DNA of 64,000 nt from Solilutibacter silvestris. GTDB taxonomy: Bacteria; Pseudomonadota; Gammaproteobacteria; Xanthomonadales; Xanthomonadaceae. The stretch is from assembly GCF_002895945.1 (NCBI RefSeq), contig NZ_NPZB01000001.1, positions 697,501-761,500 of the forward strand, written 5' to 3'. This document shows, in pieces, positions 1 to 64,000 of the stretch (position 1 is its first letter; every line of letters starts with the position of its first letter). The position numbers and the translations under genes were made by a program. The notes under the pieces were generated by a model. It did no database searches, was not told where the DNA came from, and worked only from the letters and a program-made list of their open reading frames with translations.

Positions 1-556
1 TCGCCTTGCCACCGAAATCGCCCTGCCCGGTCTCGAAATCGGGATCGTTGACCAGCACCACCATGATCTTGCCGTGCAGGTCGACGCCCTTGTAATCGTC
101 CCACCGGCGTTCCGGTGCTTTCACGCCGTAGCCGACGAACACCAGCGGTGCGTTGCGGATATCGACGGACTTGGCGCCGTCGAGTGCGGCACGGACCGCG
201 ATCTGTTCGCCCTGCGCTAATGCGATCGTCTTGCCGTCGGCAGCGACCGAGACATGCGGCGTACCTTCGATCGCCGCGCGCAGCAATGGCACCGGCTGTG
301 TCCAGCCGCGTTTGCCGTTCTTCATCGTGCCACCAGGCTTCAGGCCGGCAGCCTGCAGTTGCGTGATCAGCCAGTTGACGGTTTTGGTTTCGCCGGCGGT
401 GGCCGGGCCGCGGCCTTCGAATGCATCCGACGAGAGCACGCGGATGTCATTGGAAATCGACTTGGGATCGAAGGTCGGCGTGTCCTTCGGGCCGCCTGCG
501 AACGCGGGGATGGCGGTGGCTGCGCACAGCGCAACCGTGAGCAGGGAACGGCGCAT
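1..556 (-). CDS. M28-family zinc peptidase, N-terminal part (3' end outside window)
   Basis: The gene runs off the left edge; only the first about 185 codons are visible, starting at the ATG on 556. The protein opens with a signal peptide (MRRSLLTVALCAATAIPAFA, then GG), so it is exported. The next segment, with SNDIRVLSSDAFEGRGPATA and an amphipathic NWLITQLQAAGLKPGG helix, is typical of the N-terminus of exported M28 aminopeptidases. It is followed by the start of an inserted PA domain (VFVGYGVKAPERRWDDYKG, then GKIMVVLVNDPDF). The metal-binding residues of M28 peptidases lie further on and are not visible, so activity cannot be judged. The family call rests on the N-terminal pattern. An inverted repeat at 574-599 lies just upstream. 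Confidence 0.8.
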   Translation of the reverse strand, partial: MRRSLLTVALCAATAIPAFAGGPKDTPTFDPKSISNDIRVLSSDAFEGRGPATAGETKTVNWLITQLQAAGLKPGGTMKNGKRGWTQPVPLLRAAIEGTPHVSVAADGKTIALAQGEQIAVRAALDGAKSVDIRNAPLVFVGYGVKAPERRWDDYKGVDLHGKIMVVLVNDPDFETGQGDFGGKA

Positions 557-573
557 CGGGCATCACCGAGGGG

Positions 574-599
574 AGGGCGTTCGATAGTAGCAACGCCCT
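574..599. promoter_or_regulatory. Inverted repeat upstream of the M28 peptidase gene
   Basis: AGGGCGTT and AACGCCCT form a perfect 8-base inverted repeat separated by 10 bases, 18 bases before the peptidase start. The spacer contains TACTAT on the minus strand (589-584), which could be a -10 box. It could be an operator or a leader hairpin; no -35 box is clear. Confidence 0.3.
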
Positions 600-652
600 G
601 CATTCGCGGATGTTGCGTCGCGCCACCCGCGGCTCAAGCCACGCGAGTTTCC

Positions 653-1099
653 TCAGTGCTTTTCGGCACCGGCCTCACTGATGATGAAGCTGCCGAACGA
701 GACGCCAAGCGCGACGCCCTTGCCCTTGCCGGACAGCGCGAGCGAGATCGGTCCCTTGGTCACCACCTGGGCCATCGCATTGTCGCCGGCGGCAGCGTTG
801 GCTTCCGCGGTGGCGTATCCGCCGAGGACGTCACGGATGTTGTAGACGCTGGAGAACCTGCCCTGTCCGTCGCGGACGGTGGACTTGCCGACGGTCAGTC
901 CGCCGCCCTTGGCTTCGATCTTCACCGGCAACGTGGTGCCGTCGCTGCAACGGACGATGCCATTGCCTTCGGAATGCTTGTAGAACACCGACCAGCTCTT
1001 CAGGTTGAAGCGCAAGTTGCAGTTGAGTTCGCCAGCGCTGGCGCTCTGCGCGAACAGTGCAGCCGCGCCCAGGGCGACGACGAAAATGGCTTTGCGCAT
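653..1099 (-). CDS. Small exported protein of unknown function
   Basis: 148 residues from the ATG at 1099, which has AGGA about 9 bases upstream and places a clean signal peptide at the N-terminus (MRKAIFVVALGAAALFAQSASAG). The mature protein of about 126 residues is rich in Gly and Ala in its second half, with a pattern of short beta strands (GKGKGVALGVSFGSFIIS). It has two Cys (in LNCNL and IVRCSDG) that could form a disulphide. I do not recognise the family securely; the C-terminal glycine-rich part is reminiscent of DUF992-type periplasmic proteins, but that is only an impression. It is flanked by same-strand genes with gaps of about 100 bases and shows no operon partner. Confidence 0.7.
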   Translation of the reverse strand: MRKAIFVVALGAAALFAQSASAGELNCNLRFNLKSWSVFYKHSEGNGIVRCSDGTTLPVKIEAKGGGLTVGKSTVRDGQGRFSSVYNIRDVLGGYATAEANAAAGDNAMAQVVTKGPISLALSGKGKGVALGVSFGSFIISEAGAEKH

Positions 1100-1198
1100 G
1101 GGATCATCCTGTCTGGCGCACCCCGATGGTGCCCGCATACGGTAGACGAATGTGGCCGTAACCCGGCGTGAGCGGCGGATCCGCGCCGGGGTTGCTGT

Positions 1199-1435
1199 TC
1201 AGGTGCGGAAATACGCCTCGACGTTGCCCTTGATCTTCATCGTCATCGGTTGGCCACGACGATCCAGTGCGCGACCCATCGCGACCCGGATCCAGCCCTC
1301 GCTCACGCAATATTCTTCGACATTGGTGCGCTCGACGCCGTTGAAACGGATGCCGACGCCGCGTTCCAGCATGTCGGGATCATGGAACTTGCTGCGCGGA
1401 TCGTTGCTGAGATGGTCGGGCGGGGCGTCGGTCAT
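1199..1435 (-). CDS. DUF3297 family protein
   Basis: A 78-residue cytoplasmic protein starting MTDAPPDHLS. The segments GIRFNGVERTNVEEYCVSEG and the ending KIKGNVEAYF match the DUF3297 family, a small conserved proteobacterial protein of unknown function usually of this length. The start at 1435 is chosen because a longer reading to 1651 adds an Arg/Cys-rich stretch that looks non-coding and runs across the start of the neighbouring transpeptidase gene. No biochemical role is established. Confidence 0.85.
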   Translation of the reverse strand: MTDAPPDHLSNDPRSKFHDPDMLERGVGIRFNGVERTNVEEYCVSEGWIRVAMGRALDRRGQPMTMKIKGNVEAYFRT

Positions 1436-1566
1436 GGCGAATCTCGGCGAAGGAAAGTGCACAGGATACGGAGCCTGAAGGCCAGTTTCATCTTCCGGCG
1501 ATGATTTCACGCAGCATCGCTCAGGGGTCGGCGACCATGCGGGCAGGCTTGGACACGAGGATTCCC

Positions 1567-2532
1567 ATGTTCCGCAACACCAATGCCCGCGCCATGGCCT
1601 GTGCCATCGCACTCGGCGCTGTGCTGCCCCTGCGCGTCGTCGCGGCAGCACCCGCCGGCCCCATGGACGCCTCGACGATCAATGCCGCCACCACCGGCAG
1701 GGCCGCGGCCCTGCGCGCCCAGATCCTGCTGGAACGCGCGCACTTTTCTCCCGGCGAGATCGACGGCGCCGGCGGCACGAACACCCGCGAGGCCATCGCC
1801 GGGTTCCAGTTGGCGCAGGGAATCAACCCCGGCGGAGTGATGGATGACGCGACCTGGACGGCATTGCAGCAGCAAGGCGATGCGATCGTCCAGTACACGC
1901 TCACCGATACAGACGTGAAGGGCCCGTTCGTGCGCATTCCGTCGAGCATGGCCGCGCAGGCGCGCATGAAGGCGATGGGCTACGCCAGCGTGGCCGAGGC
2001 GCTTGGCGAAAAATTCCACTGCAGCCCGGCCTTGTTGAAGGCGCTGAATCCCGGCAAGGCGTTCACCGCCGGCACGGTGTTGAACGTGCCGAACGTGCAG
2101 AATCTTTCGGCGTTGCCGAAGGCGGCGCGCGTGATCGTCGACAAATCCGCGTCGCTGCTGTTGCTGGTCGATGGCGCGGGCAAGGTCTACGCGCAGTTCC
2201 CGGTCTCCAGTGGCAGCGAACATGATCCGCTGCCGATCGGCGAGTGGAAGATCACCGGCATCGCGCGCGATCCGGTGTTCCACTACAACCCGCAGCTGTT
2301 CTGGGATGCCAAGGCCAGCGACCGCAAGGCGACGATCCCGGCCGGCCCCAACAATCCTGTCGGCGTGGTGTGGATGGATCTCTCCAAGGAACACTACGGC
2401 ATCCATGGCACGCCCGAACCGTCCCGCATCGGCAAGACCGAATCGCACGGCTGCATCCGCATGACCAACTGGTCGGCGCTGGAGGTGGCGGGTACAGTGG
2501 CCGCGGGAACGCCGGTGAAATTGCAGGAGTAA
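1567..2532 (+). CDS. Exported L,D-transpeptidase (YkuD) with peptidoglycan-binding domain
   Basis: 321 residues from the ATG at 1567, preceded by a GAGGA ribosome site; an upstream ATG at 1501 would put 22 extra residues before the signal peptide. Order: signal peptide (about 1-29, ending VVAAAP), a PG_binding_1 domain (about 40-100; FSPGEIDGAGGTNTREAIAG), a LysM-like segment (about 138-178; FHCSPALLKALNPGKAF), and a C-terminal YkuD catalytic domain. The active-site motif is SHGCIRM with Cys296 and His294, and YGIHGT lies upstream. The family makes 3-3 cross-links in peptidoglycan or attaches proteins to it in the periplasm. It is followed after two bases by an M23 peptidase gene, so a cell-wall remodelling pair is likely. 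Confidence 0.92.
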   Translation: MFRNTNARAMACAIALGAVLPLRVVAAAPAGPMDASTINAATTGRAAALRAQILLERAHFSPGEIDGAGGTNTREAIAGFQLAQGINPGGVMDDATWTALQQQGDAIVQYTLTDTDVKGPFVRIPSSMAAQARMKAMGYASVAEALGEKFHCSPALLKALNPGKAFTAGTVLNVPNVQNLSALPKAARVIVDKSASLLLLVDGAGKVYAQFPVSSGSEHDPLPIGEWKITGIARDPVFHYNPQLFWDAKASDRKATIPAGPNNPVGVVWMDLSKEHYGIHGTPEPSRIGKTESHGCIRMTNWSALEVAGTVAAGTPVKLQE

Positions 2533-2534
2533 CC

Positions 2535-3338
2535 ATGGACACGAACATCGATCCCGATCGCAATCCCGACACGACCACGACCGCGAACACCGGCGAGGTC
2601 GGCATCTTCACCCGCCTGATCCGGGGCTTGTTGCTGATCGCCATCGGCGTGGTGATCGGTGGCATTTCCGTCTATCTGTGGATTGGCGCGCAGCCCTCAT
2701 TGCGCGGCGGCATCGCCGATGTCGTCGCAGTGCCGGCTGCGGTCGATCCCGCCAATCCACCCGCGCAACCGACTGGATCGACGCCGCTTCCTGGCCCGCC
2801 AGTGGATGCGCCCGCCGGACAATTCGATTCCGCCGCAGCGACGACGAATGCGAACGAAGCGCCGGTGCTGGATGGCAGCCGGCTGATCATCCCGGTGCAG
2901 GGCATCCAGCCCGGACAATTGCAGGACACCTACAGTGACGCGCGTGGCAGCGGCCGCGTGCACGATGCCATCGACATCATGGCGCCGGCCGGCACGCCGG
3001 TGCTCGCCGCCGCCGATGGCAAGGTCGCCAAACTGTTCCAGAGCAAACTCGGCGGCACCACGTTGTACCAATACGACGACACCGGTGCGATCGTCTATTA
3101 CTACGCGCATCTGCAAGCCTATGCGCCCGGCATCCACGAGGGCATGGCCGTGAAGCGGGGTGACGTGATCGGCCAGGTCGGCAGTACCGGCAATGCCAGC
3201 GCCGGCGCGCCGCATCTGCATTTCGCGATCATGGTGCTGGGGCCGGAAAAACAATGGTGGAAGGGCAGCGCCATCAATCCCTATCCATTGCTGGGTGGCG
3301 CGGCGAAGGGCACGACTGCACCGACACCCCAGCCCTGA
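2535..3338 (+). CDS. Membrane-anchored M23 peptidase (LytM/NlpD type)
   Basis: 267 residues from the ATG at 2535, with AGGAG 5 bases upstream overlapping the end of the transpeptidase gene, so the two are probably co-transcribed. One N-terminal membrane segment (about 27-50, LLLIAIGVVIGGISVYLWIG) is followed by a Pro/Ala/Thr-rich linker and a C-terminal M23 domain. The zinc motif is intact: HDAID in place of the first His-x-x-x-Asp, and PHLHFAIM near the C-terminus with HLH, plus YYYAHL between. M23 peptidases of this architecture cleave peptidoglycan cross-bridges or activate amidases in the periplasm. Whether it cleaves directly is not decided by sequence, but all ligands are present. Confidence 0.9.
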   Translation: MDTNIDPDRNPDTTTTANTGEVGIFTRLIRGLLLIAIGVVIGGISVYLWIGAQPSLRGGIADVVAVPAAVDPANPPAQPTGSTPLPGPPVDAPAGQFDSAAATTNANEAPVLDGSRLIIPVQGIQPGQLQDTYSDARGSGRVHDAIDIMAPAGTPVLAAADGKVAKLFQSKLGGTTLYQYDDTGAIVYYYAHLQAYAPGIHEGMAVKRGDVIGQVGSTGNASAGAPHLHFAIMVLGPEKQWWKGSAINPYPLLGGAAKGTTAPTPQP

Positions 3339-3386
3339 TCTCCGCGCTTCCGGCACACTAGTCATCTTTCTAGCGGATGCGCTGGT

Positions 3387-4424
3387 GTGAAGAACGATCC
3401 CGCCCTGCAGGCATTGTGGCTGCCGCTCGATAGCGGTCGCATCGCGCTGCCGAACGTCGACAAGCCCGCCAACCCCGGTTTGTTCCTCAACGCGCGTGCG
3501 CCGTTGCCGGCAAACGGGCGATCCTTGGCGTGCGTTCAACCGTTCCGCCCCGATTTCGACGCGCTGGTGCGCGCGGGCGCGGAGGCGCATGGCGATGACG
3601 ACGGCATCGCAGCGGGATCACAACCGCTGGTGTTGTTGCTGGCATCGCGTGCCCGTGCATGGAATCGTGCCTTGCTGGCGCGCGCGGCCGTGTTGTGCGC
3701 GTCCGATGGACAGATCGTTGCGAGCGCGAGCAACGACGAAGGCGCGAAATCGCTGGAAGCGGATTTCATGCGACTGTTCGGCGGCGGCAACGTCTTGTCG
3801 AAGCACAAGTGTCGCGTCGTCTGGGCATCGCCGCGGTCGGTCGATCATGCGATCGCGGACGAATGGCTGCGTGCGGCCGAACCACGACGTCGCGATGACG
3901 GATTGTGGACGCAGGCCGGGGTGTTTTCCGCCGATGGCATCGATCCCGCCAGCGCCTTGCTGATGATGCATCTTCCCGCCAATCTTGCCGGAACCATCGC
4001 CGATTTCGGCGCCGGCAGCGGCGTGCTGTCGCGGCACGTGGCGCGCCATTGCCAGCAGGCGCGCAAGATCGATCTCTACGAAGCCGACCATCGCGCGCTG
4101 CAACTGGCGAAGCGCAACCTCGGGGATGCCAATGTCGACACGGCATATCACTGGCATGACATCGCCGCCGGCGTGAGCGAACGTTTCGATGCGGTGGTGA
4201 TGAATCCGCCCTTCCATCTCACCGGCAAGCGCGGCATCCCAGAGCTCGGCCAGCGCTTCATCGACGTCGCCGCCGATGCCTTGCAGCGACGTGGCGCGTT
4301 GTGGATGGTGGCGAACGCGCATTTGCCCTATGAAGAGGTGTTGGCAAAGCGCTTTGCACGTGTCGATGCGGTGGCCACGCACGCCGGCTTCAAGGTGCTG
4401 CACGCCGCGGAGCCGCACCGATGA
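3387..4424 (+). CDS. rsmC: Class I methyltransferase, RsmC-like 16S rRNA (guanine-N2) methyltransferase
   Basis: 345 residues starting with GTG at 3387. The N-terminal half is a diverged, non-catalytic methyltransferase-like domain, as in RsmC; the C-terminal half is an MTS domain with the SAM-binding stretch IADFGAGSGVLSRH and the catalytic motif VVMNPPFHLTGKRG. The NPPFH form is typical of guanine-N2 rRNA methyltransferases that modify G1207 of 16S rRNA. It overlaps the next gene by ATGA at 4421-4424, and that gene also encodes an rRNA modification enzyme, which supports an rRNA target. RsmC is preferred over its paralogue RlmG from the overall size and context, but the exact base is inferred. 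Confidence 0.8.
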   Translation: MKNDPALQALWLPLDSGRIALPNVDKPANPGLFLNARAPLPANGRSLACVQPFRPDFDALVRAGAEAHGDDDGIAAGSQPLVLLLASRARAWNRALLARAAVLCASDGQIVASASNDEGAKSLEADFMRLFGGGNVLSKHKCRVVWASPRSVDHAIADEWLRAAEPRRRDDGLWTQAGVFSADGIDPASALLMMHLPANLAGTIADFGAGSGVLSRHVARHCQQARKIDLYEADHRALQLAKRNLGDANVDTAYHWHDIAAGVSERFDAVVMNPPFHLTGKRGIPELGQRFIDVAADALQRRGALWMVANAHLPYEEVLAKRFARVDAVATHAGFKVLHAAEPHR

Positions 4425-5131
4425 GCCGGGTCAAACTGTTGCGCTATCTCGCCAATCTCGGCTACGGCAGTCGTCGCGAGGTGTTGGGATTGTTCGCCGA
4501 TGGTCATGTCGCCGATGCCGCCGGCGAAACCTTGTATGGCGATGACGTCCGCGCCCACGACGACATCCGCATCGATGGCGAAGCGCTCGATCCCGCACCC
4601 GGCCTGCTGTTGATGCTCAACAAGCCGACCGGCTACACCTGTTCGACCAAGGACAAGGGGCGCTTGATCTACGACCTGCTGCCGCGCCGCTTTCGCCATC
4701 GCGATCCGCTGGTGTCGCCGGTGGGACGGCTCGATCGCGACACTTCCGGCCTGTTGTTGATGACCGACGACGGCACGCTGCTGCACCGGATCATCGCGCC
4801 GAAATCGAAATTGCCGAAGATCTATCGCGCGCATCTGGCCAGCGACCTGCGTGGCGATGAAGGCGCGATCTTCGCCAGCGGCACGTTGATGCTGGAGGGC
4901 GAGCAGACGCTGCTGTTGCCTGCGGAACTCGAGGTATTGGGGCCGCGTGACGCGCGACTGACCTTGCACGAAGGCCGTTACCACCAGGTGCGGCGGATGT
5001 TCGTGGCGGTCGGCAATCACGTCGAGGCGCTGCATCGCGAGCGCATCGGCGGGCTGGAACTTGGTGGCTTGCCGGAAGGCGAGTGGCGCTTGCTGGGCGA
5101 TGACGAGCGGGTGCGGTTGTTTGCCCAGTGA
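4421..5131 (+). CDS. rsuA: RsuA-family 16S rRNA pseudouridine synthase
   Basis: 236 residues. An S4 RNA-binding domain (about 1-55; LLRYLANLGYGSRREVLGLF) precedes the pseudouridine synthase domain. The catalytic motif GRLDRDTSGLLLMTDDG carries the conserved Asp, and LMLNKPTGYTCS is the usual KPxG strand. The family isomerises U516 of 16S rRNA (RsuA) or related positions. Its ATGA overlap with the upstream methyltransferase indicates translational coupling. Length matches E. coli RsuA (231). The paralogues RluE and RluF are less likely because the S4 domain is complete and the protein is short. Confidence 0.85.
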   Translation: MSRVKLLRYLANLGYGSRREVLGLFADGHVADAAGETLYGDDVRAHDDIRIDGEALDPAPGLLLMLNKPTGYTCSTKDKGRLIYDLLPRRFRHRDPLVSPVGRLDRDTSGLLLMTDDGTLLHRIIAPKSKLPKIYRAHLASDLRGDEGAIFASGTLMLEGEQTLLLPAELEVLGPRDARLTLHEGRYHQVRRMFVAVGNHVEALHRERIGGLELGGLPEGEWRLLGDDERVRLFAQ

Positions 5132-5141
5132 CTGAGCGCGC

Positions 5142-5705
5142 TTACTCCGCCAGCAACTTCCGATATCCCTCCGCGCCCAGCGCCGTCACCGTCGCGATAT
5201 TGCGTTCGATGATCGCATCGGGATCCGGGTAGGCCGCGACCGCGCGATCGATGCTGGCCTCGCGCAACAGATGCAACGTTGGCCACGGCGCGCGATTGGT
5301 CAGGTTCTCGGGGTCTTCGGGCGCAGTGCCGGCGAACTGGTAGTGCGGATGGAAACTCGCGACCTGCAACTCGCCATCCAGCTCCAGCGATTCAACCAGC
5401 GCATCGGCGCTCTCGAGGAAATCGTTGTAGTCGAGGAAATCTTCCAGCACCTGCGGATGCACCAGCAACGTCGTGTCGATGGTTTCCGCCGGGGTGTCGC
5501 GCAACAACAACAACTCCTCGCCCAGCTGTTCCAGCAATGCCGCTTCCGTGCTGGCATCGCTGACCACGATCCGCACCTGCTGTTTCACCCACACCGCTTT
5601 CGCGAACGGACACAGGTTCAACCCGATCACCGCGCGCTCGATCCAGCGACGGATGTCGGCTTCGACCGCGGCATCGTCGATGGCAGGCGTGCCGGTGTCG
5701 CTCAT
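5142..5705 (-). CDS. DUF1415 family protein
   Basis: 187 residues from the ATG at 5705 (MSDTG); a GTG at 5717 would add four residues and overlap the upstream yajQ gene. The sequence RWIERAVIGLNLCPFAKAVW near the N-terminus, followed by a run of Glu/Leu helices and the SFHPHYQFAG motif in the middle, matches DUF1415, a conserved proteobacterial family of about 180-190 residues. The conserved Cys-Pro and His residues suggest a ligand or metal site, but no function has been established. It lies 5 bases after yajQ on the same strand and is probably co-transcribed with it. Confidence 0.85.
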   Translation of the reverse strand: MSDTGTPAIDDAAVEADIRRWIERAVIGLNLCPFAKAVWVKQQVRIVVSDASTEAALLEQLGEELLLLRDTPAETIDTTLLVHPQVLEDFLDYNDFLESADALVESLELDGELQVASFHPHYQFAGTAPEDPENLTNRAPWPTLHLLREASIDRAVAAYPDPDAIIERNIATVTALGAEGYRKLLAE

Positions 5706-5709
5706 CGGA

Positions 5710-6192
5710 TCAATCACGAAAGTTGTCGAACTGCAGCGGGCGTTCGAATTCCTGGCCGCGCAACAGTGCCATCGCCGCCTGCAAGTCGTCGCGCTTCTTG
5801 CCGGTCACTCGCAATTTCTCGCCGTTGATCTGCGCTTCCACCTTGAGCTTGCCGTCCTTGATCGCCGCCTGCAGCTTCTTCGCCAACTCGCGCTCGATGC
5901 CCTGCTTGACGGTGATCGTCTGGCGCGCGCCGGCGACATTGGTTTCGACGTCGCCCGGTTCCAGGCAACGCGGATCGATCTTCCGCGCCGTCAGCCGCGC
6001 CCGCAGGATGTCGCTCATCTGCTGCAACTGGAACTCGCTCGGCGCGGATAGCGCGATGGATTTGTCGTCGAGGGTGAACGTGGCCTCCACGCCCTTGAAG
6101 TCGAAGCGCGTCGACAACTCGCGATTGGCCTGGTCGACCGCGTTGGTGAGTTCGTGGACGTCCACTTCGGAAACGATGTCGAACGATGGCAT
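5710..6192 (-). CDS. yajQ: YajQ-family nucleotide-binding protein
   Basis: 160 residues, the usual length for the family. It starts MPSFDIVSEVDVHELTNAVD, with STRFDFKG a few residues on; both are hallmarks of YajQ. The structure is two linked ferredoxin-like RNA-binding folds. In Xanthomonas a YajQ protein (XC_3703) binds cyclic di-GMP and acts as a co-regulator of virulence genes, so a similar signalling role is possible here by family membership. The gene leads a two-gene unit with the DUF1415 gene. Confidence 0.93.
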   Translation of the reverse strand: MPSFDIVSEVDVHELTNAVDQANRELSTRFDFKGVEATFTLDDKSIALSAPSEFQLQQMSDILRARLTARKIDPRCLEPGDVETNVAGARQTITVKQGIERELAKKLQAAIKDGKLKVEAQINGEKLRVTGKKRDDLQAAMALLRGQEFERPLQFDNFRD

Positions 6193-6253
6193 GGAAGGCT
6201 CCGGAAAACCGATGCATACAGGTTACCAGCCCGACTGCCACTACCATCGCGGC

Positions 6254-6811
6254 ATGCCCTTGTTGCTGGTGCCCTTGCTCATCCTCGGACTCGTCCTGCT
6301 GTGGGCGTTGCTGCTGCCGTTGTCGTTGTTGCAGCGCTATCGCCATGGCAAGTCGCGGCGACGGGTGATTCCATGGGTCGCCGGGGCGAATGCCTGGGCA
6401 TTGCTGGTTTCGCTGGCCAGCTTCCTGATCGGTGCAGCGCTGGCGCAACGCTGGCTGGATGATGCCTTCGCGTCGGCGTGCATCGGGCTGGCGGTCGGGT
6501 TTGCCCTCGGTCTGCTCAATCTGTGGACGTCGCGACTGGAATGGCAGGGCCACCATCTCCATGTCCAGCCGCATGCGTTGATCGCATTGCTGCTGACGGT
6601 GCTGGTGGCAGGGCGTCTGGCGCTGGGGATGTGGCAGGCGTGGAAATATGGATTCACCCTGCATCCGGCCGTGATGGATGGCCCGTGGCTGCTGCGCCCC
6701 GACAGCCTGTTCGCATTTGGTGGCTTGCTGTTGGGCCACTACTTCGCGTGGAGTTGGGCGCTGCGGGCGCGGCTGCGGCATGGCCATCGGCGGCTATACC
6801 GTCAAATTTGA
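6254..6811 (+). CDS. Small polytopic membrane protein (CcdC/DUF1453-like)
   Basis: 185 residues from the ATG at 6254 (MPLLLVPLLILGLVLLWALL). Hydrophobic stretches predict about five transmembrane segments: near residues 1-25, 45-63, 70-88, 110-130 and 155-172. The basic loop QRYRHGKSRRR follows the first segment, so that loop should be cytoplasmic. The layout resembles the CcdC/DUF1453 group of small membrane proteins; I am not certain of the family and no function is known. It lies head to head with yajQ (about 60 bases between starts) and 87 bases before the PDH E2 gene. It is probably not part of the PDH function. Confidence 0.65.
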   Translation: MPLLLVPLLILGLVLLWALLLPLSLLQRYRHGKSRRRVIPWVAGANAWALLVSLASFLIGAALAQRWLDDAFASACIGLAVGFALGLLNLWTSRLEWQGHHLHVQPHALIALLLTVLVAGRLALGMWQAWKYGFTLHPAVMDGPWLLRPDSLFAFGGLLLGHYFAWSWALRARLRHGHRRLYRQI

Positions 6812-6818
6812 CCCGGAT

Positions 6819-6865
6819 CATATTTCCCACCGCCGACTTTCGTTTGTCCGGACGCGTGAAATATG
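6819..6865. promoter_or_regulatory. Inverted repeat upstream of aceF
   Basis: CATATTTC at 6819-6826 and GAAATATG at 6858-6865 form an 8-base inverted repeat with a 31-base spacer, 33 bases before the E2 start. The arms are AT-rich against a GC-rich background. It may be an operator for the PDH genes or a chance repeat. Confidence 0.3.
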
Positions 6866-6898
6866 GCCAAATGGGGGTTCCACTGCCCGGAGCACGCC

Positions 6899-8296
6899 AT
6901 GGCCGATCTCAAGGAATCCCGCGTCCCCGATATCGGTGACTACCACGATATCCCCGTCATCGAATTGCTGGTGAAGGTGGGCGATACCGTCGCCAAGGAC
7001 GAGGGTCTAGTGACGCTGGAGTCCGACAAGGCGACGATGGAAGTGCCTGCGGAGTTCGCGGGCGTCATCAAGGAATTGCGCGTCAAGCTCGGCGACAACG
7101 TCTCGCAAGGCGCCGTGGTCGCGGTGATCGAAGCGCAGGGTGCGGGTGAACCGCCGCGCGCCGAACCGGTCGCGGCGCCGCTGGTCGCCAATTCCGAAGT
7201 CGTCGGCACGGTGCAGCCGGTCGAGGTGTCAGCGACGCCCGACATGCTCACGCAGGAATCGATCGCCAGCAACGAGACCGCCGCGCCGCGTCCGCCGCAG
7301 ACGGCGCATGCCTCGGGTGCCGGCTTGCCGCCGGTGCGTTTCGATGCCGATGCAGTGATGCCGGACAAGGTGCCCTACGCGAGTCCGGTGGTCCGCTTGT
7401 ATGCGCGCGAGCTCGGTGTCGACCTGTTGCAGGTGAAGGGCAGCGGCGACAAGGGCCGCATCACCCGCGAGGACGTGCAGCAATTCGTGAAGTCGGCGCT
7501 GGCCGGCGGCGGCGCGACGCGACCTGCCGCGACCGGTGGTGGCGGCGGGCTCGATCTGCTGCCGTGGCCCAAGGTCGATTTCAGCAAGTTCGGCGAGATC
7601 GAAGCCAAGCCACTGTCGCGCATCCAGAAGATTTCCGGTGCCAACCTCGCGCGCAACTGGGCGATGATCCCGCACGTCACCCAGTTCGATCGCGCCGACA
7701 TCAGCTCGCTCGAAGAGTTGCGCGTTGCCTTGAACAACGAGAACGCCAAGGCGATCGCCGCGGGCAAGGCCGGCAAGGTGACGATGCTCGCCTTCATGAT
7801 CAAGGCCTGCGTTGCCGCACTGAAGAAGTACCCGACCTTCAACGCCTCGCTCGATGGCGACAACCTGGTGCTGAAGAAGTATTTCAACATCGGTTTCGCC
7901 GCCGACACGCCGAACGGTCTCGTCGTGCCGGTGTTGCGCGATGCCGATCGGAAGGGCGTGATGCAGATCGCGCAGGAGATGGGCGATCTCGCTGCGCTGG
8001 CGCGCGATGGCAAGCTCAAGCCCGACCAGATGCAGGGTGGCTGCTTCACCATCAGTTCGCTGGGCGGCATCGGCGGCACCGCGTTCACCCCGATCATCAA
8101 TGCGCCGGAAGTGGCGATCCTCGGCGTCTCGAAGTCGGACATGCAGCCGGTGTGGGACGGCAAGGCCTTCCAGCCGCGGATGATGGTGCCGCTGTCGCTG
8201 AGCTACGACCACCGCGTGATCGATGGCGCGCTGGCGGCGCGTTTCACCAGCTACCTGGCGCAGGTGCTGGCCGACATGCGTCGCGCGATGCTGTGA
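6899..8296 (+). CDS. aceF: Dihydrolipoyllysine acetyltransferase (PDH complex E2)
   Basis: 465 residues from the ATG at 6899. There is one lipoyl domain (about 1-80) with the lipoylation site ESDKATM (Lys44). A flexible Ala/Pro/Glu linker follows, then a peripheral subunit-binding domain (about 158-200; YASPVVRLYARELGVDLLQV) and the catalytic acetyltransferase domain with the active-site motif SYDHRVIDGALAARF near the C-terminus. It transfers acetyl groups from lipoate to CoA in the cytoplasm. The E1 gene aceE is not in the window. E3 follows after an intervening channel gene. The lipoyl domain is nearly identical in its core to that fused to E3. A 2-oxoglutarate dehydrogenase E2 is less likely because of the strong similarity to the E3-linked domain and the DHRVIDGA form. 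Confidence 0.92.
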   Translation: MADLKESRVPDIGDYHDIPVIELLVKVGDTVAKDEGLVTLESDKATMEVPAEFAGVIKELRVKLGDNVSQGAVVAVIEAQGAGEPPRAEPVAAPLVANSEVVGTVQPVEVSATPDMLTQESIASNETAAPRPPQTAHASGAGLPPVRFDADAVMPDKVPYASPVVRLYARELGVDLLQVKGSGDKGRITREDVQQFVKSALAGGGATRPAATGGGGGLDLLPWPKVDFSKFGEIEAKPLSRIQKISGANLARNWAMIPHVTQFDRADISSLEELRVALNNENAKAIAAGKAGKVTMLAFMIKACVAALKKYPTFNASLDGDNLVLKKYFNIGFAADTPNGLVVPVLRDADRKGVMQIAQEMGDLAALARDGKLKPDQMQGGCFTISSLGGIGGTAFTPIINAPEVAILGVSKSDMQPVWDGKAFQPRMMVPLSLSYDHRVIDGALAARFTSYLAQVLADMRRAML

Positions 8297-8309
8297 CCGT
8301 TTGACGGCC

Positions 8310-9491
8310 ATGCCCGAGGCTCCGCCGCTGCGCGATCGACTGCACGACACCGGCGACCGCGTGCGCGAGGCGGCCGGCGACGCGGCGTCGCGCAGCTGGA
8401 CCGACCTGCAACCGATCTTCGATTACCGACTCGTCCACGCCGGTGGTTTCGACATCACCGTCGGTGGCCTGGTCGGTGCGCTGCTGGCACTGCTGATCGG
8501 GCTCACCCTGTCGCGTTTCCTGCAACGCTGGCTCTACCGTTTCGGCGAGCAGCAACATGGCGTCAGCGAACGCGCCACCATCTATACGTTGTCGCGGGTC
8601 GTCCACTACGTCCTGCTGATCACCGCGTTTCTGGTCGCACTCAACATGCTCGGCATCCCGCTGGGCAAGTTCACCGTGTTCGCCGGCGCGTTGGGCGTCG
8701 GTCTCGGCTTCGGCCTGCAGGCGATCTTCAGCAACTTCATTTCCGGATTGATCCTGCTGTTCGACCGTTCGCTGAAAGTCGGCGATTTCGTCGAGCTCGA
8801 CAAGGATGTGCGCGGCACCGTGCGCGCAGTCAACATCCGCGCCACCCGCGTCACCACCAACGACAACATCGACGTGCTGGTGCCCAATTCGGAATTCATC
8901 AACAAGCGCGTGGTGAACTGGACGCACGGATCGGTGAATCGGCGCATCCGCGTGCCGTTCTCGGTGAGCTATGGCGTCGACAAGGAACTGGTGAAGAAGG
9001 CCGCACTGGAAGCCGCCGCCAACGTGCCGTTTACCCTCGCCAACGAAGGGCCGCAGGCGCCGCAGGTGTGGCTGGTCGATTTCGGCGAGAGCGCGGTCCA
9101 GTTCGTGCTGGCGGTGTGGCTGACCGAAGACGCCGCGCGCCGCAACGCCGCGATCCGCGCCGCCTACCTGTGGGAACTCGATAGCGCGCTGAAGAAGCAC
9201 GGCATCGAGCGCCCGTTCCCGCAGCGTGATCTCAACCTGCGCAGCCTGTTCGGCCTGCAAGGCACCGATGCCATCCGCGCGCTGCGCGGTGAAACCATCG
9301 CGCCAGTGGTCGATGGCGGCCCGGGCGACGACTTGCAGCCGGTCGAACGCGAAGCGCTGGCGCGCAACGATGCCCAGGCCGATGCCGAGCGCGGCATTCG
9401 CGAAGACCAGATGCGTGCCGTGCGCGAAAGCATGACGCGAACCACCCTCAGAAAACCAGGATCGAAGGAGAACCACGATGGCCGAGATTGA
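8310..9491 (+). CDS. MscS-type mechanosensitive ion channel
   Basis: 393 residues from the ATG at 8310, 13 bases after aceF. An amphipathic N-terminus precedes three membrane segments (about 50-72, 97-117 and the pore helix). The pore-lining region has the Gly/Ala pattern [20 protein letters not shown], followed by the beta domain [20 protein letters not shown] and [18 protein letters not shown], all signatures of MscS. The C-terminal about 60 residues are charged and rich in Arg/Asp/Glu. The family opens on membrane tension in the inner membrane and releases solutes during osmotic downshock. It overlaps the start of lpd by 14 bases, so lpd's ribosome site lies inside this gene. It could alternatively be tuned to a solute. 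Confidence 0.9.
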
Positions 9492-11244
9492 AGTGAAGGT
9501 GCCGGATATCGGTGGCCACGATGGCGTGCCGGTGATCGAATTGCTGGTGAAGCCCGGCGATACCGTGGCCAAGGACCAGGGGCTGGTCACGCTCGAATCC
9601 GACAAGGCGACGATGGAAGTGCCATCGTCTGTCGCCGGCGTGGTCAAGTCATTGAAGGTGAAATTGAACGATGCCGTCTCGACCGGCGATGTCATCGCCA
9701 TCATCGAATCGCAAGCGGCCGCACCTGCACCAGCCGCGGTTGCGACGCCGGCTCCCGCGGCCGCTGCGCCACCGTCCGCTCCCGCTCCCGCACCTGTCGC
9801 TGCGGCAGCTCCCGCACCCACCGCCAATCATTCCTTCGATTGCGACGTGGTGGTGATCGGCGCCGGTCCCGGTGGTTACACCGCCGCCTTCCGCGCTGCC
9901 GATCTCGGCCTGAAAACGATGCTGGTCGAACGCTACGTCACGCTCGGTGGCGTCTGTCTCAACGTCGGCTGCATTCCGTCGAAGGCGCTGCTGCACGCCG
10001 CCGAAGTGATCGATGAAGCCGCGCACGCCAACGCCTATGGCGTCACGTTCGGCGCACCGAAGATCGACCTCGACAAGTTGCGTGGCTACAAGGATTCGGT
10101 GGTCGGCCAGCTCACCAAGGGCCTCGCCGGCATGGCGAAACAGCGCAAGGTGCAGGTGATGCAGGGCACGGCGAAGTTCGCATCGCCCGACACGCTGTCC
10201 ATTGTCGATGCCGATGGCAAGACGCAGACGCTGTCGTTCGCACACGCCATCATCGCCGCCGGTTCGCAGGCGGTGAAGTTGCCGAGTTTCCCGTGGGACG
10301 ACAAGCGCGTGATGGATTCCACCGACGCGCTCGATCTCGCCGACGTGCCGAAAACATTGCTGGTGGTCGGTGGCGGCATCATCGGCCTGGAAATGGCGAC
10401 GGTGTATCGCGGTCTCGGCAGTGAAGTCACCGTTGTCGAATTCATGCCGCAACTGATTCCCGGCGCCGATCCCGATCTGGTCAAGCCGTTGGCAGCGCGC
10501 CTCAAGACGCAGGGCGTCAAGGTGCATCTGCAGACCAAGGTCACCGATGCCAAGGCCGGCAAGAAGGGCATCGAATGCAGCTTCGAAGGCGACAGCGTTC
10601 CCGAGACGAAGGTGTTCGATCGCGTGCTGGTCGCGGTGGGTCGCAGCGCCAATGGCGGCAAACTTGGCTGCGAGAAAGCCGGCGTCACCGTCGGCGAACG
10701 CGGATTGATTCCGGTCGATGCGCAGATGCGCACGAACGTGCCGAACATCTTCGCGATCGGCGATCTGGTCGGACAGCCGATGTTGGCGCACAAGGCCACG
10801 CATGAAGGCAAGCTCGCGGCGGAAGTGATCGCCGGCGAGAAAAAGGAATGGGTGGCGCGGGTGATCCCGAGCGTCGCCTACACCGATCCGGAAATCGCCT
10901 GGGTAGGCGTCAGCGAAACCGAGGCCAAGGCCAAGGGCTTGAAGATCGGCGTCGGCAAGTTCCCGTGGGCGGCTTCCGGTCGCGCGATCGGTCTCGGTCG
11001 CACCGAAGGCTTCACCAAACTCATTTTCGATGAAGCGACGCACCGCGTGATCGGCGGCGGGATTGTCGGCGTGCACGCCGGCGAACTGATCAGCGAAGTC
11101 GCGCTGGCGATCGAGATGGGCTGCGAGGTCGAGGACATCGGCCACACCATCCATCCGCATCCCACGCTGGGCGAATCGGTGGGCATGGCCGCCGAGGTCT
11201 ATGACGGCACCATCACCGATCTCTACATTCCGAAGAAGAAGTAG
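9478..11244 (+). CDS. lpdA: Dihydrolipoyl dehydrogenase (E3) with N-terminal lipoyl domain
   Basis: 588 residues, about 110 longer than ordinary E3 because of an N-terminal lipoyl domain (about 1-80, ESDKATM with Lys43) and an Ala/Pro linker (about 81-118). The flavoenzyme part starts [16 protein letters not shown] (FAD-binding) and has the redox pair [13 protein letters not shown] (Cys160/Cys165), an NAD-binding [19 protein letters not shown] and the C-terminal active-site [12 protein letters not shown]. It reoxidises dihydrolipoamide with NAD. Lipoyl-E3 fusions are known from Neisseria and xanthomonads. The GAAGGAGAACCACG leader overlaps the end of the MscS gene, suggesting coupled translation. 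Confidence 0.95.
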
Positions 11245-11247
11245 TCG

Positions 11248-11940
11248 ATGCGGACGCTTGGCCTGATCGGCGGCATGAGTTGGGAATCGACCGTGCCGTA
11301 CTACCGCATCATCAACGAGCAGGTGCGCGACCGGCTGGGTGGTCTGCATTCGGCGAAGCTGGTGCTGCACAGCATCGATTTCGCCGAGCTCGAAATCCTG
11401 CAGCGCAATGGCGAGTGGGACAGGGCTGGCACGATGCTGGCCGACGCCGCGCGCGGCTTGCGCGCGGCCGGTGCCGAAGCGATCGTGGTGTGCGCGAACA
11501 CCATGCACCTTGTCGCCCCGGCGATCGAAACCGCGACCGGGTTGCCCCTGTTGCACATCGCCGATGCGACCGCGCAGCGTATCCACGCGGCGGGGCTGCA
11601 GCGCGTGGCCCTGCTCGGCACCCGCTACACCATGGAGCAGCCGTTCCTGCGCGAGCGCATCGAGGCGGCCGGCATCGCGGTGATGGTGCCGGATGCACCA
11701 GCGCGCGATACCGTCCATCGCATCATTTACGAGGAACTATGCGTAGGCCGCATCCTTGATGCCTCGCGCGATGCCTACCGCACGATCATCGCCGGACTGG
11801 TCGCCGACGGCGCGCAGGGTGTCATCCTCGCTTGTACCGAGATCGGACTGCTGATCGACGGTCGCGATGCCAGCGTGCCGTTGTTCGATACCGCACGCAT
11901 CCATGCCGAAGCCGCCGCAGACTGGGCGCTGGCTGGCTGA
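11248..11940 (+). CDS. Aspartate/glutamate racemase family protein
   Basis: 230 residues, 3 bases after lpd, so probably in the same transcript. It starts MRTLGLIGGMSWESTVPYYR, the usual opening of the YgeA/RacX branch of cofactor-independent Asp/Glu racemases. Both catalytic Cys motifs are present: VVCANTMHL in the first half and ILACTEIGLL in the second. The family racemises amino acids by two-Cys proton transfer in the cytoplasm; E. coli YgeA prefers homoserine and other amino acids rather than Asp. The substrate cannot be read from sequence. Its link to the PDH genes may be only positional. Confidence 0.88.
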   Translation: MRTLGLIGGMSWESTVPYYRIINEQVRDRLGGLHSAKLVLHSIDFAELEILQRNGEWDRAGTMLADAARGLRAAGAEAIVVCANTMHLVAPAIETATGLPLLHIADATAQRIHAAGLQRVALLGTRYTMEQPFLRERIEAAGIAVMVPDAPARDTVHRIIYEELCVGRILDASRDAYRTIIAGLVADGAQGVILACTEIGLLIDGRDASVPLFDTARIHAEAAADWALAG

Positions 11941-12027
11941 AGTGGTAGATAGGTAGGTGGCACGCCGCTTGTCCGCGTACGGCGTGTTGGTAATGATGCG
12001 GGGATCGTTTTCCATTCGGGGTTTTGC

Positions 12028-13302
12028 ATGCGCATTCTGTCGTTGCTTGGGTTGATGCTGGGATTGGCGGTGGTCGCACCCGTTCGCGCCGACACCGTGG
12101 TCGTCAGCGCCGCGAAAATGATCGATGTCGTCGCCGGGCGCGTGGTGGATCGCCCGCAAGTCGTCGTCACCGATGGCCGCATCACTGCGGTCGGTCATCA
12201 GGGCGATGCCATTCCCACCGGCGCGCGCCGCATCGACCTTGGTTCGCGCACGCTGTTGCCGGGCCTGATCGACATGCACGTCCACCTGACCCTGGACCCG
12301 ACCATCAGCGGTTATCGCGGCCTGGAATTCACCGACAACTTCTGGACCGTGGTGGGTGTCGCCAGTGCCAGGAAAACCGTCGAGGCCGGCTTCACCACCG
12401 TGCGCAATGTCGGTTCCAGCAATTACGACGACGTCGCGTTGAAGCAGGCGATCGAACATGGCTACGTGCCGGGGCCGCGCATCGTTCCCGCGACCTATGC
12501 GATCGGCGCGACTGGTGGTCATTGCGACACCACCGAATTCCCGCCATCGATGCAGATGCCGAATCCCGCCGTGGCCGATGGGCCGGAAGCGATCCGCGCC
12601 ACCGTGCGCAAGCTGCGCAAGTACGGCGCCGAGGTCATCAAGTTCTGCGCCACCGGTGGAGTGCTCTCCAAGACCGATTCCGTCGGCGGCCAGCAATACT
12701 CGCTGGAGGAGATGAAGGCATTGGTCGATGAGGCGCACCAGCTCGGCCTGCGCGTGGCGGTGCATGCGCATGGCACCGCCGGCATCAACGACGCCATCCG
12801 CGCCGGCGCCGACACCATCGAGCACTGCAGCCTGGCCGATGCCGAATCGTTCAAGCTCGCCAAGCAGCACGGTACCTGGTTCTCGATGGACGTCTACAAC
12901 GACGATTACATCCTCGCCGAAGGCGCGAAGAACGGCGTGTTCGCCGAATCGCTGGAGAAGGAGCGCGCGATCGGCCGCAAGCAGCGCGAGACCTTCAAGG
13001 CCGCGCATGCCGCCGGAGTGAAGATGGTGTTCGGCAGCGATGGCGGCGTCTACCCGAACGGCGACAACGGCAAGCAGTTCGCGACCATGGTGCAGTGGGG
13101 GATGACGCCGATGGAGGCGATCCAGGCCGCGACCGTCAATGCCGGCGAGGCGCTGGGTCGTTCCAAGGATGTCGGGGCGATCGCCGTCGGTCGCTATGGC
13201 GACATGATCGCCGTCGACGGCGATCCGCTGAATGATGTCGGCCAGTTCACCCACGTTCCCTTCGTGATGAAGGGCGGCGAAGTGGTCAAGTCCGTGCAGT
13301 AA
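12028..13302 (+). CDS. Exported amidohydrolase (imidazolonepropionase-like / Xaa-Pro dipeptidase group)
   Basis: 424 residues with a signal peptide (MRILSLLGLMLGLAVVAPVRA). The metal-binding HxH motif is GLIDMHVHLTLDP. AEVIKFCATGG carries a Lys at the position often carboxylated in this group, followed by VAVHAHGTAG, TIEHCS and a late Asp in GSDGGVYPNG. These are the ligands of a binuclear amidohydrolase. Exported members with this pattern hydrolyse peptides with C-terminal Pro or Arg/Lys, by analogy to characterised enzymes; the substrate is unknown here. It stands alone, 87 bases after the racemase, and ends before a strong terminator. Confidence 0.88.
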   Translation: MRILSLLGLMLGLAVVAPVRADTVVVSAAKMIDVVAGRVVDRPQVVVTDGRITAVGHQGDAIPTGARRIDLGSRTLLPGLIDMHVHLTLDPTISGYRGLEFTDNFWTVVGVASARKTVEAGFTTVRNVGSSNYDDVALKQAIEHGYVPGPRIVPATYAIGATGGHCDTTEFPPSMQMPNPAVADGPEAIRATVRKLRKYGAEVIKFCATGGVLSKTDSVGGQQYSLEEMKALVDEAHQLGLRVAVHAHGTAGINDAIRAGADTIEHCSLADAESFKLAKQHGTWFSMDVYNDDYILAEGAKNGVFAESLEKERAIGRKQRETFKAAHAAGVKMVFGSDGGVYPNGDNGKQFATMVQWGMTPMEAIQAATVNAGEALGRSKDVGAIAVGRYGDMIAVDGDPLNDVGQFTHVPFVMKGGEVVKSVQ

Positions 13303-13326
13303 GAGCGTCGTCATCCCCACCAAAGC

Positions 13327-13350
13327 AAACGGCCCCTCGCGGGGCCGTTT
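13327..13350. terminator. Bidirectional rho-independent terminator
   Basis: AAACGGCCCC and GGGGCCGTTT pair perfectly over 10 bases with a TCGC loop, followed on the plus strand by TTTGTTGTTG and on the minus strand by TTTGCTTTGG. It lies between convergent genes (amidohydrolase and the small secreted protein) and probably serves both. Confidence 0.85.
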
Positions 13351-13374
13351 GTTGTTGCGCAAGCGTGTCGCGAA

Positions 13375-13659
13375 TTACTTCTTGTCGCACTTGGTGAACT
13401 TGCCCTTGGCATCGCGGCAACGCTCGGCCTTGGGCTTGGCGACGGCACACTTTTCGAACTTGCCCTTGGCATCGCGGCAGTGGACGGCGTCAGCCTTCTT
13501 GGCCGGCGCAGCGGTGGTAGCCGGGGCAGCAGCCTTCATCGGGGCAGCGGCCGGAGCGGACTTGGCAGGAGCGGTCGCCGGAGCGGTCGTCTGTGCGAAG
13601 GAAGCGGTGCTGGCCAGGGCGAGGGCGGCGGCCAGGGAAAGAGCAGAGAGCAGGCGCAT
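13375..13659 (-). CDS. Small secreted protein with duplicated CRDAKGKF-x-KC motif
   Basis: 94 residues from the ATG at 13659, chosen for its AGAGG ribosome site and signal peptide (MRLLSALSLAAALALASTASFA). The middle (about 23-58) is a low-complexity Ala/Pro/Thr/Lys stretch. The C-terminus holds two copies of an 11-residue motif, HCRDAKGKFEKC and RCRDAKGKFTKC, linked by AVAKPKAE. Each copy has a Cys pair that may bind metal or form a disulphide. The DNA under the two copies repeats almost exactly, so the motif was probably duplicated recently. I do not know a function; similar short secreted proteins occur in xanthomonads. The plus-strand atp promoter lies upstream of it, back to back. Confidence 0.75.
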   Translation of the reverse strand: MRLLSALSLAAALALASTASFAQTTAPATAPAKSAPAAAPMKAAAPATTAAPAKKADAVHCRDAKGKFEKCAVAKPKAERCRDAKGKFTKCDKK

Positions 13660-13791
13660 GGGAAAACCTCTGGTGGGTGGAAGTGGTAGGCCCAGTCTAG
13701 GCGAGACGGGGCTCGCCGCAATACGTCCGCAGGATGACGGTTTGTTCATCCGCTGCGCGGCGCCCTTGCCCGGAGGTGAATGGGGGTTCGG

Positions 13792-13821
13792 TTGAAACGG
13801 ATTCTTCACGCCTGCTATACT
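13792..13821 (+). promoter_or_regulatory. Sigma-70 promoter of the atp operon, extended -10
   Basis: TTGAAA (13792-13797) and TATACT (13816-13821) are separated by 18 bases, and TG at 13813-13814 gives an extended -10 (TGCTATACT). Transcription should start near 13828. This leaves about 55 bases before the atpI GTG at 13883 and only about 13 before the alternative GTG at 13841, which favours the later start. Confidence 0.75.
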
Positions 13822-13869
13822 TTTTGGGCTAAACAGGCCGGTGCGTATTGCCGGTCGGTCGTTCCCTGA

Positions 13870-15445
<1,576 letters not shown>

Positions 15446-15538
15446 TTCCGGACACGCGGACGCGATGAGCGTTCGCGCACCGGCAATACGTGCCGCGGCA
15501 ACCGCTGCGGCATGCACCGACGACACGCAGGGCAAGAC

Positions 15539-16012
15539 ATGAATCCGTCACTGATGACATTCCTGGGCCAGATGATCTCGTTCGCGATCCTCGTCTGGTT
15601 CGCCGTCAAGTTCATTTGGCCGCCGTTGACCAAGGCCATCGAAGACCGCCAGCAGAAGATCGCGGAAGGCCTGGCTGCGGCCGACAACGCGCAGAAGAAC
15701 CTCGCCGACGCCCAGGACAAGGTCAACGAAGAACTCAAGGCCGCACGCGTCAAGGCCAACGAGATCATCGACCAGGCGCACCAGCGCGCCAACCAGATCG
15801 TCGAGGCCTCCAAGGCCGAAGCGATCGAGGAAGGCAATCGCCAGAAGGCGCTGATCGAAGCCGACATCGCCGCCTCCGCCAACCGCGCCCGCGAGGATCT
15901 GCGCAAGCAGGTGTCGTCGCTGGCGGTGAGTGGTGCCGAGAAGCTGCTCCGTCGCGAGATCGATCCGGCCGCCCACAAGGCGTTGCTGGACGAACTGGCC
16001 GCCGAGATCTGA
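15539..16012 (+). CDS. atpF: ATP synthase subunit b
   Basis: 157 residues from the ATG at 15539 ([20 protein letters not shown]); a TTG/ATG 27 bases earlier lacks a ribosome site and is not used. One N-terminal membrane helix is followed by a long charged coiled coil of Ala, Glu, Lys and Gln that forms the peripheral stalk. Length is as expected (E. coli 156). A 93-base gap separates it from atpE, allowing differential expression of c and b. Confidence 0.95.
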
Positions 16013-16019
16013 GGCGGCC

Positions 16020-16547
16020 ATGAGCAAGTCGATGACGCTCGCAAGGCCCTATGCCCGCGCCGCCTATATCGCGGCACGCGACGATGGCCAGACCGCGCAG
16101 TGGTCGCAGGCGCTGGCGTTCGCCGCACATGTTGCCGGCGATCCGCAGGCCGCCACGCTGCTGGGCGATCCGCGCCTGACCCGCGAGGACGCCGCCCGCC
16201 TGGTCGCGCCTGAAGGCGCGAGCGAGGCGATGCGCAACTTCTTCGCGTTGCTGACTGCCAATGGCCGCCTTGCCGTGCTGCCGGAAATTTCCGGCCTGTT
16301 CGAGCAGGCGCGCGCCGAGTCGGAACACATCGTGCGCGCCACGATCACTTCCGCATCGGCGATGACCGCCGGCGAGCTCGAGTCGATCAAGGCTGCGCTC
16401 AAGCGCCGCTTCGGTCGCGAGGTCGAGGTGGAAACCGCGGTCGACGCGTCGCTGATCGGTGGCGCGGTGATCGATGCCGGCGAAGTGGTGATCGACGGTT
16501 CGTTGCGCGGCAAGTTGCAGCGGCTGCAGAACGCGCTGGCCGGCTGA
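16020..16547 (+). CDS. atpH: ATP synthase subunit delta
   Basis: 175 residues from the ATG at 16020, 7 bases after atpF. The N-terminal helical domain begins LARPYARAAYIAARDDGQ, the standard OSCP/delta signature, and the C-terminal part contains TAVDASLIGGAVIDAGEVVI, matching the conserved DxSxxGG region. It connects the peripheral stalk to the F1 head. Confidence 0.95.
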   Translation: MSKSMTLARPYARAAYIAARDDGQTAQWSQALAFAAHVAGDPQAATLLGDPRLTREDAARLVAPEGASEAMRNFFALLTANGRLAVLPEISGLFEQARAESEHIVRATITSASAMTAGELESIKAALKRRFGREVEVETAVDASLIGGAVIDAGEVVIDGSLRGKLQRLQNALAG

Positions 16548-16598
16548 TTCAAGCATTCAAATCAAACGCTGGCGATAGCCGGCACACAGGAATAGACG

Positions 16599-18149
<1,551 letters not shown>

Positions 18150-18159
18150 GGAAACGACC

Positions 18160-20485
<2,326 letters not shown>

Positions 20486-20494
20486 GGAATCGAC

Positions 20495-20917
20495 ATGGCG
20501 ACCATTCGTTGCGACATCGTCAGTGCCGAAGCCGAGATCTACAGCGGTGAGGCGACCCTCGTCGTCGCCACCGGCGAAGTCGGGGAGCTCGGCATCGCGC
20601 CGCGCCACGCGCCGCTGATCACGCGCCTGAAGCCGGGCAAGGTGGTGGTGACCACGGCGTCGGGCGAACACCTCGATTTCGCCATCAGTGGTGGCATCCT
20701 CGAGGTGCAACCGACCGTCGTCACCGTGCTGGCCGATACCGCGATCCGCGCCCAGGACATCGACGAGGCCAAGGTGCGCGCGGCGAAGGAAGAAGCCGAG
20801 CGCATCCTCGCCAACCGTGGCGAAGCGATGGAAGTCGCCGAGGCACAGAAGCGCCTGGCCGAAGTCATGGCGCAGCTCCAGGCGATCGAGCGTTTGCGCA
20901 AGAACCTCAAGCACTGA
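20495..20917 (+). CDS. atpC: ATP synthase subunit epsilon
   Basis: 140 residues, 9 bases after atpD. An N-terminal beta sandwich ([39 protein letters not shown]) is followed by a C-terminal helical hairpin ([20 protein letters not shown]) that can inhibit ATP hydrolysis by inserting into F1. It is the last gene of the operon, followed by a terminator at 20941. Confidence 0.96.
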
Positions 20918-20940
20918 CGGAACATCGTCGTGCTTGATGG

Positions 20941-20972
20941 AAACGCCGGCCTCGCGCCGGCGTTTTCGTTTT
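20941..20972 (+). terminator. Rho-independent terminator of the atp operon
   Basis: AAACGCCGGC (20941-20950) pairs with GCCGGCGTTT (20956-20965) around a CTCGC loop, followed by TCGTTTT. It begins 24 bases after the atpC stop and lies between convergent genes; the minus-strand tail is poor in T, so it works mainly for atp. Confidence 0.85.
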
Positions 20973-20977
20973 GGGGA

Positions 20978-21400
20978 TCACTCGATATCGGAAGCGATGC
21001 CGATCGGACGGGGATGCCTGCGGTTGTAAACCCAATGCCGCGACACGAAGAAGCCGATCGTGCCGAACACGAAATCGATCGCGGGTTTCCACGCCCACGC
21101 CACATGCAGGCCGTACTGGTGTCCGACGAAGCCGACCGCCCAGGTATCGCCGAGGGTGGTCAAGACCCAGGACAGGATGAAGCGGGTCATCGCCGCATGG
21201 CTGAGCCCGCGCTGGTGGTCGGCGAACGTCCACAGGCCGTTGAGCCAGTAGCCGAGCAAGGCGCCACTGAGCTGGCCGCAGATATTGGCCAGCTCGAGCG
21301 GCATCAGCCAGCTGCTGAGCGCGACGGTGACCAGGTAATCGACCACCCATTGGACCGCTCCGATCGCGGTATAGGCGCCCACATGGCGTTTGAAGCTCAT
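20978..21400 (-). CDS. GtrA-family membrane protein
   Basis: 140 residues from the ATG at 21400 ([20 protein letters not shown]); the longer reading to 21490 adds a basic, non-hydrophobic leader and is rejected. Four transmembrane segments follow the GtrA pattern, with [21 protein letters not shown], the TFADHQRG loop and [13 protein letters not shown] at the end. GtrA proteins are proposed to flip polyprenyl-phosphate-linked sugars across the inner membrane for cell-envelope glycosylation. No glycosyltransferase partner lies beside it, so its substrate is unknown. It is convergent with atpC and its start lies 122 bases from the divergent glmU start. Confidence 0.85.
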
Positions 21401-21522
21401 CGCTGCGGGCGTCCGGGCGGGGATGGATGAGTCTGCATGGCGCCATTTTGCCGCATCGGGCAAACAGCGGTACGGCCACGGTCGATACAATGCCTGCCAG
21501 ATCCGATTCCAGGAACCGTGGC

Positions 21523-22911
21523 ATGCCCGACGCCCCCTTGCATGTGGTCATCCTCGCCGCCGGCGAAGGCAAGCGGATGAAGTCCGACACGCCCAAGGTG
21601 CTGCAGAAGGTTGCGGGCCGGCCGATGCTGGCACATGTGGCCGACACCGCGCGCGCGCTGCATCCCGCCGGCATCCACGTGGTCTACGGCCACGGCGGCG
21701 ACAAGGTGCGCGCGGCATTCGCCGACCAGCCCGACCTGCAATGGGCGGAACAGGCGCAGCAGCTCGGCACCGGCCACGCGGTGATGCAGGCGATGCCGCA
21801 GGTGCCCGACGGTGCGCGCGTGCTGGTGCTGTACGGCGATGCGCCATTGTTCCGCGTCGAGACATTGCAGCATCTGCTGGCCGAACGCGGGCGGCTGGCG
21901 GGACTGGTCGCCGATCTCGAGGATCCCACCGGCTACGGTCGCATCATCCGCGATGCCGAAGGCCGCATCGGTGCGATCGTCGAGGAAAAGGACGCGACGC
22001 CCGAGCAGAGACGCATCCGCACCGTGAACGTCGGCGTGATCACCGCTGATGCCAGTGCGTTGCGCGGCTGGCTGGGACAGTTGTCCAACAGCAATGCGCA
22101 GAACGAGTATTACCTGACCGATGTGTTTGCCAAGGCCGCGGCCGATTTCAGCGCGGCGGAAATGGTGCATGTCGCCGATCCCGCGGAAACCGAAGGTGCC
22201 AACGATCCGTGGCAGCTGGCGCAGCTCGAGCGTGTGTACCAGCGTCGCGCTGTGCGCGCGCTATGCGTAGCAGGCATGCGTTTCGCCGACGTGGCGCGGG
22301 TGGACGTGCGCGGCACGGTGGAATGCGGACGCGATGTCGAGATCGATGTCGACGTGGTGTTCGAAGGCAAGGTACGTCTCGGTGATCGCGTGAAGATCGG
22401 GCCGTTCGTGCGATTGAAGGATGTCGATCTCGCCGCCGGCAGCGAAGTCCGTGCGCATTGCGATCTCGAGGGCGTGACGAGCGAGGGTGTGGTGCAGATC
22501 GGGCCGTTCGCGCGCCTGCGTCCCGGCACGGTGCTGGCCGATGGCGTGCATATCGGCAATTTCGTCGAGACCAAGAAAGTCACGATGGGCGTCGGCAGCA
22601 AGGCCAATCACCTGACCTATCTCGGTGATGCGGAGATCGGCGCGGGCGTGAACATCGGCGCCGGCACGATCACTTGCAACTACGACGGCGTGAACAAGTC
22701 CGTCACCACGATCGCTGACGGCGCGTTCATCGGTTCCAACAGTTCGCTGGTGGCGCCGGTCACCATCGGCAAGAACGCAACCATCGGTGCGGGCTCGGTG
22801 ATCACCACCGATGCGCCGGATGGCGAACTCACGGTCGCGCGCGGACGCCAGAGCACCCTGCACGGCTGGAAGCGACCGGTGAAGAAGCCGCCGATCAATC
22901 CGGCAGGCTGA
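21523..22911 (+). CDS. glmU: Bifunctional UDP-N-acetylglucosamine pyrophosphorylase / glucosamine-1-phosphate acetyltransferase
   Basis: 462 residues from the ATG at 21523, with AGGAACC upstream; an in-frame ATG at 21490 is possible. The N-terminal uridyltransferase domain has [18 protein letters not shown] and VLYGDAPLF. The C-terminal domain is a left-handed beta helix of hexapeptide repeats ending with [20 protein letters not shown]. Active-site residues of both domains are present ([20 protein letters not shown]). The enzyme makes UDP-GlcNAc in the cytoplasm for peptidoglycan and LPS. Its position behind the atp operon is common in this group. Its last 17 bases overlap the convergent kinase gene. 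Confidence 0.97.
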
Positions 22912-24202
22912 GGCTCACCATCAATCCGCCATCGCCGCGATTGGCCAGGCTCAGGCTGCCGCCATGCGCTTCGGCGATCTCGCGCGCCAATGCCAGGCCC
23001 AGTCCGGTGCCGTTGCGCTTGGTCGAATAGAACGGCAGCAGCGCCTGCGAGATCACGGTTTCGCTCATGCCCTTGCCGCGATCGAGAACGTCCAGTCGCC
23101 AGCCGTTCGGCAGACGTCGCACCTCGAGCGCGACGTCTTCCCCGGCGCCACCCGCTTCGTGCGCGTTCTTCAGCAGGTTGAGCAACGCTTGCTCCAGTTG
23201 CACGCGATCGATCATCAGGACGCCGTCGCGATGCGCGCTATCCCAGCGGAATGCGAATTGCTCCTGCAGCCCGCGCAGCATGTCACCGCAGACCACCGCC
23301 TCGCGACGCGGCGCCGGCAATTTCGCGAAGCGCGCATAACCGCGGATGAACTCCTCGAGGTGGCGGGCACGTTCCTCGATCACCCGCAGCGCTTCCGGCA
23401 ATCGCGCGGTCTGGTCGCGCTTCAACATTTCACCGGCGGAATGCGCCAGTGATGCGATCGGCGCCAGCGAATTGTTGAGTTCGTGGCTGATCACGCGGAT
23501 CACTTTCTTCCACGTCTGCACTTCTTGGCGGTGCAGTTCGGCGGTGAGCTGGCGCAGCAGGAACAATTCATGCGGGCGTCCGTTGAGGCGGAAGCGCCGG
23601 CGCGAGAGGTGGATGATGTCGTCGTCCTCGCCGTCACCCAGCGCGAACAGGGCATCGCCGTTCTGTGCAATGGCGTTGCGCAATGCTGGCGGCGTGTCCG
23701 CGATCAAGTCATCGAACGAGCGTCCCTCCAGCCTGCGGCCATCGCCGAGCAACTTGCGAGCAGAAAGATTGCCGAGGACGATGCGTTTGGTGGCGTCGAT
23801 CAGCACGATCGCGACCGGAGTGTTCTGCACCACGGTATCGAGCAGCAGTTCGCGCTGCACCAGTGCCTGGCGTTGCTCGCGCACGGTCTGGCCAAGCTGG
23901 TTGTGGGCAGCGACCAGCTCGCGCACCTCGTCGTTGTGCGGCCAGGCGATACCGAAACTGAAATCACCGTCGCGGAAGCTGTCGACGCTGCCGGCGAGCG
24001 CGCGATAGAGCGACTGGATGCGTGCGTGGAGTCGGTTGAGGTGCAGCAACATGACGGCGACGATGATCGCGCCAGTGAGCAGCGCCAGCCACGGACGACC
24101 TGTCTCCAATTGCACGACGAGTGCGGCCACGATCGCGACGATCGCGTAGAACATCGCAAACGCCGCCACCCGATTCCGCCACGATATGCGCAATGCGGCC
24201 AT
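22895..24202 (-). CDS. NtrB/NtrY-type sensor histidine kinase
   Basis: 435 residues. Two N-terminal membrane segments (about 12-32 and 37-55) flank almost no periplasmic loop, so it probably senses within or at the membrane. A HAMP-like helix ([20 protein letters not shown]) and a PAS domain (about 120-220) follow. The phospho-acceptor box is [19 protein letters not shown], the form typical of NtrB/NtrY-type kinases, and the ATPase boxes are [20 protein letters not shown] and [14 protein letters not shown]. It begins 1 base after the NtrC-type regulator stop, so the two form a pair. By position it should sense the substrate or state of the upstream ABC transporter. The C-terminus overlaps glmU. 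Confidence 0.92.
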
Positions 24203-24203
24203 G

Positions 24204-25532
24204 TCAGCGCCTCGGGATGCCGAGCCGCTCCATGCGGCGATACAGCGACTGGCGCGTCAATCCGAGCTCCGCTGCGGCTTGTGCGATTACGCCATGGTGG
24301 TCGCGCAATACCCGGACGATTTCGTCGGCGGGGATCTCCTGCGCATCGAGCATGACATCGGGCTCTGGGAGATCGAGCGCGGCAGCAGTGATCACCTGCT
24401 CCGTTGTCAGCAGGCCAGCGCGTTGCATGACGTTGCGCAATTCGCGCACGTTGCCCGGCCAGCGATGGCGCAGCAACGCGCGTTCGGCATCGGCAGCCAG
24501 CATGCGATCCGCGCCGAGAAAGTGGCGCGCCAACGGCAGGATGTCGGCGGGGCGCTCGGACAACGGCGGCAAACGCAGTTCGATCACGTTGAGGCGGTAG
24601 AACAGGTCTTGCCGGAAGGTGCCGTCGCGGATCATCGCGGCGAGATCGGCATTGGTCGCGCTCAACACGCGCACATCGACGCTGCGCTCGCGCGTGCTGC
24701 CGAGGCGAGTGAAGCGCCCGGTTTCGAGCACGCGCAGCAAGCGCGTTTGCCCAGCCGCGGGCAGGGTGCCGATCTCGTCAAGGAAGAGCGTGCCGCCGTC
24801 CGCGGCCTCGAAGCGACCTTCGCGTGCCTTGTTGGCACCGGTGTAGGCACCCGCTTCGGCACCGAACAATTCGGCTTCGATCAGTTCGCTCGGCAACGCG
24901 CCGCAATTCACCGCGACGAAGGGGCCGCTGCGCCCGGAATTCGCGTGGAGGATTTCCGCGATCTTTTCCTTGCCGCTGCCGTTGGGGCCGGTGATGAGCA
25001 CTGCCAACGGCGAGCGCGCGACCTGCACGGCCAGGCTCAACACGCGCTCGGTGGCATCGTCGGCATAGATCACGCCACGCAAGTCGTGTTCGCGCGACAA
25101 CGATGCTCGGCGTTCGCGGGCAACGCGCGCGGAACGCGAGAGTTCGCGCCGCGCTTCCGAGAGTTCCAACAGGTTGTTGACCGTGGTCAGCAGCTTGTGA
25201 TCGTCCCACGGCTTGCCGACATAGTCGGCGGCACCGGCCTTGATCACTTCGACCGCGCGTTCCAGTTCGGTCCACGCCGTCAGCAGGATCACCGGGACAT
25301 CAGGCCATTGCCCATGCAGGCGCTGGAACAATTCCGCGCCCTCGTCGCCGGAGGTGGTGTCGGCGTCGAAATTCATGTCCTGGATCACCAGGTCGATGTC
25401 GCCGCGCATCATGCGCGTGATGCCGGCATCCGGCGTGGTCGCGCCGACGGCATCGATGCCGTGGAGTGAAAACAGTAATTCCAGCGCGGTGATCACGCTG
25501 GAGTTGTCATCGATGACGAGAACAGTGGCCAT
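24204..25532 (-). CDS. NtrC-family sigma-54-dependent response regulator
   Basis: 442 residues. The receiver domain (1-120) has the acidic pocket Asp8/Asp9, the phosphorylation site Asp52 (VIQDMNF) and a Lys in GKPWDD. The AAA+ domain has Walker A GPNGSGKEK, the sigma-54 contact loop as GAYTGA (Tyr for the usual Phe) and Walker B GGTLFLDEIG. A Fis-type helix-turn-helix closes the protein (IAQAAAELGLTRQSLYRRM). It remodels the sigma-54 holoenzyme to open promoters. It lies 23 bases after the last permease gene and 1 base before the kinase. A near-perfect sigma-54 promoter sits in front of this operon at 32716-32733, so autoregulation is probable. Confidence 0.93.
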   Translation of the reverse strand: MATVLVIDDNSSVITALELLFSLHGIDAVGATTPDAGITRMMRGDIDLVIQDMNFDADTTSGDEGAELFQRLHGQWPDVPVILLTAWTELERAVEVIKAGAADYVGKPWDDHKLLTTVNNLLELSEARRELSRSARVARERRASLSREHDLRGVIYADDATERVLSLAVQVARSPLAVLITGPNGSGKEKIAEILHANSGRSGPFVAVNCGALPSELIEAELFGAEAGAYTGANKAREGRFEAADGGTLFLDEIGTLPAAGQTRLLRVLETGRFTRLGSTRERSVDVRVLSATNADLAAMIRDGTFRQDLFYRLNVIELRLPPLSERPADILPLARHFLGADRMLAADAERALLRHRWPGNVRELRNVMQRAGLLTTEQVITAAALDLPEPDVMLDAQEIPADEIVRVLRDHHGVIAQAAAELGLTRQSLYRRMERLGIPRR

Positions 25533-25555
25533 GTCGTGATTCTAGTCGGTCGTCG

Positions 25556-26773
25556 TCACGCGCTGCGGGTGGCGATCGCAGGCGAGATGGAAGCGCCACG
25601 CAACGCCGGCCCAAGTATCGCGAGCTGTCCGAGCAACCACAGCACTACCGCGCCAATCGGCAGGTAGGGCCACGGCAGGCGCGGCAGTTCGTATTTCGCC
25701 ATCAGCAGCTGGTTCATGCCGAACGCCAGCAGCATGCCAAGCACGATGCCGCCGCTGACGATGAGGAAGTTCTCGATCTGGAAATGGCGCAGGATATCGC
25801 CGCGGGTGGCGCCGAGTGCGCGCCGCACGCCGATCTGCTTGGTGCGTTGCTGTACCCAGAAGCTCACCAATCCGCCGATGCCGCAGGTACTGATCGCAAG
25901 CATGCAGAGACTGACGATGACCAGCAGCCAGACCACCGAGCGGTCACGGCCATAGCGCTGGTGGCGCATCTCCTCGAGCGTTTCCTTGCCGACGATGATG
26001 CGATCCGGGTCGGCCTTCAGCAGCACGGTTTCGGCTGCAGCCAACGTGCGGCCGCGATCCAGCGACGGGACACGAAGCAGATAGGATCCGTAGCGAGGTT
26101 TGACCGGCAACAGGATGCTGTCGTAACTGTGCACGCTGTCCTGAAATCCATCGGGTCGCATCAGGTCATCGATGATGCCGACGATGCGCGTGGGCGACTT
26201 ATCCAAATAGACGGATTTCCCGAGCGCATCACCAGCGGGAAACAGCCGGTTGGCGAGGCTGCGCGTGATGATGCCGACGGGGTAATCTATCTGGCTCATC
26301 ATGCCCTTGGCCTGGTCGGCATACTCCTCGTTGTTGAACCAGCGACCCTGCTGGAGTTTCAGTCCCAGGGTGTCGGCGAACCCGGGGCCGGCCATGCTCA
26401 TGCTGACTTCGAATTTGTGCGCATCATCTTCGGGTTTCAGGCCGATAGAGGTGCCCCACGAACTGCTGCCGTAGGGAAACTGGCCGGCCATGGTGGTCGC
26501 GGACACGCCGGGCAGGCCGCGCAGCAGGGCGAGATCGCGCTGGATCGCGGCATCGGCGCCAGGGCCGCGGTAGGCATCACCAAGATTCGCCGTCTGCAGG
26601 GCAACCAGTTCGCTTTCCGCCACGCCACTCAGACGCGTCATGCGATCGACGCGCGCCTTGATCACGTAGATGGAGTTGCACAGGATCGCGCAGCACACCG
26701 CGATTTGCAGGATGATCAGGATGACCGCGGTCTTGTGCCGGCGCAGTGCCTTGAAAACGGGTGCAATGTTCAT
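25556..26773 (-). CDS. ABC transporter permease (MacB/FtsX type), copy 2 of the 405-residue form
   Basis: 405 residues from the ATG at 26773 (MNIAPVFKALRRHKTAVILI); the longer frame upstream overlaps the neighbouring permease and is rejected. A first membrane helix (about 15-37) is followed by a large periplasmic domain (about 40-275) and three C-terminal helices: the FtsX/MacB topology. The motif QQRTKQIGVRRALGATRGDI after the second helix is the cytoplasmic coupling segment of MacB-type permeases. It closely matches the gene at 28111, including almost all of the last 100 residues, so the two arose by duplication. It lies 7 bases after the upstream permease. Confidence 0.9.
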   Translation of the reverse strand: MNIAPVFKALRRHKTAVILIILQIAVCCAILCNSIYVIKARVDRMTRLSGVAESELVALQTANLGDAYRGPGADAAIQRDLALLRGLPGVSATTMAGQFPYGSSSWGTSIGLKPEDDAHKFEVSMSMAGPGFADTLGLKLQQGRWFNNEEYADQAKGMMSQIDYPVGIITRSLANRLFPAGDALGKSVYLDKSPTRIVGIIDDLMRPDGFQDSVHSYDSILLPVKPRYGSYLLRVPSLDRGRTLAAAETVLLKADPDRIIVGKETLEEMRHQRYGRDRSVVWLLVIVSLCMLAISTCGIGGLVSFWVQQRTKQIGVRRALGATRGDILRHFQIENFLIVSGGIVLGMLLAFGMNQLLMAKYELPRLPWPYLPIGAVVLWLLGQLAILGPALRGASISPAIATRSA

Positions 26774-26780
26774 GCGCGAC

Positions 26781-28091
26781 TCACTGGCTCTTGAGTTGGA
26801 TGGCTGGTGCGACGCGCGAGGCGCGCCATGCCGGCAACGCGCCGGACAGCAGGCTGGCAGCGAATGCCAGCACGAACGCCAGCAGCAGCATCGGCAGGTC
26901 GAGGCGCACGAGTTGTGCATAACTGTCGGGTTGCTGGCGCACCAGCCAGGTTCCGAACGCCGCCAGTAATACGCCGATGACGCCGCCGACGAAACCGACG
27001 ATGGAGGCTTCCACCAGGCATTGCAGGAAGATGGCGCGACGCGATGCGCCCAACGCGCGTCGCACGCCGTATTCGCCGGAACGGCGCAGGAATTTGGCCA
27101 GCAGCAGGCCGATGGTGTTGAGCAGGCAGACCGCCAGGAAACCGAACGCCAGCCACATTTGCAGGCGCACATCCGACGGCACGGCCTTGCGCACCTCCAG
27201 CCATTCCATCACGCCGTGCAGGCGGGTATTCGGTGCGCGCTGGTAGCGTCCGGACTGCTTCTGCACGCGCGAATAGTTGTCGAGATATTCGCGATAGGCC
27301 GCGACTTTCTGCGGCGAATCCAGTTCCACCCAGTACTGCAGCCAGCCGCAGGGCACGTTGAGCCCTCTCGAATCATCTGCACCGAAATCATCCCAGCAAT
27401 TCATGCTGCCCTGGGTGTCCAGCTTGCGATCGAGTGCGGTCGAAATCGGCAGATAGAGATCCTCCATGTCGCCGTAGCGGTCGGAGGTCATGTCGAAGAA
27501 TTTCGGTTGCAGCGCCCATGGCTTGAGCACGCCGATGACGCGGAACGGCGCATCGCCTATCGCAAGCTCGCGGCCGACGCTGTTCTCGCCACCGAAATAC
27601 TTGTTGTTGAAGGCGTCGGAGAGCACCACCACTTGCGCTTTTGCCACATCATCGACCGCCCCCCACGGGCCACCAAAACGGAACGGTGCATCAAACATCG
27701 GGAAGAAGTCCGCCGAGGTATAGCGCCCCTGTGGGACCAGTTTGCGATGCGTCCGCGGATGTTCGACCACTGGTACGCCCGAAGTCATCATCGCCTGGCG
27801 ATCGCCGCGGTGCTCGTGCAGCAAGGCTTCGGCGTCGTAACGCGTCATCTGTTCGGGAGGTTCGGGGTCCGAATCGTCGGCCTTGTTTTTCGGCAGTGGG
27901 CGTGGGTCCAGCCGCGGATAGAACAGCTTGCCGCTCTTCTGCGGAATCGGATCGCCGGACAGTACGTGATAGACGGTCAGCGTCGTCATCGTCGCGCCGA
28001 TGCCCAGCGCGATCGCCAGCACCATCAGCGCGGTGAGGATGCGGTTGCGCTTGAAGCTGCGAATGGCGAGCTTGAAGTAGTAGGCGAGCAT
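26781..28091 (-). CDS. ABC transporter permease (MacB/FtsX type), copy 2 of the 435-residue form
   Basis: 436 residues. The N-terminal helix (about 19-41, LTALMVLAIALGIGATMTTL) and a periplasmic domain of about 230 residues are followed by three membrane helices with the coupling segment RRSGEYGVRRALGASRRAI and the ending LKSQ. It is the counterpart of the gene at 29350, sharing DPIPQKS, YTSADFFPMF and the C-terminal core. The periplasmic MacB_PCD-type region here carries a Pro/Asp/Glu stretch (DDSDPEPPEQ). It probably pairs with the 405-residue permease to form the membrane part of the exporter. Confidence 0.9.
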   Translation of the reverse strand: MLAYYFKLAIRSFKRNRILTALMVLAIALGIGATMTTLTVYHVLSGDPIPQKSGKLFYPRLDPRPLPKNKADDSDPEPPEQMTRYDAEALLHEHRGDRQAMMTSGVPVVEHPRTHRKLVPQGRYTSADFFPMFDAPFRFGGPWGAVDDVAKAQVVVLSDAFNNKYFGGENSVGRELAIGDAPFRVIGVLKPWALQPKFFDMTSDRYGDMEDLYLPISTALDRKLDTQGSMNCWDDFGADDSRGLNVPCGWLQYWVELDSPQKVAAYREYLDNYSRVQKQSGRYQRAPNTRLHGVMEWLEVRKAVPSDVRLQMWLAFGFLAVCLLNTIGLLLAKFLRRSGEYGVRRALGASRRAIFLQCLVEASIVGFVGGVIGVLLAAFGTWLVRQQPDSYAQLVRLDLPMLLLAFVLAFAASLLSGALPAWRASRVAPAIQLKSQ

Positions 28092-28110
28092 GTGCGCGTC
28101 CTCCCGGTGC

Positions 28111-29334
28111 CTACACGCTGCGGGTGGCGATCGCTGGCGAGATCGATGCCGCGCGCAAGGCCGGCCACAGCACCGCCAGTTGTCCGAGCAGCCACAACAC
28201 CACAGCGCCGATCGGCAGGTAGGGCCAGGGCAGGCGCGGCAGATCGTATTTCGCCATCAGCAACTGGTTGATGCCGAAGGCCAGCGTCATGCCGAGGATC
28301 ACGCCGCCGGTCACGATCAGGAAGTTCTCGGTCTGGAAATAGCGCAGGATGTCGCCGCGGGTGGCGCCGAGCGCGCGACGCACGCCGATCTGCTTGGTGC
28401 GTTGCTGCACCCAGAAACTGGCGAGGCCGACGATGCCGAATGCCGTCACCATCAGCAACACGAAGGTCACGCTCGACAGCAGCCAGATCATCGCCTTCGG
28501 TTGAGCGTAATAGCGGTTGCGCAATTCCTCGAAGGTTTTCTGTTCGCCGATGATGCGATGGGCGTCGTTCTTCTGCATGGCGGCGACGGCAGCCTTCAGG
28601 ACTTCGCCACGGTTCACGCCCGGCTTGGTGCGGATGATGTACGGCACCATGGTGAACGGCATCCTGAACGGTGTCAGCACGGAATACTGCGTGCTTTCCA
28701 GGCTGGAATCACGACCCGGCCGCTGCAGGCGGTCGACGATGCCGACGATCGACATCGGCGTGGTGTCGAGGTACAGGGTTTTCCCGAGCGCATCCGAATC
28801 CGGGAACATGCGCTTGGCGTACGCCTCGGTGATGATGAGCGCACGTGGCATCGCTGCGGAAAGGGCGGCGCGATCCGGGACGTCGAAGTATTCCTCGGGA
28901 TTGAAGTTGCGGCCGCGGATGATGTGCGTGCCGAGCGTGCGCATCATGTCGTCATCGCCCATGTACAGCGTGGCATTCTCGCCGTTCACGCCGCGATCGA
29001 GCGACTTCGAGAAGTCGCTGTTCCACGAGCCGTTCTGCAACGGCGTCTGGTTGATCAGCGCCACCGATTCGACGCCGGGGATCGCGCGGATCGTTTCCTT
29101 GTCGGTACGGCTCAGGGCCAGCGCGTTGGCATCGCTGCCGATGCCGGACACCTGCAAGGAAGACAGGACGGATTCGTCGATGCCGAGCGGTGAATTGATC
29201 GAATCAATGCGCAGGCGCACCAGGTTGATGGCATTGCAGAGGATGGCGCAGGTCAACGCCACCTCCAGCACCAGGATGAAAACGGCCGACTTGTGGCGGG
29301 TCAGCGTCGAGAGGATCGGTCGGATCTGGTTCAT
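28111..29334 (-). CDS. ABC transporter permease (MacB/FtsX type), copy 1 of the 405-residue form
   Basis: 407 residues. Same architecture as the gene at 25556: N-terminal helix (about 17-40), periplasmic domain, three C-terminal helices, coupling segment QQRTKQIGVRRALGATRGDI and the ending SISPAIATRSV. The last about 100 residues are nearly identical between the two, and their DNA is clearly homologous, while the periplasmic domains diverge. This suggests a shared docking interface with the ATPase and different substrate or partner surfaces outside. It lies 15 bases after the upstream 431-residue permease. Confidence 0.9.
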   Translation of the reverse strand: MNQIRPILSTLTRHKSAVFILVLEVALTCAILCNAINLVRLRIDSINSPLGIDESVLSSLQVSGIGSDANALALSRTDKETIRAIPGVESVALINQTPLQNGSWNSDFSKSLDRGVNGENATLYMGDDDMMRTLGTHIIRGRNFNPEEYFDVPDRAALSAAMPRALIITEAYAKRMFPDSDALGKTLYLDTTPMSIVGIVDRLQRPGRDSSLESTQYSVLTPFRMPFTMVPYIIRTKPGVNRGEVLKAAVAAMQKNDAHRIIGEQKTFEELRNRYYAQPKAMIWLLSSVTFVLLMVTAFGIVGLASFWVQQRTKQIGVRRALGATRGDILRYFQTENFLIVTGGVILGMTLAFGINQLLMAKYDLPRLPWPYLPIGAVVLWLLGQLAVLWPALRAASISPAIATRSV

Positions 29335-29349
29335 GGCGTGGCCTCGCGC

Positions 29350-30645
29350 TTATTGCGTCTTGAGCTGGATGGCGGGCGCGATGCGCATCGCGCGGAAGGC
29401 CGGCAGCAATCCCGCCAGCAATGTCGCGATGACGCCGAGCACGATGGTGAGCGCGAGCATCGCCGGGTCGAGATGGACGATCTCCGCGTAGTCCGTCGGC
29501 TGGTGGCGCACCGCCCACAAACCGAGCAGCGACAGCAACAGGCCGCCGACGCTGCCAACCAACCCGACCACGCCCGCTTCCATCAGGAACTGGATGAAGA
29601 TGTCGCGGCGGGTTGCACCGAGCGCGCGACGCACGCCGATCTCGCCCTGTTTGCGCAGGAACTTCGCCATCAACAAGCCGACGACGTTGACCAGGCAGAC
29701 CACCAGGAAGCCGAGCGCCAGCCATAGTTGCAGATGCGCATCCGACGGCACGATCTTGCGATAGTCCAGCCAGTCGGTGACGCTGCGCAGGCGCGCGTTC
29801 GGCGGCCGGCTGTAGCGGCCTGCGGCGCGCTGTTGTTCGGAATAGCGGGACAGGTAGGCCCTGAAATCATTCGCCTGCGTCGGCGACTCCAGCTCCACCC
29901 AGTATTGCAACCAAACGCAGGGCGCATTGAGGGAGGTGTTGTCGTCGTTGCTCGCCTTGAAGCAATCCATGTTGCCGTCCATGCCGAGCGAGAGATCGCG
30001 CGAGGTGCTGAACGGCAAATAGACTTCCTCGCCGTTGCCATAGCGCTGCGTATTGATGTCGTAATAGCGTGGATCCGGACGCCAATGCCCGGCGACGCCG
30101 ACCACGGTGAATGGCGTGCTCTGGATGCGAATGGTCTTGCCGACGCTGTTGGCGCCACCGAAGATCTTCTGGTTGAGTTCATCCGACAGCACCGCCACTC
30201 GCGCGCGCGATGCGTCATCGTTGGCGTTCCAGCCGTGGCCATAACGGATCGGTACCAGGAACATCGGGAAGAAATCGGCGCTGGTGAAGCGCATCCGTGC
30301 CGAGAATGGCGTCTGGTTGTCGATTTCGAGAGGAGCACTGCCGCCGACGGTAACGACCTGCGCCTTGGCGTGGCGTTGCGCCAGCAGCGTTTCGGCGTCG
30401 AAGCGACTGATGTCATACGGCGGCTCCTTGTCGCTGTTCTTGACGTCGGCCGGGTACATATCGAGCTGCACGCGGAACAGACGATCGCTTTTCTGCGGAA
30501 TCGGGTCACGCGACAACGTCTTGAACACGGTGAGGGTGGTCATGGTCGCGCCGATGCCGACCGCGAGCGTCAACACCATCAACACGGTGAGCGCGCGGTT
30601 CTGGCGCAGGCTGCGCCAGGCCAGGCTGAAGTAGTAGCCGAGCAT
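29350..30645 (-). CDS. ABC transporter permease (MacB/FtsX type), copy 1 of the 435-residue form
   Basis: 431 residues. N-terminal helix (LTVLMVLTLAVGIGATMTTL), periplasmic domain (about 45-290) and three C-terminal helices, with the coupling segment RKQGEIGVRRALGATRRDI. The N-terminal 60 residues match the gene at 26781 closely, including GIGATMTTLTV and DPIPQKS. It is the first permease after the ATPase, 5 bases downstream of it. FtsX-fold permeases of this type act as mechanotransmission exporters for peptides, lipids or lipoproteins rather than importers. Confidence 0.9.
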   Translation of the reverse strand: MLGYYFSLAWRSLRQNRALTVLMVLTLAVGIGATMTTLTVFKTLSRDPIPQKSDRLFRVQLDMYPADVKNSDKEPPYDISRFDAETLLAQRHAKAQVVTVGGSAPLEIDNQTPFSARMRFTSADFFPMFLVPIRYGHGWNANDDASRARVAVLSDELNQKIFGGANSVGKTIRIQSTPFTVVGVAGHWRPDPRYYDINTQRYGNGEEVYLPFSTSRDLSLGMDGNMDCFKASNDDNTSLNAPCVWLQYWVELESPTQANDFRAYLSRYSEQQRAAGRYSRPPNARLRSVTDWLDYRKIVPSDAHLQLWLALGFLVVCLVNVVGLLMAKFLRKQGEIGVRRALGATRRDIFIQFLMEAGVVGLVGSVGGLLLSLLGLWAVRHQPTDYAEIVHLDPAMLALTIVLGVIATLLAGLLPAFRAMRIAPAIQLKTQ

Positions 30646-30650
30646 GGCCG

Positions 30651-31367
30651 TCAGGCTCCGCTGGCGACGGTTGCAGCAGCCTTGCGCAATGGCGACTCGT
30701 GGCGGATGTCGGTGGCGATGCCATCGACGATGTGCACGTTGCGCTGCGCGCGCGCGGCGAGTTCCGGATCGTGCGTCACCATGACGATGGTGGTGCCGGC
30801 GGCGTTGATCTCCTCCAGCAATTCCATCACGCTGCGCGCCATCTGCGAATCGAGGTTGCCAGTGGGTTCGTCCGCCAGCAGCAGCTTCGGGCTACCGGCC
30901 AGTGCACGGGCAATCGCGGCGCGTTGCTGCTGGCCACCAGAGAGTTCGGCCGGATAGTGCTTCATGCGCGAGGCCAGGCCGACGTCCGCCAAGGCTTTTT
31001 CGATGCGTTCGCGGCGCTCCGCCGCCGCCATGCCGCGATAGCGCAGCGGCACATCGACATTGTCGAACAGGTTGAGATCGGGAATCAGATTGAAGCTCTG
31101 GAAGATGAAGCCGATCTTGCGATTGCGCAACTTGCTGCGGGCATCGTCCGAGAGGCCCTTGACGTTCTCGCCGTCGAGGAAATAATCGCCGCCGGTGAAG
31201 TTTTCCAGCAGACCGGCGATGTTGAGGAAGGTGGTCTTGCCCGATCCCGACGGTCCGGTGACGGCGACGAATTCGCCATCGCCGACGTGCAGGTCGAAGG
31301 CGCGCAAGGCGTGCGTCTCCACGACTTCGGTGCGGTAGACCTTGGTGATCTGCTTCATGTCGAGCAT
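30651..31367 (-). CDS. ABC transporter ATP-binding protein (MacB/LolD type)
   Basis: 238 residues. All motifs are intact: Walker A GPSGSGKTTFLN, the signature LSGGQQQRAAIARALAG, Walker B KLLLADEPTGNLDS and the H-loop in VTHDPELAARA. The sequence TKVYRTEVVETHALRAFDLH fits the LolD/MacB branch of ATPases, which power FtsX-type permeases. It is the only ATPase in a cluster with four permeases, so it probably serves both pairs. The adaptor gene precedes it by 41 bases. A second ATG at 31358 is possible. Confidence 0.94.
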   Translation of the reverse strand: MLDMKQITKVYRTEVVETHALRAFDLHVGDGEFVAVTGPSGSGKTTFLNIAGLLENFTGGDYFLDGENVKGLSDDARSKLRNRKIGFIFQSFNLIPDLNLFDNVDVPLRYRGMAAAERRERIEKALADVGLASRMKHYPAELSGGQQQRAAIARALAGSPKLLLADEPTGNLDSQMARSVMELLEEINAAGTTIVMVTHDPELAARAQRNVHIVDGIATDIRHESPLRKAAATVASGA

Positions 31368-31408
31368 GGCGAATTCCTCGTTTGGATGTGGGGTCAGTCG
31401 GATGTGAA

Positions 31409-32683
31409 TCAGTGAATTCGGATGTGTTCGTTGTTGCCGAAGTCCTCGGCACCGGAGATGACGACCTTGTCGCCCTCCTGCAGGCCGGAGACGATTTCGA
31501 TGGCGTCGATGCTGGCGGCACCAACCTTGACCGGATGGCGCGACGCGATCGAGCCATCCATCAACCAGGCTTGCGTGCTCGATTGGTCGAGGGCCGGGCC
31601 GCGTTCGGCCATCAGCACGTTGCGACGGGTATCGAGCAGGATGCGCGCAGACAGGCGTTGGCTCTGCCGCAGGCCGGGCGGTTGCTGACCGTCGGCGAAG
31701 CGCAAGCGTGCGCTCACCTCGCCGTTGACGACTTCCGGCGAGACCGCGATGACGTTGGCCGGATAGGTCTTGTTGTTGCCGCTGAGTTGCGCCGGCATGC
31801 CGATGGCAAGGTCGCGCGCGAAACTCTCCGGCACCTTGATCTCGACGTCGAAGCGCGACAGGTCGACCACGCTCAGCACCGGCGCATTCGCCAGCAGGTT
31901 GGAACGCGGCTGCACGAAGACCTGGCCGACCTGGCCATCGAAGGGCGCGCGGATCTTCAAGGCTTCGACCTGGCGGCGCAATTCCGTCGCCACCGCGCGC
32001 TGGCGATCGGCGAGCAGATGCTTGTTGCGCGCATCGAGCACCGAGCTGGCACCCTGCAATTTGTAATTGCGCTGCGCGCTCGACAGCCCGAGTTCCGCTT
32101 TCTTCATCGTGTCCTGCGCGGTGGCCAGCGTCACCTGCGGAATCGCGCCGCCCTCGTAGCCGCGCTGATAACGCTGCAGGTCGCGCGTCGCGGTGGTGTG
32201 GTCGATCTGCGCTTGGTCCAGCGATTTCTGCGCATTCGATCGCGCCAGTTGCGCGTCGAGCGTGGCGCGGCCGGCGTCGGCTTCCATGCTCGCCAGCGTC
32301 GATTCCTCCTGCGCCAGTTTCGAACGCAGCTCCGGACTGTCGATGTCGGCGAGCAGGTCGCCTTCCTTCACCGCGTTGCCCGCGACCACGTGCAGGTTCA
32401 CCGTGCCGCCAGCGATCGCGTAGAGGCTCGGGCTGTTCGATGCGATCACCCGGCCGTCGGCGGCGATGTCGCGCACCAGGTCGCCGCGCTTGACCACGGC
32501 GATGCGCACGCGCGAGGCGTCCACCGAGCGACCACCGGAGAGCCAGCGCATTCCCACCCAGCCGATCAATGCAATCAGGGCGATCGCGGCTGCGGTGATC
32601 GCGAGGATCCGCTTGCGGCGCGCGGGCGAGGGACGGCCGGAATCGAGGCGGGTGTCCTGGGCAGATGTGTCGCGAATGGCCAT
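31409..32683 (-). CDS. Periplasmic adaptor (HlyD/MacA-type membrane fusion protein)
   Basis: 424 residues from the ATG at 32683; longer readings start upstream of the predicted sigma-54 transcription start and are rejected. A basic stretch and one membrane helix (about 28-48, KRILAITAAAIALIALIGWV) anchor the protein. A barrel-sandwich/lipoyl half (RVIASNSPSLYAIAGGTVNL), a long coiled-coil hairpin (about 115-225, with repeated Ala/Gln/Leu/Asp) and a second lipoyl half (KIRAPFDGQVGQVFVQ) follow, then beta-barrel and membrane-proximal domains. This is the MacA/RND adaptor plan. It should link the inner-membrane permeases to an outer-membrane TolC-like channel, which is not in the window. It leads the eight-gene operon. 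Confidence 0.92.
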   Translation of the reverse strand: MAIRDTSAQDTRLDSGRPSPARRKRILAITAAAIALIALIGWVGMRWLSGGRSVDASRVRIAVVKRGDLVRDIAADGRVIASNSPSLYAIAGGTVNLHVVAGNAVKEGDLLADIDSPELRSKLAQEESTLASMEADAGRATLDAQLARSNAQKSLDQAQIDHTTATRDLQRYQRGYEGGAIPQVTLATAQDTMKKAELGLSSAQRNYKLQGASSVLDARNKHLLADRQRAVATELRRQVEALKIRAPFDGQVGQVFVQPRSNLLANAPVLSVVDLSRFDVEIKVPESFARDLAIGMPAQLSGNNKTYPANVIAVSPEVVNGEVSARLRFADGQQPPGLRQSQRLSARILLDTRRNVLMAERGPALDQSSTQAWLMDGSIASRHPVKVGAASIDAIEIVSGLQEGDKVVISGAEDFGNNEHIRIH

Positions 32684-32715
32684 GGCGCTATGGGTGAGGG
32701 AGCTCCCTTCCTCAT

Positions 32716-32733
32716 ACGCAAGGCGCGTGCCAA
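32716..32733 (-). promoter_or_regulatory. Sigma-54 (-24/-12) promoter of the ABC-transporter/two-component operon
   Basis: On the minus strand TTGGCACGCGCCTTGCGT contains TGGCAC-N5-TTGC, the RpoN consensus, with GG and GC correctly spaced. The predicted start is near 32707, about 24 bases before the adaptor ATG at 32683. The last regulatory genes of the operon encode an NtrC-type activator and its kinase, which is what such a promoter needs. Confidence 0.8.
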
Positions 32734-32775
32734 CGCCAAGCCATTGATCCGATTGGCTGAGTGCCGCCTTTACGA

Positions 32776-32808
32776 TGTCCGTCCAGCCGTGCGGACGTCC
32801 GCCGGACA
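32776..32808. promoter_or_regulatory. Inverted-repeat cluster, candidate enhancer for the NtrC-type activator
   Basis: Four GTCCG/CGGAC half-sites lie in 33 bases: 32777-32781, 32792-32796, 32797-32801 and 32803-32807, the outermost extended to TGTCCG and CGGACA. They form GTCCG-N10-CGGAC and GTCCG-C-CGGAC. The cluster is about 45-90 bases upstream of the sigma-54 promoter, where bacterial enhancer-binding proteins usually dock. It also lies just upstream of the divergent glmS gene, whose possible -10 box TAGAAT is at 32824-32829. Confidence 0.5.
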
Positions 32809-32858
32809 GTCGCCGCTGCCCGCTAGAATGTGCACTTTCCAGAAGGATGTGGACTCCC

Positions 32859-34691
32859 ATGTGTGGAATCGTCGGTGCGATCGCCAACCGTGACGTGGTG
32901 CCGGTGCTGGTCGAAGGGTTGAAGCGGCTGGAATACCGCGGCTACGATTCGTCCGGCATCGCCGTGGTCGAACGCGACAACGTGCGCCGCGTGCGCCGTA
33001 CCGGTCGCGTCATGGAGATGGAACAGGCAGCGATCGCCGAATCGTTCAATGCGCCACTTGGCATCGGCCACACGCGCTGGGCCACCCACGGCGGCGTGAC
33101 TGAACTCAATGCGCACCCGATGGTCAGCCACGGCGATCTCGCGCTGGTGCACAACGGCATCATCGAGAACCACGAAGCGCAGCGCGAACGCCTGCGCGGG
33201 CTCGGTTACGAATTCACCTCGCAGACCGATACCGAAGTCATCGCGCACCTGATCCATCACTATCTGGTGGGCGGCGCATCGCTGTTGCAGGCAGTGCAGA
33301 AGGCGGTCAAGGAACTCGAAGGCGCCTACGCGATCGCGGTGATCGATCGCCGCAGCCCGGATGTCATGGTCGCCGCGCGCATGGGCTGCCCGTTGCTGGT
33401 GGGCTTGGGCGATGGCGAGAACTTCGTCGCCTCCGATGTCTCCGCCATCATCCAGGCGACGCGCCGGGTGATCTTCCTCGAGGAGGGCGACACCGCCGAA
33501 TTGCGCTGCGATGGCGTGCGCGTGTTCGACCATCACGATCAGGAAGTGCAGCGCGACATCCACGTCTCCGACGTGTCGCTGGCCTCGCTCGAACTCGGCC
33601 CGTATCGCCACTTCATGCAGAAGGAAATCCATGAGCAGCCGCGCGCGCTGGCCGACACGGTGGAGGGTGTGATCGACGCCGGCGGCTTCGACCTGAGATT
33701 GTTCGGCGACGACGCGGCCGAAGTGTTCAAGGGTGTCGATTCGGTGCAGATCCTCGCTTGCGGCACCAGTTTTTACGCCGGCATGGTCGCGCGTTACTGG
33801 ATCGAAGCGCTGGCCGGCATTCCCTGTGCGGTCGATATCGCCAGCGAATACCGCTACCGGGACATCGTTGCCAACCCCAGGCAGTTGGTGGTGACGATTT
33901 CGCAGTCGGGTGAAACGCTCGACACCATGGAAGCGCTGAAGTACGCCAAGCAACATGGCATGCTCCGCACGCTGTCGATCTGCAACGTGCCGGAAAGCGC
34001 GATTCCGCGTGCCAGCAAGCTGGTGTTCTACACCCGTGCCGGTGCCGAGATCGGCGTCGCCTCGACCAAGGCGTTCACCACCCAGCTGGTCGCGTTGTTC
34101 ATCCTTGCCGCGGCACTGGCGAAGCAGAACGGTCGCCTCGATGCCGCGCGCGAACAGGCATTGATCGAAGAATTGCGCCATCTGCCGGGCAATGTGCAGT
34201 TTGCGCTCAACCTCGAACCGCAGATCGCGGTGTGGGCGGAACGCTTCGCGCCGAAGGAACACGCCCTGTTCCTTGGCCGCGGCGTGTTCTACCCGATCGC
34301 GCTGGAAGGCGCGCTAAAACTCAAGGAAATTTCGTACATCCACGCCGAAGCCTATCCGGCCGGCGAACTCAAGCACGGACCGCTGGCGCTGGTCGACAAG
34401 GACATGCCGGTGGTGGTGATCGCCACCAACGACGCCTTGCTGGAGAAGGTGAAATCCAACATCCAGGAAGTGCGCGCACGCGGTGGCGAGATGTTCGTGT
34501 TCGCCGATGCCGACACCAATTTCTCCGAGTCCGAGGGCGTCCACGTGATCCGCACGCCGCGCCATGCCGGAATGCTGGCGCCGGTGGTGCAGACCATCCC
34601 GGTGCAGTTGCTTGCTTATCACGCCGCATTGGCGCGCGGAACGGATGTCGACAAGCCGCGCAATCTCGCGAAGAGCGTGACTGTCGAATAA
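32859..34691 (+). CDS. glmS: Glutamine--fructose-6-phosphate aminotransferase (isomerizing)
   Basis: 610 residues from the ATG at 32859, chosen because the mature enzyme must begin with Cys (MCGIVGA); the frame is open upstream to 32775. The N-terminal glutaminase domain (1-240) carries the Cys nucleophile, [12 protein letters not shown] and [13 protein letters not shown]. Two SIS domains follow, with [30 protein letters not shown] and [17 protein letters not shown], ending NLAKSVTVE. It makes glucosamine-6-phosphate, the precursor for GlmU. Divergent from the exporter operon; its promoter region shares the inverted-repeat cluster. Confidence 0.97.
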
Positions 34692-34702
34692 GTCTCGCAA
34701 AG

Positions 34703-34730
34703 AAAAACCGCCGCGAAAGCGGCGGTTTTT
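34703..34730. terminator. Bidirectional rho-independent terminator between glmS and the TonB-dependent receptor gene
   Basis: AAAAACCGCCGC and GCGGCGGTTTTT pair over 12 bases around a GAAA tetraloop. T-tracts on both strands and its position between convergent stops (34691 and 34756) show that it serves both genes. Confidence 0.92.
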
Positions 34731-34755
34731 CGTTGGGCAATCAAGATGTCGTCGG

Positions 34756-37700
34756 TCAGAATTTGTAGCCCACGTTGACGCTGAAGACGCGACCGTAGTT
34801 GCTGGTGTAATCGCTGGCATCGCCGAGGAAACTGTTCGGGTCGTAGAACGGCAGGCGATTGAACAGGTTCTTCACCGTGAAGCCGACATGCACGTGCTTG
34901 TTCGGCTGCCAATTCAGGCTCAGGTTGGCCGTCCACCAGGCTGGCACGCCCTTGCACTGGCCGGGAGATACTGCGACGCCGCTTGCGGTGCAAGTGTCCG
35001 GATTGTTGTCGGCCTCATCGAAATGATCCCAGGCCCACTTGGTCTTGCCGACGTAGTTGAAGAAGAGACTGGTAGTGAATTGGCGATAGGTCCAGTCGGC
35101 GTTCAAGGTCGCACGCATCCTCGGGTTGCCGTAATAGCCGATGTAGTTGCCGTACGCCCAACCGGTGTCTTCGCCGTACCAAGCCTGGTTGCGGCGGGCG
35201 ATGGTCGCAGCCAAACCGATGTTCAACTTGCCGTAATCGCCCAGCGAGAAGCGGCTGCGCGCATCGATGTCGAAACCGTCAACCAGGGTGCGGCCGCGGT
35301 TCTTGTACTGGCCGATGACGCTGGCGACGTTGCCCACGCTGTAGGTCGGCAACGTGCCCGGGCAGGTCACGCCGCTGGTTGCCGCGTTGGCGCACATGTC
35401 GGCCAGCTGGGCCAGGTTGGCGCGGTCGGCGTCGGTGATCGGGAAACGCGTCCGCGCGATGATGTCTTCCGGCTTGGTGAAATCCGGCGCGACGATTTCA
35501 TTGCGACGGTAGACGAACCAGTAGTCGGCCGAGATCGACAGCCACTTGGCTGGCTCGATCACGAAGCCCAGCGTGCCGATCTTCGCCTTCTCCGGTTTCA
35601 GTTGCTGGTTGGGTTGGGTCATGCGTGCCACGGTGCGGCCGCAATCGGAATTCAGCATCGTATTGCCGAGGTCCACGTCGCCTGAGCGATTGGATTTCAG
35701 CAGCAGGTTCGCGATCGCATTGGTTTCGCTGCAACGGGTCTCGTCGCGATAGCCGCCGAGCTGTGCATACACGCCACCGGTGCCGGACTCGGCGAGGTTG
35801 GGCGCACGGAAACCTTCGGAGTAGGTGCCGCGCAACAGCAGTTCCGGCAGGGCTTGGTATTTCACGCCGATCTTCGGCGCGATATTGGTGCTGAAGTTCG
35901 GATACTTGTCCAGGCGCACCGCCGCGTCGACTTCCAATTTCTTGGTAATCGGAACAACCGTCTCGGCGAATAGCGCATAGGTGTTGCGCTTGCCATCGAA
36001 CCACGAACCGCCCTGCTGGGTGATCCGGCCGTTGGCTGCATCCGTGTTGCCGGGGGTGTAGAAGCTTTCGTAACTGGCATTGAAACCGAATGCCGCGCGC
36101 ACTTCGCCGGCCGGCAGTTTGAACAACGGACCTTCGATCTTGCCGTCGAGGGTGCTCAGGCGGGTCCACGACTGGATGTCGAAGGTCGGATAGGCCGCGC
36201 GCAGGAGTGCGGCATTGGCTGCGCTGTTTTCGCCGAACTTGTATGCCGGGTGATCGGAAATGATCACGCGACCCGTGCCCGGGTCGATGGTATACGGGCC
36301 GAATGCCTTCTCGAAGCCATCGAGGTCGACGTTGACGGTCTGGTAGGTGACCGAATGCGAACCTGCGCTGGCGAACGCGGTTTCCCAGTTCCAGTCGCCG
36401 ATGTTGCCGCGCAGTCCGCCCAGCACGCGATAGCTCTTGTCGGTGTTGCGCTGGCCGTAGTAGTGGTCGCCGACGTCCTGCATCAGGTATTGCAGGCCGA
36501 CCACGCCGCCCATCAGTGCCTTCAACTGCGGACTCGCCTTGTTGTATTCGTTGTTGGGGCCAAGGTAGGGATAGAAGAACTGGTTGACGTTGTTGCCGGT
36601 GTTGCGCGAGAACCAGCTGGTCGGATTGCCGGTGGTGGTGCCGTATGCACGCGGCGTGCCGCCGTTGGCACGCAGGTCGATATCGGTATAGGTCGCTTCG
36701 GCGAAAGCCTCGGTGTTCTCGCCGATCAGGAAATGCGCACTGACATAGGCGGTGGCGCGGTCCGATTTGGCGCCGGCGTCGATCTCGTTGTTGAGCCAGG
36801 TCTGCCAGACGCAGCGCGTGCCAGCGGCTTCGGTGATGACGTTGTTGCACCCTGGCGCGGCTTCCTGCTTGCGCTTGCCGGTGACGGGATCGAACGCGAA
36901 GTAGCTGCCGGGGTTGAACGCGCCGGGTGCACTGCCGGTATCGAGGCGGAAATTCTTGATGTAGTTCAGATTGTTGATGTAGTACTGCTTCGGCTTCTTG
37001 TCGTACCAGTCGCTCAACGGAATCGCGTCGCGGCGGTACAGGTTCAACGAGGCATAGACGTTGTAGCGGTCCTTGTCGAGGTCGCCGAAGCCGCCGGTGA
37101 TGCTGGCCTGGTGTTCGCCGTAGGTGCCGATGCGCGACGATTTGTCGGTGGTCGCGCTGACTTCCAGACCCCGGTACTCGCGCTTGGTGATCACGTTGAT
37201 CACGCCGGCCACCGCGTCGGTGCCGTACACCGCAGAGGCGCCGTCGGTCAGCACTTCCATGCGTTCGATCGCCGCGGCGGGAATCGCATCGATGTTGACG
37301 AACTGGGTCTGGAAGCCCGCCGGCGCGCCGTAGTACGACAGGCGACGACCGTTCAGCAGCACCAGTGTGCCCTGCGCACCGAGGCCACGAAGGTTGGCCT
37401 GTGACGCGCCGTCCGAGCCAGTGAAGAGCGACTTGAAATCCTGCTGCGCCGGCCGCGCGGCCGGGAGGTTGTCCAGCACCTGCAACAGGGTGCGGGCGCC
37501 CATGTTCTCGATTTCCTTCTTGCTGATGATCTGCACCGGCGACGCGGTTTCGGTGTCGGTGCGGCGGATGTTGGAACCAGTGACTTCGATGCGGCCAAGG
37601 TCGTTGGTCTTCTTTTCGTCCTTCTTTTCATCTTTCTTGTCGTCTTTCTTGATCTGGTCTTGCATGTCGTTCTTGCCCTGATCTTGCGGCACCTCCTGTG

Positions 37701-37785
37701 CGGCGAGTGGACCGGCGGCCAGAACGGTGGCCAAGGCAATGGACAGGCTGGTCAGGGCGATGCGTTTTTTATCCGATCTGGACAT
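34756..37785 (-). CDS. TonB-dependent receptor of the GalNAc locus
   Basis: 1009 residues from the ATG at 37785 (MSRSDKKRIALTSLSIALAT), with a signal peptide ending near residue 29. A highly charged linker (about 33-53, repeated KDDKKDEKK) separates it from the plug domain: GRIEVTGSNIRRTDTETASP at its start, GQATLRGLGAQ-like SQANLRGLGAQ and GASAVYGTDAVAGVINVITK. The barrel follows, ending VFSVNVGYKF with the terminal Phe needed for assembly. It should import a large ligand across the outer membrane. It follows the GH31 gene by 80 bases on the same strand, the place held by the AgaO receptor in Shewanella GalNAc loci, so a GalNAc-containing oligosaccharide is the likely cargo. Confidence 0.9.
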   Translation of the reverse strand: MSRSDKKRIALTSLSIALATVLAAGPLAAQEVPQDQGKNDMQDQIKKDDKKDEKKDEKKTNDLGRIEVTGSNIRRTDTETASPVQIISKKEIENMGARTLLQVLDNLPAARPAQQDFKSLFTGSDGASQANLRGLGAQGTLVLLNGRRLSYYGAPAGFQTQFVNIDAIPAAAIERMEVLTDGASAVYGTDAVAGVINVITKREYRGLEVSATTDKSSRIGTYGEHQASITGGFGDLDKDRYNVYASLNLYRRDAIPLSDWYDKKPKQYYINNLNYIKNFRLDTGSAPGAFNPGSYFAFDPVTGKRKQEAAPGCNNVITEAAGTRCVWQTWLNNEIDAGAKSDRATAYVSAHFLIGENTEAFAEATYTDIDLRANGGTPRAYGTTTGNPTSWFSRNTGNNVNQFFYPYLGPNNEYNKASPQLKALMGGVVGLQYLMQDVGDHYYGQRNTDKSYRVLGGLRGNIGDWNWETAFASAGSHSVTYQTVNVDLDGFEKAFGPYTIDPGTGRVIISDHPAYKFGENSAANAALLRAAYPTFDIQSWTRLSTLDGKIEGPLFKLPAGEVRAAFGFNASYESFYTPGNTDAANGRITQQGGSWFDGKRNTYALFAETVVPITKKLEVDAAVRLDKYPNFSTNIAPKIGVKYQALPELLLRGTYSEGFRAPNLAESGTGGVYAQLGGYRDETRCSETNAIANLLLKSNRSGDVDLGNTMLNSDCGRTVARMTQPNQQLKPEKAKIGTLGFVIEPAKWLSISADYWFVYRRNEIVAPDFTKPEDIIARTRFPITDADRANLAQLADMCANAATSGVTCPGTLPTYSVGNVASVIGQYKNRGRTLVDGFDIDARSRFSLGDYGKLNIGLAATIARRNQAWYGEDTGWAYGNYIGYYGNPRMRATLNADWTYRQFTTSLFFNYVGKTKWAWDHFDEADNNPDTCTASGVAVSPGQCKGVPAWWTANLSLNWQPNKHVHVGFTVKNLFNRLPFYDPNSFLGDASDYTSNYGRVFSVNVGYKF

Positions 37786-37865
37786 CACTGATTTCTCGTT
37801 TGACAGAAGGCGTCGCTCTGGCAATGCCGATGCGACAGGGGGAAGTGGGATGTTCGAAGCGGGAG

Positions 37866-40800
37866 TCACGGCGACACGCTGGCCTTGTCGCCTTGTTGCC
37901 CGATCAGCACGGCATTCGCCCAGTTGCCGCAGACCTTCGGTGATTGCGCGCCGAGCGTACGCAGGCTGATCCGGTTGAGGCCGCGGATGTCGAGTTCCGG
38001 CTTGACCACGCCGGGTGCCTTCACCACGCCGCTGTCGTAAAGCAGGCGATCGCCGCTCCACACCTGGAAGCGCAGGCTGCCGGCATCGCGGCAACTGTCG
38101 TCGACACCAAGATCGGCGCGCAGCATCTGCCAGTTGCCATCCAGCGCGAAGTCGATGCGGCTGCTCGCGCCGACACCGAGCCCGTGCTGGAAGCGCAGGC
38201 CGTTCATCACCAGCGGCGACTTTCCGCCAAAGGCATGGTCGCGCGCCACGCTCTTCGCCAATGCCGGCGGCAACGCCAGTTCGGAGAGGTAACGCTGTTG
38301 TTCGGGACGATCGGCGGCCTGATGTTCGAGGATATGGAACGTCGACAGCGTGATCGGACCGACATCGCGCGGTTGCAGTGCATCGACGGCGCGTGCGGAA
38401 CCACCTTGCGCGGCCAGCACCATCGGATCGTTGTTGTTGGCGCTGTCGCGCTCGGGGTCCTGCACGCTCAGCACGCGGAAGCGCAGCAAGCGGCCGGCAT
38501 GTGGCGCGAACTCGATCTTTTGCATGCCCTGCAGCAGTTTCAGCTGGCCGCGTGCGATCGGTTCACCCCATTCGCCGTTGCTGTCGGCCATGTAGATTTC
38601 GTAATCGCGGATCTGGCCGGCCTTCCAGTTCTTGTCGTTGCGCGGCGCCAATTCGATGCCGTCGATCAACTTGCGTTCGCCGAAGCCGATCGTCCATTCG
38701 TGTGCGCCAGTGTGGATCGCCTGGTTGCGCACGGTGCGGAACCAGGTACCGGGATCGTCGTCGAAGGCGTTTTCGAGCTTGTGCCCGGGTTCTTCGGCGG
38801 GGCGGTTCACCACCACCAGACTGTCGGCGGGCAATGCACGGCCGAGTGCGGGGGCATTGGGGAAGACATCGTCGGCGGGTGCGGGCGCAACGGCAATGTC
38901 GAAACGCACCTCGTGCGTGCCGCGGATATCGCTCGCCGGCATCCGCACCAGCACCGTGCCATGACGTGCGCTGGCATCGAAGGTCCAGCCTTCATTCGCG
39001 GCCGCCAAGGCTTTTTGATCGGGGAGATAGGGCAGCGTGCGGCCATCGAGCTGCACCGCGTTCGGACGCTGGCGACTGAGCATGCGCAAGGCGTAGCGAC
39101 GCTGCGACAACTGTCCGGCGTACTGACCCTTCACCCCGTCGATGCGCACGCGCACTTCGCCGCTGCCATCGGTGGGCGCGTGCATGGTGATCGTCTGTTC
39201 GCTCGATTCACCCTGCTGGTAACGACGCGTGTTGCCGTCATCCTCGTACAGCACGTACTGCGATTCACCCTGCGGATACAGGTCGAACGTCACTTCGTCG
39301 AGCGGCTTCTCGCCGTCGAACAGCATTTCCGGATACATCGGCAGGATCGCGCCGGCACGCACGAACAGCGGCAGCGTCTTCAGTTCGACCTGGCGATCGA
39401 TCTGCACGCCCTGCGCACCGGCGGTCACCTGGCGACCATCCCAGTAATCGAACCAGCGGCCAGTCGGCAGATGGATGTCGCGACGCCAGCCGCGGCTCGC
39501 GGCCTGGCTGCGATACACCGGCGCCACCAGCAAATCGCGGCCGAGCAGGAATTGGTATTTGTGCGCTTCGGTGAGCGCCTGCGGATCCTGCGGGTTGTCC
39601 CACATCAGTCCGCGCACGATCGGCGTGCCGGAGGTTTCCGCCTCGCGCGTCAAGCCATACATGTACGGCGTCAGGCGCATCTTCAACTTCAGGTAATCGC
39701 GGTTGATGCTGCGATACGGTTCGTCGAACGCCCACGGATGCTTGCGTTCGTTCGCCGACCAGCCCGACATGCCCATCAGCACCGGCGTGAAACTCTTCCA
39801 TTGCAGGTCGCGCGTGTAGGTTTCCGGACTGCCGCCGAAGATGCCATCGACATCGCCGGTGGCATACGCGTAGCCGGAAAGCCCCGATCCGATCAGCGTC
39901 GGGATGTGCCAACGGATGTAGTCCCAACTGCCGCTCTGGTCGCCGGTCCACGCCACCGCGTAACGCTGGATGCCGGCCCAACCCATCACCGTCCACAGGA
40001 ACGGGCGCGAATCGGAATTGTTCAAGATGCCGTCGTAAGCGGAATGGTTCGCGTCCATCGCGAACTGATAGCCCTTGCCGGTCCATGCCACGTCGAGTTT
40101 CTGCACGCGGGTGCCGGCGGTGCCGACTTCCCACGCGATCTTGGCGACGCCGTTTTCGGTCCACAGGCCGGTGCGGAAGCCGTATTTCGCCAAGCCCTGC
40201 ACTGTCTTCTGCAAATCGGTATAGCCGCAACCGTAGCCGTCGTTGGGCAGGATCCAGCCGCCCGGCATGTCGTTGTCGCGATACTTCTTCGCCACGCTGT
40301 CGATCACGTCGGGCGTGGTGCCGGTCGGGCCGTCGCTCCAGCCTTGCGGCACGGTGCCCGGCTTCTTCTTGTTGTCGCCGTCGTTGTAGCAATCGGCGTC
40401 GCCGTAGGACAGCGCCCAGCGCGGCAGCATCTTCGCGCGTCCGGTCAGGGCGGTGTAACGATCGAGCAGATCATGCAGCGTCGCGCCGACGAAGTAGTAG
40501 GCATCGAAGCGATCCTCGCGATGCAGCAGCGTGGACGATTCGGCTTGGCGCAGATCGTAGGTGCCGTCGCTCCAAGTGTTGCGCAACATGCCCCAGCCAT
40601 GCGAGCTCAACAGCATCGGTGCCGGACTCGGGCGATCGCCTTCCTCCCAGCCGCCGGAATACGAGATCGGCAGTTCGCGGCCCTTGAATTCGAAGCGGCC
40701 GTTCTGCTGGCCGCCACCGAAGAAATGTTCGCCGGCGTCGCTGGACAGCGTCTGCACGCTTTGTTCCTTGGCGAGGTCGAGCGGTTGCAATTCATGCCAC

Positions 40801-41261
40801 AGCGGGACGGTCTTGCCGCCATCGATGCGTTCAAGCGACAAGCGCAGCGGCTGGCGTTGCACATGCAGGACCAGCGCATCGGTGCGGATGCGGATTTCAC
40901 TGGCGTCCTGTTCCAGCGTCGCGTTGACCTTGGACGCAGGTTGCGACAGCACGACGATCGGGGTGGCCTTGTCGCCCGAAGGGGTCAGCACGCCGTTGCG
41001 CCCGGCCTGGACGCGGATCGTGTCGGCGCGCAGGACGTCGATGCGCAGGCGGCTTCCACTGGCGGTGGTGATCTCCCAGGCCGGGGCGGTCGCGTCATTG
41101 GTGGCGACCGGCGCGATGGTGCGGAGGTCGCCCACGGAGGCGGCACAGGCCGATCCCGTCAGTGCCAGCAATGAGGCCGCCAATGCGACAACCAATCCGT
41201 TTCTACGTGGTAAGCGATTCGACAACTTCGACCCCCGGAGTGCCGCGTTTGTTTGCGGCAT
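37866..41261 (-). CDS. Exported GH31 glycoside hydrolase with discoidin-like and NPCBM domains, probable alpha-N-acetylgalactosaminidase
   Basis: 1131 residues from the ATG at 41261; an upstream ATG adds 23 residues before the signal peptide (about 20-43). The order is a GH31 N-terminal beta domain, a GH31 barrel (about 250-580) and its C-terminal sheets. Then comes a F5/8-like carbohydrate-binding region (about 825-940; HKLENAFDDDPGTWF, HEWTIGFG) and an NPCBM domain at the end (GLRFQHGLGVGASSRIDF, LGVDDSCRDAG). Probable catalytic nucleophile is Asp390 (KLDVAWTG) and acid/base Asp441 (WTGDQSGSW), 51 apart. GH31 contains alpha-glucosidases, but members with NPCBM domains include alpha-N-acetylgalactosaminidases, and the adjacent agaS-agaK-agaZ genes favour GalNAc. 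The substrate claim is inferred. Confidence 0.85.
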   Translation of the reverse strand: MPQTNAALRGSKLSNRLPRRNGLVVALAASLLALTGSACAASVGDLRTIAPVATNDATAPAWEITTASGSRLRIDVLRADTIRVQAGRNGVLTPSGDKATPIVVLSQPASKVNATLEQDASEIRIRTDALVLHVQRQPLRLSLERIDGGKTVPLWHELQPLDLAKEQSVQTLSSDAGEHFFGGGQQNGRFEFKGRELPISYSGGWEEGDRPSPAPMLLSSHGWGMLRNTWSDGTYDLRQAESSTLLHREDRFDAYYFVGATLHDLLDRYTALTGRAKMLPRWALSYGDADCYNDGDNKKKPGTVPQGWSDGPTGTTPDVIDSVAKKYRDNDMPGGWILPNDGYGCGYTDLQKTVQGLAKYGFRTGLWTENGVAKIAWEVGTAGTRVQKLDVAWTGKGYQFAMDANHSAYDGILNNSDSRPFLWTVMGWAGIQRYAVAWTGDQSGSWDYIRWHIPTLIGSGLSGYAYATGDVDGIFGGSPETYTRDLQWKSFTPVLMGMSGWSANERKHPWAFDEPYRSINRDYLKLKMRLTPYMYGLTREAETSGTPIVRGLMWDNPQDPQALTEAHKYQFLLGRDLLVAPVYRSQAASRGWRRDIHLPTGRWFDYWDGRQVTAGAQGVQIDRQVELKTLPLFVRAGAILPMYPEMLFDGEKPLDEVTFDLYPQGESQYVLYEDDGNTRRYQQGESSEQTITMHAPTDGSGEVRVRIDGVKGQYAGQLSQRRYALRMLSRQRPNAVQLDGRTLPYLPDQKALAAANEGWTFDASARHGTVLVRMPASDIRGTHEVRFDIAVAPAPADDVFPNAPALGRALPADSLVVVNRPAEEPGHKLENAFDDDPGTWFRTVRNQAIHTGAHEWTIGFGERKLIDGIELAPRNDKNWKAGQIRDYEIYMADSNGEWGEPIARGQLKLLQGMQKIEFAPHAGRLLRFRVLSVQDPERDSANNNDPMVLAAQGGSARAVDALQPRDVGPITLSTFHILEHQAADRPEQQRYLSELALPPALAKSVARDHAFGGKSPLVMNGLRFQHGLGVGASSRIDFALDGNWQMLRADLGVDDSCRDAGSLRFQVWSGDRLLYDSGVVKAPGVVKPELDIRGLNRISLRTLGAQSPKVCGNWANAVLIGQQGDKASVSP

Positions 41262-41535
41262 GTGAAAGCAATCGCTTGACTCTAGGGCAGGGATTTTCCG
41301 AATGTCAATCAAAATGAAACTAAATTGCAAGATTAATGGGGAAAACGAAAGATCGCAGCGCCACTTTATTTCGAATTACCGCATTCAGGATTAGGGCAGA
41401 GGCCATCAAGCCATTGCGAGTGCGTATACGGCGCATGGATCATTTGGCGGCAATTCGAAACTTTTCATTTATTTTCGATATTTGACATTTCGAAAGAAAA
41501 TGGCCATCGTGGTCCCGTCCCATCGAGTTTCGACC
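41262..41535. promoter_or_regulatory. AT-rich divergent control region of the GalNAc locus with AgaR-like operator candidates
   Basis: 274 bases, clearly richer in A+T than its surroundings, between the GH31 and agaS starts. TTTCATTTATTTTC (41463-41476, plus) and TTTCATTTTGATTG (41319-41306, minus) resemble the TTTCRTTTYRTTTY core known for E. coli AgaR, one site before each transcription unit. TTCGAA palindromes recur at 41370-41375, 41454-41459 and 41489-41494, the last inside ATTTCGAAAG. AAGC-GATT-GCTT lies at 41266-41277, minus strand. I see no clear sigma-70 hexamers with standard spacing. Confidence 0.5.
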
Positions 41536-42690
41536 ATGCACGCGATTCCGCTTTCGGATGATTCAACCTGGCAGCACCTTGGCGGTGGCCACACCCATGC
41601 CGAGATTGCCCAGCAGCCGGCGTTGTGGGCCGAGCTGGCCGATACCCTAGAACGCGAGCAGACAGCGCTTACGACCTTCCTCGGTGATTGGCTGCGCGAT
41701 CCGCTGAACCGGGTGATCTTCACCGGCGCCGGCAGTTCCGGATTCATTGCCGAGATGGTCGCCGATCGCATCAATGCGCAATGGCCGGCCGACGTGCGCG
41801 CGATCCACACCACGTCATTGCTCACGCATCCCGATCATTACTTGCAGCGTGATCGCCCGACGCTGCTGGTCTCGTTCGGACGCAGCGGGTCGAGCCCGGA
41901 AAGCGTCGCCGCCGTCGAGCTGGTACGCGACTACGTCACGACCACGCGCTTCCTCGACATCACCTGCAATGCCGATGGCGAACTCGCGCGCCGTGGCCAC
42001 GGTCGCGCCGATACCTTCACCCTGCTGATGCCGGCCGCGAGTTGCGATCGCGCCTTCGCAATGACCAGCAGCCTGACCTGCATGTTGCTGGCCGCGCTCG
42101 CCACCTTCGAAGATGCGCCATGGTCGCAGCGACTGGAGCAGTTGCGCAGCGTCGCCGCGCTTGGCCACGATGCACTGGCGCAGTGGGAAGCCGCGGTCGC
42201 GGAGTTGGCGCTGGCGCCGCATGCGCGCGTGATCTACCTCGGCAGCGGTCCGCTGGAAGGCTGGACGCGCGAAGCCTCGCTGAAGTTGCTGGAACTCACC
42301 GCCGGTCGCGTGCCGGCATTCGCCAATTCACCGTTGGGTTTCCGCCACGGCCCGAAATCCCTGCTCGATGGCGAGACGCTGGTGGTGGTGGTGCGCAGCA
42401 CGCAGGCGCTTTCACGCAGCTACGAACAGGATTTGCTCGACGAATTGCGTCGTGATGGCATTGCCGGTCGCGTGTTGTCGCTTGGTCCGGCGATCGCTGG
42501 CGCCAACGATGACGTGACGCTGACCGTGCCGGCGTTGCCCGATGCGTGGCTGGCGCCAGTGTGGTTGACGTTCGCGCAGCGCTATGCCCTGTATCGTTCC
42601 GCCGCACTCGGTTTCACCCCGGACAATCCCTTCCCGGATGGCACGGTCAATCGCGTCGTGCAGGGCGTGACCATCCATCGCCATGGCTGA
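41536..42690 (+). CDS. agaS: SIS-domain sugar-phosphate deaminase/isomerase AgaS
   Basis: 384 residues from the ATG at 41536 (MHAIPLSDDSTWQHLGGGHT), the length of E. coli AgaS; upstream starts at 41500 (ATG) and 41482 (TTG) are in frame but overlap the control region. Two SIS domains are present, with VIFTGAGSSGFIAEM, TLLVSFGRSGSSPESVAAVE and FANSPLGFRHGPKSLLDGET. AgaS converts galactosamine-6-phosphate to tagatose-6-phosphate with release of ammonia in GalNAc catabolism. Its last 8 bases overlap the kinase gene. A GlmS-type synthase is excluded by the absence of a glutaminase domain. Confidence 0.9.
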   Translation: MHAIPLSDDSTWQHLGGGHTHAEIAQQPALWAELADTLEREQTALTTFLGDWLRDPLNRVIFTGAGSSGFIAEMVADRINAQWPADVRAIHTTSLLTHPDHYLQRDRPTLLVSFGRSGSSPESVAAVELVRDYVTTTRFLDITCNADGELARRGHGRADTFTLLMPAASCDRAFAMTSSLTCMLLAALATFEDAPWSQRLEQLRSVAALGHDALAQWEAAVAELALAPHARVIYLGSGPLEGWTREASLKLLELTAGRVPAFANSPLGFRHGPKSLLDGETLVVVVRSTQALSRSYEQDLLDELRRDGIAGRVLSLGPAIAGANDDVTLTVPALPDAWLAPVWLTFAQRYALYRSAALGFTPDNPFPDGTVNRVVQGVTIHRHG

Positions 42691-43636
42691 GACCTCCGGC
42701 GAACGCGGCGCGCATCTCTGGTACGGCGTCGATGTCGGCGGCACCAAGATCGAGCTGGTCGCCTGCGATGACTCGCTGCAGGTGCTGCATCGCCAGCGCG
42801 TCACCACGCCGGCGCGGGATTATCCGGCCTTCCTCGATGCCGTCGCCGCACTCGTTGCGAATGTCGATGCGGAACTCGGGCGTCAATGCGATGCCATCGG
42901 CATCGGTTTGCCCGGCGTGGTCGATCGCGAGAGTGGCCTGGGTTTCAGCGTGAACGTTCCGGCGATCACCGGAAAGCCGGTCGTCGCCGATTTGCGCACG
43001 CGCCTGCAGCGGCCGTTGTGCATCGGCAACGACCTGCAATGTTTCGCCATCTCCGAGGCGAACGGCGGTGCCGCAGCGGGCTATCCGACGATGATCGGTG
43101 CCATCCTCGGCACCGGCGCCGGCGGTGGTTACTGCATCGATGGCCGACTGCTCTCCGGCCACAACGGCCTCGGTGTCGAATGGGGGCACTGGACGGTGCC
43201 GGCCACCCTCGTCGCGAAATACGCCTTGCCGATCCACGACTGCGCCTGCGGCTTGCCCGGCTGCATCGAGTGCTATGTCTCCGGCACCGGCCTGGCGCGC
43301 CTGCATCGCCACCTCGGCGGCAATGCCGAAGACGCCAATGCGGTGATCGCTGCGGCGCACGCGGGCGATGCTGCGGCGATACGCGCTCTGGCGATCCATC
43401 TCGACCTGCTGGGCCACGCCCTCGCCGACGTGGTGAAGGCCTTCGATCCGCACGTGATCGTGCTCGGCGGCGGCCTGTCGAAACTGGACGCGTTGTATCG
43501 CGACCTTCCGGCGGCGATCGCCGTGCACCTCTTCCGCAATACCAGCGTGCCGCCGATCCTGCCGCCGGTGTTCGGCGATGCCGGCGGCGCGCGCGGTGCC
43601 GCGTTGCTGGCGCGGCAACACGCCCGCGCGCACTGA
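42683..43636 (+). CDS. agaK: ROK-family N-acetylgalactosamine kinase
   Basis: 317 residues, overlapping agaS by 8 bases. The ROK fold is complete: phosphate-binding GVDVGGTKIELVACDD, GIGLPGVVD, catalytic-Asp motif CIGNDLQC, adenosine motif GAILGTGAGGGYCIDG and the zinc site in GVEWGHW, HDCACGLPGCIECYVSG. ROK proteins phosphorylate N-acetylhexosamines or glucose. Because it sits between agaS and agaZ, GalNAc is the expected substrate, as for AgaK of Shewanella; N-acetylglucosamine kinase activity is the main alternative and cannot be excluded from sequence. Confidence 0.85.
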   Translation: MAETSGERGAHLWYGVDVGGTKIELVACDDSLQVLHRQRVTTPARDYPAFLDAVAALVANVDAELGRQCDAIGIGLPGVVDRESGLGFSVNVPAITGKPVVADLRTRLQRPLCIGNDLQCFAISEANGGAAAGYPTMIGAILGTGAGGGYCIDGRLLSGHNGLGVEWGHWTVPATLVAKYALPIHDCACGLPGCIECYVSGTGLARLHRHLGGNAEDANAVIAAAHAGDAAAIRALAIHLDLLGHALADVVKAFDPHVIVLGGGLSKLDALYRDLPAAIAVHLFRNTSVPPILPPVFGDAGGARGAALLARQHARAH

Positions 43637-43678
43637 CTGTTCGCGCCGGACCCCAACACGATCAATACGGAGCATCAC

Positions 43679-44980
43679 GTGTCCCTTCTCCAGTCCATCA
43701 TCGACGCCCATCGCCATGGCGAAGCTGTCGGCATCTGCAGTGTGTGTTGCAGCAACGATCAGGTGTTGCTGGCGGCGATGGACGTGGCATCGGAATACGG
43801 CACGCCCCTGCTGATCGAAGCGACCTCCAACCAGGTCGACCAGTTCGGCGGCTACACCGGGATGACGCCGGTGCAATTCCGCGACTACGTGCTGGAACTC
43901 GCGCGTGGCCATGGTTTCCCGGTCGAACGCCTGATCCTCGGCGGCGATCATCTCGGTCCGAATGCCTGGCAGAAACTTCCCGCTGCGAAAGCGATGGCGC
44001 ATGCGCAGGAATTGATCCGCGCCTACGTTGCCGCCGGCTTCGAAAAAATCCATCTCGACTGCAGCATGTCCTGCGCCGATGATCCGCTGCCGTTGCCCGA
44101 CGAAACCGTGGCCGAACGTTCGGCCTTGCTGGCGCGCATCGCGGAAACCACCGCTGCGGAAGCCGGCCTGCCACCGCCGGTGTACGTGATTGGTACCGAA
44201 GTGCCGACGCCCGGTGGTGAAGCGTCACTCGACGCGGGACTGCAGGTGACGACACCGCAAGCGGCGGCGAAGACGCTGGAGATCCATCGCCAGGCATTCT
44301 CCGCGCCCGATCTGGCAGCGGCATGGCAGCGGGTGATCGCGATGGTGGTGCAACCCGGCGTCGATTTCGACCACAGCGACGTCCATCATTACGATCCTGT
44401 GGCTGCAGCGGAACTGTCGCGCTTCCTCGAAGCGCAACCGCGCATCGTCTTCGAAGCGCATTCCACCGATTACCAGACCGAAGACTCGTTGCACGCGCTG
44501 GTGCGCGATCATTTCGCCATCCTCAAGGTCGGCCCGGCCGCGACCTATGCCTGGCGCGAGGCACTATTCGCGCTGGCGGCGATCGAGGACGAACTGGTGC
44601 CGGAAGCGCAACGTTCCAATCTCGTCGCAACGCTCGAGCGTTGCATGTTGCGCAACCCGAAACACTGGCAGCAGCACTACCACGGCGACGAACAGCAATT
44701 GCACTTGTTGCGCAAATACGCGCTGAGCGATCGCAGTCGCTATTACTGGGGCGAACCCGAGCTGCGCGCGGCGATCGACACCTTGATCGCCAACCTGCGC
44801 CAGCACGCGCCGCCGAAGATGATCGTCAGCCAGGTCCTGCCGGAACAGGCACGCGCGCAGTTCGAGGGACGCCTGCAAAACGATCCGCTGGCACTGGTGC
44901 GCGACAAGATCGCCACGCGCCTGGCCGAATATGCCCGTGCCTGCGCCCGCAATCGCGCAGGCGTGCGGCCGGGACGCTAA
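43679..44980 (+). CDS. agaZ: Tagatose-bisphosphate aldolase subunit / GatZ-KbaZ-AgaZ family protein
   Basis: 433 residues starting with GTG at 43679, with GGAG 8 bases upstream. The class II aldolase-like barrel shows LLIEATSNQVDQFGGYTGMT, LILGGDHLGPNAWQ, KIHLDCSMSCADD, and VFEAHSTDYQT. In E. coli GatZ and KbaZ support the catalytic partner GatY/KbaY; in Shewanella an AgaZ protein is part of the GalNAc pathway without a dedicated partner next to it. No GatY/KbaY gene lies in the window. It should cleave tagatose-1,6-bisphosphate to glyceraldehyde-3-phosphate and dihydroxyacetone phosphate, with or without a partner encoded elsewhere. Confidence 0.88.
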   Translation: MSLLQSIIDAHRHGEAVGICSVCCSNDQVLLAAMDVASEYGTPLLIEATSNQVDQFGGYTGMTPVQFRDYVLELARGHGFPVERLILGGDHLGPNAWQKLPAAKAMAHAQELIRAYVAAGFEKIHLDCSMSCADDPLPLPDETVAERSALLARIAETTAAEAGLPPPVYVIGTEVPTPGGEASLDAGLQVTTPQAAAKTLEIHRQAFSAPDLAAAWQRVIAMVVQPGVDFDHSDVHHYDPVAAAELSRFLEAQPRIVFEAHSTDYQTEDSLHALVRDHFAILKVGPAATYAWREALFALAAIEDELVPEAQRSNLVATLERCMLRNPKHWQQHYHGDEQQLHLLRKYALSDRSRYYWGEPELRAAIDTLIANLRQHAPPKMIVSQVLPEQARAQFEGRLQNDPLALVRDKIATRLAEYARACARNRAGVRPGR

Positions 44981-45016
44981 GCTTCCCCTTTGCCGCGAAC
45001 AGCGAACCGTCCCGAC

Positions 45017-45793
45017 ATGCGCAATACCCGCCGCCGCCGCGAACAGATCCTGCAATTGCTGGTCAAGCACGGCGAGGTGCATGTCGCCGATCTGGTGGAT
45101 CGCTTCGAAGTGTCATCGGTGACGATTCGTTCCGATCTCACCCACATCGAATCGCAGGGCCTGGCCAATCGCAACCATGGTGGCGCGGCGCTGGTGCGAA
45201 CGCCGCCGCAGGAGCAGGACATCCGCGAGAAGGATGTGCTGAACCACCCGATCAAGGACGCCATCGGTGCGCAAGCGGCACGCCTGGTGAAACCGGGCGA
45301 CAACATCATCATCGATTCCGGTTCCACCACGATGATGCTGGCGCACCATCTGCGCGATCACCAGGACCTGATCGTGATGACCAACGGCCTCAACATCGCC
45401 TGGGAACTCGCCAGCGCGCCCGGCGTGGAACTGCGCCTGACCGGCGGCCTGCTGCGCAAGCAGGCGTTGTCGCTGCAGGGCACGCAGGCCGAGGCCAGCC
45501 TCAATTCCTACGGCTTCGACACGCTGTTCCTTGGCGTCGATGGCCTCGACCTGCAATTCGGCCTGACCACCCACGACGAAGCCGAAGCCAACCTCAACCA
45601 TCGCATGGTCGAGCGTGCGCGCAGGGTGGTGGTGCTGACAGACGCCTCGAAGTTCGGGCGCGTCAGCCTGCATCGCATCGCATTGCTCGACCAGGTCCAC
45701 ACCGTGATCACCGACGCCGGCATCAGCAGCGAATACAACGAAGGATTGCAGCGGCTGGGGATTGAAGTGATCGTGGTGGATTCGCGGGGTTGA
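45017..45793 (+). CDS. agaR: DeoR-family transcriptional regulator AgaR
   Basis: 258 residues from the ATG at 45017; a TTG 27 bases upstream is in frame but unneeded. The N-terminal winged helix-turn-helix is VHVADLVDRFEVSSVTIRSDL, with the family motif NRNHGGAAL. The sugar-phosphate sensor domain contains IIDSGSTTMMLAHHL, LTGGLLRKQALSLQG and LTDASKFGR. DeoR regulators of this branch repress sugar catabolic genes until a phosphorylated sugar (here perhaps GalNAc-6-P, GalN-6-P or tagatose-6-P) releases them. It closes the plus-strand operon, and AgaR-like motifs lie at 41302-41323 and 41459-41482. Confidence 0.88.
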   Translation: MRNTRRRREQILQLLVKHGEVHVADLVDRFEVSSVTIRSDLTHIESQGLANRNHGGAALVRTPPQEQDIREKDVLNHPIKDAIGAQAARLVKPGDNIIIDSGSTTMMLAHHLRDHQDLIVMTNGLNIAWELASAPGVELRLTGGLLRKQALSLQGTQAEASLNSYGFDTLFLGVDGLDLQFGLTTHDEAEANLNHRMVERARRVVVLTDASKFGRVSLHRIALLDQVHTVITDAGISSEYNEGLQRLGIEVIVVDSRG

Positions 45794-45809
45794 GGGCGGA
45801 AGATCGCGG

Positions 45810-46997
45810 TTATCGTGGACTGATGCCTGCAACTGGCAGGGAAACAGGAATGCCTTCCTGTTCGATCGTTCGCGCAAGCATGCGTTGCGACAATTCTTCC
45901 CAGCCGGCGTCCCACGCGTTTCGCGCCATGTTGCTGCGGGCAGCCTCGGTTGTTTCTGACAACAGGGCTTGAGGTAATCGCTGGGCATCCATCAGCCAGG
46001 GATGAAACGAATGCCGCTGGATGCATGCGTTGCGGAGATGTGCCGCAATTCTGAATCCGCCTTGATCGATGTCGCCCCAGTGATAGACCGGAACCTGCTT
46101 CGGAATTGTTTCCAGAATGTGTGCGCAAGCGCGGCACCAGCTGGGAGAGGGCATGCCGCCGGTGTAGAGGATCAGGCCGCTTTCGGCATCCGGATGTTGG
46201 CTGGCCTGATGGAAGGTGGTCAGGTTTTCGATGCTCAGAACCCAGCTAGGCGCACCCGAATATCCAGTGATGTGCTGATTGGAGACGCCAATGAACGGCT
46301 GTGCAATTCGGCAATCCTGTGATCCGCTTAGCATCAGGGAGCCGGTGCCGGCGACCAGGAAAGGTTGCGGCTCCTTTACCAGTCCCAGCGCGCTGAAAAC
46401 CTCCTCCTGCTGCCTTGCCGGTGAAGTGAGTTGTTCCGCGGTCAGCAGATCGATATGGCGCGAGAGCGTCTCGATTCGTTTCGTGTCGCGGAACAAGCCA
46501 CGACTGAACACCCTGACGATCTGGTCTGCGCCATCGATTTGCTTCAGGGCATCGAGCACGCGCAAGGCGTCGGCGAAATCGGATGCGCTTTCCATCCCGA
46601 GTCCGCGTGGCGACTTCAAGGCCACCCATGCGCCCAGCAATTCAGTCACGCGATGATCGCGCGCCAACCATGCATCCAGAATGTCGCGTGCCTGCTGCGC
46701 CGCTTCGGATCTGGTCGTGATGCCCAGGAAGGATGCCAGTTTGTTCGCATCCAGTAAACGGACCTGCTCCAGCGGGCGATCCGCACCGCCTTGTTTTGCC
46801 CAGCCCAGTTGCACGGCGCCAGCGCGTTCGGCCGCAGCGAGACGGGCGTGGCACTGCTGGCGCTGTTCGTAATCTTGTTGCCAGTATGGGGAATTCTTGT
46901 CGCTGAAATTTACCGGATTGACGCGCGCGGAGTGACGCAGCAGGGCGCGTTCACCCCGCTGCAGCAGATCGGCCAGTACTTCGTCAGCCAGCGGCAT
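45810..46997 (-). CDS. jetD: Wadjet JetD nuclease subunit (Toprim / DUF2220)
   Basis: 395 residues from the ATG at 46997; longer readings run through jetC. The N-terminal half is a DNA-binding/arm region rich in Leu and Arg; the C-terminal half is the Toprim-like DUF2220 domain with the metal residues in VLSIENLTTF and YHWGDIDQGGFRIAAHL. In characterised Wadjet systems JetD is related to topoisomerase VI subunit A and cuts the DNA after the JetABC condensin has extruded a small closed circle. It overlaps jetC by 14 bases and ends 17 bases from the convergent agaR stop. Confidence 0.9.
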   Translation of the reverse strand: MPLADEVLADLLQRGERALLRHSARVNPVNFSDKNSPYWQQDYEQRQQCHARLAAAERAGAVQLGWAKQGGADRPLEQVRLLDANKLASFLGITTRSEAAQQARDILDAWLARDHRVTELLGAWVALKSPRGLGMESASDFADALRVLDALKQIDGADQIVRVFSRGLFRDTKRIETLSRHIDLLTAEQLTSPARQQEEVFSALGLVKEPQPFLVAGTGSLMLSGSQDCRIAQPFIGVSNQHITGYSGAPSWVLSIENLTTFHQASQHPDAESGLILYTGGMPSPSWCRACAHILETIPKQVPVYHWGDIDQGGFRIAAHLRNACIQRHSFHPWLMDAQRLPQALLSETTEAARSNMARNAWDAGWEELSQRMLARTIEQEGIPVSLPVAGISPR

Positions 46998-49900
46998 GCT
47001 CGGTTTCCGCGATCTTGCGCATGGCGTGATCGAGCAGTTCCGGATGCAGCAGATAGTTGTCGGTTTGCAACAGTTCTCGGGCCTCGTCCAGCACCACGTT
47101 CTTCGTGAGCTGGACAGTGCGCGAGCCATAGCGTGCCATGTCGTAGTAGATGTTCAGGAACGATGACATCTTCGCCTGATCCGCTTCGGGGCCAGCCATG
47201 ACCAGTTGCAGGCCCAATGCATTGAGATAGTCGGCAGTGGCACGAACGTTTTGCGCATCCATCTTCTCAAAGGCTTCGTCCAGCATCATGATGCCGCCGC
47301 TGGTTTGCGTGCTGCGTGACTTGCCGTAAGCCGCCGCCAAGGCTGCGCCGAAGATCACGTACAACGGCGTGCGATGTTCGCCACCGGAGCCAGGCCCCAG
47401 GCGTTTGCTCAACAAGCCGATGGATGCGTTCTGCGCAAGGATTTCCACGTCGTAGCTGAAGAAGCGCCGGTGATCGTTGAGCGGACTGGCGTCCTGCAGC
47501 AATTCGGAACTGGCATCGCCTTCGACCAGTGCCTTGAACTCATCCGGCATCTTGCCCGCACCACCGAAAATGTCTTCCTCGGCGTCGCCGCGTTCGCGCA
47601 CGCGCTTGAGGAATTCATACAGCGGACGGTGTTGCTCGACCGGTGCGTACTTGAAGCGATAGCGCTCGCCGTTGCTGAATTCCGGCGCGTGCTTCAACAC
47701 CTCGTTCAAGCCGCGGATCTGTTCCTCGATAGCCTCGAAGCCTTCCAGCAGGGTTTGCGCCACGTCGGTGCGGAAGACCTTGACTGCCGCTTCGTAGGCT
47801 TCCTGCGATTTCGCTTCCTGATCGGCGAGTTCCAGATCCTCCATGCGATGTTTGTCATCAAGGATGAATTTGTAGGCGCGCTCCCACTGATGGTTGGCGA
47901 TGTCGTTGTTCTGGAACTGGAAGTCGCGTATGTAGAAGCTGAATTTCTCCCACGCATCGCGGTCGTGATTGTCGGCCGCAGTCTTGGCGTGGCCGATGGC
48001 GGATTGCAATGCCTTGAGCAATTCGCCCCAGTTCTCGTCGCCATGGCGTTCGTCGTAACGTTCGCGATGGCGCTGCACTTCGTTGGCGTTATATAGCGGG
48101 TGCTGGCGCGTTTGGGTTTCATCCACGGCAGCCAGGCCCTGGCGTTGGATAATACTCTCGATGCGGGCTTGTGCACTGCCCGATTCGGTGGCCAGGCGGG
48201 ACTTGAGCGCGATCAATCGTTTTTCATTTTCATCGGCATCGGCCAGTCGCTTGGTCGCCGCTTCGAAATTCGCCCGCAGGTTGCTCAGTCGACTCGATTG
48301 GGTGGCAATCAGCGCTTCCCGAAGATCGTGCAGCTCGCGATCGCCAGCGATCGCGGCCGTGAACAATTCTTCCAGTCGGGAATACGTGGTATCGCTGTTC
48401 GCGAACGACGCCAGGCATTGTTCGATCGGTGCGATCAGCTTGACCTGCGCGTTGGCATGCTCGGTCGCGACCTTGGCTTCATCGTGCGCGATCTGGGCGG
48501 CCTGGCGTTGTGCATCACTGTTGGCCCGATCGATCAGGAGCGCATTGCGATTGGGCAATTGCCGGCGCTCGATGCCGCCGCCGGAGCTGATCATGCCGTC
48601 GCTCGAAATCGCCCTGGCACCGGCGTGCAGTTGCGCGGCATTGTTGGCCAGCGCCAGTTGTCCAAGTTCACCCTGCAGATAGCGAATGGCCGCCTTGTCG
48701 TCGCCTTCGATCAACTGTGCAGCGTACTTGCCGCCACCCTTGGCGACCCAGGGGCGGCCACGCGACGGCAGCGCGAGTTTGACCCGGAAAATGTGGCGCG
48801 CATCCTTGTGTTCCTTATAGGTGCGCACCGCATCCAGTTCCTGTTTCTCGGGCACCAGTAACGCATCCACATGCGGGCCGAGATAGGCTTCCAGTGCCGG
48901 TTGCCATTGCGGATCGCTGATCTTCACCAGATCGCAGATCGGAGTGGCTTCTATGCCGGCATCGGACAACAGGCGTTGCAGCGCCGTGACCTCCTTGCGG
49001 ACCTGCGACAAGCCGCGCTGGCTGCGTTCCAGTGCAGTCCGTGCATCGCGCTCATCCTTGGCTTTTTCATCGGCCTCGCGTTCGGCGGCGGACAGGGACT
49101 TGCTGATCCAGCCGCGTATCCGCGCCATCGCCTGCATCACCGACTGGATGGCAGCGGGCTCGGGGATGCGCAGGACATCGGCGTGCTGTTGCAGATCGAG
49201 CAACTGGTGGACGGCATCCTCGAAGTCACCCTGATGCGCGGCCATCGCCGGCAATTTTCCGGCGGAAACGGCGGCTTCCAGCGCGAGTTTCAGCAGATTT
49301 CCCAGTTCCTTGCGGTTCTTGTCCAGTTGATCCTGTTTCAACTTCAGTTGCCCGGATTCGCCCGCCTGTTTCTGGAATTCCGGGTCCATGTGCAACAGTT
49401 GCGATGCACGATCACGCGCTTCTTGCGCCTGCACCTTCTCGCTGTCAGCGCGACCAAGGTCCAGCGTTGCTGCCTTCAGCTGCTGCTCCAACTCCTCGGC
49501 CTTGTCCTGTTGTTCGCCGAGTTCTTCGGAAAGGCGTTCCACTTCATACAGCGCGCGCAACGCGTCGAGGTTGGCATGCGTGGTGCGATCGCGTTTGACC
49601 AGTGCGTATTTGTCGGCGACCTCCCCGGCGCGTTCGATGCGATCGACCAGTCGGCGGATCATCTCGCGCACGGCGTGGAATTGCTCCAGACGCGTGCGGA
49701 ATGCCCGCACATTGGTCAGGCGTTGCTCGATGAGATGCTGGCGCAGGGTTTCATCGAGATCATCGATATCCTTGTTGAGCTTGAGCGATCGCGCGAACGC
49801 CGAGCGGATGGCACGGGTATTGGGGCGTTCACCGGGCGAGGCCAGATGGCCGACGAAAAGCCGGCTCAGGAATTCCTCGCGGTTCTGGGTGAAGAACGGC

Positions 49901-50409
49901 GTCGTGCCGGCCATCGTGCAGGCATCCTTCGCGATGTGCTGGAATTTGCGCCACGGCAGGATCGTTTCCTTGCCTGCATCCGCATCCATGTGATCCTTGG
50001 TGGTCAGCGCCACGCCGGGCAGGATGTAGAGACTGTTGAACACGTGGTTGGGATCGTCGACGCTGGCCGACAGGGAAACGCCAGCCGTCACCGCGACATT
50101 CGTTTCCGGATCGCGGAACACCAGGTTAATGTAGGTGTTGGCGGACATGCGGCAGCGTTCGGCATCGCTCTGGCCATATACGCCGAGGCAGTATTCGCGC
50201 AGACTGCGGGCGCGCTTCTTGCCCTCTCCCGAAGCGTTAAAATGGGTCTTGTTGCTGTCGGCGGCCAGCAGCACGATCTGGAAGGCATCCAACAACGCGG
50301 TCTTGCCGGTACCGTTTGGTCCGAGAAATGCGGTGTTGCCACCAAGCTGCAGGTCTTCCCGTTCGTACAGGAAGTACTGCACCATCCCGAGGGCTTCAAG
50401 CTGCTTCAT
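46984..50409 (-). CDS. jetC: Wadjet JetC SMC/MukB-like ATPase
   Basis: 1141 residues from the ATG at 50409. The N-terminal Walker A is GPNGTGKTAL (residues 30-37), followed by long coiled coils (about 300-420 and 690-950) around a hinge-like globular region (about 510-620, SDPQWQPALEAYLGPHVDA). The C-terminal ABC signature is LGPGSGGEHRTPLYVIFG and Walker B GGIMMLDEAFEKMD. This is an SMC-type motor, the DNA-extruding ATPase of Wadjet. It overlaps jetB (14 bases) and jetD (14 bases). A MukB or SbcC role is rejected because the four-gene jet order is complete. Confidence 0.93.
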   Translation of the reverse strand: MKQLEALGMVQYFLYEREDLQLGGNTAFLGPNGTGKTALLDAFQIVLLAADSNKTHFNASGEGKKRARSLREYCLGVYGQSDAERCRMSANTYINLVFRDPETNVAVTAGVSLSASVDDPNHVFNSLYILPGVALTTKDHMDADAGKETILPWRKFQHIAKDACTMAGTTPFFTQNREEFLSRLFVGHLASPGERPNTRAIRSAFARSLKLNKDIDDLDETLRQHLIEQRLTNVRAFRTRLEQFHAVREMIRRLVDRIERAGEVADKYALVKRDRTTHANLDALRALYEVERLSEELGEQQDKAEELEQQLKAATLDLGRADSEKVQAQEARDRASQLLHMDPEFQKQAGESGQLKLKQDQLDKNRKELGNLLKLALEAAVSAGKLPAMAAHQGDFEDAVHQLLDLQQHADVLRIPEPAAIQSVMQAMARIRGWISKSLSAAEREADEKAKDERDARTALERSQRGLSQVRKEVTALQRLLSDAGIEATPICDLVKISDPQWQPALEAYLGPHVDALLVPEKQELDAVRTYKEHKDARHIFRVKLALPSRGRPWVAKGGGKYAAQLIEGDDKAAIRYLQGELGQLALANNAAQLHAGARAISSDGMISSGGGIERRQLPNRNALLIDRANSDAQRQAAQIAHDEAKVATEHANAQVKLIAPIEQCLASFANSDTTYSRLEELFTAAIAGDRELHDLREALIATQSSRLSNLRANFEAATKRLADADENEKRLIALKSRLATESGSAQARIESIIQRQGLAAVDETQTRQHPLYNANEVQRHRERYDERHGDENWGELLKALQSAIGHAKTAADNHDRDAWEKFSFYIRDFQFQNNDIANHQWERAYKFILDDKHRMEDLELADQEAKSQEAYEAAVKVFRTDVAQTLLEGFEAIEEQIRGLNEVLKHAPEFSNGERYRFKYAPVEQHRPLYEFLKRVRERGDAEEDIFGGAGKMPDEFKALVEGDASSELLQDASPLNDHRRFFSYDVEILAQNASIGLLSKRLGPGSGGEHRTPLYVIFGAALAAAYGKSRSTQTSGGIMMLDEAFEKMDAQNVRATADYLNALGLQLVMAGPEADQAKMSSFLNIYYDMARYGSRTVQLTKNVVLDEARELLQTDNYLLHPELLDHAMRKIAETEHAAG

Positions 50410-50995
50410 CGACCTCTTCCTCTTCAATCGCGTTGGCATGCGCGGCCAGTTGCAGCAATGCGGTCTCGCCCAGCACGTCGACAATCCCGGGCCGGATGAC
50501 GACCTGATTGCGTTGTTCGTCATCGGTTTCTTCCAAGCGCGCGATGCCGTAGCGCTTCATCGCCTGCAACAGCTCGTCGAGCGCGGCCTTCTGCGGCAGG
50601 TCGCGATTGAGTAGATCCTTGTAGGCGCGTTCCAGTTCGATCATGTCGACCCAGGCTTCGCCGGCGAGGATCTCGGTGGCGTGCATCTTGTCGTCGTACA
50701 GGCGGCGCAATACCAGTGCCATCCGGGTTTCGGTGAGACGCATTTTCTCGGCGACATATTGATTCGGCGTCGCCACCACGTAACCCATGTGCGGGTTGTG
50801 GGTGATGTGCATGCCGAGTTGCGCCAGCAGGGCGTCGTAATCCTTGCGATGCTTGACGATCAGCTCGTAGGCGATGCGGCTGCGCGGATCGCTGGCGTAC
50901 AGGACCTGCTCCATCACCAGCCGGTAGCCGGCCTTGTGATAATCACTTTCGGCATGTGTCTGGCTCTGGGCGGCCAATCGTTCCCAGTGGCTCAT
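50396..50995 (-). CDS. jetB: Wadjet JetB, MukE-like kleisin partner (DUF4194)
   Basis: 199 residues. A helical protein with MHITHNPHMGYVVATPNQYV and RMALVLRRLYDDKMHATEIL, features of DUF4194 proteins; the C-terminus is acidic (EEEEVDEAA). JetB is a winged-helix partner that binds the JetA kleisin, corresponding to MukE. It overlaps jetA by ATGA (50992-50995) and jetC by 14 bases, so the three products are probably made in coupled amounts. Confidence 0.88.
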   Translation of the reverse strand: MSHWERLAAQSQTHAESDYHKAGYRLVMEQVLYASDPRSRIAYELIVKHRKDYDALLAQLGMHITHNPHMGYVVATPNQYVAEKMRLTETRMALVLRRLYDDKMHATEILAGEAWVDMIELERAYKDLLNRDLPQKAALDELLQAMKRYGIARLEETDDEQRNQVVIRPGIVDVLGETALLQLAAHANAIEEEEVDEAA

Positions 50996-52431
50996 TGGGC
51001 GCGTTCCCGTTGGATGTGGAATCGGGGGTGTTCAAGATATGGATTGCAGGTCGTGCCATCGGACATGAAATCGATGCGCACGCCCTTGAGCATCTGCAGT
51101 TGCGGATCGGAATGACGTTGCGATGGCGGGCAGGCGCCGTGCGCGGCGATCAGCAACAAGCGCTGATAGCAACACAGGTCATTGATCGAATCGATGGTCA
51201 GTTCGTCGGAGGTGATGGCCGTGCGCAGCTTCAGATGACGGCCCACGTAGTTGGCCAGCTTCACCTTGTCGACCAGACGGTTGTCAGCCATGTGCCTGCG
51301 CAATTGCTCCATCGCCAATTCTTCCAGTGTCGGCGGACGTTTTTCCACCGCCGTTGCCACCATCGGTTTCGATGCCGCGCGCGGCTTCGCCAGCAATTCC
51401 TCGCCGGCGTGCCGCAAGCCGGCCGCTGCAGGCAGTGCCACGTGGTCTTCATCCAGTCGATCCACCGCACGCATGGCGCGGGCCAGCAACTTGTCCAGAT
51501 GCTTGGGCGCCCGCATCTTATATTCGATGAAAGAAATGGCGCGCTGGTTGGCGTCACGGATTTCCTCATCCAGCCGCTGCAATTGCTCGTCCACGTCTTT
51601 CAAGCGCATCAACAGGCGGGTGTCGCGCTCATACAGTAGTTCGGCGCGCATGCGATCGCCGCCCGCCCTTTTTTCCTGATACCAGGCGATCAAGGCTTCG
51701 CGCTGCGTCTCGTCGTGTTGAAGTTGCAGCGTCATCGACAGGATCTGCGATCGATGCTGCAGTGGGTGATCCTTGGTGCGCAGTTCGCTGTAATCGGCGA
51801 TGAAGACCTTCTCGACGTATTCCTCGAAGAAACCACGGACGAATTCGCGCGCCGAGGTGTGCTTCATCAACTCGTCCATCAGATCCTGCACGCGACAGCC
51901 GGTGTTGGCGATATGGGCCATGCACTGCTTGGCCTGCTTGGCGGCTTCGGCGTACTGGTCGCGGGCTTCGCCGCTTGCCACCGCGCGCAGGTTGAGATAG
52001 ATCGAACGCACCTTGCTGCCGAGGAATTCCGGTTCATGGCGGGCGAACTCGCACAGCATGGTGTGGAACTGGGCGATGACGGGACGCAGCGTAACCATTT
52101 CGGCCACGCCGCGGCGTCGCTGGTTGAGCCAGCCGGAATCGGTCAAGGTACGAACGATGTCATGCGCCCGGATCGTGATCGGCGTATCGAGCGCTTCTTC
52201 CCACGGGTCGTCCGCCGCTAGCAGGGTTTCGATCTTGCGTACGACTACAGATCGCGGTGTTTCCTCGCCTGGCGAGCGACCACCATCGCCCCACATCTCA
52301 TCGATCAGGCGGCACAGCAGCGTCCAGTAGCGACGACCATTGCTGGCGGCCAGGGGGCGAAACAGTTCCGGGGCCAGCCGATCGAACAGCGGCGGAATGT
52401 CGTCCTGACCAGGCAAATTGGATTGACTCAC
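50992..52431 (-). CDS. jetA: Wadjet JetA, MukF-like kleisin
   Basis: 479 residues starting with GTG at 52431 (SQSNLPGQDDIPPLFDRLAP), chosen because AAAGGTT lies 8 bases upstream and there is no ATG near; the open frame continues to 52647 through the neighbouring gene. The N-terminal part (about 1-140) is winged-helix-like (RPLAASNGRRYWTLLCRLID); the middle and C-terminal parts are helical with coiled-coil character. It corresponds to the JetA kleisin that closes the JetC ring. The N-terminus fits DUF5716-type JetA better than DUF3375-type, but the subtype assignment is tentative. Confidence 0.85.
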   Translation of the reverse strand: MSQSNLPGQDDIPPLFDRLAPELFRPLAASNGRRYWTLLCRLIDEMWGDGGRSPGEETPRSVVVRKIETLLAADDPWEEALDTPITIRAHDIVRTLTDSGWLNQRRRGVAEMVTLRPVIAQFHTMLCEFARHEPEFLGSKVRSIYLNLRAVASGEARDQYAEAAKQAKQCMAHIANTGCRVQDLMDELMKHTSAREFVRGFFEEYVEKVFIADYSELRTKDHPLQHRSQILSMTLQLQHDETQREALIAWYQEKRAGGDRMRAELLYERDTRLLMRLKDVDEQLQRLDEEIRDANQRAISFIEYKMRAPKHLDKLLARAMRAVDRLDEDHVALPAAAGLRHAGEELLAKPRAASKPMVATAVEKRPPTLEELAMEQLRRHMADNRLVDKVKLANYVGRHLKLRTAITSDELTIDSINDLCCYQRLLLIAAHGACPPSQRHSDPQLQMLKGVRIDFMSDGTTCNPYLEHPRFHIQRERAQ

Positions 52432-52462
52432 TGCGAACCTTTGGAATTCTCCCCGTTCGCAT

Positions 52463-52468
52463 CTTATA
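52463..52468 (-). promoter_or_regulatory. Possible -10 box upstream of jetA
   Basis: TATAAG on the minus strand, preceded by TTG, lies 31 bases before the jetA GTG in the 68-base gap after the sigma-like gene. No matching -35 is evident. It may give jetA its own promoter besides read-through. Confidence 0.25.
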
Positions 52469-52499
52469 CAAACCGATCTCAGGGGATGAGCCAGGCACC

Positions 52500-53159
52500 T
52501 TACCCATGCCGCAGCGGCAGTTCCTCGACGAAATCGAATTCCAGTTGCCGCTGAATTCTGATGGCGCGCTTGCGTCGCCACGGCCCGAGCTGAGTCTCCA
52601 TTGCACGCGGGTCGAACGGGATCGGATGCTGCACGGTCGCAAGCCAACGTGCCTTGGCACAGCAGGCGTAGGCATGTGGAATTGAAACCAGCAAGCGACT
52701 GGCAACGTAACGCATGCGGCCTTCATGCCGTCGTAGCAGCCTGATCCACGCGCCTGCCAGCGATGGATGCCATCCGCCGTCATCGGGTTGGGTGGACACG
52801 GTTTCGTCGATGAGCAAATGCGACAGCGGGTCGCGGCCGTCATTGCTGGCCAGGCGATTCATCAGCAGATTGGGCTTGTTTCCCCCACTTTCACCGCTGG
52901 GGGAATGATCGAGCCTCACCGCACCGCGGACGATACGTTCGGTGTAGCGCACCAGCGATTGATAGAGGTGGCTAATCAGCACTTGCTGAAATTCGGCGTC
53001 GGCGAAATCCAGCTCCAGTCCATACCGCTCGGAAATCGTTCCGGCCATCAACCATGCTTCGTTGACGACGTCCTCGTACTGGTGCTCGCCGCTGGTTGCA
53101 CGTGCGATTCGCTTCAGGGCGTTCTGCCGCCGGCCGACGAAAGACTCGAACGGATCCAT
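52500..53159 (-). CDS. Uncharacterised sigma-factor-like protein upstream of Wadjet
   Basis: 219 residues from the ATG at 53159; the frame is open to 53309 but that part crosses the divergent toxin-antitoxin control region. The N-terminal half (KRIARATSGEHQYEDVVNEA, then a helix with SLVRYTERIVRGAVRLD) resembles sigma-70 region 2. The C-terminal YVASRLLVSIPHAYACCAKA reads like a region-4 helix-turn-helix. Between them lies a polar linker. The tail ends QLEFDFVEELPLRHG. It lies on the same strand as jetABCD, 68 bases before jetA, and so may be the first gene of the operon. I do not recognise a named family; the sigma resemblance is my reading and needs a profile search. Confidence 0.6.
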   Translation of the reverse strand: MDPFESFVGRRQNALKRIARATSGEHQYEDVVNEAWLMAGTISERYGLELDFADAEFQQVLISHLYQSLVRYTERIVRGAVRLDHSPSGESGGNKPNLLMNRLASNDGRDPLSHLLIDETVSTQPDDGGWHPSLAGAWIRLLRRHEGRMRYVASRLLVSIPHAYACCAKARWLATVQHPIPFDPRAMETQLGPWRRKRAIRIQRQLEFDFVEELPLRHG

Positions 53160-53228
53160 CGGGATTCTCCCGTATCGTTCGATTAGTGATTCTGCGCGTG
53201 AATGCCGGGATTTGCACAACGCAATCAA

Positions 53229-53248
53229 ATGTAGTAACGTTTCTACAT
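53229..53248. promoter_or_regulatory. Palindromic operator of the toxin-antitoxin pair
   Basis: ATGTAG-T-AACGTT-T-CTACAT is a 20-base palindrome with one mismatched base pair position (T opposite T), ending 20 bases before the antitoxin ATG. TTGCAC at 53212-53217 could be the -35 with TAACGT (53235-53240) as a weak -10 inside the palindrome. Phd/YefM antitoxins usually repress their own promoter at such sites. Confidence 0.6.
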
Positions 53249-53268
53249 AGAAAGATGCGGAGATCGAT

Positions 53269-53520
53269 ATGACCACCACGTTCACCAGCCGCGAATTCAA
53301 CCAAGACACGAGTGGTGCGAAGAAGGCCGCCGAACATGGCCCGGTCTACATCACCGATCGCGGTCGCGCGGCGCATGTCCTCCTCAGCATCGAGGAGTAC
53401 CGGCATTTGGTCGGGGGACGCAGGAAGATTGCCGATCTGCTGGCGATGCCGGGCGTGGCCGATGTCGAGCTTGAACTTCCTGTCCATCGCGATATCGCCC
53501 GGCCGGCGGATTTGGCCTGA
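53269..53520 (+). CDS. Type II antitoxin of the Phd/YefM family
   Basis: 83 residues with GGAG 8 bases before the ATG. The N-terminal DNA-binding region is TTTFTSREFNQDTSGAKKAA with VYITDRGRAAHVLLSIEEYR, the standard Phd/YefM signature; the C-terminal 30 residues, rich in hydrophobic and acidic residues, should wrap around the toxin. The gene shares one base with the PIN toxin (TGATG overlap). The operator at 53229-53248 lies just upstream. Confidence 0.9.
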   Translation: MTTTFTSREFNQDTSGAKKAAEHGPVYITDRGRAAHVLLSIEEYRHLVGGRRKIADLLAMPGVADVELELPVHRDIARPADLA

Positions 53521-53939
53521 TGTGGTTGCTGGATACCAATGTCGTATCCGAGTTGCGCAAGGTGCGTTCCGGCAAGGCCGATGCCAATGTCGCGCGCTGG
53601 GGCGATGGCGTTGATGCGGCGGAATTGTTCGTGTCCGCGATCACCATCCAGGAACTGGAGATCGGCATCCTGATGGCGGAACGCAAGGACGCACCGAAAG
53701 GCGCGATCCTGCGCACGTGGATGGACCAGCACGTGCTTCCGGCATTCGCCGATCGCATTCTTCCGGTGGATGTCGCAGTGGCGTTGCGAAGCGCTTCGTT
53801 GCATGTCCCGGAGTTGCGTCCGGTGCGCGATGCCTTGATCGCGGCAACGGCATTGACGCATGGGATGACGGTCGTCACCCGCAACGTGGCGGACTTCGAA
53901 CCGACGGGTGTTGCCCTCATCAATCCCTGGCAGGGTTGA
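53520..53939 (+). CDS. PIN-domain toxin (VapC/FitB type)
   Basis: 139 residues. The four acidic residues of PIN ribonucleases are in place: LLDTNVVSEL (Asp5), TIQELEIGI, the Asp of RPVRDALIAATAL and VTRNVADFEPTGV. VapC-like toxins cut tRNA or rRNA loops and stop translation when the antitoxin is degraded. It pairs with the Phd/YefM antitoxin, a common mix with FitB-like PIN proteins. It ends 7 bases from the convergent stop of the giant glucan synthase gene. Confidence 0.92.
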   Translation: MWLLDTNVVSELRKVRSGKADANVARWGDGVDAAELFVSAITIQELEIGILMAERKDAPKGAILRTWMDQHVLPAFADRILPVDVAVALRSASLHVPELRPVRDALIAATALTHGMTVVTRNVADFEPTGVALINPWQG

Positions 53940-53945
53940 AGTTTC

Positions 53946-56900
53946 TCACGCATTCCGCGGCATTGCAGCGGAGACGGTCGCCTGCGGCGAAGGCCGCGGC
54001 CAGATCGCATCGACATGGTGGATCGACTGGTCGTCGACCAGTTCGAACGCGAACTCCGGCTGCACGTTTCCATCCACGCTGAGTTGCACTTCGCCGCCAT
54101 CGGTCTGGCGAACCCGGATCAGATACATGCTTTGCCCGTAGCGATATTGCAGCGTGTAGCCCGGCCAGTCGGCGGGGATGCACGGGCGCAGCGAGACGCG
54201 CTGGCCCTGGCGATGCAGGCCCAGCAGCGATTCGGTGAGGAGGCGATACATCCAGCCTGCCGACCCGGTGTACCAGGTCCAGCCGCCGCGTCCCACGTGC
54301 GGCGCCACGCCATAGACATCCGCAGCGAGCACGTATGGTTCCACCTTGTAGAGTTGCGCGGCCGCAGCGTCCGCGGCGTGGTGGATCGGATTGATCATGC
54401 CGGCGAGTTCCCACGCCTTGTCGCGATCGCCCAGTTGCGCGAAGGCCATCGCCGACCACACGGCGGCATGGGTGTACTGGCCGCCGTTCTCGCGCACGCC
54501 GGGGACATACCCGCGGATGTAGCCGGGATCGTGCGGGGTCTTGTCGAAGGGCGGCTCCAATAGCTGGATCAAGCCGGCCTCGCGCTTGACCAGGTGCTTG
54601 TCCAGCGATGCCATCGCCTGCATGGCGCGCATTGGATCCGCGGCGCCCGACAGGACCGACCAACTCTGGGAGATCGAATCGATGCGGCATTCGTCGCTGT
54701 CGATCGATCCCAGCGGCGCTCCGTCATCGAACCAGGCGCGCCGATACCACTCTCCATCCCAGGCGTGCGCTTCAAGGTTGGCGCGCAGTGCGCCTGCCGA
54801 TTCGGTGCAGAAGGTTGCGAATGACGGGTCGTTGCGGGCCAGCGCCACTTCCGAATAACGGACCAGCGTGTCGTACAGGAAGAACCCGAGCCACACGCTT
54901 TCGCCGCGCCCGCCTTCGCCGACCCGGTTCATGCCGTCGTTCCAGTCGCCGCTGCCGATCAGCGGCAGGCCGCGCGCGCCCAGCAACTCGCTGCCGCGCT
55001 TCAGCGCCACCACGCAATGATCGTAGAACGAGCGCTCGATGCTTGATGCGACCGGCAAGTCGTAGTACGACTCTTCGTCCGGATTGAGCGGGCGCCCTTC
55101 GATGAAGCGCACGCGTTCGTCGAGCACGCTGGTGTCGCCGGTGACTTGCAGGTAACGGCAGGCCGCCAACGGCAACCACAGGTAGTCGTCAGAGCAACGG
55201 GTGCGCACGCCGCGGTCGTGTGGCGGGTGCCACCAATGCAGCACATCGCCCTCGGGGAACTGGTGCGCGGCGCACAGCAGCAGGTGCTGGCGGGTGAGGG
55301 CGGGCTTGGCATGCACCGTGGCCATGGTGTCCTGCAACTGGTCGCGGAAGCCGAACGCTCCGCCCGATTGGTAGTACCCACTCCGCGCGACATAGCGACA
55401 GGCCAGCGTCTGGTACAGCAACCAGCCGTTGACCAGCGCGTCCACGCTGGCATCGGGCGTGCTCACCCGCACGGCACCGAGGGTTTCCCGCCAATGGATG
55501 CGCACGCCGTCGAGGGCATCGTGCGCGGCGTCACTGCCTTGGGTGGCGTGCGCCAGGCGCGCCGCGTTGTGGTAATCGGTGCCCATGCCAAGGCGGAACA
55601 CCACTTCGGTGGCCTGGTCCGCGGCCAAGGTGATCGGAATCTGGATCGCGGCGCAGGGATCGAGTCCGACGCCGAGTTTCCCCGACAGCCTTTCGTTGCG
55701 CATGGCGGCGGGATCCGACAGGCTGCCATTGCGCCCGATGAATTCGGTGCGGTCGGCGGTGAAGCTGCGGCGCCGGCCATCGGTGCAAGCGCCACCGTCG
55801 GCATCGAAGAACGCCGCGCGTCCCGTGAACTCGGTGTTGTAGGGATTGCGCGCGATCAGCGCGCCGCTGGCGCCGTCGAGCTCGCTGAACACATGCATCT
55901 GCGTCTTGGCGCGCAAGTCGCCGAGCACCCATTCCACGTAGCCGGTGGCGCTGAGCTTGCGCGCGCGCCCGGACAGGTTGCGCAGTTTCAGCACCGAGAA
56001 CTTGACCGCATCTTCCAGCGCGACGTAGACCCACAATTCGCTAGCGATGCCGTCTTCCACGTGTTCGTACACGCTGTAACCGAAGCCGTGGCGTGTGCGG
56101 TATGCCCCGCTGCCGCGACGCGGCAGCGGCATCGGCGACCATGTCCGGCCCGTGTCCTCGTCACGCAGGTAGAAGGCTTCGCCGCCGGTATCGGCGACCG
56201 GATCGTCGTGCCAGGGCGTGAGCCGGAATTCATGTGCGTTCTCGAACCAGGTATAGCCCGGTGCGCTTTCGCTCACCACGCTGCCCAGTTTCGGATTGGC
56301 CATCACGTTGGCCCACGGCGCCGGCGTCGGCGCGCCTTCGCGCAGCACGATCACGTATTCGCGTCCATCGGCGGAGAAGGCGCCCATGCCGTTGTCGAAC
56401 AGGAAGTCGTCGCTGACCGCTTCGAACGGCCACAGATCGTTGCCCATCGATTGCATTTTCGGTGGCAGTCCGGGTACGCCGGCATCGGCAACCGGCGGCG
56501 ATTCGGCCAAGGCGGGCACGCCATCGGCGAAGAGCAACGGGATCTTGCGCTCGGGCGGCAGGTGCTTGCCGACCTGCGCCGCCAGCGTGCCGCGCTGGTC
56601 ACTGATGATGACCCGCGCCACCGTCTGCAGCAGCACGCGGTCTTCCTGCGAGATCTGCTGCGCCGGGCGGACGAAGATACCACCCGGTCGATCGAGCACG
56701 TTGCCCTCGGGCCCGGCGGAAACAAGTCCCAATATCTGTTCCTGCAATTGCTGGCGATAGCCGGCCTGGTCCTCGTTCCAGATCACCAGGTCGACATTGA
56801 GTCCCTTCAGTCGCCAATAGGCATGCGCCTGCACCATCTGCCGCACCAGTTCGATGTTGGCCGCATCGGCGATCTGCACCAGCACGATCGGCAGGTCGCC

Positions 56901-59900
56901 GGAGATCGAATGTCCCCACAATCCCGACTGTCCGCGCCGGTTCTGCATCAGCACCGCATGGTCGGCGCGCAACAGCGGATGCGCGTAAATCATCAGTCCC
57001 GCCAGGCGCTCGTACAACTGCGCGTCGGCTTGCGAGGCATTGATCTGGCGACGCACCACCTGGCTATGGGTCCAGGCCAGATCGAAGCCGCGATCCGCCA
57101 GCCGCCGGTCGCGGTATTTGTCGATCAGCGCGGTGCAGGCATCGCGGTTTTCGCCGACGCCGGTGACCATGTCGATCATCGCGGTCTGTTCCGGGGCCAG
57201 GGTGATGCGGCAGCGGATCGCCACGATCGGATCCAGCACCGAGCCGGCGGTGTCGGACAACGCCTCGCGTGCGGACATCGCCTGCGGCGTGCGTGGCGTG
57301 TTGCCGCGGCCGAGGAAGCGCGCGCGGTCGGTCTCGTAGGAAATCGCATCGATGTCGACGTCGTGCGCGGCGACCAGGTGGAACATCCACGGCGGCACTT
57401 CGTCGTGCGAACGCGGGCGCCGGGTGCACAACAAGGCCTGCTTGTCGCGCGCGATCTCGGTTTGCACGAACAGGTTGCTGAAGGCCGGATGCAATTCGTC
57501 GGAGATCGCGGGGGCCAGCACCACTTCGGCATAGGTGGTGATCTCGAGGGTGCGGGCACGACGCGACCGGTTGCGCACCGTGAGCCGGCGCAATTCGATG
57601 TCGTCCTCGGCGGAAATCGCGATTTCCATGTGCGTTTCATAGCCGAGCTTGCGTCCGCGGAATTCGGCCTTGGCGCCGGAGAAGATCGCCTCGTAGTGAT
57701 CCACCGGCACGCAGGTCGGCTGGTGCGCGGCCGACCAGTATTCGCCGCTGTCGACATCGCGCAGGTAGCAGAAGCTGCCCCAGTTGTCGCGGGTGCCGTC
57801 TTCGCGCCAGCGCGTCACGGCCATGTCACGCAAACGACTGTAGCCACCGCCCGCACTGGTCAACAGCGCGTGATAGCGGCCGTTGGACAGCATCTGCACC
57901 GAGGGTCGCGCCGCATCGGGGTTGTGGAACACCCGCAACCGCATCTCGGCCGCGCGCGGGGCGGCGCGCGCGGTCGCTTCGGCTTCGTGTGGATGGAACA
58001 CGCCGGTGCGCGGGATGCGTTCCTGCAGCAGCAGCAACGTGGCCTGGAATTGGGCGTCGGCCATGAAGCGCGCCTGCATCGGCTGGTCGCGCAGCAGATA
58101 GTCCAGGGCCAGCAAGCCCATGCCCTGGTGATGGGCCATGAACGAGCGCACGAGCGCATGGTCCTGCCCGCGCGGCACCCGGCCCGGGGTGTAATCGATC
58201 GCTTCGTACATGCCGTAGCGGCCGCCGAAGCCCAGCGTCGTCAGCCGCTGCAGGTTCTGGCACGCCGCTTCCGGCGCCACCATCAGCGCCATCATGCTGG
58301 CGTAGGGTGCGATCACCAGATCCTGGCCCAGTCCGCGCTTCAAACCCAGGCCCGGCACGCCGAAGGCGCGGTACTGATAGTTCATCCGCGCATCGACGGT
58401 GTTGTAGCCGGACTCGGAAATGCCCCAGGGCACGCCGCGGCGGCCGCCGAAATGGATCTGCGCTTCCACCGCGTGTTGCGAGGTCTGGTCCAGCAAGGTG
58501 TCCGGGTAACTCGGCATCACCAATTGCGGCATCAGGTACTCGAACATCGAGCCGCTCCACGACAGCAGCGTGGCATCTCCGTCGACTTCGGTCAGCAGGC
58601 GGCCCAGCGCAAACCAGCTTTCCTGCGGCAACTGCCCCTGGGCGATGGCGACGAAACTGCACAAGCGCGCTTCGGAGGCGAGCAGGTCGTAATGGCCGGC
58701 ATCCAGCCGACGCTCGTCGACGTTGTAGCCAATCGACAGCAGGTTGCGTGCGCGGTCGTAGAGGAAGTCGTATTCCATCAGCGAGAACTGGCCGGCGACA
58801 TGGGCGAGGCGTTCGAGTTCCTCGATCCGCGCGCTGGCCCGCGTCTTCGCCAGCAGGTCATCGGCTTGCGTGCGCAGCATGTGCAGGGTCGGCATCGGTG
58901 CGTCGGCCATTGCCTGCGCCGATCCGGTATCCGCGCCGGCGTCGAGTGCCGGGATCAGGAAACGCAATTCCTCGCTGGCGCCGCGACAGGCATCGAGCAA
59001 CGACGCCGGCCAATGTGGTTCCGCTGCGATGTCGGTGGTCATCGGCGGTGCGGGCCACGCCGAGGCGATCGCGTCGGCGTGGGTGGCCAGCAGGTCCAGC
59101 GCGCGTTGCATCTGTCTTGGTGACGCCGGCGCCTGCGCCCGCACTCCATCGAGTCGCTCGCGGAACGCGGCGATCGCGGCGTCCAGTTCGATGTTGTCGA
59201 TGCCGCTTGCGCGCCGCGCTTCCTCCAGCACGCCAAGGGTGTCCGCCAGACCGTCGAACGTGGCGCGGGCCACGATCGGTTCATCCACCATCGCCAGCAA
59301 GCCCTGGCGCAGCGTCAACAGGTGGCCGGCCAGGTTGCCGCTGTCGACGGTGGAAATGTAGTGCGGGGGCAGTGGTTGCAGGGTTTCGGTGTCGTACCAG
59401 TTGTAGAAGTGTCCGCGATGCCGCGCGAGTTTTTCCAGCGTGTCGAATACCTGCCGGGTGCGCGTCATCAATCCGCCCAACTGCAGATAGCCGAAGTCCC
59501 AGGCCGACAGGTTGGCCAGCAGCGACAAACCGATGTTGGTCGGCGACGTGCGGTGCGCGATCACCAGTCCGGGATGTTCCTGGAAATTGTCCGGCGGGAG
59601 CCAATGGTCTTCGGCACGGACGAAGGTTTCGAAGAACGCCCAGGTGCGGCGCGCCAGTCGCCCGAGGAACACACGTTGCGCGGGCGCGAGTTGCGTGCGG
59701 CGCCGATCCGGCGGTCGGCCCAGCCACGCCATCAGCGCCGGCGACGCGAACCACAGCGCCAGGATCGGCGCGGCCACCCGCAGCGCCGGCGGATTGGATG
59801 CCAGCAACAACACGACAATGGCGAGCGCCGACACTGGTGCGAACCACATGCTGCGCAGTTCGGCGCCGTTGTGACCGCCCAGGCCGCGCTCCACTTCGCT

Positions 59901-62729
59901 GGAGGGATTCCATTGCAACAGGTGGCGATGGCTGATCGCCAATCGCCACAACGTGCGCGTGATCGCGCCGAGGCTGAAGAACGCTTCGTAGGGCAGGCAG
60001 GCCAGCGTCACCGCGGCTCGTCGCAGTTGCAGCGTGCAGGATTCCAGCACCTGCAGCAGATGCGTTTCCAGCGCCATGTCCGCGGGCTTGGCGAAGACAT
60101 CGCGCAACGCCGGCACCAGGACCGGCAGCAGCAACAGGCACAGCAGCCACGCGGTCCATGTCAGCGCTTGCGGCACCAGCGCCCATCCGATCACGAACAG
60201 TGCGGTCGTCGCCACCGGCACCAGGCTGCGGCGCAGATTGTCGAGCAGTTTGCCGCGCGACAGCCATGACAACGGATTGCGTTCCATGCCGCCCTCGAGG
60301 CGCGGCACCCAGGGCAATAGCCAGGGCAACAGTTGCCAGTCGCCGCGGATCCAGCGGTAGCGCCGCTTCACGTCGAGTACGTAACGCGACGGATAGTCCT
60401 CGAACAGGCGCACGTCGCTGACCAGGCCTGCGCGCGCGTAACAGCCTTCCAGCAGGTCGTGGCTGAGGATCCGGTTTTCGGGGAAACGCCCGCGCAACGC
60501 GTGCTCGAACGCGTCCACGTCGTAGATGCCCTTGCCGACGAACGAGCCTTCGCCGAACAGGTCCTGGTAGACATCCGAGACCGTGCGCGTGTACGGATCG
60601 ATGCCGGGCTCGCTGCCGAACATGCGCGCGTAACGCGAGGTAACCCGGCCGCTCATGCTGCTGCCGACGCTGGGTTGCAGGATGCCGTAGCCGCGGGTGA
60701 CACGGCGCCGCCTCTCGTCGAAGCGCGCGCGATTCAGCGGATGGGCCACGGTGCCGACCAATTCGCGTGCCGCGTCGCGTGGCAGCTGCGTATCGGTATC
60801 GAGGGTGATGACGTAACGCACATTGGCCAGCGCATCGACATTGCCCACGATCCGCAGGAAGGCATCGCCATTGCCGTCGCGCAGAATCCGGTTGAGTGCG
60901 GCCAGCTTGCCGCGCTTGCGTTCTTTTCCCATCCACACGCCTTCGCGCGGATTCCACGTACGCGGCCGATGGAACAGGAAGAACGGACCGTCGCCCGATG
61001 CGGCATGCTCCAGCGCATAGCGGGCATTGAGTCGTTCGATCTGCCGCATCGCATGCTCGAGCAGTCCCTGATCAGCAGGGAGGGTGGGGGCGCCGGCATC
61101 GAGGAAATCGGTGAGGAGCGCGAAATGCAGATGCGCATCGCGGTTGGCGAGAAAGCGCACCTCCAGGCCTTCGACCAGGGCATCGATGCCGTCCATGCTG
61201 CCGAGCATGCTCGGGACCACGACCAAGGTGGCCGCGCCGGCCGGGATTCCCTCGGAAAAATCCATGCGTGGCAGGGGTTGTGGTCGCACCAGCACGGTCG
61301 CCAGCCAGTTCACCAGTGCAATACCCAGTTCGCTGAAGGCGATGACGCCCAGCACGCCGATCAGCCACAGCCAGCGCCACTCGATCCGGTCGGCGCTGGC
61401 CTGCGCGACCAGCATCCAGGTGAATCCGCCAGCCACCAGGGCGATCGGCAGCAGATAGAACGGCAATGGCACGCGGCGCGGCCGCATGCGCAGCGGCGTG
61501 CGCGCGCCCTCCAGGGCGGAAACAGCGGCCCTGGTTTCGGCAATGCCGTCGTCCACCAGGTAGTAGCCCACGTGCGAGCGGATCGTACGCGTGGCGCCAT
61601 GCGCCTGCGCCAGCCGGAGCACGCAGCGCGCCACGTCCATCTCGTCGATTTCGGCGAGTCGCGCCAGCTTCTCGACCACATGCCGGTAGGCATCGCGGGT
61701 GCTGAAATCCATCGCCGCGTAGGTGTCCGCGGGATCCTCGCGCAGGACGTGGTCGACCAGGCTCATGTTCTCCACGAACTCGCGCCAGTCCATGTTGGCG
61801 AGGAAGCGCAGGCTGCCGATGCTGTTGCCGATCGATACCTGGTCGGCGGCTTGTTGCTGGCTTTCGGCGTGGACCAGATCCTCGATGCTGTGCCCGCTCT
61901 CGGCCACCCACTGTTCGATCCAGCTCATCGGCATGGCCAGCGCCGTGCTGCGACCGTGCACCCCGCGCGTCAGTTCCGCCACGAAGGCGCCGGTGACGGG
62001 CGGCTCGGAGCGCGCCATGTCCGCCACCACCAGCACGACGTTCTTGGGATCGGTTTCGGCGGTCTGGTTGAGCAGGTTAGCCCATTCGCCGGCCAGCTGA
62101 TGGTCGACGCCATCGCGCATGACGCGCACGGCCATGCGCCGCAGGTTCTCGATCAGCGCCAGTCGCAGCATGATCGGAATGGCCCACAACTCGCCCATCT
62201 TCAATGGCGATACCGATTGGTAGGCCACCACGAAGCGGCTGAGTGTTTCCTCGTCGATGCGGCCATCGCCGTGGGCGATCGCTTCCATGGCGAGGTCGTA
62301 AACGCGCGGCATGCCCGCCGATGGTCCGCTGCTCAGCGACGGCAATTCGCGACTGTAGCCTTTTGGCAGGTGTCGCCTGGCGGTGCGGATTTGTTCTTCG
62401 ATCAGATAGTAATTGTCGAGCAACCATTCGCCGGCTGGCGTGATCCGGATTTCTTCGCGGACCATCTTGGAAAGAAAAACGCTGGCGTCATCCAGCAGGC
62501 CTTCGTTCTCCTTCAGTCGTGACAACAGCAGATCCGGTTGCGGCTGCAGGTGCACGTGATGGCTGCGCGCCAGATCGCGGCCATGGGTTTCCATCTGTTC
62601 GGCGCTGAACAACTGGGCGCGCAAGGGCTGCTCGCTGCCCAAGGGCTTGCTGGTCGCGGCGCGCTGCCATCGCAGGATTTGCCTGCGCAAGCCCAGCCAA
62701 CGACCGAAGATGCGCCATGTAGTAGGCAT
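53946..62729 (-). CDS. Cyclic beta-1,2-glucan synthase (NdvB/ChvB type)
   Basis: 2927 residues in one open frame, close to NdvB (about 2830). The N-terminal third is helical with membrane segments near 430-475 and 850-950. Between them is a family 84 glycosyltransferase with TLDTDTQLP (Asp644/Asp646), [17 protein letters not shown] and [15 protein letters not shown] second part (about 1100-1650) resembles the GH189/GH144-like cyclising domain (YFNISE-type region, [25 protein letters not shown]). The C-terminal 1200 residues are a GH94-type phosphorylase domain set that adjusts chain length ([39 protein letters not shown]). It polymerises and cyclises UDP-glucose into periplasmic osmoregulated glucans. 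Confidence 0.9.
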
Positions 62730-62828
62730 TTACATGGAACAACCATGAAGCCGATAAGCATTGAATCATTGCATTCGCAATGGAAGCAGGTTGTGAAGTC
62801 CTGCTGGTTTGCGATGGCACGGGCGGCA

Positions 62829-63317
62829 TCAGCCCGCTAGCGACTTCACGAACATCGCCGCGACCGCTTCCAGTCCGCGTTGGTCTTCTTCGTCGAAACG
62901 CGCCGTTTCCGGGCTGTCGAGATCGAGCACGCCGATCAACGCTCCATCGGCGGCGACCAGCGGCACCACCAACTCCGAACGCGAGGCCGAATCGCAGGCG
63001 ATGTGGCCGGGGAAGGCGTGGACGTCTTCGACGCGTTGAGTGGTGCGGGTATGCGCGGCGGTGCCACACACGCCCTTGTCGAGCGGGATGCGCACGCAGG
63101 CCGGCAACCCCTGGAACGGCCCGACCACCAGTTCGCTGCCATCGTGGAAATAGAAGCCGGCCCAGTTGAGCGACGGCAGCGCGTGGTAGATCAGCGCCGA
63201 GAGATTCGCGGCATTGGCGATGCGGTCGCGCTCGCCGTGGAGCAGGGCTTCGGCCTGTTCCAGTAGCTGCGCATACTGTTCCGGCTTGCTGCCGGCGAGG
63301 GTGGTGGCGGTGAACAT
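62829..63317 (-). CDS. msrC: Free methionine-(R)-sulfoxide reductase (GAF domain)
   Basis: 162 residues from the ATG at 63317; a GTG at 63323 would add two. A single GAF domain with three Cys at positions matching fRMsr: Cys74 in LPACVRIPL, Cys84 in KGVCGTAAHT and Cys108 in HIACDSASRSE. The enzyme reduces free methionine-R-sulfoxide using thioredoxin in the cytoplasm. The active-site Cys and supporting Cys are complete, so it should be active. It is divergent from bioD, 44 bases between starts. A regulatory GAF protein is less likely given the Cys set. Confidence 0.9.
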   Translation of the reverse strand: MFTATTLAGSKPEQYAQLLEQAEALLHGERDRIANAANLSALIYHALPSLNWAGFYFHDGSELVVGPFQGLPACVRIPLDKGVCGTAAHTRTTQRVEDVHAFPGHIACDSASRSELVVPLVAADGALIGVLDLDSPETARFDEEDQRGLEAVAAMFVKSLAG

Positions 63318-63360
63318 GGCCACAGTTTATCGCGCCCGACTTCTGGTGATAATGAAAGGA

Positions 63361-63993
63361 ATGAATCCACTGCCCCGCAATTGTTATGTCACCGGCACCG
63401 ATACCGGCATCGGCAAGACCCATGCCTCGGCGTGGATGCTGCGCCAACTCGCGCTGGAAGGTCGCCGCGTCGTTGGCATGAAGCCGGTCGCCAGCGGTTG
63501 CGCTTGGCGCGATGGCGAGTGGCGCAGCGAAGATGCCGAAGCGTTGATCGCCGCAGCGAACGTGACGGCGGCGTATGCCGACATCAACCCCTATGCGCTG
63601 GAACTGCCGTTGGCCCCGGAATTGGCTGCGCGCGCTGCCGGTGTCGTCATCGATCCGATCAACATCGTCTCGGCGCACTACCGCCTGATGCAGCAGGCCG
63701 ACAGCGTGGTGGTGGAAGGCGTCGGCGGTTGGCTGGCGCCGTTGATGCCGATGCTCGAACAATCGGAACTGGTGCGTTCGCTCAACCTGCCGGTGGTGAT
63801 GGTGGTGGGCCTGCGCCTCGGTTGCGTGCATCAGGCACGTGCCACCGCACGCGCCATCCTCGGCGATGGCTGCGAACTGGTCGGCTGGATTGGCAACAGC
63901 ATCGATCCGGCGATGACGCATCGCGACGACAACATCGCCATCCTCGATCGCGTGTTGCCGGTGCCGCGGCTGGCCGTGCTGGAGTGGCAATGA
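63361..63993 (+). CDS. bioD: Dethiobiotin synthetase
   Basis: 210 residues from the ATG at 63361 (MNPLPRNCYVTGTDTGIGKT), with AAAGGA upstream; an ATG at 63352 is in frame. The P-loop GTDTGIGKT, GMKPVASG, VVVEGVGGWLAPL and VVGLRLGCVHQA are the conserved motifs. It forms the ureido ring of dethiobiotin from 7,8-diaminopelargonate, CO2 and ATP. Other bio genes are not visible; the next gene may overlap its stop (ATGA at 63990-63993). Confidence 0.95.
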   Translation: MNPLPRNCYVTGTDTGIGKTHASAWMLRQLALEGRRVVGMKPVASGCAWRDGEWRSEDAEALIAAANVTAAYADINPYALELPLAPELAARAAGVVIDPINIVSAHYRLMQQADSVVVEGVGGWLAPLMPMLEQSELVRSLNLPVVMVVGLRLGCVHQARATARAILGDGCELVGWIGNSIDPAMTHRDDNIAILDRVLPVPRLAVLEWQ

Positions 63994-64000
63994 CCACGGC
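63990..64000 (+). CDS. Possible start of a downstream gene overlapping bioD
   Basis: ATGACCACGGC begins with an ATG that overlaps the bioD stop as ATGA, the arrangement typical of coupled genes. Only three complete codons (Met-Thr-Thr) and part of a fourth are visible, so nothing can be said about the product, and the start itself is not proven. Confidence 0.3.

Follow-up and report, generated by a model that had tools for sequence, protein, structure and literature searches.

Introduction

Several NtrC-family two-component systems, among them ZraSR, GlrKR/QseEF and AtoSC, are encoded next to a sigma-54 target operon. The locus described here lies in a window of Solilutibacter silvestris DNA (the window being the whole stretch analysed, 64,000 nucleotides) and resembles these systems in three ways: its response regulator (RR) is built of a receiver, a GA[FY]TGA AAA+ domain and a Fis-type HTH, the gene of the sensor kinase (HK) adjoins that of the regulator, and enhancer-like sites lie upstream of a -24/-12 element. 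In contrast to ZraSR, GlrKR and AtoSC, this system shares its gene run with its target, a MacB-like exporter; its enhancer has the form TGTCCG-N0-2-CGGACA, and an IHF-like box almost abuts the -24 element. The RR also stands apart from NtrC, AtoC, the PEP-CTERM regulator, GlrR and ZraR, as it matches the corresponding profiles far below their cut-offs.

The transporter is similar to MacAB, ADOP and the darobactin exporter DarBCD in combining an adaptor, a MacB/LolD-type ATPase and MacB_PCD + FtsX permeases, but its matches to these named systems fall below curated cut-offs, its ATPase and permease halves are separate genes, and there are two permease pairs. A further point of comparison is offered by the Bce modules of Gram-positive bacteria, which use an OmpR-type regulator. 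Like them, the present locus encodes an ABC transporter (here with FtsX-type permeases) together with a two-helix kinase almost devoid of a sensor loop; unlike them, it has an NtrC-type RR with sigma-54 and a MacB-like exporter with a periplasmic adaptor, and a complex of its transporter and kinase would be hypothetical. The structure of a Bce-type transporter-kinase complex has been solved (PMC10314905).

Finally, there are activators whose sigma-54 contact loop has been lost, such as TyrR, DhaR and HupR, and activators with altered loops have also been described in the sigma-54-less genomes of Fusobacterium nucleatum and Jannaschia (PMC3162934). One relative of our source genome, G034, is comparable to these activators in that its RR has an altered GAFTGA loop and the genome has no detectable rpoN. 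It differs from them in that the ancestral operon can be traced, with the sigma-54 promoter found in 113 family loci, and in that the enhancers and the IHF-like box are kept in G034 while the -24/-12 element is gone. The component parts of the locus are all of known kinds; a literature search, with few subscription journals, found no description of the operon, the enhancer or the G034 case among the titles and abstract openings listed.

An exporter operon that ends in an NtrC-type regulator and its kinase

An earlier note on this DNA had described a run of eight genes ending with an NtrC-type regulator and its kinase. The run is indeed on a single strand, from 32683 to 22895 (9.8 kb), in the order adaptor, ATPase, four MacB/FtsX-type permeases, RR (with a GAYTGA loop) and HK:

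31409..32683, minus strand: periplasmic adaptor (HlyD/RND-type membrane fusion protein), first gene; RND_mfp and HlyD_3 domains
30651..31367, minus strand: ABC ATPase (MacB/LolD/DarD-like)
29350..30645, minus strand: permease P1; MacB_PCD + FtsX, N-terminal half of ADOP (TIGR03434), below cut-off
28111..29334, minus strand: permease P2; C-terminal half of ADOP, below cut-off
26781..28091, minus strand: permease P3, second P1-type protein
25556..26773, minus strand: permease P4, second P2-type protein
24204..25532, minus strand: RR, NtrC-type response regulator; receiver, AAA+ with GAYTGA loop, Fis-type HTH
22895..24202, minus strand: HK, sensor kinase; two membrane helices, PAS, HisKA (just under cut-off), HATPase_c
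32859..34691, plus strand: glmS, divergent neighbour across the enhancer region, outside the operon

The RR matches PF00072, PF00158 and PF02954, which gives it the full receiver, GA[FY]TGA AAA+ and Fis-type HTH architecture, and its residues D9, D52, T85 and K107 are invariant in an alignment of 11 rows (A1). It holds one of four strong sigma-54-activator domains in the source genome. In the window HK the PAS and kinase domains follow the helices; six kinases were aligned, and in all 13 kinases scanned the N-terminal hydrophobic segments lie close together with almost no outer loop.

As judged from its sequence, the transporter is MacB-like in its working, but it is not MacB: ATPase and permease are separate genes, and the best match to the MacB equivalog NF007826 scored 208.9 bits against a cut-off of 966. 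Nor is it ADOP, whose model TIGR03434 describes one duplicated permease of about 800 residues; here the match is split over two genes, with 159-193 bits each against 622. The best NCBIfam match of the ATPase is DarD, likewise below its cut-off. As the permease matches (ADOP, MacB halves) and the ATPase match (DarD) all fall below cut-offs, the cargo cannot be named. The second permease pair, P3/P4, occupies 28091-25556 on the minus strand; some large genomes have three pairs, and there the distance from the adaptor down to the RR can reach 16 kb.

Of the first 101 loci, 92 gave a glmS match close by, a count obtained with an out-of-frame query. A link to glmS was considered and dropped, as none of 20 order-level stretches shows glmS.

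A conserved sigma-54 promoter upstream of the adaptor gene

The promoter sequence that had been proposed for this operon, TGGCAC-N5-TTGC, is present exactly, on the minus strand at 32732-32718 and with a GG-GC spacing of 10 bp. Its distance from the adaptor gene, previously given as 24-35 bases, needs correcting: the element spans 49 to 35 bases before the ATG (32683). Judging by the spacing from the GC, transcription would be expected to start near 32706.

32718..32732, minus strand: -24/-12 (sigma-54) promoter TGGCACGCGCCTTGC; GG at 32731-32730, GC at 32719-32718

Could this be a chance match in front of an ordinary sigma-70 operon? Exact matches are not rare, with two in the window (32732-32718 and 50721-50707) and at least seven more on the plus strand of the source genome among the matches listed. 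When up to two mismatches are permitted, the window holds 102 matches against a shuffle mean of 92.5, i.e., about the chance level. Because the exact pattern is present twice in the window, single-site statistics were rejected as evidence, and we turn to relatives. Across the whole source genome (G000), TGGCAC-N5-TTGC with at most one mismatch occurs 331 times, compared with 198 times for the reversed pattern. The source genome has one rpoN profile match (E 1.7e-56).

Adaptor matches were found in 174 of 198 family genomes, the source genome included. Stretches were fetched from 113 of the 173 other adaptor-positive genomes, namely the strongest matches, 20 more distant ones, 12 more, and G034. 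Setting G034 aside leaves 113 rpoN-positive family loci, i.e., the window and 112 others. The search of related genomes that had been suggested as a check on the promoter was run on these loci, and all 113 carry TGGCA[CT]-N6-TGC no more than 220 bp from the adaptor start. At 1,316,219 other same-strand positions of those loci the pattern turned up 14 times, which amounts to 0.0023 per 220 bp. At least 8 of the 10 consensus bases are present in the promoters of 101/101 loci, and an rpoN profile match was obtained in 195 of the 198 family genomes, including all 113 counted here. The sole examined close relative without the promoter is G034, which apparently lacks rpoN.

Outside the family, RR matches were found in 166 of 299 genomes drawn from the order (family included), and 20 stretches around RR matches outside the family were sampled; the rpoN search covered the family genomes. 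Fifteen of these 20 stretches have an adaptor in range, with the promoter pattern in 15/15, and the remaining five have no adaptor in range.

The promoter match thus exceeds chance, because it is conserved across the family loci. Its presence in 113 of 113 loci, where 0.0023 were expected per locus, and the joint decay of the -24/-12 element and the regulator's loop in G034, a genome without detectable rpoN, leave the reading as a chance match in an ordinary sigma-70 operon with hardly any credibility. A sigma-54 promoter in front of the exporter operon is supported by these sequence comparisons.

Enhancer palindromes and an IHF-like box

Two elements that were absent from the earlier note, enhancer palindromes and a putative IHF-like box, strengthen the interpretation of the promoter.

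32770..32812, minus strand: enhancer (upstream activator) region with putative RR sites, from motif conservation
32808-32796, minus strand: palindrome TGTCCGGCGGACG, one mismatch; half-site CGGACA at 32781-32776
32737..32749, minus strand: IHF-like box GATCAATGGCTTG, one mismatch to WATCAANNNNTTR, 4 bases upstream of TGG

In relatives, palindromes of TGTCCG and CGGACA are repeated between glmS and the promoter. TGTCCG-N0-2-CGGACA was found exactly in 38 of 101 loci, with at most one mismatch in 81 and with at most two in 95, leaving 20 loci without it at up to one mismatch and six without it even at up to two. With spacers of 0-6 the counts rise to 42, 84 and 99 of 101 at zero, up to one and up to two mismatches, respectively, and only L153 and L161 have no palindrome within two mismatches; shuffled sequences gave at most 3 of 101 loci within one mismatch under the same spacers. 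The distances between half-sites show further peaks near 10-12 and 20-23, which would be expected if the sites lie on the same face of the helix. The motif was defined from relatives, because the source genome holds no exact copy of TGTCCG-N0-2-CGGACA and the copy in the window has one mismatch. A half-site, TGTCCG or CGGACA, lies in the 130 bp ahead of the promoter in 14 of 15 order-level operons; the palindrome itself is exact in five and has three or more mismatches in seven, and on these counts it is a trait of the family more than of the order.

The IHF consensus is WATCAANNNNTTR. A box within one mismatch of it is present in 72 of 101 loci, and 71 of these boxes start 17 or 18 bases upstream of TGG, compared with 11 of 101 loci for the reverse orientation and at most four for shuffles; the other 29 loci have no box within one mismatch. 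To our knowledge, a position 4-5 bp upstream of the -24 element is nearer than in other sigma-54 promoters.

The regulator as probable activator of its own operon

What stands of the earlier interpretation is the sigma-54 promoter with the operon's own NtrC-type RR as its very probable activator; the self-amplifying loop that went with it is plausible. The comparisons leave little doubt that the RR would drive the operon through sigma-54, given that the -24/-12 element and the enhancer are conserved, that rpoN is found in all 113 counted genomes, and that promoter and loop were lost jointly in G034.

RR matches were obtained in 163 of the 198 family genomes. By hand tally at the search thresholds, 162 genomes have both adaptor and RR, 12 the adaptor alone, one the RR alone and 23 neither. 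The single RR-only genome, G142, is 71% complete; four of the adaptor-only genomes (G004, G027, G049 and G059) have weak adaptor matches, and most of the others are incomplete or fragmented assemblies. The reading frame of the RR is broken in G177. G192 (L184) looks like a genuine exception: the promoter, a truncated permease match and the HK are present, with no RR found between permease and HK, which is possibly due to a recent RR deletion or an assembly fault. The loops of 129 RRs read GAYTGA in 123, GAFTGA in two, GAYTSA in two, GAYTGS in one and GAFAGV in one, the loop threonine being lost only in G034. The GAYTSA variants (L151 in G197 and L168 in G148) and the GAYTGS variant (L123) lie beside an intact -24/-12 element.

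We also scanned 20 other genomes for the exact palindrome, which gave 55 sites, the operon included, compared with 17 for a reversed control. From these 55 sites, the 20 first-listed places, of which five are the operon, were inspected together with another 20 stretches. Most of the inspected sites away from the operon had no -24/-12 element nearby; [TC]GGCA[CT]-N6-TGC gave weak CGGCAY matches within 300 bp (L322 and L348). Weaker promoters may have been missed by this pattern, because one element, GGGCATGAATATTGC, was found by eye. It is a weak -24/-12 sequence in G134 (L339, around 1500-2100), directly after the end of a kinase-like gene, and together with tandem palindromes 21 bp apart it precedes a paralogous ATPase gene; L339 is a possible second target.

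These data bear on a different explanation, in which the promoter is sigma-54-dependent, but is driven by another activator of the genome, and the neighbouring RR has other targets. The source genome does have three more strong sigma-54-activator domains, and G192 retains the promoter though no RR was found beside it. Nevertheless, we regard this explanation as quite improbable: the enhancer motif is rare elsewhere (55 against 17 control sites in 20 genomes) and most inspected copies have no -24/-12 element, RR and adaptor co-occur, and G034 retains RR and enhancers with no other strong activator domain found.

A natural experiment in a genome without detectable rpoN

The rpoN profile search found no match in three of the 198 family genomes, G014 (82% complete), G080 (86%) and G034 (99%). 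A repeated search of G034 with E values up to 10 returned fragments of at most 15.3 bits, below the cut-off of 22.8. This genome (L170) retains the adaptor, the ATPase, two permeases, the RR and the HK, and its upstream region retains TGTCCACTCGGACA and TGTCCGCGGACA, with centres 21 bp apart, plus the IHF-like box. In contrast to these retained elements, nothing like TGGCAC-N5-TTGC was found, the best unconstrained match in 200 bp having 6 of 10 bases; the region does contain a TTGACA, 33 bases ahead of the adaptor ATG. The loop of the RR has become GAFAGV, and its Walker motifs and HTH are retained, as read by eye. The RR is also the only strong sigma-54-activator domain in G034 (201.7 bits), four others scoring 19 to 29 bits.

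A tree built from 37 RRs places G034 as the sister of the source genus, with a support of 0.996. Its branch length is 0.71, because of which long-branch effects are possible, and the tree was midpoint-rooted, since the order-level rows formed no single clade. The G+C content of the operon stretch of G034 is 0.549, similar to the 0.533-0.576 of seven other G034 stretches (one of which, L361, lies within the operon stretch).

Decay of the -24/-12 element and of the loop in the absence of rpoN, with the enhancers kept, is what would be predicted if the RR acts through sigma-54, and gives that reading its best support. The G034 circuit may even have outlived its sigma factor. The RR would then have stayed under selection, with its ATPase motifs, HTH and enhancers kept and its sigma-54 contact loop lost, and would now act on this operon through a sigma-70 promoter, for which the TTGACA is a candidate; we give this scenario an even chance. 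If true, one could trace in G034 how a sigma-54 activator turned naturally, at a single operon, into a sigma-70 regulator, since 113 family genomes still have the ancestral promoter. The lineage makes testable what becomes of an activator and its operon once the required sigma factor is lost.

A proposed mechanism and its signal

Taken as a whole, the locus is likely to encode, together with a MacB-like exporter, a local sigma-54 switch dedicated to it. In the proposed sequence of events, the HK, with two helices and almost no outside loop, would sense something in or at the membrane and phosphorylate the NtrC-type RR, which would bind enhancer sites (TGTCCG/CGGACA) lying 38-80 bp ahead of the promoter. 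IHF would probably bend the DNA, and the RR, using its GAYTGA loop and ATP, would open RNA polymerase-sigma-54 at TGGCAC-N5-TTGC. The whole 9.8-kb run would then be transcribed with RR and HK last, raising the level of both and giving positive feedback. Conservation of the promoter, the enhancer and the IHF-like box, the gene order and the joint decay without rpoN are read from the genomes compared; RR binding, phosphorylation and read-through to RR-HK, and hence the loop, are what we infer from them.

The almost loopless membrane part of the HK would fit a sensor that works within the membrane or via the transporter. A variant of the signal step is that the kinase has no ligand of its own and reads the activity of the transporter, i.e., flux sensing as in Bce modules. 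It would agree with the closely spaced hydrophobic segments and near absence of an outer loop in the 13 kinases that were scanned, the placement of the HK gene after the RR and transporter genes in loci holding all of them, and the precedent of the solved Bce-type transporter-kinase complex (PMC10314905). We consider the variant tentative and rather unlikely, given that the transporter is MacB-like with an adaptor, its BceAB membership is putative and the regulator is NtrC-type.

On our preferred reading of a local sigma-54 switch, a conserved NtrC-type system (162 of 198 family genomes with adaptor and RR) gains a defined target, an enhancer, a probable IHF site and a promoter, so that a single reporter would serve to look for its signal and cargo. 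The near-loopless HK suggests that it reads the membrane or the transporter itself; a Gram-negative sigma-54 circuit would then follow Bce-like logic.

Self-amplification or feed-forward control

Self-amplification through RR and HK on the same transcript is plausible, and on the gene arrangement we lean towards it. In all 123 loci that have adaptor and RR, the RR lies downstream in the same orientation, and the HK follows the RR in 123 of 123 loci holding these two. In the window, a gap of 23 bp precedes the RR and one of 1 bp separates it from the HK. In the 250 bp before the RR, neither the sigma-54 pattern nor the exact palindrome was found in any of 102 loci. Across loci, a median of about 125 bp separates the RR from the end of the permease match; the 95th percentile is 2 kb, and the largest distances are several kb. 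Where the gap is large, there is room for another promoter.

A clear exception to the usual arrangement is G101, in which RR-HK lie beside glmS, 270 kb from the transporter genes, which retain promoter and enhancers. No sigma-54-like site (at least 8 of 10) was found in the 860 bp upstream of RR-HK there. The RR of G101 is thus not made by read-through, and feedback is not obligatory; because the RR can be supplied independently, the loop is plausible rather than proven.

G101 also speaks for a feed-forward-only arrangement, in which the RR controls the exporter through sigma-54 and RR-HK are made from a constitutive promoter of their own, with no self-amplification; permease-RR distances with a median of about 125 bp, and up to several kb, would likewise allow it. 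The gaps of just 23 bp and 1 bp in the window count against it, as does the fact that the RR comes after the transporter genes in each of the 123 loci holding it and the adaptor, and a crude scan with chance-level counts found no sigma-70-like site on the operon strand between 22700 and 33100. On balance, feed-forward control without self-amplification appears possible but doubtful.

Related operons beyond the order and other contents of the window

A contig profile scan outside the order (80 loci among the matches listed) returned mostly activators without this operon. Among the matches listed, L241, L243 and L244 have adaptor, ATPase and permeases before the RR; L244 has no HK match, its stretch ending just after the RR. 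In L242 there are permeases, RR and HK, but neither an adaptor nor an ATPase match in range. Only the adaptor match is missing from L245 and L246, which hold ATPase, permeases, RR and HK, and L247 has adaptor and permease matches after RR-HK. The locus L243, from Pseudoalteromonas sp. XMcav2-N, has the same gene order as the window, with GTCCGCGGACAC and TGGCACGAGTCTGGT upstream of the adaptor and an imperfect -12 box; this operon was possibly transferred.

Elsewhere in the window, Wadjet-type defence genes jetD (PADLOC JetD, E 4.9e-144) and jetC (1360 bits) are found at 45810-50523 on the minus strand, and the ORFs upstream of jetC to about 53300 may be other jet genes. The second exact TGGCAC-N5-TTGC match (50721-50707, minus strand) lies 183 bases upstream of the jetC ORF start (50523) and is probably due to chance. 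Beside glmS, the region 34756-45793 encodes a TonB receptor, a GH31 hydrolase with an NPCBM domain, a SIS protein, a ROK kinase, a GatZ/KbaZ-like protein and a DeoR-type regulator. This is apparently an amino-sugar utilisation cluster, and our guess would be a GalNAc-type substrate.
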